From an uncultured Chloroflexota bacterium (GTDB lineage: Bacteria > Chloroflexota > Anaerolineae > Aggregatilineales > Phototrophicaceae), in NCBI GenBank assembly GCA_903864435.1, contig CAIPFY010000381.1:1-40733 (forward strand): DNA of 40,733 nt. Reading direction: 5' to 3'. A program made the position numbers and the translations under genes. Below the pieces are notes generated by a model. The model did not search any database. It saw only the letters and a list, made by a program, of their open reading frames with translations, and had not been told where the DNA came from. Below, piece by piece: positions 1-40,733 of the stretch (position 1 is the stretch's first letter; each line of letters begins with the position of its first letter).

Positions 1-69
1 CCATGTCCAAGGCTGGCGGCGGCTCAACGCAGCAGCGGCACGCCAAACCGGATTGGTTTTGGTCGTCAT
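1..69 (-). CDS. Start of a second ABC exporter half-transporter (partial)
   Basis: Only the first 23 codons lie inside the window, beginning MTTKTNPVWRAAAALSRRQP and running off the left edge. Its ATG overlaps the TGA of the upstream ABC gene in an ATGA arrangement, so the two are translationally coupled. Tandem ABC half-transporter genes of this kind usually encode heterodimeric type IV exporters, so this is most likely the partner subunit. That identity is inferred from position, because no conserved domain is visible in so short a piece. Confidence 0.6.
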   Translation of the reverse strand, partial: MTTKTNPVWRAAAALSRRQPWTW

Positions 70-1838
70 GAGGACAGCGCTCCTTCGCCCACTTGTAAAA
101 GCTGGTGAAAACGAGAGTCGGGATTATCTGCCAATTGCTGGCGTTCGCCGTACTCCAGAACGCGGCTGTTTTCCAGCAGCAGGATTTTGTCGGCACGGTT
201 GAGGGTCGCCAGACGATGCGCGATAATGATGGCGGTGCGTCCCTTGAGCAGTTTATCCATCGTGCGTTCGATGCGGGCTTCGGTGGTGGGGTCGAGCCGG
301 GAGGAGGCTTCGTCCAGAATGATGAGGTCAGGTTGGCGCAGCAGCGTACGCGCAAAGGCAAGCAGTTGACCCTCACCCGCAGACAGATTGCGTCCCCCAG
401 CCTCTAGCACTGTGTCCAGACCCGCACTCAAACTCGCCAGCCACTCGCCTAACTCGACTTCTTGCAGCGCCGACAGCATATCCGTGTCGCTGATATGCTC
501 TTGAAAGAAGGTGAGGTTTTCGCGAATTGTGCCTTCAAAAAGCTGTACGTCCTGTGTCACCAGCGCCACCCGCCGCCGCAGCGCACGGATAGGCACACGA
601 TGAACAGCAACCCCGTTGAGGCGGATACTGCCCCGCTGGATGTCGTACAGCCGGAACAGCAGGCGCGCAATCGAGGTTTTGCCGCTGCCTGTTCGCCCGA
701 CAATGCCCAGGACTTCTTGAGGCTGTAGCGAAAAGGTCACATCGTCCAGAACGGCGTTGTCCGGTTGGTAAGCAAACTGCACATGGTCGAAGTCAAGGGA
801 CAGAGCGCCTGCCGGGATGGTCTCGGCTGTATCGGGCGCAGGGTCTTGTATGGCGCTGGTTATGCTGAGAAGCTCGTCTATCCGGGACAGACTTGCGCCC
901 ATATTTTGCAGGCTTTCCACCTGCTCTGTCAGCGTCCTGAGGGGAAAGTTGAGCAGGGTCATATAGCTCATAATCAGATAGACCCCGCCTAGCGTAATCG
1001 CTCCGGCGCTAAACAGGAAGTAGCCAGCGATAAAGGCGGTCGCAAAGCCAATCGTGAGAATGATCCCGGCGGTGGAATTCAGGAGCGACTGGAAGAGGAT
1101 GAGGCGCTGCCAGCGGCTTCGGATGCGCGCCTGCTGCCGGAACAAACCATAGGTCACGTAGTCGGCTGCGCCGCTGGAACGCAGGTCTTCCGTTCCTGCC
1201 AGCCGTTCTTCCAGAAATCCGGAAAGCTGAGTGTTGGCTTCGCGCAGGGCTTTGTGGGGATTCACAGCAATGTTGCGCACCCGGTACAAGACCAGCAGTG
1301 CGCCCACTGTATACAGGGCAAACAGCAGACCAACACCGCTGTTCTGGATAAACAGCACCGCGAGAATGCCGATGGTCAGCAGCAGACTCCCCATCACGTG
1401 AATAAAGAACTGCGAAAAGAAATTCGCCAGCAGCGACACATCGCTATCCAGCCGTTCAATCAGCGCGCCGGGAGTCATGGTCAGGTAAAAGCGGGCATCG
1501 AGGTTCAGGCAGTGTTCCATGAGGTCGGAGCGCAGTTCGTTGGTCGCCGACCACGCGACGGTTTCGCCGAGGAAGGTCGCGCCAATGGACACGATCTGCT
1601 GGACAATCGCCAGCCCGATAAAGGCCAGCGCCACCAGTACCAATTTTTCGCCTGTTGGGTCGTTTAAGCCGGTGGGCGCGCCCGTAGCCGTGTCAATGAC
1701 GATGCGCGTGAACTGGGGGATGGCGAGTTGCAGGCCAATCTCGCCAAACAGCAGCACGGCCAAGCCAAAAACACGCCAGCGCTGCGTCCGTAAGTAGCGC
1801 CGCAGCAGTGCAAGGTAACGGTAGAGGGGAATGTGCAA
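66..1838 (-). CDS. ABC exporter, fused permease and ATPase half-transporter
   Basis: MsbA/BmrA-like half-transporter of about 590 residues. An N-terminal six-helix membrane domain (about residues 20-300) precedes a nucleotide-binding domain. The Walker A motif GRTGSGKTS lies near residue 382, the signature is LSAGE near 485, Walker B is LIILDE with its catalytic glutamate near 505-510, and the switch histidine sits in IIAHRL near 541, so this ATPase site looks competent. It probably pairs with the protein whose gene starts 3 bp inside its stop. I chose the TTG at 1838 because a GAGG lies 8 bases upstream and the membrane domain begins directly after it. The frame stays open to 2129, but that extension is rich in His, Pro and Arg, resembles no exporter, and overlaps a divergent ORF. 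The substrate (lipid, drug or peptide) cannot be told. Confidence 0.9.
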   Translation of the reverse strand: MHIPLYRYLALLRRYLRTQRWRVFGLAVLLFGEIGLQLAIPQFTRIVIDTATGAPTGLNDPTGEKLVLVALAFIGLAIVQQIVSIGATFLGETVAWSATNELRSDLMEHCLNLDARFYLTMTPGALIERLDSDVSLLANFFSQFFIHVMGSLLLTIGILAVLFIQNSGVGLLFALYTVGALLVLYRVRNIAVNPHKALREANTQLSGFLEERLAGTEDLRSSGAADYVTYGLFRQQARIRSRWQRLILFQSLLNSTAGIILTIGFATAFIAGYFLFSAGAITLGGVYLIMSYMTLLNFPLRTLTEQVESLQNMGASLSRIDELLSITSAIQDPAPDTAETIPAGALSLDFDHVQFAYQPDNAVLDDVTFSLQPQEVLGIVGRTGSGKTSIARLLFRLYDIQRGSIRLNGVAVHRVPIRALRRRVALVTQDVQLFEGTIRENLTFFQEHISDTDMLSALQEVELGEWLASLSAGLDTVLEAGGRNLSAGEGQLLAFARTLLRQPDLIILDEASSRLDPTTEARIERTMDKLLKGRTAIIIAHRLATLNRADKILLLENSRVLEYGERQQLADNPDSRFHQLLQVGEGALSS

Positions 1839-1895
1839 GAGGTTGTCCTCACATGAGGGCTGGGGTCCAGCTAACGATACCGCCTTATGGCTTAG

Positions 1896-2186
1896 ATGAA
1901 AATCCCCTATGTGGAGGATGTCGTCACAGGCTGGAAGGTGGTGGATGTGCATACCCGTCAGATGATTCTCACGCTGGCGGATTTCTTCGCGGGTGAATCT
2001 GTTGCGCTGCTGGCGGATATTCCCGGTCACGGGTTGGTGCGCGGGATCCATGAACGGGTGGGCGTGGGACTGTACACGGTGGAATTTGCGAATGCCAGCG
2101 GTAGCTTGCCTTTGCGGTTGACCCTGCACGCCGGACAGATGCTACTGCTCCAGTGGCATCCTGATGCTTCGCGGCAAACGGCATAA
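1896..2186 (+). CDS. Small hypothetical protein, 96 aa
   Basis: An ORF divergent from the ABC exporter gene, 57 bp from that gene's TTG start. The predicted product begins MKIPYVEDVVTGWKVVDVHT and reads like a genuine soluble protein: alternating hydrophobic positions suggest a small beta-rich fold, with no signal peptide and no membrane segment. I do not recognise the family. There is no convincing Shine-Dalgarno sequence before the ATG, which lowers confidence. The same DNA is open on the other strand as an N-terminal extension of the ABC gene; the composition of the two readings favours the plus-strand one. Confidence 0.5.
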   Translation: MKIPYVEDVVTGWKVVDVHTRQMILTLADFFAGESVALLADIPGHGLVRGIHERVGVGLYTVEFANASGSLPLRLTLHAGQMLLLQWHPDASRQTA

Positions 2187-2203
2187 AGGTTGCACAGGTG
2201 GAG

Positions 2204-2387
2204 TCCCCTATCCCCCGACCCCTCAGCCCCATACATGGGGCAAGGGGGGGAAGCGGGGATGTTTCGTAGGGACACGGTGCGAGCCGTGTCCGGCTGTCTC
2301 GCCTAAAAACAAAAGGACACAACCTGCGTTGTGTCCCTACGAATCTGTGTGTTGCTTCCCTCTTGTTCCCTGTAATGGGATAGGGGA
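2204..2387. repeat. Nested palindromic element, MITE/REP-like
   Basis: An 11-bp inverted repeat, TCCCCTATCCC at 2204-2214 and its complement at 2377-2387, encloses an inner 81-bp unit bounded by a perfect 13-bp inverted repeat (2263-2275 TTCGTAGGGACAC and 2331-2343). Inside the inner unit each end folds into its own 8-bp hairpin with a 6-base loop: 2270-2277 with 2284-2291, and 2315-2322 with 2329-2336. The two hairpins are related in sequence (GGACACGG and GGACACAA). There is no coding capacity. The structure resembles non-autonomous mobile or REP-type intergenic elements. It fills the gene-free interval between a small ORF and a convergent gene. Only one copy is visible in this window. Confidence 0.7.
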
Positions 2388-2396
2388 TTTCTTGCC

Positions 2397-3638
2397 CTAA
2401 TTGTCGAACCGCCCCGTATTTTTCTCGTGGGCATCAACGACCATTTTCGCCTGCATGCGGACGGGCGTGTGTTCCATCAGCCATGCTTCGGTGCGGGCGG
2501 CGATTTCTTCCGGTGTTTCTTTGTAGCCGTAGGTTTGCAGCAAGACAGGTGTCCACTTTTTGCCCCAGCGAATGTGGAAGTTCTCGTCGCTCCAGTCGTA
2601 GCTGACCGCCGCCGCCGAGATGTCGTCCTCGATCTCCTCCCAGTGTTCGCGGTTGGCGCTCTTTTCCGGCATCCCGTTGGGTTCGATGACGGTGGTCAGG
2701 AGCGCGTACTGATCCACAGCGGGCAGAGTCATCATGACGTTGTAAATCTGGACGACCTGCGGGATGTTCTCGACCTTCAGGCCGAGCTGCTGCACGCGAA
2801 TCTGCCCTAGCTGGCTGTGGCGGATTTCGTCCCACAGATGGCGCGACACGTTGTACTGGTATTCCCACGTCATTTCGGGGGTCATCCACAGGATCGAACC
2901 CAGCGTTTCGGCAGCCGTCATCTCGTTGACGTAGTGCTTGAAGCGCCACAGACGATGGGCTTCGGGATTCTGCTTGCGATCCGGCTCAAAATCAACCGAG
3001 GGGTCGAAGATCGGCCAGCTTTTCACGCGCTGGCATTCTTTCCAGGGGAGGAGCAGGGGACGCGGCGCGGGTGCAACGGGTTCGGCAACCGGCGTTGCGG
3101 TGCCGGTAACGCCACCATCGGCGGTCAGTAGCCCCGCGAGGTAGTCCCGCCACGCTTCCCAACCCGGATAGTCCTTCTCGATGCCTGCGAAGAACTTCTC
3201 GGCCCATGCCACCTGCCGTTCCACCGCCGGCAGCACCTTCTCGGTGATTTTCACGGTGGGGCGGTCAAAATCGCTCCATGTGACTTCGGGGTGATTGCGG
3301 TAGGCTTCTAGCAGCCCTTTCTTGATGACCAGATACACGGTGGCGATGACTTCCGCCGAATTCTGGGCGTAGTCCAGTTCCTGCACCAGTTTCTTGAGGC
3401 GCGGGCTGATGCCGCGTTCCGGTTGGTAGCAGCGCAGTTCGCGCAGACGGCTGTAGAGCAAGTCAGCCGAATCGCCGCTTTCCCAGATGTGCAGGCCGAA
3501 CTCGTTTTTGGCTTCCCATTCCGGCACGCCCGGCAACCAGCCCGAAAGCGTCCGCATGCAGGCGCGTTCGAGGAAGGCATATCGCTTCAGATATTCAGTG
3601 TTTTGTTCGATGTTGATATGCGATTTTTCGACAGGCAT
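2397..3638 (-). CDS. Putative ferritin-like protein at the end of a sugar transport operon
   Basis: A 413-residue soluble protein without signal peptide, apparently built of two helical halves joined by a Pro/Ala-rich linker at about residues 178-198. The second half carries Glu244 in an AAETL context followed by DEIRH (270-274), the E...ExxH pattern of ferritin-like di-iron carboxylate proteins. The first half has a matching amphipathic helical layout (SAEVIATVYL near 94-103, VERQVAWAEKF near 139-149) with a less clear metal set. The ATG at 3638 has GGAG 7 bases upstream. It lies 24 bp after the ABC permease gene and is probably the last gene of that operon. I infer a ferritin-like fold, possibly an oxidase or oxygenase acting on an imported compound; metal binding and reaction are unproven. 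Confidence 0.55.
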   Translation of the reverse strand: MPVEKSHINIEQNTEYLKRYAFLERACMRTLSGWLPGVPEWEAKNEFGLHIWESGDSADLLYSRLRELRCYQPERGISPRLKKLVQELDYAQNSAEVIATVYLVIKKGLLEAYRNHPEVTWSDFDRPTVKITEKVLPAVERQVAWAEKFFAGIEKDYPGWEAWRDYLAGLLTADGGVTGTATPVAEPVAPAPRPLLLPWKECQRVKSWPIFDPSVDFEPDRKQNPEAHRLWRFKHYVNEMTAAETLGSILWMTPEMTWEYQYNVSRHLWDEIRHSQLGQIRVQQLGLKVENIPQVVQIYNVMMTLPAVDQYALLTTVIEPNGMPEKSANREHWEEIEDDISAAAVSYDWSDENFHIRWGKKWTPVLLQTYGYKETPEEIAARTEAWLMEHTPVRMQAKMVVDAHEKNTGRFDN

Positions 3639-3662
3639 TGTTCCACTCCCACTCCCATTCCC

Positions 3663-4556
3663 TTACTTAATTGCACCGCGTGAAAGGCCAGCAATAATCA
3701 ACCGCTGACCGAGGAGGATAATCATCAGCACGGGGATAATCATGAGGATGCTCAGGGCGCTCATCATGTCCCACGGTTTGGTGTAGGTCGAACCCGGATC
3801 GGTCAATTCGGTCAGGCCGACGCTCAGGGTTTTGGTGTCTACATTATGGGCGAAAACCAGAGGGTAAAGCAATTCGTTCCAGCTAATGATGAAATTAATC
3901 AGGAACATGGTGAACAGCGCCGGACGGATGAGGGGCAGCACCACCCGCAGGATGATCTGCCATGTGGTCGCGCCGTCAATGTAGGCGGCTTCTTCCACTT
4001 CGGCGGGAACCTGCTTGATGAACGACACCAGCGTCATGATAGTATAGGGCAAGACGAGGCTGCTCATGAGTATGATTAACCCGTGATGGGTGCTAATCAT
4101 CTTGAAGGTTTTGAGCGTTTCGAACATGGGCACAAGCACCGCGATCTGCGGCAGGGCTACCGAGAGGATGAGCGCCAGATAGACAATGTTGCTGCCGGGG
4201 AACTTGATCCGTGCCAGCGCATAGGCCGCCATACTGGCTGCCACTACCGATAGCGCCGAGGAGCCGGTGGCGAAGATTAGCGAGTTCCGGTAGTAGGTGA
4301 AGAATGGGACGGAATCGATCATGCGGGCGTAGCTATCCAGCGTGGGGGTGCTGGGCCAGTAACGGGGCGGCATTTCAAACAATTCGGTGGATGGCATGAT
4401 GGACGACACGAACACGAAGTAGAAGGGCGCACAGACGATGACCACGAAGATGGCGAAGCAGACGTATACCAAGATGGTCTGGGCGTAACGCTGCACAAAG
4501 CCGCTGGTGGACGGAGCAGCCTGTTCACGCGAGGGGATTACAGCCGAGGTGGTCAT
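3663..4556 (-). CDS. Carbohydrate ABC transporter permease, MalG/UgpE type (CUT1)
   Basis: Inner-membrane permease of 297 residues with about six transmembrane segments. The cytoplasmic EAA loop, which docks the ATPase, is seen at about residues 189-208 (EEAAYIDGATTWQI followed by LPL). Length and the short N-terminal tail before the first helix fit the second permease of CUT1 oligosaccharide importers. The ATG at 4556 is preceded by AGGA at good spacing and lies 12 bp after the stop of the partner permease. With that partner and the binding protein it makes the membrane part of a high-affinity sugar importer. No ATPase gene accompanies it, so it probably uses a shared MsmX/UgpC-type ATPase encoded elsewhere. 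Confidence 0.93.
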   Translation of the reverse strand: MTTSAVIPSREQAAPSTSGFVQRYAQTILVYVCFAIFVVIVCAPFYFVFVSSIMPSTELFEMPPRYWPSTPTLDSYARMIDSVPFFTYYRNSLIFATGSSALSVVAASMAAYALARIKFPGSNIVYLALILSVALPQIAVLVPMFETLKTFKMISTHHGLIILMSSLVLPYTIMTLVSFIKQVPAEVEEAAYIDGATTWQIILRVVLPLIRPALFTMFLINFIISWNELLYPLVFAHNVDTKTLSVGLTELTDPGSTYTKPWDMMSALSILMIIPVLMIILLGQRLIIAGLSRGAIK

Positions 4557-4568
4557 GCTTTCCTGCTT

Positions 4569-5495
4569 TCACTCGGACACATCGAAGCGGCGGAACAGAT
4601 ACAGCCCGATCGCGCCGACAATGGCGACGATGGCAACCAGCACCATGCCGATTGAAGCCGCATAGCCGTAGTTGAGCGAGTTGCTTTCGAGGTAGATTTT
4701 CTGCGCGATCACGGTGGTCGAGAAACCGGGGCCGCCACCCGTCATCAGGAAGGGGAGGTCGAACACCGCCAGTTGCCACACCACCATGAACATGCTGGTG
4801 GTGATGATGATGGGCATGACCATAGGGATGGTGATATAGCGCAGCGACGTGAACCAGTTCGCGCCATCCACGCGGGCGGCTTCGTACAAGTCCTGCGAGA
4901 TTCCCTGTAGACCCGCCAGCAGTACCAGCGCGACAAACGGCGTGCTTTTCCACACTGCCACCGAGATGACCGCGATTTTGGCGTTGGTGGGGTTAATCAG
5001 CCATTTCATTTCTAAGCCCACGTGCCGCAGCAGATCGGGGATCATGCCGAACTGATCGTCGAACATCCAGCGGAAGCCGAGCGCCACAATGACCATCGGG
5101 ATCGCCCACGGGACGAGGACGAGGGTGCGCGACAGCCCGCGAAAGCGGAAGGGGGCATCCAGCAAATGGGCGACGGCGAGGCCGAGCGTGATTTGAAGGA
5201 AGGTCGCCACCACCACGAAGGTCAGCGTGAAGCCGATGCTGGCGCGGACAACCGGATCGTTGGCGATGCGCTGGAAATTGCCGAGTCCGACGAACACGGG
5301 GCCTGTTGCGCCATCGAAGGCCGGGTTGAAGCGGTGCAGGCTGAGATAGGCGGTCTGGACGAAGGGGTAGAAGGCTGTGAAGACGCGCAGGGCTAAGGCC
5401 GGAATCAGCAAGATCACGGCGACCACATAGGTGCGCTGGCGGAAGGTTAACCCCTTGAAAGACTTTCGAGCAGGCGTGCGAGATAGAGTACTCAT
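4569..5495 (-). CDS. Carbohydrate ABC transporter permease, MalF/UgpA type (CUT1)
   Basis: Inner-membrane permease of about 308 residues with six predicted membrane segments and the EAA loop at about residues 205-223 (YEAARVDGANWFTSLRYI). It forms the permease heterodimer with the product of the next gene. I chose the ATG at 5495. A TTG two codons upstream (5501) is also possible, since a GAAG stands 5 bases before the TTG and 11 before the ATG. It follows the binding-protein gene after a 130 bp gap containing a strong hairpin, which could lower permease expression relative to the binding protein. Confidence 0.93.
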   Translation of the reverse strand: MSTLSRTPARKSFKGLTFRQRTYVVAVILLIPALALRVFTAFYPFVQTAYLSLHRFNPAFDGATGPVFVGLGNFQRIANDPVVRASIGFTLTFVVVATFLQITLGLAVAHLLDAPFRFRGLSRTLVLVPWAIPMVIVALGFRWMFDDQFGMIPDLLRHVGLEMKWLINPTNAKIAVISVAVWKSTPFVALVLLAGLQGISQDLYEAARVDGANWFTSLRYITIPMVMPIIITTSMFMVVWQLAVFDLPFLMTGGGPGFSTTVIAQKIYLESNSLNYGYAASIGMVLVAIVAIVGAIGLYLFRRFDVSE

Positions 5496-5561
5496 GGGCA
5501 ATTCAACTTCAGATTAATCTGATAACCATTTCGCAAAGAAAGGGATTTTTGGAGTACTGTA

Positions 5562-5600
5562 CCCGGAATAGTCCGGGGCGGATGCAGCGCACCCGCCCCG
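5562..5600 (-). terminator. Hairpin between binding protein and permeases, possible attenuator
   Basis: In the transcript of the transport operon a 12-bp stem (5574-5585 with 5589-5600, one G-U pair, 3-base loop) lies just after the binding-protein stop codon. A second stem (5562-5567 with 5572-5577, 4-base loop) shares four bases with it, so the two cannot form together. No U-run follows, so read-through into the permease genes is expected. Intercistronic hairpins in this position commonly stabilise the upstream mRNA and keep the binding protein in excess. That role is inferred here. Confidence 0.5.
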
Positions 5601-5625
5601 AAACATTGAGTCTGTTCTGTGCTGA

Positions 5626-6948
5626 CTAGGTTCCCAGCGCGGCGATCTGTTCCTGTCCGTACTTGATGGTATCGGCCAGCGAAAGCTGGTTGGTCAGGAA
5701 TTGCGAAGCGGCATCGTCCACGACGGTCTGTGCTTCGGCAACACGCGCATGGAACGGACGGGCGGCGGGGACACCCGCAGCCGCGTAAGCGCCCATTGCG
5801 GTGAGGACGGCGTTTTCCTTGCCAGCGAACGCATCCAGAATGGATTTGCGCGGCATGATGAACCACGACTGGCCTTCCGCCAGCTTGGGCGCGATTTCGA
5901 CGGAGGTCAGGTACTTAATCAGTTCCTTCGCGCCGTCCATGTTGGGGGCGAATTTCGGAACCGAGAAGCCCCAGCCGCCCCACCACGCCTTGCTACCGGC
6001 TGCGCCAGCGGGCGGCAGTTCGATAGCGAGTTTTTCGGGAGCGAACCACGCGGTATCCCCTTCGGCAACGCTCTGGAAGAACGGCCACTGACGCATGACG
6101 GCCACCTTGTCGCTCATATAGAGCTGGTTCTGGGCGGTGTAGTCCTGATTCAGCGCATCTTCCGGGAAAATCTTGTGGGTGTAGATCATGTCGTACAGGA
6201 ATTGCAGGGCTTCGGCGGTGGCTTCGTCGAAGGCGAACACATCGCCGCCGGACTGCGCCGTGAGATACGCCACGTACACATACAGGAGCGCCGGCTTGAT
6301 GAGCGCGTCGGTGGTTCCCCACACGCCGTTGGCGGGGTCTGCGAGTTCCTTGCCGACGTTGACCAGTTCTTCCCATGTGGCCGGTGACTTCAGACCCTTC
6401 GAGTCCAACCAGTCCTTGCGGGTGAAGAAGTAGCCGATGGCAAATTCGTGCGGGATGCGATAACGCTGCCCGTCGAAGCTGTGGAATTTCTCGATCTGGC
6501 TGCCGAAGCTCTCCGGGAAGTCGTCCCAAGTTTCTTGCGGGATGATGTCGGTGAGGGGTTCGATGTAGCCGGCACGAATGAAGGTGGGCGAGTCATCGTC
6601 GGCATCGCTGATGACATCCACCGCGCTCTCGCCAGAAGCGAAGCTCGGTCCGTATTTGGTGAGCATGTCTGTACCGCTGGCGGGGCCGCCTTCAAGCTGT
6701 ACAGTCAAGCCAGTGCTGGCCTCGAAATCCGGCAGCACGGCCTTGATGGCATCATGGGCAAATTCCTGAATGGCAAGAACAACGGTCTTATTGTTCTGGA
6801 TGAGCGCGGGTGCATAAATGCCCTGAGTGAGGAAGCGACCGGGGGTGGCCGCAGCCAGTGCAGCTGCGATGCTCCCCGCTGAACCTTTGAGGAATGTCCG
6901 GCGGGTCATCCCTCGGCTAAAGAGAGTCTTTTTCTGTTTGCTGTCCAT
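5626..6948 (-). CDS. Extracellular sugar-binding protein of a CUT1 ABC importer
   Basis: Family 1 extracellular solute-binding protein of 440 residues. The N-terminus has a twin-arginine signal (TRRTFLKG, residues 15-22) followed by an Ala-rich hydrophobic stretch, so it is probably exported folded by Tat. The body matches the MalE/UgpB fold: an early GPASGTDMLTKYG-like segment, a central DWLDSKGLKSPATWEEL segment typical of sugar binders, and KAWWGGWGFSVPK near residue 315. The ATG at 6948 has AGGAG 8 bases upstream. It is the first gene of the leftward transport operon, with a good sigma-70 type promoter near 7029-7058 and a likely repressor site downstream of it. Next to an alpha-mannosidase, the ligand may be a mannoside or manno-oligosaccharide; the sequence does not show the ligand directly. 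Confidence 0.92.
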   Translation of the reverse strand: MDSKQKKTLFSRGMTRRTFLKGSAGSIAAALAAATPGRFLTQGIYAPALIQNNKTVVLAIQEFAHDAIKAVLPDFEASTGLTVQLEGGPASGTDMLTKYGPSFASGESAVDVISDADDDSPTFIRAGYIEPLTDIIPQETWDDFPESFGSQIEKFHSFDGQRYRIPHEFAIGYFFTRKDWLDSKGLKSPATWEELVNVGKELADPANGVWGTTDALIKPALLYVYVAYLTAQSGGDVFAFDEATAEALQFLYDMIYTHKIFPEDALNQDYTAQNQLYMSDKVAVMRQWPFFQSVAEGDTAWFAPEKLAIELPPAGAAGSKAWWGGWGFSVPKFAPNMDGAKELIKYLTSVEIAPKLAEGQSWFIMPRKSILDAFAGKENAVLTAMGAYAAAGVPAARPFHARVAEAQTVVDDAASQFLTNQLSLADTIKYGQEQIAALGT

Positions 6949-7005
6949 TCAATTCGCTCCTGTGCTAAATAATGGTCAATACTTGCGTTCGGTGCTATCA
7001 TCATG

Positions 7006-7021
7006 AATGGTATAGACAAGT
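7006..7021. promoter_or_regulatory. Probable operator of the local GntR-type regulator (site 1)
   Basis: AATGGTATAGACAAGT lies about 10 bases past the predicted -10 box of the transport operon, where bound repressor would block transcription. The core GGTATAGAC recurs, inverted, at 9817-9825 upstream of the regulator gene. From memory it also resembles the dre sites bound by GntR/HutC regulators such as Bacillus NagR. Regulation of both operons by the 9854-10948 product is inferred. Confidence 0.55.
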
Positions 7022-7028
7022 CAAGTCA

Positions 7029-7058
7029 AATATATAATCATTTTGCTGCTTTTGTCAA
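7029..7058 (-). promoter_or_regulatory. Sigma-70 type promoter of the sugar transport operon
   Basis: On the minus strand TTGACA (7058-7053) and TATATT (7034-7029) are separated by 18 bases. A start point near 7022 would put an operator-like sequence right at or after the first transcribed base and give a leader of about 70 bases before the ATG at 6948. A perfect TATAAT on the plus strand (7033-7038) overlaps it and could be the -10 box for the divergent mannosidase gene, though no good plus-strand -35 box is visible. Confidence 0.6.
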
Positions 7059-7079
7059 ACAGCGAAGAAGGATTAGGAC

Positions 7080-9788
7080 ATGGCGCAACATTATCAGGCG
7101 ACGCTGGTCAGCCATACCCACTGGGATCGGGCGTGGTACTGTACTTTCCAGGAATTTCGTATCCGCCTTGTTCGGCTGGTAGATAATTTATTGAGGATTT
7201 TGAAGGAAAACCCGGATTTTCATTATTTCATGCTCGATGGGCAGATGAGTGTGATCGAGGATTACCTCGAAGTGAGGCCGGAGAATGCGGCAGAGTTGCA
7301 GGCGTTGTGCCGCAGCGGGCGGATTCAGGTCGGCCCGTGGTTCGTGCTGGCGGATGAATTTCTGGTCAGCCCGGAGTCGCTCATCCGCAATTTGCGCTTG
7401 GGCCACCGCATGGGCGAAGCCTTCGGCGGGGTCGAGAAGATCGGCTATGTCCCGGACGGATTCGGACATATTGCCCAATTGCCGCAGATTTTGCGCGGGT
7501 TTGGGATTGATAATGCGTTCTTCTGGCGCGGAATGGGCAAAGAAGGGGATCGGTTGGGCACGGAGTTCATGTGGAAGGGGATCGGCGGCGAGGCCGTCAC
7601 CACCATTCTTATGCCGTGGGGCTATCACAACGTCACCAATCTGGGGTACGGGATTCACTGGGGCGATGTCTCGCAGATGATCTTCAACCCGGTGCTGGCA
7701 CAGGAGAAGATCGAACGCGCCATCAACAAACTGACCCCGATGGCGAACACCGATGGTCTTTTGCTCATGAACGGGATTGACCACGCCGAACCGGAGGCGC
7801 TCATCCCGCAGATCATCGCCCACGCGAACGACGAACTGGAAAACGCCACCGTGAAACATGGCCGCCTGCGCGATCATCTGGCGCGGGTTCGCGGGTCTGG
7901 CAAGGCGCTGGAACTGTTTGAAGGCGAGTTCCGATGGGGACGCTACAGCGAGATTTTGCAGGGCGTGTATTCGACGCGCATTCATCTGAAACAGGCCAAC
8001 CACAAGGGTGAAGTGCTGCTGGAACGCTATATGGAGCCGTTGAGTGCGATGGCGTGGCTCTCTGGCGCGGCAGTGCCGGAAGGTGTTCCGAGCTTGGCGG
8101 ATGTGGCGTGGCACTGGCTGATGCTGAATCATCCGCATGATGATATTTACGGCAGCGGCATTGATGAAGTGCATCACGAGATGGATTACCGCTTCAGCCA
8201 GTCCCGGCAGATTGGCGAGGCACTGGTGCGCGACAGCCTGCGCTGGTTGGCGCGGGAGGTGGATTACACCGGACAGACCGGGATACCGATTATCGTCTAT
8301 AACGCGCTGGGCTGGGGGCGCAGTGAAGTGGCGCAGGCCGAAGTGGATTTTGAATTTGACGACTCGCTGGCGGACAGCTTCCAGATTGTGGATGCGAAGG
8401 GCGCGGTGGTGCCGCATCAGGTGGTGCGGGATGAGCAGGTGTTCTGGATGGAAGTGCTGAAGCCGAACCGCAAGCGCCGTGTTCAGGTGTTGCTACCCGT
8501 GCGCGTTCCGGCCTGCGGCTATACCACGTTGTATGTGCAACCGCGTTCGGGGGCATCTCCGGCGGCAGGGCTGACGGTCAGCGAACGGCAGGCGGAGAAT
8601 GCGTTCCTGAAGTTGAGCGTGGCGGACGACGGCGGCTTGACGGTGGTGGACAAATCTACTGGCAAGACTTACAGCCAGTTGAATCATTTCTTTGATGTTG
8701 AGGACACGGGCGACGAGTATACCTATTGCCCGTTGCAGCATAATAGCCAACCCGTGAGTACCATCGGGCAGGCGGCCAGCATCACCTGCGTCGAAAGCGG
8801 CCCGCTACGCGCCCTGTATCGGATTGAGCGCGTGCTGCCCATCCCTTCGGGGCTGACGGCAGACCGCCAGATGCGTGCCGGGGATACCGTGCCGCTGCCT
8901 ATCATCTCCGAGGTGGCGGTGTTTGCCGATCAACCCGGTGTGTATATCCGCACGACCATTCACAACGCGGCGCATGACCACAAACTGACGGTGAATTTCC
9001 CCAGTGGCGTACAGGCGGCGCAGGCTTATGTGGACGAGTCGTTCATGGTGGCGGAGCGCGACTTGCAACTGCCGGACTCGACGGGGTGGGTGGAAGACCC
9101 GACGGCGTTGATGCACCAGCGCACCTTCACCGATTTGAGCAACGATGGTGCCGGTTTGGCGGTGCTGAATCGGGGGCTGCCTTCGGTGGAAGTATATCAG
9201 GATGGCACGATTGCGCTGACGCTGCTGCGCTGCGTGGGCTGGCTGTCGCGGGATGATCTGTGGGTGCGGCGCATCGCGGCGGGGCCACTGGTTCCCACGC
9301 CGGGCGCACAGTGCCTCGGAGATTACGAGTATGAGTACGCCATTCTGCCCCATGCCGGCGGTTGGCAGCAGGTGTACGCGCAGGCGCACAACTACAATGC
9401 CCCGTTGTTCGCCCGCCGTGCGGATACGCACCCCGGCCTCGAACTGCACGAGATGAACATCACCCGTGATGATCCGGCGAAGGTGACGAAAGCCCCATGG
9501 CCGCGTGGCGGCAAGCTGGCCGATCACTTTAGCTTTGTGACGCTTGACGCGCCGGAACTGACGCTCAGTGCCGCCTACCGCAGTGGGGAGCATCTGTTCG
9601 TGCGCTGCTACAACGTGACGCGCCAGCCGGTGCGGAGCGTGGTGACGTTCGGGTTGCCCGTACAGCAGGTGGAACGCGCCCTGATGAACGAGGAGGGTCT
9701 GGAGGTGCTGCCGCTTCAGAATGGCAAGTCTGTGGTGATCGAAGTGATGGGGGGGGAGGTGTATACACTGAAGATCAGTCCCGTTTGA
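7080..9788 (+). CDS. Alpha-mannosidase, glycoside hydrolase family 38
   Basis: A 902-residue GH38 enzyme without signal peptide, so it acts in the cytoplasm on imported mannosides. The N-terminal catalytic domain has the zinc-binding SHTHWDRAW motif (His14, Asp16), the nucleophile region YVPDGFGH with Asp126, and the HPHDD motif (His353, Asp354) that supplies a further zinc ligand. A helical middle domain and a long beta-sandwich C-terminal half (about 400-902) follow, as in bacterial mannosylglycerate- or oligosaccharide-cleaving members. The ATG at 7080 has AAGGA 8 bases upstream. It is the first gene of the rightward cluster and diverges from the sugar importer. GH38 retains anomeric configuration; substrate linkage and aglycone cannot be read from sequence. 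Confidence 0.93.
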   Translation: MAQHYQATLVSHTHWDRAWYCTFQEFRIRLVRLVDNLLRILKENPDFHYFMLDGQMSVIEDYLEVRPENAAELQALCRSGRIQVGPWFVLADEFLVSPESLIRNLRLGHRMGEAFGGVEKIGYVPDGFGHIAQLPQILRGFGIDNAFFWRGMGKEGDRLGTEFMWKGIGGEAVTTILMPWGYHNVTNLGYGIHWGDVSQMIFNPVLAQEKIERAINKLTPMANTDGLLLMNGIDHAEPEALIPQIIAHANDELENATVKHGRLRDHLARVRGSGKALELFEGEFRWGRYSEILQGVYSTRIHLKQANHKGEVLLERYMEPLSAMAWLSGAAVPEGVPSLADVAWHWLMLNHPHDDIYGSGIDEVHHEMDYRFSQSRQIGEALVRDSLRWLAREVDYTGQTGIPIIVYNALGWGRSEVAQAEVDFEFDDSLADSFQIVDAKGAVVPHQVVRDEQVFWMEVLKPNRKRRVQVLLPVRVPACGYTTLYVQPRSGASPAAGLTVSERQAENAFLKLSVADDGGLTVVDKSTGKTYSQLNHFFDVEDTGDEYTYCPLQHNSQPVSTIGQAASITCVESGPLRALYRIERVLPIPSGLTADRQMRAGDTVPLPIISEVAVFADQPGVYIRTTIHNAAHDHKLTVNFPSGVQAAQAYVDESFMVAERDLQLPDSTGWVEDPTALMHQRTFTDLSNDGAGLAVLNRGLPSVEVYQDGTIALTLLRCVGWLSRDDLWVRRIAAGPLVPTPGAQCLGDYEYEYAILPHAGGWQQVYAQAHNYNAPLFARRADTHPGLELHEMNITRDDPAKVTKAPWPRGGKLADHFSFVTLDAPELTLSAAYRSGEHLFVRCYNVTRQPVRSVVTFGLPVQQVERALMNEEGLEVLPLQNGKSVVIEVMGGEVYTLKISPV

Positions 9789-9825
9789 CAAAATGTACAT
9801 TTGTAAGTAGTCTAACGTCTATACC
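9784..9825 (+). promoter_or_regulatory. Regulatory region before the GntR/LacI-type regulator, with operator site 2
   Basis: TTGACA (9785-9790) overlaps the mannosidase stop. It is followed by the perfect 12-bp palindrome AAATGTACATTT (9791-9802) and then by GTCTATACC (9817-9825), the inverted copy of the GGTATAGAC core at 7009-7017. The -10 box is unclear. The palindrome recalls AraR-type operators in its TGTACA centre. The layout fits autoregulation by the regulator encoded just downstream, as a guess from position. Confidence 0.45.
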
Positions 9826-9853
9826 TTTTTGAGTTGGACTGGACAAGTTGTAA

Positions 9854-10948
9854 ATGCTGGATCGAAGTTCAAATGCGCCCCATCTGCACATGCAGGTGGC
9901 AGGGATGTTGAAAGATCGTATTCGGAGTGGTATCTGGCCGGATAGAACGGCTATCCCTTCCGAGAAAGAACTGTGTGCAGAGTTTGATGTGGCGCGGGGG
10001 ACTATCCGGCAGGCGCTGCAAACGCTGGAGAGCGAGGGCTATCTCATCCGCGAACAAGGGCGGGGGACGTTCGTTCATCTGGCGGAAGTGAATCAGGTGG
10101 CGCTGCGATCCAAGCGGTTGGCATTTGTCGTGCCTTACGTGCGCGACTCGTCCATTCCGACCATGCTGGTCGGGTTTCAGCAGGTGGCGGAAGAAGCGGG
10201 TTTCTCGGTGATCTTCAATCATGTGAATAACGATCAGTCGCAGCAAGAACGCGCTATCGTCAAGCTGATTGATGAGCATATCGCCGGAATCGGCTTGTAT
10301 CCGGTCAGTTCTGAAGAAATTTCGCTGGTTGAACGGCTGAAAGAGTCGGGTTTTCCGATTGTGCTGATTGACCGCTATTTGCGCAGTCTATCCACCGATT
10401 ATGTGATGACCGACCATTTCAGCGGGATTATCCGAGGGACGCAGTATCTACTCGATCTGGGTCATCGGCGTGTCGGGTTTGTGACGTGGCTTTCGCCCGC
10501 CGTCAGCATGGAACACCGATTTCTGGGCTACCGGCAGGCTTTGAGCGAACGACAAATCCCTTTCGATGAACGGTTGGTGTGCCGTGTGGAAGGTTATCCG
10601 GTGATTGATCTGACCCCGTTGCAGCAGTATCTCTCCGGTGAAGATCGCCCATCGGCGATTGTCGCCGCCAACGATCAGATCGCCATCGGGCTGTACCGGG
10701 CGGCGGCGAGTTTGTCGCTGCGAATCCCGGAAGATTTGTCCATCATCGGGTTTGATAATCTGGATGTTTCATCGCATCTCGACCCGCCGCTGACGACGAT
10801 TGCACAGCCGTTCCTCACCATCGGGCAGGTTGCTGCCAACTGTCTGCTGCGCCGGATTAGGGGCGAACAGAGTTATTACGAGCAAGTCACGCTGCAACCG
10901 GAACTGGTTATCCGTGATTCGTGTAGGGCGTTCCGGCTGAATGGCTGA
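9854..10948 (+). CDS. GntR-family regulator with LacI-type sugar-sensing domain (AraR-like)
   Basis: A 364-residue transcription factor. Residues 1-72 form a GntR winged helix (IPSEKELCAEFDVARGTIRQ as recognition region, then YLIREQGRGTFV as wing). Residues about 86-360 are a periplasmic-binding-protein-like effector domain as in LacI/GalR proteins (GHRRVGFVTW, AANDQIAIGLYRAA, LSIIGFDNLD, PPLTTIAQP). This fusion is the AraR architecture, normally a sugar-responsive repressor. It sits between the mannosidase and the methyltransferase genes, and GGTATAGAC sites lie before it and in the importer/mannosidase gap, so I infer that it controls these genes in response to mannose or a mannoside. The start ATG has only a weak ribosome-binding site. 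Confidence 0.9.
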   Translation: MLDRSSNAPHLHMQVAGMLKDRIRSGIWPDRTAIPSEKELCAEFDVARGTIRQALQTLESEGYLIREQGRGTFVHLAEVNQVALRSKRLAFVVPYVRDSSIPTMLVGFQQVAEEAGFSVIFNHVNNDQSQQERAIVKLIDEHIAGIGLYPVSSEEISLVERLKESGFPIVLIDRYLRSLSTDYVMTDHFSGIIRGTQYLLDLGHRRVGFVTWLSPAVSMEHRFLGYRQALSERQIPFDERLVCRVEGYPVIDLTPLQQYLSGEDRPSAIVAANDQIAIGLYRAAASLSLRIPEDLSIIGFDNLDVSSHLDPPLTTIAQPFLTIGQVAANCLLRRIRGEQSYYEQVTLQPELVIRDSCRAFRLNG

Positions 10949-11047
10949 AGCAGATCGCCAGCGCCTTGTATGCTGGAGTTGCTCATCAGGATACGTTAGG
11001 ATGCGTTTCATGCGTGGTCAATTAAGTGCCGTCAAGGAGTCTTGAGC

Positions 11048-11683
11048 ATGACGATTATTGATGAACTGCGGGAAGGCGTTATTCAGGGGCAGGCGAATGT
11101 TGCTCTTGAGAAGGTGAAAAAGGCGCTGGAAGAAGGTTATGCCGCTGATGTGATCCTGAATGAAGGACTCATCAGCGCTATGAGCAATGTCGGGCAGATG
11201 TATGAGGACGGAGTGGTATTCGTTCCCGAAATGCTGATCGCTGCCCGTGCGATGGATAAGGCGCTGCAAATTCTGCGCCCCTATCTGGTGGCTCAGGGCG
11301 TGAAACCGGTGGGCAAGGTGGCGATTGGGACGGTGAAGGGCGACCTGCACGACATCGGCAAGAAGTTGGTGGCGATGATGCTGGAAGGCTCCGGTTTCGA
11401 GATTATTGATCTGGGGATTGATGCGCCGCCAGAGAAGTTTGTGGATGCGGTGCAGAACAAGGGCGCGGATGTGGTGGCGCTCTCGGCGCTGCTCACCACC
11501 ACCATGCCGAACATGAAAACGGTGGTGGATGCCTTGAAACAGGCCGGTGTGCGTGACAAGGTGCGGATTATCATCGGCGGCGCGCCTGTGAATCAGGCGT
11601 ATGCCGACCAGATTGGTGCGGATGGCTACGCGCCAGACGCATCGAGCGCCGTCCGCAAAGTCCGCGAGATGTTGGGCGTATAG
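11048..11683 (+). CDS. Corrinoid protein of a methyltransferase system (MtaC/MtbC-like)
   Basis: A 211-residue cobamide carrier. An N-terminal helical cap (about 1-85) is followed by a Rossmann B12-binding domain with the base-off motif DLHDIG (Asp99, His101, Gly104), then LSALLTTTMPNM and IIGGAPVN. His101 would be the lower axial cobalt ligand. It receives a methyl group from a substrate-specific methyltransferase and passes it to an acceptor enzyme. The ATG at 11048 has AAGGAG 8 bases upstream, which rules out the in-frame TTG at 11042. It lies 99 bp after the regulator and 22 bp before the MtaB-like gene, its most probable donor partner. Family members serve methanol, methylamines, betaines or aryl methyl ethers; the adjacent MtaB points to methanol. 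Confidence 0.92.
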   Translation: MTIIDELREGVIQGQANVALEKVKKALEEGYAADVILNEGLISAMSNVGQMYEDGVVFVPEMLIAARAMDKALQILRPYLVAQGVKPVGKVAIGTVKGDLHDIGKKLVAMMLEGSGFEIIDLGIDAPPEKFVDAVQNKGADVVALSALLTTTMPNMKTVVDALKQAGVRDKVRIIIGGAPVNQAYADQIGADGYAPDASSAVRKVREMLGV

Positions 11684-11705
11684 CGCCAGATCAGGCAAAA
11701 CTCAC

Positions 11706-13088
11706 ATGGAGATTTATAAGCATCTGGCGGTCAAAGACCCGGATGATTTGATCTTTGGTCATTCCCCGCGCCCGTTGACTCTGCCGAACGGGTTGGTGAT
11801 CGGCGGCGGGTTGGTGTATCCCGAACTGAATTTCACCCTCCCGCCGATGTCCATCAGCGCCGAGACGATGCCCGAAATTCGCGAACAGTACCGTCAGATC
11901 ATCGAGAGCGCCTGTGCTAGGGCGGTTGATCTGTACGTGCCGGGGCTGGTGGTCGAATTTGAACTGCTGCCCGAAATGACCCGCACACCGGAATGGGGCG
12001 CGGAAATCACGGCTATCCTGCGCGACTGTCTGGATCGGTTTGCACAGCGTGACGGCCTGAAAAGTGCTTTGCGCGTCACGCCCAACGACATCCGCGAGTT
12101 TGAGCGTCCGCCCCGGATGCGCAGCGGTGGCCTGTGGGACGATATGATTCGCAGTTTTGAGTTGTGCGCGCAGGCCGGTGCGGATTTGCTGTCTATCGAG
12201 TCGACGGGCGGCAAGGAAATCCATGATGACGCGATCTTGTACGCCGATCTGCCGACGGTAGCGTATGCGCTGGGGGTGCTGGGCGCACGCGATATGACCT
12301 TCCTGTGGGACATGATCGTGCGCGTGGGGCTGAAGAATGGCGCTATTCCGGCGGGCGATACGGCTTGCGGCTTTGCCAATACGGCGATGGTGCTGGCGGA
12401 AATCCGGCATATCCCGCGTGTGTGGGCGGCGTTGATTCGCGTGATGAGCGTGGCGCGTAGCCTTGTGGCGTTCGAGCGCGGCGCGGTTGGCCCCGGCAAA
12501 GACTGCGCGTATGAAGGGCCGTACATCAAGGCCATCACGGGGTATCCGATTGCGATGGAAGGGGCGGAGGCGGCTGTCGCGCATTCGTCTCCCATCGGCA
12601 ATATCGCCAAAGCCACCGCCGATCTGTGGAGCAACGAGTCTGTGCAGAATGTTCGGTTGCTGGGCGGCGCTGCTCCCACCGTTTCGCTGGAACAACTGGC
12701 TTACGCTGCGCGGCTGATGAACACGGCGACGGAAGCCGGCCCGCATACTGCGCTCATGCTGCGTAACCTGTTCGTGGCTTCCGATACGACTTATGACCCG
12801 CAGGCGTATGTGCTGCGCCCGGATGTGGTCATTGACCTTTCGCGGGAGATCATCGCAGAGGAGACGGCCTACGGGCGGGTGCGGCGGGCGGCGCTGGCGA
12901 CGGCGCAATGCTTGCGGAAAGCGCATCATGACGGGTTGTGTCCGCTGTCGCCCCAAGAGGTGAACTGGCTGGATCGGCTGTCGAAGCAGGCGGACACGCT
13001 GCCGGAGGCCGAAGAAGCCTTGATCGAGCAGATGAAAGATCAAATTGACCCGGAGAAGATTCGCCAAGACCAGTACGGTCTGACGTAA
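11706..13088 (+). CDS. mtaB: Methanol:corrinoid methyltransferase, MtaB-like
   Basis: Zinc enzyme of 460 residues, the size of Methanosarcina MtaB. The three ligands known from that enzyme (Glu164, Cys220, Cys269) have counterparts at nearly the same positions: Glu165 in SIESTGGKEI, Cys221 in GDTACGFANTA and Cys267 in PGKDCAYEGPYIKAI. MtaB transfers the methyl of methanol to Co(I) of its corrinoid protein. The ATG at 11706 is supported by where homology to MtaB starts; the frame is open further upstream but only into the corrinoid gene. Placed between the corrinoid protein and the activator, it completes a methyl-transfer module. Conservation around the zinc makes methanol the most likely substrate; another small methoxy compound is possible. 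Confidence 0.9.
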   Translation: MEIYKHLAVKDPDDLIFGHSPRPLTLPNGLVIGGGLVYPELNFTLPPMSISAETMPEIREQYRQIIESACARAVDLYVPGLVVEFELLPEMTRTPEWGAEITAILRDCLDRFAQRDGLKSALRVTPNDIREFERPPRMRSGGLWDDMIRSFELCAQAGADLLSIESTGGKEIHDDAILYADLPTVAYALGVLGARDMTFLWDMIVRVGLKNGAIPAGDTACGFANTAMVLAEIRHIPRVWAALIRVMSVARSLVAFERGAVGPGKDCAYEGPYIKAITGYPIAMEGAEAAVAHSSPIGNIAKATADLWSNESVQNVRLLGGAAPTVSLEQLAYAARLMNTATEAGPHTALMLRNLFVASDTTYDPQAYVLRPDVVIDLSREIIAEETAYGRVRRAALATAQCLRKAHHDGLCPLSPQEVNWLDRLSKQADTLPEAEEALIEQMKDQIDPEKIRQDQYGLT

Positions 13089-13102
13089 GGGCAATTTAGA
13101 GG

Positions 13103-14956
13103 ATGGCAGGCACGATGAACGAACCCGCACATCGCCTGATTTTGATGCCCTCTGGACGGCAGGGGCAAATCGCACATGGGACGACGCTGCTGGAAGCATC
13201 CCGTTCGTTGGGAGTGGAACTGGAGGCGATCTGCGGCGGCAGGCAGACGTGCGGGAAATGCTTGGTGCATCCCGAACAGGGTGAGTTCTTAAAGCACGGG
13301 ATTCGCTCGGATGCCGATCATCTCAGCCCGCCGCAGGCCGATGAGCAAGCCTACGCCGCCGCGCATGGTCTGGATGTGCGCCAAGCGCGGATGGCTTGCG
13401 CGGCTCAGGTGATGGGGGATGTGCTGGTTCAGATACCTGATACCAGCCTCGCCCGTAAGCAGGCCATCCGTAAAGCGGCCGGCGATGTGCTGATCGAGGT
13501 AGCGCCTGCCGTCCGGTTGGTGTATGTGGAAGTGCAACCGCCTGCGCTGGGGTCGGCGGGCGATTGGGAGCGGGTGCAAGCGGCGCTTCAGGAGCAGCAC
13601 GGTTTGAGTGGGCTGCACATCGAACTGCCGCTGCTGCACAGCCTTCAGCGAACGCTGCGCGAAGGGCAGTGGAAGCTCACACTCACGCTCTGGCGCGATC
13701 AACAGGTGATTCGCATTGCGCCCGGTTATGAAGAGAGTTTGTACGGGCTGGCGGTGGATATTGGCACGACGACGGTGGTGGCGCATCTGTGCGATTTGCG
13801 TACCGGTGCGGTGCTGGCGACGCGGGCGGAGATGAACCCGCAGGTTCGCTATGGCGAGGATGTGATGAGCCGCGTTTCGTATGGGGTGAGTGAGGCGGGC
13901 GGGGTCGCCCGGATGCACCATGCGATTGTGAAGGCGCTGCATGATCTGGCGCTGGCCGCCGCGCAGGACGCGCAGATCGCGCCGGAGGACATCACCGATG
14001 TGGTACTGGTGGGCAATACGGTGATGCACCATCTCGCGCTCGGAATTGATCCGGTGGAACTGGGGCATGTGCCGTTCGCGCTGGCGACGGGCGAGGCACT
14101 GGATTTGAAAGCGCGTGATCTGGGATTAAAAGGAGTTGCGCCTTTGGCGCAGGTTCATGTACTGCCGTGTATTGCGGGGTATGTGGGCGCGGACGCGGTG
14201 GCGGTACTGCTCTCCGAGTATTCGCTGCTGGATGCAGATGGAGCGACGCTGATTATTGATGTGGGGACGAATGCCGAGATTCTGCTGATGGCGGGGGAGC
14301 GTATTCTGGCGGCCTCCAGCCCGACGGGGCCGGCGTTCGAGGGCGCGCAGATCAAGCACGGGCAGCGGGCGGCTACCGGCGCGATTGAACGCTTCCGCAT
14401 TGACCGGAAAACGGGGGCAGTGCGCTATCAGGTGATCGGTGATTCGCGCTGGAGCGATGCGCTGCCGACGGGGGGAACGCTGGTTACGACGGGCATTTGC
14501 GGGTCGGGCATTATCGAGATTGTGGCGGAACTGTTTTCCGTTGGCGTGATTTCGGCTACCGGACGGCTACCGCCGAATGCCAACCATGCGCGGGTGCGGG
14601 CGGCGGGGGTATCCGGCGAATTTGTGGTTGCCACTGCCGACGAGAGTGCGACGGGCAGCGAAATTGTGGTCACGCAGCAGGATATTCGTGCGATTCAACT
14701 GGCGAAGTCGGCGCTATACGCGGGGGTGCGCCTGCTGATGGATCACATGGGCGTGAGTCGGGTGGATCACATCAAACTGGCGGGGGCGTTCGGCAGTTAC
14801 ATTGACCCGCGCTTTGCGATGGCGATTGGTCTGATTCCTGATTGCGACCTGAGTCGGGTGGTTTCGGTGGGCAACGCAGCCGGGGGATGGCGCTCGAATC
14901 GCGCTGCTCAATCGGGAGCAGCGGCAGGAGGCGGAACGGTTGGCGCGGCGTGCTGA
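13103..14956 (+). CDS. Reductive activator of corrinoid proteins (RACE), C-terminus frameshifted
   Basis: As read, 617 residues. An N-terminal plant-type [2Fe-2S] ferredoxin domain has Cys44, Cys50, Cys53 and Cys99. A linker follows, then a DUF4445/ASKHA ATPase-like domain from about 215 (VDIGTTTVVAHL, VLVGNTVMHHLALG, LIIDVGTNAEI, TGICGSGIIEI). Such proteins use ATP to reduce inactive Co(II) to Co(I) in corrinoid proteins, here presumably the MtaC-like protein. The last residues (WRSNRAAQSGAAAGGG...) are unlike any relative: after VGNAAG the family continues GDGARIALLN, which is present in the +1 frame and runs to 15092. One extra G in the G5 run at 14882-14886 explains it. ATG 13103 or 13115 may be the start, as the GAGG touches the first. 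Confidence 0.88.
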   Translation: MAGTMNEPAHRLILMPSGRQGQIAHGTTLLEASRSLGVELEAICGGRQTCGKCLVHPEQGEFLKHGIRSDADHLSPPQADEQAYAAAHGLDVRQARMACAAQVMGDVLVQIPDTSLARKQAIRKAAGDVLIEVAPAVRLVYVEVQPPALGSAGDWERVQAALQEQHGLSGLHIELPLLHSLQRTLREGQWKLTLTLWRDQQVIRIAPGYEESLYGLAVDIGTTTVVAHLCDLRTGAVLATRAEMNPQVRYGEDVMSRVSYGVSEAGGVARMHHAIVKALHDLALAAAQDAQIAPEDITDVVLVGNTVMHHLALGIDPVELGHVPFALATGEALDLKARDLGLKGVAPLAQVHVLPCIAGYVGADAVAVLLSEYSLLDADGATLIIDVGTNAEILLMAGERILAASSPTGPAFEGAQIKHGQRAATGAIERFRIDRKTGAVRYQVIGDSRWSDALPTGGTLVTTGICGSGIIEIVAELFSVGVISATGRLPPNANHARVRAAGVSGEFVVATADESATGSEIVVTQQDIRAIQLAKSALYAGVRLLMDHMGVSRVDHIKLAGAFGSYIDPRFAMAIGLIPDCDLSRVVSVGNAAGGWRSNRAAQSGAAAGGGTVGAAC

Positions 14957-15092
14957 ATATGTGGAAACGGCTGCCCACCCCCGCTTTCACGAGTATTATG
15001 TTGATGCCATGACTTTCCCTCATGCCAGCGATTCATTCCCTCATTTTGAGCAGTTTCAGGCTGACCTTTCTGAATCAGGAACTGGATATTAA
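14886..15092 (+). other. Out-of-frame C-terminal coding segment of the RACE gene
   Basis: In the frame beginning GAT at 14886 the DNA encodes GDGARIALLNREQRQEAERL and onward to a TAA at 15090-15092. This is the usual tail of RACE proteins, including the ARRAEYVE and HPRFHEYYVDAM segments. Restoring it would give a protein of about 662 residues and leave only 9 bp before the next gene, matching the tight spacing elsewhere in the cluster. The cause may be an assembly error in a G-run, a real inactivating mutation or programmed slippage. Confidence 0.8.
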
Positions 15093-15101
15093 AGCGAGAA
15101 G

Positions 15102-15992
15102 ATGATGCGTACCTCATTAAGTCAACTGCTGGAATCCCATTCGGTCATCGTGGCGGATGGGGGGATGGGAACGATGTTGTTCGCGCTGGGGTTGCAGCGG
15201 GGCAGCGCACCGGAACTGTGGAATGTGGGACACCCGGATGCCGTCCGGTCTGTTCACAGCAGGTATATCGGCGCGGGCGCACAGATCATTCTGACGAACA
15301 CCTTTGGCGGAAGCCGTATTCGTTTGGCGATACATGGGCTGGAGGAACGGATGGCGGAGTTCAACCGCGCCGGGGCGCAACTGGCGGGGATGGAAGCGGA
15401 ACAGGCGGCGCATCCGGTGGTGGTGGCGGGTTCGATAGGCCCTTCAGGGCAGATGTTGACTCCGTTCGGCGATCTGGAATTTGAGGACGCGGTGCAGGTG
15501 TTCGCAGAGCAGGCGGCGGCGCTGGCGGAAGGCGGCGCGGATGTGCTGTGGATAGAAACCATGTCCGATTTACAGGAGGTTCATGCGGCGGTGGAAGGCT
15601 GCCGGCAGCGAGCGCCACAACTGCCGCTGGTGACGACCATGACCTTTGACACGCACGGGCGGACGATGATGGGCGTGAAGCCGGAGCAGGCCATCAAGAC
15701 ACTGAGCGATTACGGGGTGATTGCGCTGGGGGCGAACTGCGGCAACGGACCGGATGAACTGGAAGCGGTGATCGAGAAGATGCACCAGACGCAACCAGAG
15801 ACAGTGCTGGTGGCGAAGGCGAACGCTGGCATGCCGCGCATGGAAGGGGATACGCCGGTTTATGAGGCCACGCCGGATGTGATGGCGGAGTATGCGCTGC
15901 GCGTCCATAAACTGGGTGCGCGGATTATCGGTTCCTGCTGCGGCAGTACGCCCGACCATATTGCGGCTATCGCCAGCGCGCTGAAGGGTTAG
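15102..15992 (+). CDS. Stand-alone homocysteine S-methyltransferase-family protein
   Basis: A 296-residue protein with the TIM-barrel homocysteine-binding domain of MetH and betaine-homocysteine methyltransferases. Motifs are DGGMGTMLFALG (19-30), GAQIILTNTFGGSR (58-72), and the three zinc cysteines Cys213 (GANCG) and Cys279-Cys280 (IGSCCGSTPDHI), which activate the homocysteine thiol. There is no folate, B12 or reactivation domain. Lying in a row with a corrinoid protein, its methyl donor and its activator, it could take the methyl group from the separate corrinoid protein to make methionine or methylate another thiol. This is inference; the family also includes enzymes using S-methylmethionine or betaine. 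ATG 15102 or 15105 may be used. Confidence 0.88.
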   Translation: MMRTSLSQLLESHSVIVADGGMGTMLFALGLQRGSAPELWNVGHPDAVRSVHSRYIGAGAQIILTNTFGGSRIRLAIHGLEERMAEFNRAGAQLAGMEAEQAAHPVVVAGSIGPSGQMLTPFGDLEFEDAVQVFAEQAAALAEGGADVLWIETMSDLQEVHAAVEGCRQRAPQLPLVTTMTFDTHGRTMMGVKPEQAIKTLSDYGVIALGANCGNGPDELEAVIEKMHQTQPETVLVAKANAGMPRMEGDTPVYEATPDVMAEYALRVHKLGARIIGSCCGSTPDHIAAIASALKG

Positions 15993-16000
15993 GCGCGGCG

Positions 16001-16738
16001 ATGACACACTACGTTGCTCTCACCTGTTCGGCGCTGGCGCGCAGCGTGTACGCGGTGGCGGCAGATTCACAGCCGATCATCAGCGTGCGCCTGTTCGATC
16101 AGGGGTTGCACAACGTCCCCAAGAATCTGCGGGCGCGGCTACAGGCAGAGATCAACGCGATTCCGGCGGGATCGTGTGATGCGATATTGCTTGCCTACGG
16201 GACATGCGGGCTGGCCACCGTTGGCCTGCAATCGCATTCGATACCGCTGGTCATCCCCCGCGCACACGACTGCATCACGCTATATCTGGGTTCGCGCCAG
16301 CGTTACAGCGAGGAATTTGATGCCGACCCCGGCACGTACTGGTACAGTCAGGATTATCTGGAGCGCAACCCCGATTCGAGCGTGGCGCTGGGCGCTGCCA
16401 GCATCCAGATCAGCGAAGCGGTGTATCAGCAGTATGTGGCGAAATACGGGCAGGAGAACGCCGATTACCTGATGGAGGTGATGGGCGAGTGGGGCAAGCA
16501 CTACAACCGGGCGGTCTATATTGATACCGGTTTGCAGGGGGGCGCGCAGTATGAGCGGATCGCCCGTGAGCAGGCCGAACGGCGCGGCTGGCGATTTGAA
16601 CGGCGCGAAGGGGATCGCCGCCTGCTGCATATGCTCATTAATGGTGAGTGGTCGGAAGACGAGTTCCTCATCGTGCCGCCGCAGCACCGCATTCAGCAGA
16701 TGGCGGACGACCGTTTGATACAGGCCGTGCCGCTGTAG
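16001..16738 (+). CDS. DUF1638 family protein of corrinoid methyltransferase loci
   Basis: A 245-residue soluble protein matching DUF1638. Conserved stretches include ILLAYGTCG (62-70), a PRAHDCITLYLGSR segment (about 87-100) and GTYWYSQDYLERN (about 110-122). DUF1638 genes are frequently found beside corrinoid methyltransferase and RACE genes, but no reaction is established. An acceptor or accessory role in methyl transfer is suggested only by company. Conserved Cys and His in the CG and HDC segments could bind metal. The ATG follows the previous stop by 8 bp with an AGG at proper spacing, so it is in the same operon. Confidence 0.8.
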   Translation: MTHYVALTCSALARSVYAVAADSQPIISVRLFDQGLHNVPKNLRARLQAEINAIPAGSCDAILLAYGTCGLATVGLQSHSIPLVIPRAHDCITLYLGSRQRYSEEFDADPGTYWYSQDYLERNPDSSVALGAASIQISEAVYQQYVAKYGQENADYLMEVMGEWGKHYNRAVYIDTGLQGGAQYERIAREQAERRGWRFERREGDRRLLHMLINGEWSEDEFLIVPPQHRIQQMADDRLIQAVPL

Positions 16739-16741
16739 CGA

Positions 16742-17806
16742 TTAGCGCGAATACCAGCCGTGTTCGCGCACGGTTTCGTAGAGTGCGAGTATATTTTCGA
16801 CGGGCGTTTCCCCCAGTACGTAGTCGTGGCTGGGGCAGGCCACATAACCGCTGCCCGGTTTCATGATCTCCAGAACGCGGCGTGTTTCGGCTGCGGCGGC
16901 CTGTGGCGTGCCGTCAATCAACAACTGCGTATTGATCGCGCCCATCAGCACCAACTGACTGCCGAACGCGGCTTTAAGGCCAGCAGGCTCCATACCCCGG
17001 CAATTAGGCTGTAGCGCCTGAAGCCCGTCCAGACCCGTTTCGATCAGCGCGGGGATGAGGGGGGCGAATCCGCCGCAACAGTGCAGCAGGACTTTGAGGC
17101 GGTAGTCGTGACCCAGATCAATCAGGCGCTTGAGATGGGGGATGAGGAAGCGCCGGAACAACCCTTCACCGAGCAGCGGGCCGGTCTGCGAACCAAAATC
17201 ATTCCCGATGAAAAAGATGTCGATCACATCGGCGGCGGCATCGAAAATGCGCTGGCTGACGGCTGCGTAGTAATCCAGCAGGCGTTCAAACAGCGCGTCT
17301 ACTATCGCGGGCGAATCGTACATGCAGAGCATGAGCGTATCCATGCCCATCAGGTCAATGGCATCGTGCCAGAAGGGCGACCATTCGCCGCCGAGGATGG
17401 CATAGCGGTTATGAAAGGCGCTGGCTTCGGCGCGAATATGCGAAACATCCACCCATTCGGGGTCAGGCCAGTCGTAGTTGTTAATTTCGTCAGCGGTGGT
17501 GGCGTGTTCTAGCGGGTGGCTGATGGGCTGTCCGCCCTCATAGCCGTGCCGTAGGATTTTGAAGGGGGAACGGAAGGTCACGCCGGGGGGCAGGTTGGCG
17601 TAAGGGCTGCGCTCTTGCGGGCCAGCGTAGCGGGTGGTGACGCGCCGGAAATCGTCCCCCACCCACAGCGAAAGGCTTTCGTCATCGGGCAGGTTCAGAT
17701 GTTGAATGGCTTTTTTGCGAAAGGCGGGTGAAGCGCCGAGCCAGACCGGTACGCGGTCTGGCTCTTCAAAGGCGAACGTGGTCAGCACTCTGTCTCTGGA
17801 ATTCAT
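16742..17806 (-). CDS. Uroporphyrinogen decarboxylase-family methyltransferase, MtaA-like
   Basis: A 354-residue TIM barrel of the URO-D/MtaA superfamily. It begins MNSRDRVLTTFAFEEPDRVP, the usual start of this branch. It keeps a zinc motif HxC...C: His242 and Cys244 in LLHCCGG and Cys324 in YVACPSHDY, nearly the same spacing as His237, Cys239 and Cys316 of Methanosarcina MtaA. Such proteins move methyl groups between a corrinoid protein and a thiol or folate rather than decarboxylating porphyrin. It is convergent to the methyl-transfer cluster with 3 bp between stops, and has its own promoter region at 17807-17953. It may be the acceptor-side enzyme. The ATG is preceded by AAGGGG at good spacing. 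Confidence 0.85.
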   Translation of the reverse strand: MNSRDRVLTTFAFEEPDRVPVWLGASPAFRKKAIQHLNLPDDESLSLWVGDDFRRVTTRYAGPQERSPYANLPPGVTFRSPFKILRHGYEGGQPISHPLEHATTADEINNYDWPDPEWVDVSHIRAEASAFHNRYAILGGEWSPFWHDAIDLMGMDTLMLCMYDSPAIVDALFERLLDYYAAVSQRIFDAAADVIDIFFIGNDFGSQTGPLLGEGLFRRFLIPHLKRLIDLGHDYRLKVLLHCCGGFAPLIPALIETGLDGLQALQPNCRGMEPAGLKAAFGSQLVLMGAINTQLLIDGTPQAAAAETRRVLEIMKPGSGYVACPSHDYVLGETPVENILALYETVREHGWYSR

Positions 17807-17953
17807 GTCGCACCCCTTATTGAGGATGACTACAGGTATATCTCGCTTATCTCAATTCAGCAATAGAAGTATCACTGGGGTGGAAAGACAGACCTACCTC
17901 CTGTAAGCGTTTTCGATACAATGAATTCGTGGAGTGATTAAAAAAGGTGCTAT

Positions 17954-19132
17954 ATGACCGAACGCCGAACCGTCTATCTGGATCATTCTGCGAGTACACC
18001 CACCGATCCGCGTGTGGTGGAAACGATGATGCCTTTTTTCACCGAGATATACGGCAACCCATCGTCTGCGCACAGTTTTGGGCGACGGGCTGAGGCGGCG
18101 GTGGAAACGGCGCGGGAAACGGTCGCCCGTTTGTTGAACACGCAACCTTCCGAGATTGTGTTCACCAGCGGGGGTTCCGAAGGTGATAATCTTGCTATAC
18201 GGGGTGCGGCATGGGCGGCACGAAAACAGGGACGCGGCAATCGTATTCTGACGTTACCCGTTGAGCATAGCGCGGTGGGCAAGACCATCGCTCAACTGGC
18301 CGATATTATGGGGTTTGAGCAGACGGTGGTGCCGGTTAATTCCTACGGGATCGTGGATGAGGACGTGTTTCGTCGCGCCTGTGTTCCCGGTGTCGTGCTG
18401 GCGAGCGTTATGGCAGCCAATAACGAGGTTGGTAGCGTACAACCGCTTCGCCCCCTTGCGGATATGGTTCATGCGGGCGAGGCTTGGTTGCACACCGATG
18501 CGGTTCAAGCGGCGGGGCAGATTCCACTGGATGTTCGGGCGCTGGATGTTGATCTCCTGAGCTTGTCGGCACACAAGTTTTACGGGCCAAAAGGGGTTGG
18601 CGCTCTGTATATCCGTAAGGGGATTGACCTGATACCCAACCAGAGTGGCGGCAGTCATGAGGATGGACGCAGGGCCGGTACGCACAATACGGCTTTTATC
18701 GTTGGGCTGGCAAAGGCGCTGGAATTGGCTCATGATGAGATGGATGAGCATGTCCGGCATTTTCAGATGATGCGTGATCTACTCATTGATGCGGTGCTGG
18801 CGCGGATTCCCGGCACCGAATTGACCGGGCATCCTACGCAACGACTGCCTGCTCACGCCAGCTTTGTGATTGATGGTGTGGACAGCAGCACGCTTGTGAT
18901 GCACCTTGATGTGCGCGGGATCGCGGTCAGCGGCGGTTCAGCTTGCAAGACGGGGAATCCAGAACCTTCTGCGGTGCTACTAGCGATGGGATTGTCGCCC
19001 AAAAAAGCGATGGGCAGCTTACGCTTGAGCGTGGGGCGGCAAACCACTGAAGCTGATATTGATTACGTGGTGGATACTTTATTGGATGTGGTTGAGAAGT
19101 TGAGGAACCTGAACAGCGAATGGATAAGGTGA
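17954..19132 (+). CDS. Cysteine desulfurase, NifS/IscS family
   Basis: PLP enzyme of 392 residues that takes sulfur from cysteine as a persulfide. Visible are the N-terminal YLDHSASTP, the PLP-stacking His in VEHSAV (about 105), the PLP lysine Lys208 in SAHKFYGPKG, and the catalytic Cys331 in a mobile loop (SGGSACKTGNPEPS), whose context is of the shorter NifS/YrvO group. The ATG has AAGG 7 bases upstream. Its last 13 bp overlap mnmA, so it most likely supplies sulfur for tRNA thiolation as YrvO does for MnmA in Bacillus; Fe-S assembly is the alternative role. Confidence 0.93.
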   Translation: MTERRTVYLDHSASTPTDPRVVETMMPFFTEIYGNPSSAHSFGRRAEAAVETARETVARLLNTQPSEIVFTSGGSEGDNLAIRGAAWAARKQGRGNRILTLPVEHSAVGKTIAQLADIMGFEQTVVPVNSYGIVDEDVFRRACVPGVVLASVMAANNEVGSVQPLRPLADMVHAGEAWLHTDAVQAAGQIPLDVRALDVDLLSLSAHKFYGPKGVGALYIRKGIDLIPNQSGGSHEDGRRAGTHNTAFIVGLAKALELAHDEMDEHVRHFQMMRDLLIDAVLARIPGTELTGHPTQRLPAHASFVIDGVDSSTLVMHLDVRGIAVSGGSACKTGNPEPSAVLLAMGLSPKKAMGSLRLSVGRQTTEADIDYVVDTLLDVVEKLRNLNSEWIR

Positions 19133-20226
19133 GCAGTCCTAAGAATACACGGGTGGTTGTGGCGATGAGTGGCGGTGTGGACAGTTCGGTGGCCGCCGCG
19201 CTACTGGTCGAACAGGGATATGATGTGGTCGGCATGATGATGCGGCTGTGGTCGGAAGAAACCGTAGTCGGCGGGGCGCATAATCGCTGCTGTACACCGG
19301 ATCAGATGGCGGATGCGCGGCGAATTGCCGCCAAACTGGGCATCCCATTCTATGTGCTGGATACGAAGGAAGTTTTTCGCAACACGATTGTGGAGTTCTT
19401 TATTGACCAGCATCGGCAGGGGGTGACGCCAAATCCCTGCTTAGAGTGCAACCGGCATATCCGTTTCAATTTTCTACTCAAGAATGCGCTGGCTCTGGAG
19501 GCGGATTATCTGGCGACCGGGCACTATGCGCGTGTGGAGCATCATCCAGATGGGACGCATCTGCTCCGAACGGGTGTGGATGACCACAAAGACCAGAGTT
19601 ATGTGTTAAGCGTGCTGGGGCAGGAACAACTCGGTCATGCGCTGTTTCCGGTAGGCGAATTTGCCAAGACCGAAGTGCGACAGATTGCGGCGCGTTTTGG
19701 ACTGCCGACCGCCAGTAAAAAGGATAGCCAAGACCTGTGCTTCATTGGAGACAATAACTACAGGCGCTTTCTTTCGGACTATGCGCCGGGTGTGATGCAG
19801 CCGGGGCCGATTGTGCGACAGGATGGCCGCGTGATCGGCGAACATGGGGGATTGGTGAACTACACCATCGGGCAGCGTAAAAGGTTGGGCGTACACAGCC
19901 TAGAGGCGCTTTATGTGCTTGATTTGAATGTCGCGCAAAACAGCCTTGTGGTGGGGACAGTCGAAGAACTGGGACAATCGTCACTGACTGCGAAGCGCGT
20001 GAACTGGGTCAGCGGGCAAGCACCCACAGCGCCTTTCAAAGCGTTACTCAAAATCCGTTATAAAGGCTCTTTTGTGCCTGCGCAGATTGATCCGCTGCCG
20101 GATGGTCGGTTTGTGGCGCGATTTGATGCGCCGCTGCGGGATATTACGCCGGGGCAGGGCGCTGTGATCTATGCGGGTGATGTGGTTCTGGGGGGCGGCA
20201 TTATTGAGCGCCCAACGGTGAGCTAA
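19120..20226 (+). CDS. mnmA: tRNA-specific 2-thiouridylase MnmA
   Basis: A 368-residue enzyme that makes 2-thiouridine at the wobble position of tRNA for Lys, Glu and Gln. The PP-loop SGGVDSS (17-23) activates the uridine by adenylation. Cys107 in TPNPCLECNRHIRF and Cys207 in SQDLCFIG are the catalytic pair, and ATGHYAR and KDQSYVL are family signatures. The C-terminal beta domain (about 265-365) binds tRNA. The start lies inside the cysteine desulfurase gene (13-bp overlap), so the two are coupled and probably work as a sulfur relay. The stop overlaps the convergent prepilin peptidase gene by 4 bp. Confidence 0.96.
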   Translation: MDKVSSPKNTRVVVAMSGGVDSSVAAALLVEQGYDVVGMMMRLWSEETVVGGAHNRCCTPDQMADARRIAAKLGIPFYVLDTKEVFRNTIVEFFIDQHRQGVTPNPCLECNRHIRFNFLLKNALALEADYLATGHYARVEHHPDGTHLLRTGVDDHKDQSYVLSVLGQEQLGHALFPVGEFAKTEVRQIAARFGLPTASKKDSQDLCFIGDNNYRRFLSDYAPGVMQPGPIVRQDGRVIGEHGGLVNYTIGQRKRLGVHSLEALYVLDLNVAQNSLVVGTVEELGQSSLTAKRVNWVSGQAPTAPFKALLKIRYKGSFVPAQIDPLPDGRFVARFDAPLRDITPGQGAVIYAGDVVLGGGIIERPTVS

Positions 20227-21041
20227 TAGCCAATGAGCAGGTAGCGCATCTGCGATCCAAAAAAGAGCATCAAGAACGTGCCTAACACGATATACGGCCC
20301 GTAGGGTAGGGCGGTGAACGGGCTGTAGCCGTCTGCGCTCAGTCGGCGGCTGATGAGATAAATTACTGCGCCTGCTGCGCCCGCGAACACGGTGATAAAC
20401 ATAGCGAAGATGAGCGCCCCGGGCCCAAGAATCAGGCCGCTGAAGGTCGCCAGCATTACGTCCCCGAAGCCGAAGGCTACGGTGTTGATATTGCGTCCCT
20501 GTTGATTGGCAACATAGACGTACAGGATGCCGCCCAGATACAGAATATAGTACACCCCGAATCCCACAGCTCCTGCGATGAGGGCAGCGGTGAGGTTCGG
20601 TTCGCGTTGTGCGGGCGTGATGATTGCATCGAGAACGGCCACGACATAAGCGGGAATCATGACCGAGAACAGAATTAATTTGTGTTCGATGTCAACGACA
20701 GTGACCAGAACCATGATGATGATGTCTATCAACCAGAATATGAGCTGGGTGTCGCTGACATCCGTGCGTGCATTTTTCACAAGTAATGCGATGAGCATGC
20801 CGGCGACGGTTGCCACTTCTGCCACCGGATAGCGCCACGATAATGCAGCACCTTCTGGAGAAGCTCGCTTACCTGTTACGAAGGCGAGGATGCCCAACCA
20901 TGCGATGAGTGGACGGCGCGCGCCATCGGCATAGCGGGGGGTGGTGGGACGGCGGTAATGCGGCAGATCATCCGCCAACACGTTGATGATAGCGCCCGCA
21001 AACAGGCCAATGATGATGATAATGAGGATCGTGAGGAGCAT
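20223..21041 (-). CDS. Prepilin peptidase (A24 aspartic protease) lacking the zinc cysteines
   Basis: Polytopic membrane protein of 272 residues with about eight segments. Both catalytic aspartates of type IV prepilin peptidases are present: Asp117 in VVDIEHKLI and Asp194 in GFGDVML (the GxGD motif). The N-terminal part follows PilD as far as a SWRYPVAE segment (68-75). The preceding loop, where PilD-type enzymes carry the CxxC zinc motif needed for N-methylation, reads GKRASPEGAAL and has no Cys. The protease should be active and the methyltransferase step lost or independent of zinc. The ATG has GAGG 8 bases upstream. No pilin or secretion gene lies nearby. Confidence 0.85.
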   Translation of the reverse strand: MLLTILIIIIIGLFAGAIINVLADDLPHYRRPTTPRYADGARRPLIAWLGILAFVTGKRASPEGAALSWRYPVAEVATVAGMLIALLVKNARTDVSDTQLIFWLIDIIIMVLVTVVDIEHKLILFSVMIPAYVVAVLDAIITPAQREPNLTAALIAGAVGFGVYYILYLGGILYVYVANQQGRNINTVAFGFGDVMLATFSGLILGPGALIFAMFITVFAGAAGAVIYLISRRLSADGYSPFTALPYGPYIVLGTFLMLFFGSQMRYLLIGY

Positions 21042-21052
21042 AGGGGTTTCCT

Positions 21053-21616
21053 CTAGGGTAGCGGTGTGACAATGACCGGTGCGGGCGGAAGAAGTGACAG
21101 CGAAAGCACAATCAGGAATACGAACGCGATCAGGGCGGTCAGCAGCACAGCGGTTTTTTGCGCCTGCGAGAATGAAGGCGGAGGCGGTGGCGCGTGAAAC
21201 CCGATGTGCAGCGGCATCCGTTTCACCTCACCCGGACGTATTTGCCATGCAGCCAACTCAGGTTCCGGCTTGCGGAAACCAACGATCACATACGGGATGT
21301 CTGGGTAGGTGATCTGCCGAATATCCTCTTGCGAGGGGATGGGGTCACTGGTCGGATGGGAATGGTAAAAGGCTAGTAGCGTTTGGCCTTTGTTCTGTGT
21401 TTGGAATAGCGCCTGCGTAAAGGCTTGATCGTCGAGGCGGTAGAAGTGCGCGGGATCAGCGGCGATGTTGCGGATGCTGATGACTTCCTCTACCTGTTCG
21501 TTTTTTCCAACCAAGATTCCACAGGCTTCCTGCGGGCGCTCCTGATTGGCAGCGGCGATTAAGGCCACTGCCTGCTCATAGGTCATCCACAGGGGTGACA
21601 TTCTGCTATGCCCCAT
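21053..21616 (-). CDS. Membrane-anchored JAMM/MPN metallopeptidase (M67 family)
   Basis: A 187-residue protein with an intact JAMM zinc site: Glu30 in QEACGIL, then His85, His87, Ser95 and Asp98 in HSHPTSDPIPSQED. After a Pro-rich linker a single C-terminal membrane segment (about 158-178) anchors it with the catalytic domain on the cytoplasmic side. Bacterial JAMM proteins of this size remove ubiquitin-like sulfur-carrier tails or cleave small peptides. The gene overlaps the preceding one by 11 bp if the first ATG is used; ATG 21601 or 21586 are alternatives, all with weak ribosome-binding sites. Proximity to a cysteine desulfurase and MnmA hints at sulfur-carrier processing, without a ubiquitin-like gene in sight. 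Confidence 0.85.
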   Translation of the reverse strand: MGHSRMSPLWMTYEQAVALIAAANQERPQEACGILVGKNEQVEEVISIRNIAADPAHFYRLDDQAFTQALFQTQNKGQTLLAFYHSHPTSDPIPSQEDIRQITYPDIPYVIVGFRKPEPELAAWQIRPGEVKRMPLHIGFHAPPPPPSFSQAQKTAVLLTALIAFVFLIVLSLSLLPPAPVIVTPLP

Positions 21617-21974
21617 CTTGATCTGCTGCGGGGATCAGGAAACTTTCAATGCGGCGATCCTGTGGCGGATTTCGTGTTTCATAGAACAGGTCAGCCGTCA
21701 GCGTATATACTCCAGCGGGGTCGGGGACTCCCCGGATATGGAGTGTGAATTCCATGTCATGGTGCATGGTTTCGATGATATTGAGTTCGCTCACGACGCG
21801 ATCGTTTTCGTCATGGGCGATGAGCAGCAAATTGGGACGTTCCAAAAACGGGGTCACACGGATATGCGCATAGACGCGGAAACGATCTGGAAAAGGGATG
21901 ATTTCCAGTTCTTCTATGTGAACATCTTGCCGTTGTTTCGGAACTTCAGAAGTCGGAAATATGGGAATATCCAT
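21606..21974 (-). CDS. Hypothetical protein, 122 aa, predicted beta-sandwich
   Basis: I do not recognise this family. The sequence alternates hydrophobic and polar residues (RFRVYAHIRVTPFLERPNL, MEFTLHIRGVPDPAGVYTLT) as in an Ig-like or C2-like beta-sandwich. There is no signal peptide or membrane segment. It overlaps the JAMM peptidase gene by 11 bp, so the two are co-translated and may act together, for instance as substrate-binding partner and peptidase. The ATG at 21974 has only a weak GAG upstream. Confidence 0.7.
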   Translation of the reverse strand: MDIPIFPTSEVPKQRQDVHIEELEIIPFPDRFRVYAHIRVTPFLERPNLLLIAHDENDRVVSELNIIETMHHDMEFTLHIRGVPDPAGVYTLTADLFYETRNPPQDRRIESFLIPAADQDGA

Positions 21975-22004
21975 GCGTGAATCTCGACATTGACTAGACT
22001 GACA

Positions 22005-22436
22005 TTAGCAACTTGATTGTAATTGTTTCAGCGTGGCGAGAGCAATCTCGATATGATGCGCCGGAATGAGCAGGTGATCGCGGCTGTATGCGCCGAGCGG
22101 GATCACCGATATTCCCGCTTGAGCCAGCGCGGGGGTGAGTGCCGCCATGAAGCCGACCAATGCCGAATCGAGAACGACATCTACTGTAAGTAAGCGGTAA
22201 GGGTGATCGCTGGGGACGGCATTCTTGAGCCGCCCTGCGAAATGCTCATAGGCTTCGACAGAGATGATGAGGCTGACTTCATCTTTGTCAACCAAGAGCG
22301 CACAGAAAGGTTCACCGATTTCAGCCACAACTCCGGCGGCGGCCATCACCGCCCCACGCGGCAGTTGAAGTAACTGATAATCTATGCCATCGGTATAAAA
22401 CTGAGCCGCACGTAAGGCTTGCTGGACGGTTTGCAA
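22005..22436 (-). CDS. ACT-domain protein, small-molecule sensor
   Basis: A protein of about 143 residues. The C-terminal half (about 70-140) resembles ACT_7-type domains: YRLLTVDVVLDSALVGFMAA, then LAQAGISVIPLGAYSRDHLL, which form the beta-alpha-beta pattern that binds amino acids. The frame is open to 22565, but the upstream part overlaps the neighbouring gene and looks non-coding. I chose TTG at 22436, just behind that gene's stop, with GAGAAG about 5 bases upstream. Co-transcription with the ParB/SerK-like gene suggests a joint role in amino acid sensing or metabolism, as a guess. Confidence 0.75.
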   Translation of the reverse strand: MQTVQQALRAAQFYTDGIDYQLLQLPRGAVMAAAGVVAEIGEPFCALLVDKDEVSLIISVEAYEHFAGRLKNAVPSDHPYRLLTVDVVLDSALVGFMAALTPALAQAGISVIPLGAYSRDHLLIPAHHIEIALATLKQLQSSC

Positions 22437-22452
22437 GTTGTCTTCTCGCTTT

Positions 22453-23277
22453 TTATTCGTCAAACTGGTAAGTGGCTTCGGCGTAATACCGAATTTGCCG
22501 CCGGGAAAGTTTCTCTTGCATCCATGTTTGCAAGACTCTATTCTTGGTTTCAAGCGTCTCGTCAACCGCCTGTAAGCGATTCAAAGGATAGTTGATTCGC
22601 AATGCACGCCCGTGAATGATATGGCGGCTGATTCCCGGCGGGAGAAAGGCGAGATGATGCGCTGCCGCGATAATATCGTTCGGTTCGTACTGCGGGAAAA
22701 TCACCATCGCCAACGCATCGGGGTGAAGGCGCCAGATGTCTTCCGGCTCATGAAGGGTGGTGCGCTGGAGTGTGGCGTTTTGCTGATAGGTGCGGACGAT
22801 TTCGCGCAGGGCTGCATTTCGCTCGTGTGTGTTCTGGACGGGGACGCGCAAGGCAACCACCCGTTCATCGCGGAACAAGAGATGCGCGATGGAGTCTCGA
22901 TGCTGCCCTTCCAGTATTTCGAGAGAATTGATCTGGCGCAGGTGAGACATTAGGCTGTCCTCGTCCCAGTTGCAGATGAGGTGCCGCCATGTGTCTAAAT
23001 GCACGTAGCCACTCTCGTAAGGGGCGACTTGAACGAGAATATGCGGGTAGGCGAGGTGAGAAAAGGCGTAGTAGCGATTAGCTCCATCCAGCACAACAAA
23101 CTTGCTACCATCACCCATTGGCGCAACAACAGGTGGATTGATGACGACAGTTTCCTGTGTCAGCCGCGCAATTAAAGGCTGCGCACGTTGAGAGTCGTGT
23201 TCCTCATGTGGATGTAGGGATTGGGTGAGTACGATGCGCAGATCAGGCGGTGGCGCGTCAGTATGAGCCGGAGTCAT
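22453..23277 (-). CDS. ParB/Srx-fold protein, possibly SerK-like serine kinase
   Basis: A protein of about 274 residues. The N-terminal ParB-like domain has LHPHEEHDSQRAQPLIARL (about 21-39), NPPVV and VVLDGANRYYAF (about 61-72). The spacing of HEE and DGxxR matches free-serine kinases SerK/SbnI better than partition ParB proteins, since no HTH DNA-binding domain follows. The C-terminal part is helical and unfamiliar. The ATG at 23277 is preferred, with AAGG 7 bases upstream; ATG 23283 is too close to it. With an ACT protein next door, a role in serine or amino acid phosphorylation is plausible but not shown. Confidence 0.7.
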   Translation of the reverse strand: MTPAHTDAPPPDLRIVLTQSLHPHEEHDSQRAQPLIARLTQETVVINPPVVAPMGDGSKFVVLDGANRYYAFSHLAYPHILVQVAPYESGYVHLDTWRHLICNWDEDSLMSHLRQINSLEILEGQHRDSIAHLLFRDERVVALRVPVQNTHERNAALREIVRTYQQNATLQRTTLHEPEDIWRLHPDALAMVIFPQYEPNDIIAAAHHLAFLPPGISRHIIHGRALRINYPLNRLQAVDETLETKNRVLQTWMQEKLSRRQIRYYAEATYQFDE

Positions 23278-23398
23278 TATCATGCCTTATGAGTATGTGT
23301 GAGCCTGCGCGTAGATTAGCACGAACTGTAGCTCAGTACAATTGTCACGGATAGATTTTTTGCATCTGAATCGGAAGTGGAACAGCGAGGGGGCGCGA

Positions 23399-23914
23399 AT
23401 GGGTGCAGTAGAACAAGGCGCAAGTGCCACAGAAGGGCGCTGGCTTACGATACCCCGCACGTTATGTTTTGTGCAGAACGGGGATGATGTGTTGCTGATG
23501 AAACGGGCAGCCCATAAGCGCGTGTTTCCCAATCGGTACAACGGGGTGGGGGGGCATGTTGAACGGGACGAAGACCCGCCGACCAGTGTTCGGCGTGAGA
23601 TTCTCGAAGAAACCGGGCTGGTGGTGCGCGATTTGCGACTGCGGGCGATATACCATGTGGATGCGGGCGCAGACACAGGCATTGTGGTCTATGCGTTTAC
23701 TGCGTATTCGGACAACCGGAATGTGGTCGCTAACGATGAGGGTAGCCTTCACTGGATTCCCCGGCAGCAGCTAGGGGAATATGATCTTGTAGACGACTTG
23801 CCTATTTTGCTCCCGCGTATGCTGGCGATGCCAACCGGCGTGCCGCCGCTGTTTGTCCACATGTCTTATGATGAGCGCGATCATCCAGTCATTCAGATCA
23901 CACAGGCGGAATGA
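23399..23914 (+). CDS. Nudix hydrolase
   Basis: A 171-residue pyrophosphohydrolase with a perfect Nudix box at residues 52-74: G, five residues, E, seven residues, then REILEETGL. A protein with this motif cleaves a nucleoside diphosphate linked to another group, using Mg. The domain covers about residues 15-150. The opening segment (TLCFVQNGDDVLLMKRAAHK) resembles MutT/8-oxo-dGTPase-like members, but substrate cannot be assigned. ATG 23399 has GAGGGGG 5 bases upstream; an in-frame TTG at 23342 is open but unsupported. The gene is divergent from the ParB-like gene and transcribed from the 115 bp gap. Confidence 0.92.
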   Translation: MGAVEQGASATEGRWLTIPRTLCFVQNGDDVLLMKRAAHKRVFPNRYNGVGGHVERDEDPPTSVRREILEETGLVVRDLRLRAIYHVDAGADTGIVVYAFTAYSDNRNVVANDEGSLHWIPRQQLGEYDLVDDLPILLPRMLAMPTGVPPLFVHMSYDERDHPVIQITQAE

Positions 23915-24005
23915 TGGGTAGGAAATGGGGTCGGTTGATCGCTTATCGAACTTTTGACGAAGGCGGTATACTCTTGAGGGATTTGGGCTTTCTATAGGAT
24001 TCGCA

Positions 24006-24419
24006 ATGCCTGAAACACCGTTCCCTACGACATTGGTTTTGCCCCCGAAGCGAAGAACGCCGATCCAGCGCATCGGGTGTGCGCTGGCGCTGCTGATCTG
24101 GTTCGTGGTGTTGCTTACGCCCTGTTTTTTTATTGTCATGGCGACACAAAACGAGATTGCGATCACACTCAGCGATGTTCCGGGTCATGCGTTCCGAATC
24201 TGGTTGGTCAATGAGGCGGATGAGCGCGGTTTGGCGATTGCTCAACCGAGTCTGATTAGCAGCGGTGATCCGAATGCTGTCTGCTTGGAGTCCCACATCC
24301 GTTTTGCTCTGTGGATGGGGAGCACCAGTCCCGCAGATTACTGCGAGTGTTATCAGCGTGGGAGTGCTGATGCTGCGTGGCAGTTTGTATCCACGCAGCA
24401 AGGTAACTGCGGTTCCTAA
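24006..24419 (+). CDS. Hypothetical membrane-anchored protein, 137 aa
   Basis: Family not recognised. After a basic N-terminal tail (KRRTP) one hydrophobic segment (about residues 22-46) should anchor the protein. The remaining 90 residues would then lie outside the membrane and contain four cysteines (CLES, CECY, NCGS), which suggests disulfide bonds. The ATG has AGGA 6 bases upstream. A TATACT box at about 23970 could serve as -10 element. It is followed after 39 bp by another small membrane protein on the same strand, likely co-transcribed. Confidence 0.65.
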   Translation: MPETPFPTTLVLPPKRRTPIQRIGCALALLIWFVVLLTPCFFIVMATQNEIAITLSDVPGHAFRIWLVNEADERGLAIAQPSLISSGDPNAVCLESHIRFALWMGSTSPADYCECYQRGSADAAWQFVSTQQGNCGS

Positions 24420-24458
24420 GTCGGTTCGATGTCACAAGAGAAATGGATGGGATGATTC

Positions 24459-24749
24459 ATGCCACAGCTTGATACCAACACCATTATCACAATCGGCCTT
24501 GTTTGCGGGGGCCTGTGTATTGTCGGTCTGGTGCTGTCGTTTGGCTTGCAACTGGTCGGCGTTACCCTGAATACGCTGATGAGCTTTGTGGGGCTGTTTG
24601 GAACGCTTTTGAACGGCGGCCCCGGCTTGTGGTGCGGGTGTCTGGTCATGCTGCTGGCATGTGGCGGCGTGGTCGGTGTGGCCGTTGTGGTAACGGCTTG
24701 CAACGGGAACCCGACTGCGATGAACTTTTGCTCACTTTTGCCGCGCTAA
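24459..24749 (+). CDS. Small membrane protein, 96 aa, Gly- and Cys-rich
   Basis: Unknown family. Two long hydrophobic segments (about residues 9-35 and 58-82) flank a loop with GLFGTLLNGGPGLWCG, and the segments hold several Cys and Gly residues. It is probably a two-pass inner-membrane protein. It starts 39 bp after the preceding small membrane gene and ends 17 bp before the convergent ftsH stop. An overlapping frame (24503-24754) is also open but reads as Arg/Gly-rich noise. Confidence 0.6.
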   Translation: MPQLDTNTIITIGLVCGGLCIVGLVLSFGLQLVGVTLNTLMSFVGLFGTLLNGGPGLWCGCLVMLLACGGVVGVAVVVTACNGNPTAMNFCSLLPR

Positions 24750-24766
24750 GGTGAGAGCAACGGCAG

Positions 24767-26584
24767 TTAGGCGCCGCGCATCAGCGCCTCGAACTCAATG
24801 CCATCAATGGTTTCCGCGTCCAGCAAGCGTTTGGCGATGGTTTCGAGTTTGTCCGGGTGTTCTTGAAGCAGACGCCGGGCTTCGGCATACGCCCAATTGA
24901 CGATGGTGCGAACTTCATCGTCAATTTCTTTGGCGACGGCTTCACTGTAATCGCGTTGTTCTGAGATTTCACGCCCCAGAAAAATCATTTCTTCTTTCTG
25001 ACCGAACATCATGGGGCCGAGTTTATCGCTCATTCCAAAACGCATCACCATTGACCGCGCCAACTTGCTGACATGCTCTAAATCGCTCGCCGCGCCAGTG
25101 GTGATTTCGTTGAAGATGAGTTCCTCGGCGGCGCGCCCACCCAGCGCGACAACGATCTGATTTTTCATGCGCGACCGGGTGATATAGTTCAGGTCACGTT
25201 CTGGCATAAAGAGCGTGGAGCCGCCACTCATTCCACGCGGAATGATTGTCACTTTGCGAACGGGGTCTGTGTTTGGCAATAAGAAACCGATGACGGCGTG
25301 ACCGGCTTCGTGATAGGCGGTGATTCGCTGTTCTTGTTCGTGAATGACACGGCTTTTGCGCTCTGGCCCCAACACAATGCGCTCGATGGCTTCCTGAAAA
25401 TCACGATCATTGATGGATTTCTTGTTTTTGCGGGCAGCCAGAATAGCCGCTTCATTCACCATGTTCTCGATGTCTGCACCGACGAAACCGGGCGTTACTT
25501 TGGCGATTACGCTCAAGTCCACATCCGGGGCTAGAGGTTTCCCACGCACATGAATGCGGATGATTGCTTCGCGCCCTTTGACATCCGGGCGATCGAGTAT
25601 CACGCGGCGGTCGAAACGACCCGGACGCAGCAGTGCCGGATCGAGAATGTCCGGGCGGTTGGTGGCCGCGATGACGATGACATTGGTATCGGTATCGAAA
25701 CCGTCCATTTCCACAAGAATCTGGTTGAGCGTTTGCTCGCGCTCGTCGTGACTGCCGCCCAAGCCTGCGCCACGCTGCCTGCCTACGGCGTCAATTTCGT
25801 CAATGAAAATGATGCACGGGCTGTGATGCTTGGCTTGTGCAAAGAGGTCGCGTACACGACTGGCGCCTACACCGACGAACATCTCGACAAATTCTGAACC
25901 GGAGATGCTAAAAAATGGCACGGCTGCTTCGCCTGCGACCGCTTTTGCCAGCAGCGTTTTGCCTGTGCCGGGGCTGCCGATGAGCAGCAACCCTTTAGGG
26001 ATACGCGCTCCGAGCTGGATGAATTTTTCAGGCTCTTTCAGAAATTCGACCACTTCAGCCAGTTCCGCTTTGGATTCTTCCGCGCCTGCGACATCTTCAA
26101 AGGTGATCGAAGGCTTATCGCTGCTGAACAGGCGGGCGCGGCTTTTTCCGAACGCAATGGCTTGGTTGTTGTTCCCCTGTGCCTGCCGGAGCATGAAAAA
26201 AATCAGGCCGCCGATCATCAGCAGCGGCAGCAGGGTGGTGAGGAGGCTTAACCCGACGGAGGGTAGATTGTTGGGCGTGTCGAACGTCCAGTTGATCTGA
26301 TTGATCTGGTCAGTCGTGATGCCAAACTGAATAAGCTGTTCTTGCGCGGTTGATTCGGCGCTTTTGGTAGTCGTTGCGGCAGATTGATCTTTGAAGGTGA
26401 TTTTTAACTGGTTTCCAGAAACGATGATGGTCACAACATCGCCATTATTGATTCGGCGAACGAGTTCGGTAAATTGGATTGTGGTCGTTTCCTGCCCACT
26501 GCTGCTGATGCCAATGAATATAATAATGAGCAGCAGGCCGATGAAGCCGTATATCAGTAAGTTTCGTGTCCTTGGATTATTCAT
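24767..26584 (-). CDS. ftsH: ATP-dependent zinc metalloprotease FtsH
   Basis: Membrane-bound AAA+ protease of 605 residues that degrades misassembled membrane proteins and selected regulators. An N-terminal membrane helix (about 9-28), an external domain and a second helix (about 112-132) lead to the AAA+ module. That has Walker A GSPGTGKT (about 203-210), Walker B IIFIDEID and the second-region-of-homology arginines in [19 protein letters not shown]. The M41 protease site HEAGH lies at about 425-429, with the distal zinc Asp expected near 500. ATG 26584 was chosen over the in-frame TTG at 26590. The gene is monocistronic, divergent from the moxR operon, with TATAAT on its strand at about 26674-26679. 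Confidence 0.97.
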
Positions 26585-26773
26585 GCCCAAACCCCGGATT
26601 AAGAAACGTTCGCTGGCAATTATTTTAAGATCGAATCACAGGTCGAACGTTTGTTTTGCACACGATATGATGACATTATAGCTGATATGTAGGTTAATCT
26701 TCTAGTTGTACTCGAAATTCGCCGGTGGGGTGGCAGATTGCAGTACAATCATTCAGCACGATGGAGATGATTA

Positions 26774-27760
26774 ATGAACGAAACCCATCAATTTCAAGAA
26801 ACGATCCGTCGCGAGGCTGGTCTTTTTCAGGAGATTGCCCGCCACACCAACAGCGTGATTGTGGGGCAAGAACGGCTATTGAACCGTATGTTGATCGCGC
26901 TGCTCTGTAATGGGCATGTGCTGATTGAAGGTGTGCCGGGTTTAGCCAAGACGTTGGCGGTACGCACATTGGCGGCAACGCTGGGTGTGAAATTCCAACG
27001 CATTCAGTTCACGCCCGACTTGTTGCCTTCGGACATCATAGGGACGCAAATCTTCAATCCGCGCAGCGGGGAATTTACACCCCACACCGGCCCGTTATTT
27101 GCTTCGATTGTTCTGGCGGATGAGATTAACCGCGCTCCCGCCAAAGTGCAGTCGGCATTGCTGGAAGCGATGGAGGAGCGCCAAGTAACGCTAGGCGACC
27201 AGACCTACTCGATGCCAGACCCGTTTCTGGTGCTGGCGACACAGAACCCGATTGAGCAGGAAGGTACTTATCTGCTCCCTGAAGCCCAGCTTGACCGATT
27301 TATGCTCAAAGTGCTTGTCACATACCCGAACCGGAACGAGGAACGCCAGATACTTGACCGGATGGGCAGCGACAGTCCATCGCTGCCAGTGGCGATAGCC
27401 TCGGCTCAGGCGCTGAGTTCGGCGCGGGAGGTGGTGAAGCGTATTTATGTGGACGAGAAGATCAAAGATTATGTGCTGAATATCATCTTTGCTACCCGCG
27501 ATCCGGGTTCGGTTGGACTGAGCGACCTTACGGGATTAATCGAGTATGGCGCTTCTCCGCGAGCTTCGTTAGCGTTGCTGCGGGCGGCAAAAGCGGGGGC
27601 ATTTTTGCGGGGACGGGGCTATGTTACGCCTGACGATGTAAAGCAGATTGCGCCGGATGTGCTGCGACACCGATTGGTGTTGTCGTTTGAAGCGCAGGTC
27701 GATGGGCTGAATGCGGATACGATTCTGGAGCGATTGTTGAACCGGGTGCCTGTACCATGA
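26774..27760 (+). CDS. MoxR-family AAA+ ATPase
   Basis: A 328-residue AAA+ chaperone-like ATPase with Walker A GVPGLAKT (53-60), Walker B IVLADEIN (112-119), sensor region ATQNPIEQEGTYLLPEAQLDRF and a C-terminal lid (about 240-325). MoxR proteins act with von Willebrand factor A proteins to mature or insert metal into client complexes. This gene heads an eight-gene Bat-type operon, the usual context. The ATG has GGAG 7 bases upstream and its stop overlaps the DUF58 start as ATGA. A weak TACAAT box at about 26745 may be the -10 element. Confidence 0.95.
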   Translation: MNETHQFQETIRREAGLFQEIARHTNSVIVGQERLLNRMLIALLCNGHVLIEGVPGLAKTLAVRTLAATLGVKFQRIQFTPDLLPSDIIGTQIFNPRSGEFTPHTGPLFASIVLADEINRAPAKVQSALLEAMEERQVTLGDQTYSMPDPFLVLATQNPIEQEGTYLLPEAQLDRFMLKVLVTYPNRNEERQILDRMGSDSPSLPVAIASAQALSSAREVVKRIYVDEKIKDYVLNIIFATRDPGSVGLSDLTGLIEYGASPRASLALLRAAKAGAFLRGRGYVTPDDVKQIAPDVLRHRLVLSFEAQVDGLNADTILERLLNRVPVP

Positions 27761-28644
27761 CGCTTACAGCCGACACGCTGCGGAAAATTCGCCGGGTGGA
27801 ACTTCGTACCCGTAAGCGCGTGAATCATGTTTTTGCCGGTGCCTACCAAGCTGTATTTAAGGGGCGCGGCATGGAGTTTGATTCGGTGCGTGCCTATGAA
27901 CCCGGTGATGACGTGCGGCTAATTGACTGGAACGTGACGGCGCGGGCGGGTATTCCTTTTGTGAAGCGGTATCTTGAAGAACGCGAACTGACGGTGATGC
28001 TGATTGTTGACCTGAGCGCATCAGCGTTTTTCGGTACGACTGGACGTACAAAGCATGATGTTGCGCTGGAACTGGGGGCGGTGCTGGCATATACCGCAGC
28101 ACGCAACAATGATCGCGTGGGGCTAATTCTATTTAGTGACCGGATTGAGCAAGCGATACCACCCCGAAAAGGGCGAAACCATGTGCTGCGGGTGATTCGT
28201 GACCTGCTGGAGATGCGATCAGACGGGCGGGCGACTGACCTTCGGACGGCATTGCGTTCGACGCGCATGTTGCTTAAACATAGTGCAGTGGTGTTTGTGC
28301 TGTCGGATTTTTTGACCGATATGCGTGAGGTGAGTGCTGAACTTTCACTTCTGGCGCACCGGCATGATGTGGTTGCGGTGGTGCTGCGTGATGAGCGCGA
28401 GAAGATGTGGCCGGATGCGGGCGGGTTGGTCGCGCTGCGGGATGCGGAAACCGGTCAGAAAAGGTGGGTGGATGCGGGTTCGGTTGCATGGCGGGAACAG
28501 TTTGAAGCCCGAATGTTGAAGATGCAGAACGATTTAGAATCCGTTCTACGCCGCGCAAAGGTGGATATTGTTCCGGTTGATACGCAGGATGATGCGGTCG
28601 CACGGCTTGAAGCGTTCTTTCAGCGGCGACTGCTGCGCGGTTGA
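27757..28644 (+). CDS. DUF58 protein with a von Willebrand A-like domain
   Basis: A soluble 295-residue protein. The DUF58 signature is at residues 41-63 (FDSVRAYEPGDDVRLIDWNV then TAR). A vWA-like domain follows with a partial MIDAS-type sequence, VDLSASAFFGT, near 84-94, and LSDFL later. DUF58 proteins accompany MoxR ATPases and are thought to bridge the ATPase and membrane vWA proteins. It overlaps moxR and the next gene by 4 bp at each end, so it is tightly coupled to both. Confidence 0.93.
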   Translation: MTLTADTLRKIRRVELRTRKRVNHVFAGAYQAVFKGRGMEFDSVRAYEPGDDVRLIDWNVTARAGIPFVKRYLEERELTVMLIVDLSASAFFGTTGRTKHDVALELGAVLAYTAARNNDRVGLILFSDRIEQAIPPRKGRNHVLRVIRDLLEMRSDGRATDLRTALRSTRMLLKHSAVVFVLSDFLTDMREVSAELSLLAHRHDVVAVVLRDEREKMWPDAGGLVALRDAETGQKRWVDAGSVAWREQFEARMLKMQNDLESVLRRAKVDIVPVDTQDDAVARLEAFFQRRLLRG

Positions 28645-29558
28645 GTGAGATGCTTATGTGGTGGCGTGTCGTTCTTTTATTCATTGCTGCTCGTTTTGTC
28701 GGGGTTGTCCCAGAAGCGGTGTTTCACGCAAACGAGGGGACGCCGCGTACTGGTGATCCGATTATGCTCATGTTGACCGTGCGAACTGCTGCGGATGCCA
28801 GTGTGATGTTCCCGGCTTTCCCCGGTGAATGGGCGCCGTTTGAAGTGTTGTCTATAGACCCCGCTTCAAATTACCTGGATGGGGATGTGATGGTGTGGCA
28901 GCAGGTGATCTCGGTGGTGCTGTGGCGACCGGGTGATGCGCAGACACCGGAAACGGTTGTTGGCGTTCGGAGTCCAGATGGTTCAATCGAAACGGTTGCG
29001 GTGCAGCCTGCGTTTTTCAGCGTCCCGTCGGTGATTAATGAGAATGATTTGAATTTGCGCCCACTGAAGCCCCCACAGCGAATACCTGCATTTCCTTACG
29101 CGATTCTTTTGTTCGTGGCGGCGGCGCTAGGGCTAGGAAGCGCGTTGTGGTGGCGCCGCCGTCTGGTGTGGCTACCTGCAAAAAGCGAATTTGCGGAGCG
29201 CAAATGGCACCCGGCTGCGGAGGTGGCTTTGCGCGAGCTGCGCTTGATTGCATCTCAAAAGCTGTCTAGCGAGGAACGCATCGCCCAAACTGCCGATTGT
29301 TTGCGCCGTTATGTGAGAACCCGTTTTGGCGTACCTGCTCCGGAACGCACCACACGCGAAGCGACGCAGGCGTTGAGTCCTGTGCGCCAGTTGAGCGATG
29401 AGCAGCAGCAGCGGTTCCGGCAGTTTCTCAACCTTGCAGACCGGGCAAAGTTTAGCGGTTCCGAGATGGCGGGTGGGCAGGTTGATCCGTATGTTCAACA
29501 GGCTCAGCTATGGGTTCGTGAAGTGGAAAAAGCTAGTTTGCCGGAGGATGGTGAGTGA
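28641..29558 (+). CDS. BatD/DUF4381-like membrane protein of the Bat operon
   Basis: A 305-residue protein with an N-terminal signal or anchor (VVLLFIAARFVGVVP), a beta-rich outer domain (about 25-130), one membrane helix (about 148-168, FPYAILLFVAAALGLG) followed by basic residues, and a helical cytoplasmic tail. The layout matches short BatD or DUF4381 proteins found between DUF58 and vWA genes. I kept the TTG at 28641 because it gives the same 4-bp NTGA overlap as the other junctions in this operon; ATG 28650 is the alternative. The molecular function is unknown. Confidence 0.75.
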   Translation: MSEMLMWWRVVLLFIAARFVGVVPEAVFHANEGTPRTGDPIMLMLTVRTAADASVMFPAFPGEWAPFEVLSIDPASNYLDGDVMVWQQVISVVLWRPGDAQTPETVVGVRSPDGSIETVAVQPAFFSVPSVINENDLNLRPLKPPQRIPAFPYAILLFVAAALGLGSALWWRRRLVWLPAKSEFAERKWHPAAEVALRELRLIASQKLSSEERIAQTADCLRRYVRTRFGVPAPERTTREATQALSPVRQLSDEQQQRFRQFLNLADRAKFSGSEMAGGQVDPYVQQAQLWVREVEKASLPEDGE

Positions 29559-30550
29559 GTTTCCAGTTTGCTTATCCCGCCGCGTTCCTGCTTTTCGTCA
29601 TTCCAGTTGTGCTGTTTGGATGGAGCAGACGAAAAAAATGGTTGTTTGAGTCTGCGGTACTGGTATATTCCAGCACGTTTCTGGTCGAGAACTTGCCTTC
29701 TACATGGCGCGTGCGCTGGCGCGGCGTTCCTGATGGGTTGTGGGCGGGGGCATGGGTTTTTCTGGTTGTGGGACTGGCACGACCCCAGAGTGGGATGGTG
29801 CAACAGATTACACGAGGGCAGGGCGTTGATATTGTGCTGGCGCTGGATATTTCGGGAAGCATGAATGCGCTGGATTTTGCGCCACAGAACCGTCTTGAAG
29901 CCGCAAAGGCGGTGATCGCTAGTTTTGTGGCAGGGCGCAGTTTTGACCGGATCGGGCTGGTGGTGTTCGCGGCGGATGCTTTTCAGCGCGTGCCGTTGAC
30001 TCTAGACTATAACGCTTTGCTCGCTTCTCTCAACGCTATTGAACTCGCGCCAGCACTGGCGTTGCCCGACGGCACGGCAATCGGGATGGGCGTGGCGAGT
30101 TCCGGTAATCTGCTGCGTCCTAGCCGTGCTGCCAGTAAAGTGATTATCCTGTTGACTGACGGGGCGAACAATGCGGGCAGCATCGGGCCGTTGAGCGCGG
30201 CGCAGGCGGTCGGCGCTCTAGGGATGCGGGTTTATACGATTGGCATGGGGCGCAACGGTCAGGTTCAAGTCCCGGATGTGAACGGCGGCACGAAACTGGT
30301 CGAAAGCAATCTCGATGAAAATACGCTTCAGAAGATTGCTTCCGAAACTGGCGGACAATTTTTCCGTGCTGCCGAATTGGTGGATTTACAGGCTGTGTAC
30401 AACGAAATCAACCGGCTTGAGCGTTCTGATATTGAGCGAATAAGCTGGGTAGATTGGAATGAATTGGCACCTGCTCTGGTCTGGATTGCTCTGGGGCTGT
30501 TCATCATGGAGCGTTTGCTTCGGGTGACGGTATTTCAGGTGGTGCCATGA
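29555..30550 (+). CDS. Membrane von Willebrand A protein, BatA-like
   Basis: A 331-residue protein with membrane segments near residues 9-25, 63-80 and 303-325 bracketing a vWA domain. The MIDAS is complete: LDISGSMNALD (97-107) carries DxSxS, and LLTDGANNAG supplies the later Asp. The start is GTG at 29555 with GGAGG 7 bases upstream; it overlaps the preceding stop as GTGA. In Bat operons the BatA and BatB vWA proteins form membrane complexes tied to envelope stress or aerotolerance. Confidence 0.92.
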   Translation: MSFQFAYPAAFLLFVIPVVLFGWSRRKKWLFESAVLVYSSTFLVENLPSTWRVRWRGVPDGLWAGAWVFLVVGLARPQSGMVQQITRGQGVDIVLALDISGSMNALDFAPQNRLEAAKAVIASFVAGRSFDRIGLVVFAADAFQRVPLTLDYNALLASLNAIELAPALALPDGTAIGMGVASSGNLLRPSRAASKVIILLTDGANNAGSIGPLSAAQAVGALGMRVYTIGMGRNGQVQVPDVNGGTKLVESNLDENTLQKIASETGGQFFRAAELVDLQAVYNEINRLERSDIERISWVDWNELAPALVWIALGLFIMERLLRVTVFQVVP

Positions 30551-31536
30551 GTCTTGGAAACCCATCGGCCCTGTATCTACTGCTGCTCGTGCCTGTGGCG
30601 ATGATCGTTTTTTACTGGCGTGAGCGCGTGCGCCTGCATCGCTTGCACGTGCTGGGAACGGGTTTTGGGGCGCGGGCTAAGTCTTTTACGGGGTTCGCTG
30701 CGATTGGATGGTTGGGCGCGCTGGTCTGTTTGGTGGTGGGGCTGGCGCAACCCCGATGGGGTGTGGAAGTGGTGCCTCTGGCAACGCAGGGTATTGCGAT
30801 TGTGGCGGTGCTTGATGTGAGTTTGAGCATGGATGCGGATGATGTTCAGCCCAGCCGGTTAGAGCGTGCCAAGCTGGATTTGCGGCGCGTGATTCGTGAT
30901 CTGACAGGGAATGAGTTTGCGCTGGTGGTGTTTGCAGATTCTGCCATGCTGCAATTGCCGCTGACGACGGATGCGCAAAGTGCAGAATTATTCGTGCAAA
31001 ATGCTTCGACGGCGATGCTTTCTGGACAGGGGACGAACATTGAAGCCGCCCTACAAATTGGGTTGAGTGCGTTATCAAATTCGATTGCCCCGAAACGGAT
31101 TCTTTTGCTGTTGAGTGATGGCGAGAACCAGATGGGCAGCCCGTTGATGGCGGCGGGTGCGGCGAAAGCGGCTGGCGTGCGTGTAGATGCGCTTGGCTAT
31201 GGAACAGTAGCGGGATCAGGTATTCCGCTGCGAGATGAAAATGGGAATAGAGTGGGGTACAAAGAAGATCGCTCTGGGGCTGTGGTTCATACCGTACTGG
31301 ATGAACATAGTCTGCAAGCGATTGCCACCACGACAAACGGGATTTTTGAACGGGTTGAATCGGATGGGCGGGGTTTGGAACGGTTGCTTGAAACATGGCG
31401 TACTGAACAATCGGCTACTTCTGGTGAGACTCAAACGCGCCCCCGCGAACAGTTCCCGTTGTTTATTGCGGTGGCACTGGTGTTGATGAGCGCGGAACGT
31501 GTGGCTTTGATGGGACGCAGGAGGTCGGCAGCGTGA
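30547..31536 (+). CDS. Membrane von Willebrand A protein, BatB-like
   Basis: Paralogue of the preceding gene product, 329 residues. Membrane segments lie near 7-22, 52-70 and 300-318. The vWA MIDAS reads VLDVSLSMDADD (about 90-101), so DxSxS is intact, and LLLSDGENQMG supplies the second motif. The ATG overlaps the stop of the upstream gene as ATGA. Two vWA proteins in tandem are normal for Bat operons; they probably arose by duplication and work as a pair. Confidence 0.92.
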   Translation: MSLGNPSALYLLLLVPVAMIVFYWRERVRLHRLHVLGTGFGARAKSFTGFAAIGWLGALVCLVVGLAQPRWGVEVVPLATQGIAIVAVLDVSLSMDADDVQPSRLERAKLDLRRVIRDLTGNEFALVVFADSAMLQLPLTTDAQSAELFVQNASTAMLSGQGTNIEAALQIGLSALSNSIAPKRILLLLSDGENQMGSPLMAAGAAKAAGVRVDALGYGTVAGSGIPLRDENGNRVGYKEDRSGAVVHTVLDEHSLQAIATTTNGIFERVESDGRGLERLLETWRTEQSATSGETQTRPREQFPLFIAVALVLMSAERVALMGRRRSAA

Positions 31537-32177
31537 AGTGGTGGATAGCGGTGCTACTGCTGCTGCTGGTCGGGTGCGATGGCTCGGCGGAGCGAAATAA
31601 CAGCGGCGTAGATGCCTATGAACGTGGTGACTCTGCTGCGGCGCTGCAAGCGTTTCAGCGGGCGCAAGTTCTGGTTCCTGACGATGTGCTGCCGTATGCG
31701 AACGCGGGGGCGGAACTGGTGCGAAACGGGGCTTATGAGCGTGCGCGGATCACGATGGAGTATGCCCTGCGGAATGCGCAACCTGAATTGGCGGCGGTGC
31801 TGTATTACAACCTCGGAAATCTCTATTTCCAGCAACGACGGTTTGAGGAGGCCGTTGCGACTTATCAGCGGGCGCTTTTGCTCAACCCTGAAGATGCGGA
31901 TGCCCGCTATAACCTTGAACTGGCCTACCGGCGCATTTTGCAGGAGCAGGATACTTCAGCACCGCTTCCCGCGATTGTGACGCCGGATGATCCAGCCCAA
32001 ACGCCTGAGTCTACCGAGTCTCCTGCTGCGACTTCGCCGCCGCCTTCGCCCGCTGAGAATGGCGAGATGAGCGCGGAGGAGGCTGAAAATTTGCTGGACG
32101 CGGTACAGAGCAATCAGCCGTTTTTGCCCGCACAACGGGGCGAATTGGCATCCTCGCCAACGGATAAGGATTGGTGA
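31533..32177 (+). CDS. TPR lipoprotein, BatC-like
   Basis: A 214-residue protein with a lipoprotein signal peptide (VLLLLLVGC, lipobox cysteine at residue 15), so the mature form is tethered to the outer face of the membrane. About three tetratricopeptide repeats span residues 25-130, including AVLYYNLGNLYFQQRRFEEA and YQRALLLNPEDADARYNLEL. The C-terminus is Pro/Ser/Thr/Glu-rich and disordered. The start is GTG with AGGAGG 8 bases upstream, overlapping the BatB-like stop as GTGA. TPRs presumably mediate contacts within the Bat complex. Confidence 0.88.
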   Translation: MKWWIAVLLLLLVGCDGSAERNNSGVDAYERGDSAAALQAFQRAQVLVPDDVLPYANAGAELVRNGAYERARITMEYALRNAQPELAAVLYYNLGNLYFQQRRFEEAVATYQRALLLNPEDADARYNLELAYRRILQEQDTSAPLPAIVTPDDPAQTPESTESPAATSPPPSPAENGEMSAEEAENLLDAVQSNQPFLPAQRGELASSPTDKDW

Positions 32178-32242
32178 CGGGTGCAACATTTCTGTTGTTG
32201 AACCGGCGCAGTTTTTAGGGGCGAAAGCCCAGAAATGGTACG

Positions 32243-33520
32243 ATGCAATTGAGGCGGTGTGCGGTTGTGTTATTCGCTTTGTTGTGGTGTGTGCCGGTTG
32301 TGTATTCACAACAACCGTCACCGGATTTGTTCGTTGAGGCGGTTGTGAGCAATTCTGAGCCGTATGCGGGTCAGCAATTTACTTACACACTTCGCTTTTA
32401 CGACGCGGCGGGTACCACCAATGCGCTGTACAGTCCGGCAGATTTTGAGGGATTTTGGCGTACCGATCCCAATGGGCAACAGCAGGTGATTCAACACACG
32501 GATGGACGCTTTTATACCGTTACCGATGTGACGACGGCATTGTTCCCGACACAGGCCGGCACCGTCACCATTTCCGGCGCGGGTGTTGTGCTGCCTGCGA
32601 CGGTATTTGAGGATAAGCGCCTATTGCCTGCGCCTGCGGTTGAGGTTCGTGTTCGTGAGCTTCCAGACGGTGCGCCGGAGGGGTTTGGCGGCGCGGTGGG
32701 GCAGTTCGCGCTGCGGGTTCAGGCTGATGCGACATCGGCGGATGTGGGTGAACCTGTTCAGGTGACGGTAACGGTGGAGGGAACGGGGCATGTGGAGGGG
32801 CTACCTTTGCCCGATGTTGGCGATCCGTCTAGATGGCAGCAGACGGTGACAGATGTGCAATACCATACTGCGCAGCAATCCAATGGGCTTGTGGGGACAA
32901 AAACGTTTCGGGTGGCGTTTGTTTCGGATCAACCGGGTGAGCGCCGGATTCCTGCCCTGCGGTTCGTTTATTTCGACCCGAACGAGGGTGCGTACCAGAT
33001 CATCCAGAGTGACGAGATTCCGGTGATGATTCGGGCAGCGCCGCAAAGTGAGGGGGTTACGACACCTGTGCCTGCTGCTGTTGAACAACCTGCTCTCAAA
33101 GCAATTGCGACAACCATGCCACCGGATGCGCCGTCTGGACTGCTGTGGCTGGTGCCTGCTGGGATGGGGTTGGCGGGGTTGGGACAGCGCGTGTGGGCGA
33201 AACGGCGCGGCATACAAGAACCGCAGCGCCGCAGGGAACGGGCGTTCCGCACGGCAAAACGTCGTCTTGTGGCGGCAAGTGTCCCCGGAACGCTTGACTC
33301 GCTCCGTGAAGGGCGACAAATTTTGTGGGACTATGGCAGGATGACCGACCGCCCTGCTGATTGGATGCTGCGGCTTGATGAGGCTGATCCGCTGCGAGAT
33401 TGCCTTGCGCGGCTGGATGCTGCGCTATACGCGCCAGAATCCGTTGTTGATGTGCCTCTATTGCTGAATCAACTGATAAGCGCGTTCGATCACTGGAATG
33501 ATCGGCAGGATGCCTCATGA
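32243..33520 (+). CDS. BatD family protein
   Basis: A 425-residue secreted, membrane-anchored protein. It has a signal peptide (AVVLFALLWCVPVVYSQ), then two or more beta-sandwich repeats of the BatD type (SNSEPYAGQQFTYTLRFYD; later ATSADVGEPVQVTVTVEGTG), a membrane helix at about 292-310 and a helical, basic cytoplasmic tail. It follows the TPR lipoprotein after a 65-bp gap, the largest in the operon, and has a weak ribosome-binding site. Its stop overlaps the next gene as ATGA. Confidence 0.88.
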   Translation: MQLRRCAVVLFALLWCVPVVYSQQPSPDLFVEAVVSNSEPYAGQQFTYTLRFYDAAGTTNALYSPADFEGFWRTDPNGQQQVIQHTDGRFYTVTDVTTALFPTQAGTVTISGAGVVLPATVFEDKRLLPAPAVEVRVRELPDGAPEGFGGAVGQFALRVQADATSADVGEPVQVTVTVEGTGHVEGLPLPDVGDPSRWQQTVTDVQYHTAQQSNGLVGTKTFRVAFVSDQPGERRIPALRFVYFDPNEGAYQIIQSDEIPVMIRAAPQSEGVTTPVPAAVEQPALKAIATTMPPDAPSGLLWLVPAGMGLAGLGQRVWAKRRGIQEPQRRRERAFRTAKRRLVAASVPGTLDSLREGRQILWDYGRMTDRPADWMLRLDEADPLRDCLARLDAALYAPESVVDVPLLLNQLISAFDHWNDRQDAS

Positions 33521-34257
33521 GCCGGTGGTTTGTGGTGATGATCGCCTTCCTGCTGTGGATTCGGGCTGCCGACCCGATTGATCTGGCTGCGGCGGCTAGT
33601 GCAGCTTATGGGCGGGGCGATTACCCTACTGCGGCGGCGGCTTATGAACAGATTGCTGCACAGGGGGGCGAAGGGGGCACACTGCGCTATAACCTCGCAA
33701 CGGTCTACCGACAGATGGGCGATATGGGACGCGCCATTCTCAATTACCGGCGTGCATTTCGCTGGCTTCCGCGTGATGTGGATGTGCTGGCTGGACTCGC
33801 GGTGGCGCGCAGTCAGCGTGTGGACGTGATGGGTGATGAGCAGGGTTTTGCGGTTGGCATCGCGGATATATTCGCTTCGGTAGTTACGCCCGAAGAAACG
33901 TTGTGGTTGATCTGGGGGATGGTTGACCTGATTGTATTAGCGGTTTTCCTCATGCGGTTTAAGGGGAACTGGCGGCGCGGGCTGCGGCGGCTACAAGCCG
34001 TTTCGTTTGGCGTGGGCGTGCTTCTGGCGGCGGCGCTGTGTCTGAGCGGGTGGTTTGATAGCCAGCGACCAGTCGGGGTGGTTATCGAAGAACAGGTCAT
34101 TAGCTATTCTGGGCCGGGAACCGATTATCTCGAATTGTATGATCTTCACGCCGGGGCGGAACTGCGCTCGATTGTTCACGAACGGGGATGGGTGCGGTTT
34201 GAACTTCCCGACGGGCGGGAGGGATGGTTGCCCGAAAGTGCGATAGAGGATGTGTGA
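33517..34257 (+). CDS. BatE-like TPR and SH3 domain protein
   Basis: A 246-residue protein with a signal peptide (FVVMIAFLLWIRAADP), TPR repeats (about 20-90; YGRGDYPTAAAAYEQIAAQ and MGRAILNYRRAFRWLP), two membrane helices (about 127-148 and 158-180) and a C-terminal bacterial SH3 domain (about 195-244, SYSGPGTDYLELY then GWVRFELPDGREGWLP). This is the BatE arrangement. It is the last gene of the moxR-bat operon, ending just before a hairpin. Confidence 0.88.
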   Translation: MSRWFVVMIAFLLWIRAADPIDLAAAASAAYGRGDYPTAAAAYEQIAAQGGEGGTLRYNLATVYRQMGDMGRAILNYRRAFRWLPRDVDVLAGLAVARSQRVDVMGDEQGFAVGIADIFASVVTPEETLWLIWGMVDLIVLAVFLMRFKGNWRRGLRRLQAVSFGVGVLLAAALCLSGWFDSQRPVGVVIEEQVISYSGPGTDYLELYDLHAGAELRSIVHERGWVRFELPDGREGWLPESAIEDV

Positions 34258-34262
34258 TGCGA

Positions 34263-34297
34263 CTCACCCCCGTTCGGTGGTGAACGGGGGCGAGTGA
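34263..34297. terminator. Hairpin shared by two convergent operons
   Basis: A 9-bp perfect stem (34267-34275 with 34282-34290) with a 6-base loop lies between the stops of the bat operon and sucD. It can be extended by four more pairs across a small bulge (34263-34266 with 34294-34297). No clear U-run follows on either strand, so it is a likely but imperfect bidirectional terminator. Confidence 0.6.
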
Positions 34298-34305
34298 GGG
34301 ACAGC

Positions 34306-35163
34306 TTATTTCAGAAGGCTCGGAATTTGTTCCGGGTTGTCGGCAACTTTCACACCGGCTGAAAGCAGCGCGTTGATCTTTTCGGTAGCCGTACCTTCGC
34401 CACCTTCGATGATCGCACCGGCATGACCCATACGGGTGCCGGGAGGGGCGCTCTTGCCTGCGATGAACGCTGCAACGGGCTTGGTCATGTGAGACTTGAT
34501 GAACTCGGCTGCGTCCACTTCGGCACGACCGCCTATTTCGCCAATCAGAACCACTTTTTCGGTTTCAGGGTCTTCCTCAAACATGCGGAGCGCGTCAACG
34601 AAATTCGTGCCAATGATGGGGTCGCCACCGATTCCCAGACAGGTTGTTTGTCCCATACCGGCATTGGTGAGCGCGAACACGACTTCATAGGTGAGCGTGC
34701 CGCTTTTGGAGACGACGCCGACGTTACCGGGCTTGGCGATGTAACCGGGCATGATGCCGACTTTCGCCTGTCCGGGGGTCAGCATCCCCGGACAGTTGGG
34801 GCCAACTAGACGGCTGTTGCTCTGTTTGACGTAGCTGTAGACCTTCATCATATCGAGAATGGGAACGCCTTCGGTGATGCACACGATCAAACCGATTCCG
34901 GCATCCACCGCTTCAAAGATGGCATCACCGGCTGCTGCCGCAGGGGCATAGATGATACTGGCATTCGCGCCAGTGGCTTCTACCGCCCGTTTGACGGTAT
35001 CGAAAACGGGTTTGCTGTGTACCCATTCGCCACCTTTGCCGGGGGTCACGCCGCCGACGACGTTGGTGCCATAGTCAATCATTTGTTTCGTGTGGAAACT
35101 GCCTTCACGCCCGGTGATACCCTGTACGATCAGGCGCGTGTTGCGATCTGCAAGGATTGCCAT
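34306..35163 (-). CDS. sucD: Succinyl-CoA synthetase alpha subunit
   Basis: A 285-residue subunit of the TCA-cycle enzyme that interconverts succinyl-CoA and succinate with nucleotide phosphorylation. The N-terminal CoA-binding fold begins [18 protein letters not shown]. The phosphorylated histidine is His247 in [11 protein letters not shown], matching His246 of Escherichia coli, and GPNCPGML and IGGDPIIGT are conserved. Its ATG follows the sucC stop without a gap (TAAATG), with AGGAG 9 bases upstream inside sucC. Confidence 0.97.
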
Positions 35164-36321
35164 TTAGTTTGCTCCTTGTGCTGACTCGACGGCTTTCTTA
35201 GCGGCTTCGGTCAGTGTGGCGGCGCTGGATAGGTTCGGAATGTGGGCGGCATCAATGATGGCGCGCCCTTCGTCGGCATTGGTACCTGCAAGGCGAATGA
35301 CCATCGGGATTTGCGTTTTCACTTCATCGAGCGCCTGCAAAATCCCACGAGCCACTTCATCGCAGCGGGTTATTCCGCCGAAAATGTTAAACAGCACCGA
35401 TTTGACGTTGGGATCGGCTAGAATAATTCGCAGCGCAGCGGCCACTTTGTTGGCCTGCGCACCGCCACCGATGTCGAGGAAATTGGCAGGGCCGATGGAC
35501 TCGCCGCCGTACAGTTTGGTCATGTCCATTGTGGTCATGGCAAGACCGGCACCATTTACCATACAACCGATTTGCCCATTCAGTTTGACATAGCTGATGC
35601 CCGCCGCACGGGCTTCGGTTTCTTCACGGGGTTCGGCATCGGTGTCGCGCATTTCTTCCAAGTCGGCATGACGATACAGGGCGTTATCGTCAATTACCAT
35701 TTTGCCATCCAGCGCCACCAATTGATTTTCTTTGGTGATGACCAACGGATTGATTTCCGTCAGAACCGCGTCGCTTGCCATGTAGCATTTGTAGAGGTTG
35801 GCGGCGATTTTGCCAAAGGCCTTCCAATGCTCGTGGGGCAGGTTAATGCCGCTGGCGAGGTTTCGCGCTTGATAGTCCAGCAAGCCGAGGAAGGGGTTGA
35901 TCTGCTCGCGGATGATGGCATCTGGATTTTCGTGTGCAACCTGTTCGATTTCCACGCCACCTTCCGACGAGGCCATGATGACCGGTCGGCCGGTGGTGCG
36001 ATCGTTGACGATGCCAAGATAGATTTCTTTGGAGATATTGGATGCGGGGTCTACGAGAACTTTACGGACGGTTAAACCTTTAATTTTCATACCGAGGATA
36101 TTGTTGGCAACTTGTTCGGCTAGTTCGGGCGTTTGCGCGACTTTGATGCCGCCCGCTTTACCGCGTCCACCTACCAGCACCTGTGATTTTACAACGACTG
36201 CCCCGCCCAGTTCCCGGGCGATTTCATACACTTCCTGTGGCGTGGTCGCTGTTTTTCCTTTGGGGGTAGGGATGCCAAATTCGGCGAAGCGGGCTTTTGA
36301 TTGATACTCGTGAAGATTCAC
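35164..36321 (-). CDS. sucC: Succinyl-CoA synthetase beta subunit
   Basis: A 385-residue subunit with an ATP-grasp domain (about 1-235) and a CoA-ligase domain. It begins [20 protein letters not shown], the standard start of SucC, and shows [11 protein letters not shown], the EINPL metal site and [13 protein letters not shown] near the C-terminus. I chose GTG at 36321, which has GGAGG 7 bases upstream; the frame is open to 36387 but that part is not SucC-like. ADP or GDP preference cannot be told with certainty. Confidence 0.96.
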
Positions 36322-36601
36322 GGATGATCCTCCGACTCTGCTGTATTTGCATGGAACACGAGAGCTAGTATACGCCAGAAAATACACGTTTGCATGGGAG
36401 AGTTGGCTATAGGCGATGGTCTTGTTTGCGCGATCCGAAACGGTTATTCAGTTTTGAGGAGCAGATAGGTTGCATTTTATGGAGGTGTCGTGCTGCTGTT
36501 TATCACTTTCGCATTGAGTGCGCTGTCCGGTTATACTCTGGTCGGTGTTATTTGATTTTGTGTGCTTTGTACTTGGAAGATGATGAGGGTGGCGGTGTTA
36601 T
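36322..36601. other. Gap between sucC and a response regulator gene
   Basis: A 280-bp gap between divergent genes, expected to hold promoters for both. I see no convincing pair of -35 and -10 boxes, no palindrome of note and no RNA gene. A 71-codon ORF (36390-36605) crosses it but has Cys/Arg-rich composition, no ribosome-binding site, and overlaps the next start. I regard it as non-coding. Confidence 0.5.
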
Positions 36602-37600
36602 ATGACCGATTCGGGATTGATACTGGTTGTAGATGATAACGAAATGAATCGGGATGTGATGCAGCGCCGACTGGAACGGCAGGGGTATGGCGTTATCACT
36701 GCTGAGGATGGCGCACGCGCTTTAGAGTTGATGGCTGAACACGCTTTTGATTTGCTTTTGCTCGACATTATGATGCCTGAAGTGAACGGTTACGAAGTGT
36801 TGCAGCGAATTAAAGCCGACCCGATCTGGATGCACATTCCGGTGATCGTGATTTCGGCGGTTGACCATCTGGAAAGTGTGGTGAAATGCGTGGAGATGGG
36901 CGCAGATGATTATCTGTTTAAGCCATTCAATCCGATTTTGCTCAAGGCAAGAATTGGGGCTAGTCTCGACAAAAAACGGCTGCGCGACCAAGAACAACAG
37001 CTTCTCGCACAGAGTCGTGGTTTGATTGAAGCGGCGGTGCGGTTGCCTGCCTTTGCGAGGGATCGTTTGGGCGATGATGCCGGTGTGGTGGATCGCTTTT
37101 CGAGTGTTGCGGTGCTGGTGGTGGCGGTTGAAGGATTATCCGAACTGGCTCTGGCTGACGAGACGGCTCATGTGGTTGGAAAGTTGTTTGGCGCTTTTGA
37201 TGCGGTTGCCAAACAATATGGGCTTTACCGACTTCGTGCATCCGGGAATACGATGATGTTTGTCGGCGGTCAGATGTTTCAGCCTGAAGATGGGTTGGTG
37301 CATTTAGGGAGTGTGGCGCTCGAAATGGCGCGTGTGGTGGCTGAGCAACCCGCTATACACGGAACCCCTCTACGAATTCGCATCGGTATGGATATTGGCA
37401 GCGCGGTTGGAGGCGTTGTCCACATCGGTGAGATGGCCTATTATGACCTGTGGGGCGATGCGGTGACGAACGCCACCCACCTGCAATTATCTGCCCCTGA
37501 AGGCGGAATATGGCTCAGTCAGGCCGTGCGAACCCTGTTGACCGATCAGTATGATATGGTGTTGCATGATAGCTATGCCGGAGTTTATGTCCTTCGATAA
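36602..37600 (+). CDS. Response regulator with a degenerate class III cyclase domain
   Basis: A 332-residue protein with an N-terminal receiver domain (1-120) whose phosphorylation site is intact: Asp11, Asp12, Asp55 (LLLLDIMMPE), Ser85 and Lys107. A short coiled linker (about 122-142) leads to an adenylate/guanylate cyclase homology domain (about 160-332), recognisable by RIRIGMDIGSAVGGVV and YYDLWGDAV. The residues needed for cyclase chemistry are replaced: both metal aspartates (Ala175 and Asn216) and the transition-state Asn and Arg (Thr289 and His293). It should receive a phosphoryl signal but not make cAMP; it may act as a binding or dimerisation partner. The ribosome-binding site is weak. 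No histidine kinase gene is adjacent. Confidence 0.85.
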   Translation: MTDSGLILVVDDNEMNRDVMQRRLERQGYGVITAEDGARALELMAEHAFDLLLLDIMMPEVNGYEVLQRIKADPIWMHIPVIVISAVDHLESVVKCVEMGADDYLFKPFNPILLKARIGASLDKKRLRDQEQQLLAQSRGLIEAAVRLPAFARDRLGDDAGVVDRFSSVAVLVVAVEGLSELALADETAHVVGKLFGAFDAVAKQYGLYRLRASGNTMMFVGGQMFQPEDGLVHLGSVALEMARVVAEQPAIHGTPLRIRIGMDIGSAVGGVVHIGEMAYYDLWGDAVTNATHLQLSAPEGGIWLSQAVRTLLTDQYDMVLHDSYAGVYVLR

Positions 37601-37703
37601 GCGCAAATTGGCTGGCGAACAGCATTGCTATGGGCGATCACGGGTGAGGCTTCTGCAACGGTAGGTTTCCTGCACCGTCTAGGTTGAGAATTGCATAAAT
37701 TTG

Positions 37704-37735
37704 TTGACAAGTTTATATCTGTATTACGTTACACT
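37704..37735 (+). promoter_or_regulatory. Possible promoter of the kinase-ATPase gene
   Basis: TTGACA at 37704-37709 stands in an AT-rich stretch; GTTACA (18-base spacing) or TACACT (20-base spacing) may serve as the -10 box. The leader to the ATG at 37803 would be about 60-65 bases. The -35 box is perfect but the -10 choice is weak. Confidence 0.35.
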
Positions 37736-37802
37736 TGTCTAGTGAGCGCCAAGTGCTTACAATTCCACACGAATAGACTTCTTCCAATAGGTACGCAGGT
37801 TT

Positions 37803-40673
37803 ATGATGATCGGCTCCGAAACCATCATTGGGATGCGGTATATCCTCAAGCAACCGCTTGGAACAGGCGGTATGGGGGCTGTTTTTCGCGCACAAGACCG
37901 CTTGATGGGTGGAACAATCGCGCTGAAACGGATACGGGATGATGAGAGTACACGTTCCGATGGGGATACGGATGCCGAGAATCAGCGCCTCGCTCTGGCG
38001 CAAGAATTCCGGGTACTTTCTTCTCTCAGACATCCCAATATCATCAGTGTGATTGACTACGGGTTTGATGAGGATAAAAAGCCCTTCTACACCATGGAGT
38101 TGTTGGAAGGGGCGCAAAATATTTTAGAGGCAGGCCGGGGGCGCAGTCTTTCGGATCAATTGTCCCTCATCGCGCAAGTGCTTCAGGCTTTACGCTATCT
38201 GCACCGGCGAGGTGTTATTCATCGTGATCTGAAACCGCACAACGTTCTGGTTGTGAATGACCAAGTGAAGGTGCTTGATTTCGGCCTTTCGGTGATCGGC
38301 GATGATAGTACGATCAATGCCGGGAGTACGACAGCGGGAACGCTGGCGTATATGGCGCCGGAAGTGCTGATGGGGCAGGCGGCTGATGAGTCGGCTGATC
38401 TTTATGCCGTTGGGATGATGGTGTTTGAACTGGTGGCCGGGCATCACCCATTTGATACTGGCGACATTACCGCTTTAATCAATCAGTTGTTATACGGCAA
38501 CCCGGATGTTTCCGAGTTGGATGTCCATCCCGACTTAAAGTTCATTCTTGAGCGATTGTTAGCAAGAGATCGTGTGCTGCGCTTTAAGGATGCGGCGGAA
38601 GTTCTGCGCGAGATGGGGTCTTTGACCAGCAATGCCATATTCCAGGAGTCGGCTGCGACTCGTGAGAGTTTCTTGCAGGCTGCACGTCTTGTCGAGCGCG
38701 ATGCCGAAGTGTCGAAGTTGTCTGCGGCGCTGAGCGAGGCGTTGGCAGGACGTGGTGGCCTGTGGTTGGTGAGTGGGGAAAGCGGCGTTGGGAAAAGCCG
38801 GTTGCTGGATGAGGTGCGGGCGCTTGCGTTGGTGCGCGGGGCATTGGTACTGCGCGGGCAGGCGATTGCCGAAGGCGGCAGTCCGTATTTTCTGTGGCGG
38901 TCGGTGCTGCGGTGGTTGGTGATGCAGCCCGGTCTACCGGACGAGATTCTATCACCGCTGAAGATATTGGTTCCCGATATTCATGAGCTGTTGGGGCGGC
39001 CTGTTCCTGATGCGCCTGAATTGGCTCCTCGTTTCGCGCATCAACGTTTTCTGGATGCGTTTCAAGGGCTTTTTACGAATCTGAAACAACCTACGCTTAT
39101 TCTTCTTGAGGATATGCAGTGGGCAGCGGAAAGCCTCGATGTGCTTATTCACCTATCGAGTTATATTGGCAAACTTTCGTTGCTGGTGGTGGGCAGTTTT
39201 CGTGATGATGAGCGTCCCGAACTGGCCGGACGAATACCCGGAGCGCACGTTTTGCGTTTACGGCGGTTGAGCGACCGCGGCATTGCTCAATTAAGCGAAG
39301 CGATGCTGGGTGAAAATGGCAAGCAACCGCATGTATTGGAACTGCTTCAACGAGAAACGGAAGGGAATGTATTCTTTCTGGTCGAAGTGGTTCGCCTGCT
39401 GGCAGAAGAAGCGGGGCAACTGGATCGAATCGGTCTGGTGACGCTACCTGCGTCGGTGCTTGCAGGCGGTATCAAGCGGGTTATTGAAAGACGCTTAGGG
39501 CGAATTCCAGAATCGGCTATGCCGCTTTTGCAATTCGCGGCAGTGATGGGACGATGGCTGGATGTCAGTGTTTTGGGGCGATTGTCCCCCGACAAGGATA
39601 TCCAACAATGGTTGGCGGATTGTTCGGATGCGGCGGTGCTGGAGGTTTTTGAAGATCGGTGGCGATTCACGCATGACAAACTTCGTGAAGGGGTACTTGA
39701 GCTTATCGAATCGGATCGGCGTCCGGTACTGCATGGATTGATTGCGGCTGAGTTAGAGGCGCTCCGTGCTGATGAATCCGAAACGTGGCCGATGCTGGCA
39801 TTCCATTTTGGGCTGGGGGGCGAGAAAGCTAAAGAGGCGCGGTACGGCGTGCTGGCGGGGACACAGGCATTAAAGCATGGCGCATACCGTAATGCGCTGG
39901 TGTATTTCGATCAGGCGTTGCAGCTCGCTATTACAACGGGGCAAATTCGGGATCAGATTAGTTTCAAGAGTCATATAGCATCGGCACATCTTGGATTGGG
40001 CGAGTACCGTCCTGCCCGCAAGTTGTACCAAGAAAATTTGATAACGGCTCACGAAATCCGAGACGATTTGATTGTCGCGGATTCATTGTTGAGCCTCGGT
40101 AGCGTGTCGCTGGTGCAAGGTGAGCCGATTGAAGCCCGTCAGTATCTTGAGGAAGCCCTTCGGTTATTCGAGGTTGCAAACGATCTAGGGGGGCAAGTTC
40201 GGGTTTGTAATCGCCTCGGGGATGCTGCTTATGAACTGGGAGAAGTGGCGGTTGCGTTAGCGTATTTTCAACGCAGTTTAGAGATGTCTCGTAAGGATGA
40301 GAAGGGGTGGGGGATGGCGGGTGCTATCCGGGATACGAGCGAGTTAAAGATCGCACTCCAACCTCCATCAAAAGAAGTGCTTAAAGATATGATCGGTGCA
40401 GCCCGGAAATCGAATGATAGTGTGCTCATCATCCAAGCGTTGTGGGCGGCGATACGCTGGCTTTTTGTCGAGCATCAGCATACAACCGCGCTGGAACTCT
40501 TGTCGCTCCTCATTCACCACCCCGCAGCTGGCGATATACTCATGAATACGCTTGAGGAATTGTCATTCGAGCTAGAGGCCATCCTGAGTACAGAAGAATA
40601 TTCCCAACACTGGGAAACGGGTAAGGGAATGTCCATCTGGCAGGGAGTGGATGTGGTATCGCATCTGCTTTGA
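37803..40673 (+). CDS. Ser/Thr protein kinase fused to an AAA-type ATPase and TPR repeats
   Basis: A 956-residue soluble signalling protein. Residues 12-275 form a complete Hanks-type kinase: GTGGMGAVF loop (20-28), Lys42, a helix-C Glu near 68, HRDLKPHN (140-147, Asp142), DFG (159-161) and APE (185-187). A STAND/AAA_16-like ATPase follows from about 297, with Walker A GESGVGKS (325-332) and Walker B-like LILLEDMQW near 435. From about 690 the rest is helical, with TPR-like repeats (ALVYFDQALQLAITTGQ, ARQYLEEALRLFE, ALAYFQRSLEMSR). This architecture is common in large regulators of Chloroflexota, cyanobacteria and myxobacteria. There is no membrane segment or DNA-binding domain, so it probably relays signals in the cytoplasm. 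ATG 37803 or 37806 may be used. Confidence 0.93.
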   Translation: MMIGSETIIGMRYILKQPLGTGGMGAVFRAQDRLMGGTIALKRIRDDESTRSDGDTDAENQRLALAQEFRVLSSLRHPNIISVIDYGFDEDKKPFYTMELLEGAQNILEAGRGRSLSDQLSLIAQVLQALRYLHRRGVIHRDLKPHNVLVVNDQVKVLDFGLSVIGDDSTINAGSTTAGTLAYMAPEVLMGQAADESADLYAVGMMVFELVAGHHPFDTGDITALINQLLYGNPDVSELDVHPDLKFILERLLARDRVLRFKDAAEVLREMGSLTSNAIFQESAATRESFLQAARLVERDAEVSKLSAALSEALAGRGGLWLVSGESGVGKSRLLDEVRALALVRGALVLRGQAIAEGGSPYFLWRSVLRWLVMQPGLPDEILSPLKILVPDIHELLGRPVPDAPELAPRFAHQRFLDAFQGLFTNLKQPTLILLEDMQWAAESLDVLIHLSSYIGKLSLLVVGSFRDDERPELAGRIPGAHVLRLRRLSDRGIAQLSEAMLGENGKQPHVLELLQRETEGNVFFLVEVVRLLAEEAGQLDRIGLVTLPASVLAGGIKRVIERRLGRIPESAMPLLQFAAVMGRWLDVSVLGRLSPDKDIQQWLADCSDAAVLEVFEDRWRFTHDKLREGVLELIESDRRPVLHGLIAAELEALRADESETWPMLAFHFGLGGEKAKEARYGVLAGTQALKHGAYRNALVYFDQALQLAITTGQIRDQISFKSHIASAHLGLGEYRPARKLYQENLITAHEIRDDLIVADSLLSLGSVSLVQGEPIEARQYLEEALRLFEVANDLGGQVRVCNRLGDAAYELGEVAVALAYFQRSLEMSRKDEKGWGMAGAIRDTSELKIALQPPSKEVLKDMIGAARKSNDSVLIIQALWAAIRWLFVEHQHTTALELLSLLIHHPAAGDILMNTLEELSFELEAILSTEEYSQHWETGKGMSIWQGVDVVSHLL

Positions 40674-40733
40674 GTTAGCCCCGATACCGTGCGGAATTTT
40701 TAACAAGACTTTTATCAACTCTCTATATACAGC

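Follow-up and report, generated by a model that had tools for sequence, protein, structure and literature searches.

The 40,733-nucleotide stretch of uncultured Chloroflexota DNA analyzed here (the window) carries a divergent locus in which open reading frames and family models place a CUT1 importer opposite genes for a GH38 hydrolase, a GntR/LacI regulator, a corrinoid protein, MtaB, a RACo/RACE activase, a homocysteine methyltransferase and DUF1638. Our best explanation, put forward tentatively and with slightly less than even confidence, is a mannoside-regulated, folate-free synthesis of methionine that methanol enters through MtaB. A mannoside uptake and cleavage set would be followed by a corrinoid methyl-transfer module into which the GH38 transcription unit runs on, with the sugar-responsive GntR/LacI regulator working on the divergent promoter of GH38 and the sugar-binding protein (SBP). 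MtaB would transfer the methyl group of methanol to an MtgC-type corrinoid protein, from which the stand-alone homocysteine methyltransferase would pass it to homocysteine to give methionine without folate, and RACo and DUF1638 would keep the corrinoid reduced and active. The sequence itself shows the gene content, the catalytic motifs, the repeated synteny, and the conservation of an operator; donor, acceptor, direction of methyl flow, binding of the regulator to this operator, and read-through are inferred from these. That the methanol is freed from the imported mannoside is plausible and is the least certain part of the proposal.

The gene list of the earlier note agrees with our ORFs and families, with corrections limited to certain genes. 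On the minus strand are the Pfam SBP_bac_1 sugar-binding protein (5626–6948), which has a TAT-signal match under the cut-off and adjoins GH38 in relatives, the MalF-like and MalG-like CUT1 permeases (4569–5501 and 3663–4556; both Pfam BPD_transp_1), and a DUF455-like protein (2397–3638), the last gene of the importer operon. The plus-strand genes from GH38 to DUF1638 are separated by 65, 99, 22, 14, 145, and 8 bases, gaps as short as first described. The GH38 alpha-mannosidase-type hydrolase (7080–9788) has all three Pfam GH38 domains (N-terminal, middle, and C-terminal), like MngB and bacterial GH38 enzymes. Residues H14, D16, D126, and H235, which we take to be catalytic, are invariant in an alignment of nine orthologs, and the nearest solved structures are 3LVT, 5KBP, and 2WYH. 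The NCBIfam model PRK09819 (MngB) matched over positions 7–864 of 885 with 469.7 bits against a cut-off of 1138, and MngB (mannosylglycerate hydrolase) identity was rejected on this score. Unlike MngB, the window enzyme shares its locus with an ABC importer, a GntR/LacI regulator, and methyl-transfer genes. A phylum-wide GH38 search (E <= 1e-150) matched 4 of 400 genomes, the source genome among them.

The AraR-like regulator (9854–10948, plus strand) combines a GntR-type HTH with a LacI-type sugar-binding domain (Pfam GntR and Peripla_BP_3). Its putative binding site lies in the divergent promoter, where the operator-like sequence TTGTCTATACCA (7008–7019, minus strand) has one mismatch to the consensus TTGTCTAWACAA. 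A site scan of 44 loci gave 28 sites, compared with at most 3 for each of 29 control palindromes; 26 of the 28 are upstream of cassette genes, and the SBP/GH38 promoter carries the conserved site. No operator was found upstream of mtgC in the window with up to two mismatches allowed, or in the scanned relatives with up to one. The earlier note had named a strong terminator between 10948 and 11048 as a case against its interpretation; we searched this GntR-mtgC gap and found no terminator-like site. The corresponding gap in two relatives (G418 and G415) contains a GC-rich hairpin without a T-run. Sugar-responsive control of the methyltransferase genes, also proposed there, is helped by the conserved GH38/SBP operator and the clear gap before mtgC. 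Because the operator is conserved in the GH38/SBP promoter, the downstream genes are likely to be sugar-controlled through read-through, judging from sequence.

The corrinoid protein (11048–11683, plus strand) was first described as MtaC-like and is of the MtgC kind instead. NCBIfam MtgC_2 is its best model at 231.1 bits, yet the cut-off of 370 is not reached; two MtaC models gave 128.4 and 124.5 bits (cut-offs 450 and 420, not reached), scores on which MtaC was rejected. It has an N-terminal B12-binding_2 cap plus a B12-binding domain, and its DxHxxG motif reads GDLHDIG with H101. Among eight B12-binding matches in the genome, it is the sole one in an open frame of ~200–230 residues. An upstream ATG for MtaB, at 11601, would overlap the corrinoid gene.

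The next gene encodes MtaB, a predicted methanol:corrinoid methyltransferase (11706–13088, plus strand). It matched Pfam MtaB with 525.9 bits (profile 4–459 of 460) and the NCBIfam equivalog MtaB_Meth with 404 bits, under the cut-off of 720. E165, C221, and C267 align with E164, C220, and C269 of 2I2X, which we take to be the zinc ligands of that structure. The original MtaB-like assignment agrees with the family match, and all three predicted ligands are kept. The start at 11706 is, in our judgement, more plausible than that at 11601. A plasmid origin of MtaB was rejected, with no match among 72,556 plasmid records.

The activase (13103–14956, plus strand), listed earlier as RACE, matches the Pfam RACo models for the linker, the middle, and the C-terminal domain, and it is frame-shifted in the assembly near 14884. 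The shift truncates the C-terminal part, the last ~58 residues being in another frame that tblastn follows to about 15059; at the N-terminus, where a 2Fe-2S-type region would be expected, cysteines are at 44, 50, 53, and 99. The homocysteine S-methyltransferase (15102–15992, plus strand) has 296 residues and a single PF02574 domain (Pfam S-methyl_trans, profile 1–283 of 283) with no further domains, and scores 339.1 bits with NCBIfam PRK07534, just above the cut-off of 338. Alignment with MetH 1Q7M shows that Cys213, Cys279, and Cys280, presumably the three zinc cysteines of the homocysteine site, are present. This gene, correctly typed at the outset, is a stand-alone MtgE-like domain. DUF1638 (16001–16738, plus strand; Pfam DUF1638, 136 bits) is likely an accessory for B12 reactivation. 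A Phaeobacter homologue is required for methionine synthesis, its exact role being undefined in the available part of the source (PMC5764234).

We compared 13 readable GH38 loci, the window included, drawn from 16 genomes at >=57% identity after removal of G413, G432, and G427, whose contigs stop at or near GH38. Five weaker GH38 matches (38–47% identity) were not counted. Elsewhere in the analysis, G331 was dropped for stops in the chosen frame, and a second partial piece of G389 (L033) was left out. By family assignment, the regulator-MtgC pair occurs in 7/13 loci, and no MtgC was found in the other 6. The GH38-GntR-mtaC-mtaB synteny envisaged in the earlier note survives as GH38-GntR-mtgC in 6/13 loci and fades at MtaB, present in just 3/13. 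The arrangement is beyond chance, since five other genomes, from two genera, repeat the GH38-GntR-mtgC order and a sixth has the GntR-mtgC pair. Methyltransferase genes located elsewhere in relatives, which the note had counted against itself, were encountered in part: MtaB of G436 adjoins MtgC, RACo, HcyMT (the homocysteine methyltransferase), and DUF1638 on a contig other than that of its GH38, and in G418 and G415 the operon comes without MtaB. In G401 and G400, whose contigs both terminate within MtaB, the searches gave no RACo, HcyMT, or DUF1638. With MtaB in so few readable loci, methanol is therefore not a constant donor, and the MtaB-less relatives suggest that the donor enzyme is exchangeable.

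Homocysteine, reached through the MtgE-like enzyme and the MtgC-type carrier, is the most likely methyl acceptor on sequence grounds, because the HcyMT is stand-alone and no stand-alone folate methyltransferase or pterin-binding protein was found in the 94.5% complete source genome. The single pterin-binding match lies inside a 1203-aa MetH-like frame, the MttB family was not found in this genome, and RACo, DUF1638, and MtaB each occur once, all at the window locus. The lack of a folate acceptor is provisional, because the source genome also gave no dihydropteroate synthase-like match, which hints at a sequence gap or another folate source. Pterin-binding proteins of about 290–350 aa are present in 6 of 12 genomes searched (G399, G409, G418, G415, G421, and G420). 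Since the genome already has a full-length MetH-like protein, a supply of methionine is not by itself a sufficient explanation for the module. The original interpretation, capture on a corrinoid of methanol or methoxy groups released from mannosides, retains its link of corrinoid methyl transfer to GH38 (7/13 loci) and gives way on the acceptor, most likely homocysteine, and on the sparse MtaB.

The convergent gene (16742–17806, minus strand), earlier called MtaA-like, encodes a URO-D superfamily protein (Pfam URO-D). It falls short of both MtaA models, with 54.8 bits for NCBIfam MtaA/CmuA (cut-off 235.4) and 41.2 for MtaA (cut-off 400), and the MtaA assignment was rejected on these scores. 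The closest fold to its predicted structure is MtaA 4AY8, with HemE little behind. The protein keeps H242-C243-C244 (HxC), and C324 has no clear match to the MtaA cysteine in the alignment; HxC plus a later cysteine are, we assume, the metal ligands of MtaA and soluble CoM methyltransferase. It is possibly a corrinoid methyltransferase, and the mixed evidence leaves us unsure that it is part of the system. In G418, G415, G399, and G409, the orthologs are found outside the GH38 locus, four orthologs located elsewhere being 72–76% identical; a 64–65% identical gene of G418 is inside a URO-D/corrinoid cluster, and in L149, a 72% identical gene adjoins the DUF455-like gene within the GH38 locus.

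The DUF455-like gene follows the permeases and recurs with the importer/GH38 set in relatives. Its product matched Pfam DUF455 at 3e-06 and 27.4 bits, under the cut-off of 34.3, and its c3 relative in L070 reached 35.2 bits. Two ExxH motifs (E271/H274 and E352/H355) are invariant in nine sequences of two subfamilies, an alignment that leaves out L150 (stop in the chosen stretch) and the L149, L143, and L161 rows. Foldseek returned ferritin-type proteins, with toluene 4-monooxygenase best and PaaC and aldehyde-deformylating oxygenase lower, and the modeled protein is probably ferritin-type. An oxygenase role is a guess, as no match reaches E <= 0.001. The literature matches listed for DUF455 held nothing useful.

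The corrinoid module could instead serve general methyl salvage or methionine supply, its position after GH38-GntR being an inherited operon fusion with no mannoside link, which we consider possible though somewhat doubtful. RACo-HcyMT-DUF1638, mostly with MtgC, does lie away from GH38 in several relatives (G399, G407, G279, G409, G436, and G440; RACo and HcyMT in G427, as far as its contig reaches), and the GH38 loci in which no MtgC was found fit this account as well. GH38-linked MtgCs form a single clade (support 100/100) spanning two genera, so one linking event may account for all of them; the trees have 16, 16, and 14 rows, comprising ORF-caller copies from chosen loci and the G400 MtgC by coordinates, with other copies such as G407 C202 outside. 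However, the GH38-MtgC link has been maintained in both genera, URO-D genes repeatedly adjoin the GH38 set, and the GntR-mtgC pair survived a rearrangement in G420 that placed it on the importer side. A substrate of O-methylated mannan or methyl mannoside seems unlikely; GH38 would release methanol or a methylated sugar from it, demethylation would fall to MtaB and URO-D proteins, and MtgC would collect the methyls. Such a substrate would explain GH38 together with MtaB, the URO-D proteins U1/U2/U4 that adjoin the set in relatives and on source-genome contig C400, an operator-like site upstream of U1 in L128, and the fusion of URO-D with an MtgC-like domain seen in both G399 and G409. A candidate substrate is mycobacterial methylmannose polysaccharide, described as 3-O-methylmannose in alpha-(1->4) linkage bearing a methyl aglycon (PMC9883506). 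Yet most of the surveyed GH38 loci with URO-D genes are without MtgC, U1, U2, and U4 do not conserve a third metal cysteine, and URO-D proteins could serve another function.

Less probable again is a dedicated O-methylated alpha-mannan pathway of import, cleavage, and demethylation, with sugar-induced MtgC pooling methyls into folate-free methionine. The imports would be methylated mannosides, for example methylmannose polysaccharide fragments that bear the methyl aglycon, or O-antigens of 3-O-methylmannose; GH38 and GH31 would cleave them, MtaB would capture the aglycon methanol, and URO-D-type methyltransferases, perhaps with the DUF455 diiron protein and its ferredoxin, would remove ring methyls. 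We think it very unlikely that methyl flow leads to tetrahydrofolate or coenzyme M in acetogen or methanogen style, the second methyltransferase being either a pterin-binding protein or a URO-D protein. MtaB, corrinoid protein, RACo, and URO-D protein resemble the Mta system, the URO-D model is nearest to MtaA, and G420 and G421 have URO-D, MtgC-like, RACo, and pterin-binding genes clustered at another place. This is opposed by the homocysteine methyltransferase in the operon, the lack of a stand-alone pterin-binding match in the source genome, the URO-D scores against both MtaA models (55/235 and 41/400 bits), and the location of the four URO-D orthologs away from GH38. Methionine synthesis under mannoside control is favored by the contiguity of MtgC-type carrier, RACo, HcyMT, and DUF1638, the same four that MtaB adjoins in G436. 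It is also favored by the MtaB family score and zinc ligands, the single clade of GH38-linked MtgCs, and the conserved operator together with the terminator-free gap. Against it are the sub-cut-off NCBIfam scores of MtaB and MtgC, the frame-shifted RACo, the MetH-like protein already in the genome, and G420, where GntR-MtgC is present and no single-domain HcyMT, DUF1638, or nearby RACo was found.

The MtaABC methanol system occurs in Methanosarcina and methylotrophic bacteria, and in the MtaB systems known to us, the methyl groups go to coenzyme M or folate. That system shares with the window an MtaB with the same zinc ligands, a corrinoid carrier, and a reductive activase. It differs in that the carrier here is MtgC-like rather than MtaC, the acceptor is most likely homocysteine, and the URO-D protein stays below the model cut-offs for MtaA. 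A close likeness is to the split methionine synthase/MtgBCDE of Phaeobacter inhibens and Ruegeria pomeroyi, with an MtgC-type carrier, stand-alone HcyMT, RamA-like activase, and DUF1638; in these papers, the homologues serve methionine synthesis alongside a pterin-binding protein, and the modules draw methyls from glycine betaine or folate (PMC5764234, PMC12478193). Unlike MtgBCDE, whose donor enzyme is the MttB-family MtgB (glycine betaine), the present module has MtaB (methanol), is part of an operon that includes GH38 and a sugar-type regulator, and belongs to a genome in which a full MetH-like protein and no stand-alone pterin-binding MtgD were found. Type 1 mlp gene clusters, as described so far, likewise contain no folate methylase; they are defined by Mlp2 and Mlp3, and the accessible text names no MtaB or GH38 in them (PMC10418091). 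The core methionine synthases MesA-MesD also make methionine without folate, from methyl-corrinoid or other donors, and they are MetE-related (PMC7857596); the enzyme here has a PF02574 domain, as in MetH.

Among the literature matches listed on MtaB with methionine synthesis, MtaB with a mannosidase, and corrinoid demethylation of methylated sugars, in which subscription journals are poorly covered, none describes the present combination. The individual parts are already known; the combination looks new. If our reading is correct, an operon pairing MtaB with a stand-alone HcyMT under sugar control would connect methyl metabolism in Anaerolineae with the turnover of polysaccharides and would point to a way of reclaiming methyl groups from methylated sugars. 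Were the O-methylated alpha-mannan reading true, it would provide a corrinoid route for carbohydrate O-demethylation.

The host assembly is 5.39 Mb in 464 contigs and 94.5% complete, and the window is one entire contig of it. An ORF list and Pfam/NCBIfam scans bore out the genes named by the earlier note: a sugar importer operon diverging from GH38, a GntR/LacI regulator, a corrinoid protein (mtgC), MtaB, the reductive activase RACo, a single-domain homocysteine methyltransferase (HcyMT) and DUF1638, with a URO-D superfamily gene convergent. Beyond the coordinates given in that note, the importer operon includes both permeases and a DUF455-like protein that carries two ExxH motifs. The RACo frame (13103-15101) changes near 14884, and the last ~58 residues match another frame up to ~15059. 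RACo is unbroken in relatives (ORF calls of 648-702 residues); either an assembly error or a mutation could explain the frame shift.

The corrinoid protein scored best against the NCBIfam model MtgC_2, at 231 bits (cut-off 370), with MtbC second at 194 and the MtaC models at 124-128 (cut-offs 420-450). The solved structure closest to it in sequence, 1Y80, bears the name "predicted cobalamin binding protein." MtaB is a full-length match to Pfam MtaB (526 bits), and its E165, C221, and C267 align with E164, C220, and C269 of 2I2X, which we take to be the ligand positions of that structure. HcyMT has one domain with C213, C279, and C280 present and narrowly passed the PRK07534 cut-off (339.1 vs 338). 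The convergent gene had been called MtaA-like; it failed the MtaA/CmuA, MtaA, and MtbA cut-offs and is assigned to the URO-D superfamily. The protein retains the HxC motif, and the nearest structure to its model (mean pLDDT 77.7) is MtaA 4AY8 (TM 0.68/0.70), with URO-D decarboxylases close behind. For GH38, the nearest solved structures are 3LVT/5KBP and 2WYH, and identity as MngB was ruled out by model score.

We searched 98 genomes of the family (G-numbers below); MtaB turned up in 4 of them, and 21 had a GH38 match at E ≤ 1e-60. Sixteen of the 21 GH38 matches had at least 57% identity, and 13 of these, including the window, had readable flanks. GH38, the GntR/LacI gene, and an MtgC-type gene are consecutive in 6/13 loci (window, G401, G400, G418, G415, and G421), in support of the proposal that ties corrinoid methyl transfer to this locus. 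G420 has a GntR-MtgC pair on the importer side, and MtgC was not found in the GH38 stretch of the other six (G399, G409, G083, G398, G403, and G436). The synteny that the earlier note had put up for checking, GH38-GntR-mtaC-mtaB, recurs in its first three genes, the third being of the MtgC type. MtaB follows MtgC in only three of the 13 (window, G401, and G400), and on the generality of MtaB the earlier interpretation needs changing. G418 and G415 have MtgC followed by RACo, HcyMT, and DUF1638, and MtaB was not found anywhere in either genome. RACo is absent from the ~750 bases separating MtgC from the contig end in G421, where RACo, HcyMT, and DUF1638 lie ~32 kb off on the same contig. G420 is without single-domain HcyMT or DUF1638, and its nearest RACo is at least about 43 kb distant. 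Searches of G401 and G400 gave no RACo, HcyMT, or DUF1638; since both contigs end inside MtaB, loss and missing sequence would look alike. In G436, a single contig carries MtaB, URO-D, MtgC, RACo, HcyMT, and DUF1638, and GH38 lies on a different one.

GH38-linked MtgC proteins form a single clade (7/16 rows, support 100/100), separate from copies elsewhere, and the HcyMT and RACo trees point the same way at lower support (82/83 and 81/60; three linked rows each). The linked MtgCs are one clade and the MtaB proteins adjoining MtgC are not. A single origin of the GH38-MtgC link, followed by its retention, is therefore probable, and the donor enzyme varies.

Searching named genomes with a GH38 alignment gave 159 relatives, from which 80 loci (L-numbers) were kept. 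Chloroflexota loci among the 80 recurrently carry the importer, the regulator, GH31, and the URO-D proteins U1, U2, and U4, as well as DUF455-like proteins with a 2Fe-2S ferredoxin. MtgC is present in 5/80 (L129, L130, L131, L132, and L151, whose contigs match those of G418, G415, G421, G420, and G401 in length) and MtaB in L151 only. Contig C400 of the window's genome holds U1, U2, U4, a second DUF455-like gene, ferredoxin, and GH31. In G399 and G409, URO-D and MtgC-like corrinoid domains share one frame (L265 5429-7381; L266 4673-6619), of 650 aa in G399, a layout like that of CmuA. In G418, four URO-D genes surround an MtgC-like gene (C291, L267, 345-6184), a group resembling an mlp gene cluster. 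Given these two arrangements, URO-D proteins are reasonable candidates for the donor-side role alongside MtgC wherever MtaB is lacking.

Several other gene groups were seen in these genomes. URO-D, MtgC-like, RACo, and pterin-binding genes are grouped at a site apart from the GH38 locus in G420 (C3:629484-633384) and G421 (C20:80434-90842, with DUF1638 as well), perhaps as a folate-linked methyl-transfer set. The GH38 set is accompanied by a pair of DUF455-like proteins that have paired ExxH motifs and by a 2Fe-2S ferredoxin (window 2397-3638; L070 2242-3645; L035 784-1059), a possible diiron enzyme. MtaB-like proteins in L025, L026, and L027 (G238, G099, and G275) are 60-62% identical, and in them Gly and Ala/Ser stand in place of the two zinc cysteines, with Glu also changed to Gln in G099; they probably have a different activity. 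These stretches have no MtgC, and a 369-396-aa protein adjoins (one copy scanned, no Pfam match). A CobW-type GTPase (c23; L127 copy scanned) lies near HcyMT/MtgC modules of other genera (L127, L125, and L121).

The expectation of sugar control is supported by a conserved operator-like site in the promoter of GH38 and the sugar-binding protein (SBP) gene. The near-palindrome TTGTCTAWACAA is exact there in G401, G400, G418, G415, and G421; a single base differs in the window, G399, and G409. It was not found in this promoter comparison for G420. Allowing at most one mismatch, 44 loci (686 kb; 30 GH38 loci and 14 others), which contain close relatives, gave 28 sites, not all independent, present in 18/30 GH38 loci and 0/14 others. 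Nearly all (26/28) lie within 260 bases upstream of the start of SBP, GH38, GntR, DUF455-like, or U1. Shuffling the half-site into 29 control exact palindromes gave a mean of 0.9 sites and a maximum of 3, a comparison that slightly favours the motif, as the controls are without its degenerate base. The weight of the operator case is on the cross-locus comparison, because the window alone gives three sites at up to two mismatches vs 2.2 expected. The GntR/LacI protein is the predicted binder of TTGTCTAWACAA. There is no operator-like site before mtgC. The earlier note had named a strong terminator between 10948 and 11048 as a refutation of its reading; a search of the 99-base gap upstream of mtgC gave no terminator-like site. 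Sugar control of mtgC-mtaB would therefore be by read-through transcription. Separately, the GntR-mtgC interval of G418 and G415 contains a GC-rich hairpin that has no T-run (L072 12324-12458; L073 13759-13882) and could be either an attenuator or a repeat.

At the methyl acceptor, the earlier interpretation needs changing: homocysteine is more likely than coenzyme M or folate. The sole pterin-binding match in the window's genome is a 1203-aa frame that also contains a B12-binding domain and is therefore MetH-like. A search of 12 genomes gave no MttB-family protein, and RACo, DUF1638, and MtaB each have one copy in the window's genome, all at this locus. On this gene content of a 94.5% complete assembly, the one candidate acceptor enzyme that turned up for the module is HcyMT. 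The same assembly also gave no dihydropteroate synthase-like match, which limits how far absence of a folate acceptor can be read, and pterin-binding proteins of about 290-350 aa in 6/12 genomes searched limit a homocysteine-only reading. In split methionine synthase, homologous parts work with a third, pterin-binding part, and the authors assign DUF1638 no specific role (PMC5764234). Ruegeria pomeroyi also uses MtgC with a pterin-binding MtgD in glycine betaine demethylation (PMC12478193).

A candidate substrate is mycobacterial methylmannose polysaccharide, described as alpha-(1->4)-linked 3-O-methylmannose with a methyl aglycon and unmethylated mannose at the opposite end (PMC9883506). Its breakdown would give methanol and an O-methyl sugar, and such a substrate would be consistent with the presence of GH38, MtaB, and the URO-D proteins. 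All proteins of the locus belong to known families; it is their combination that looks new.
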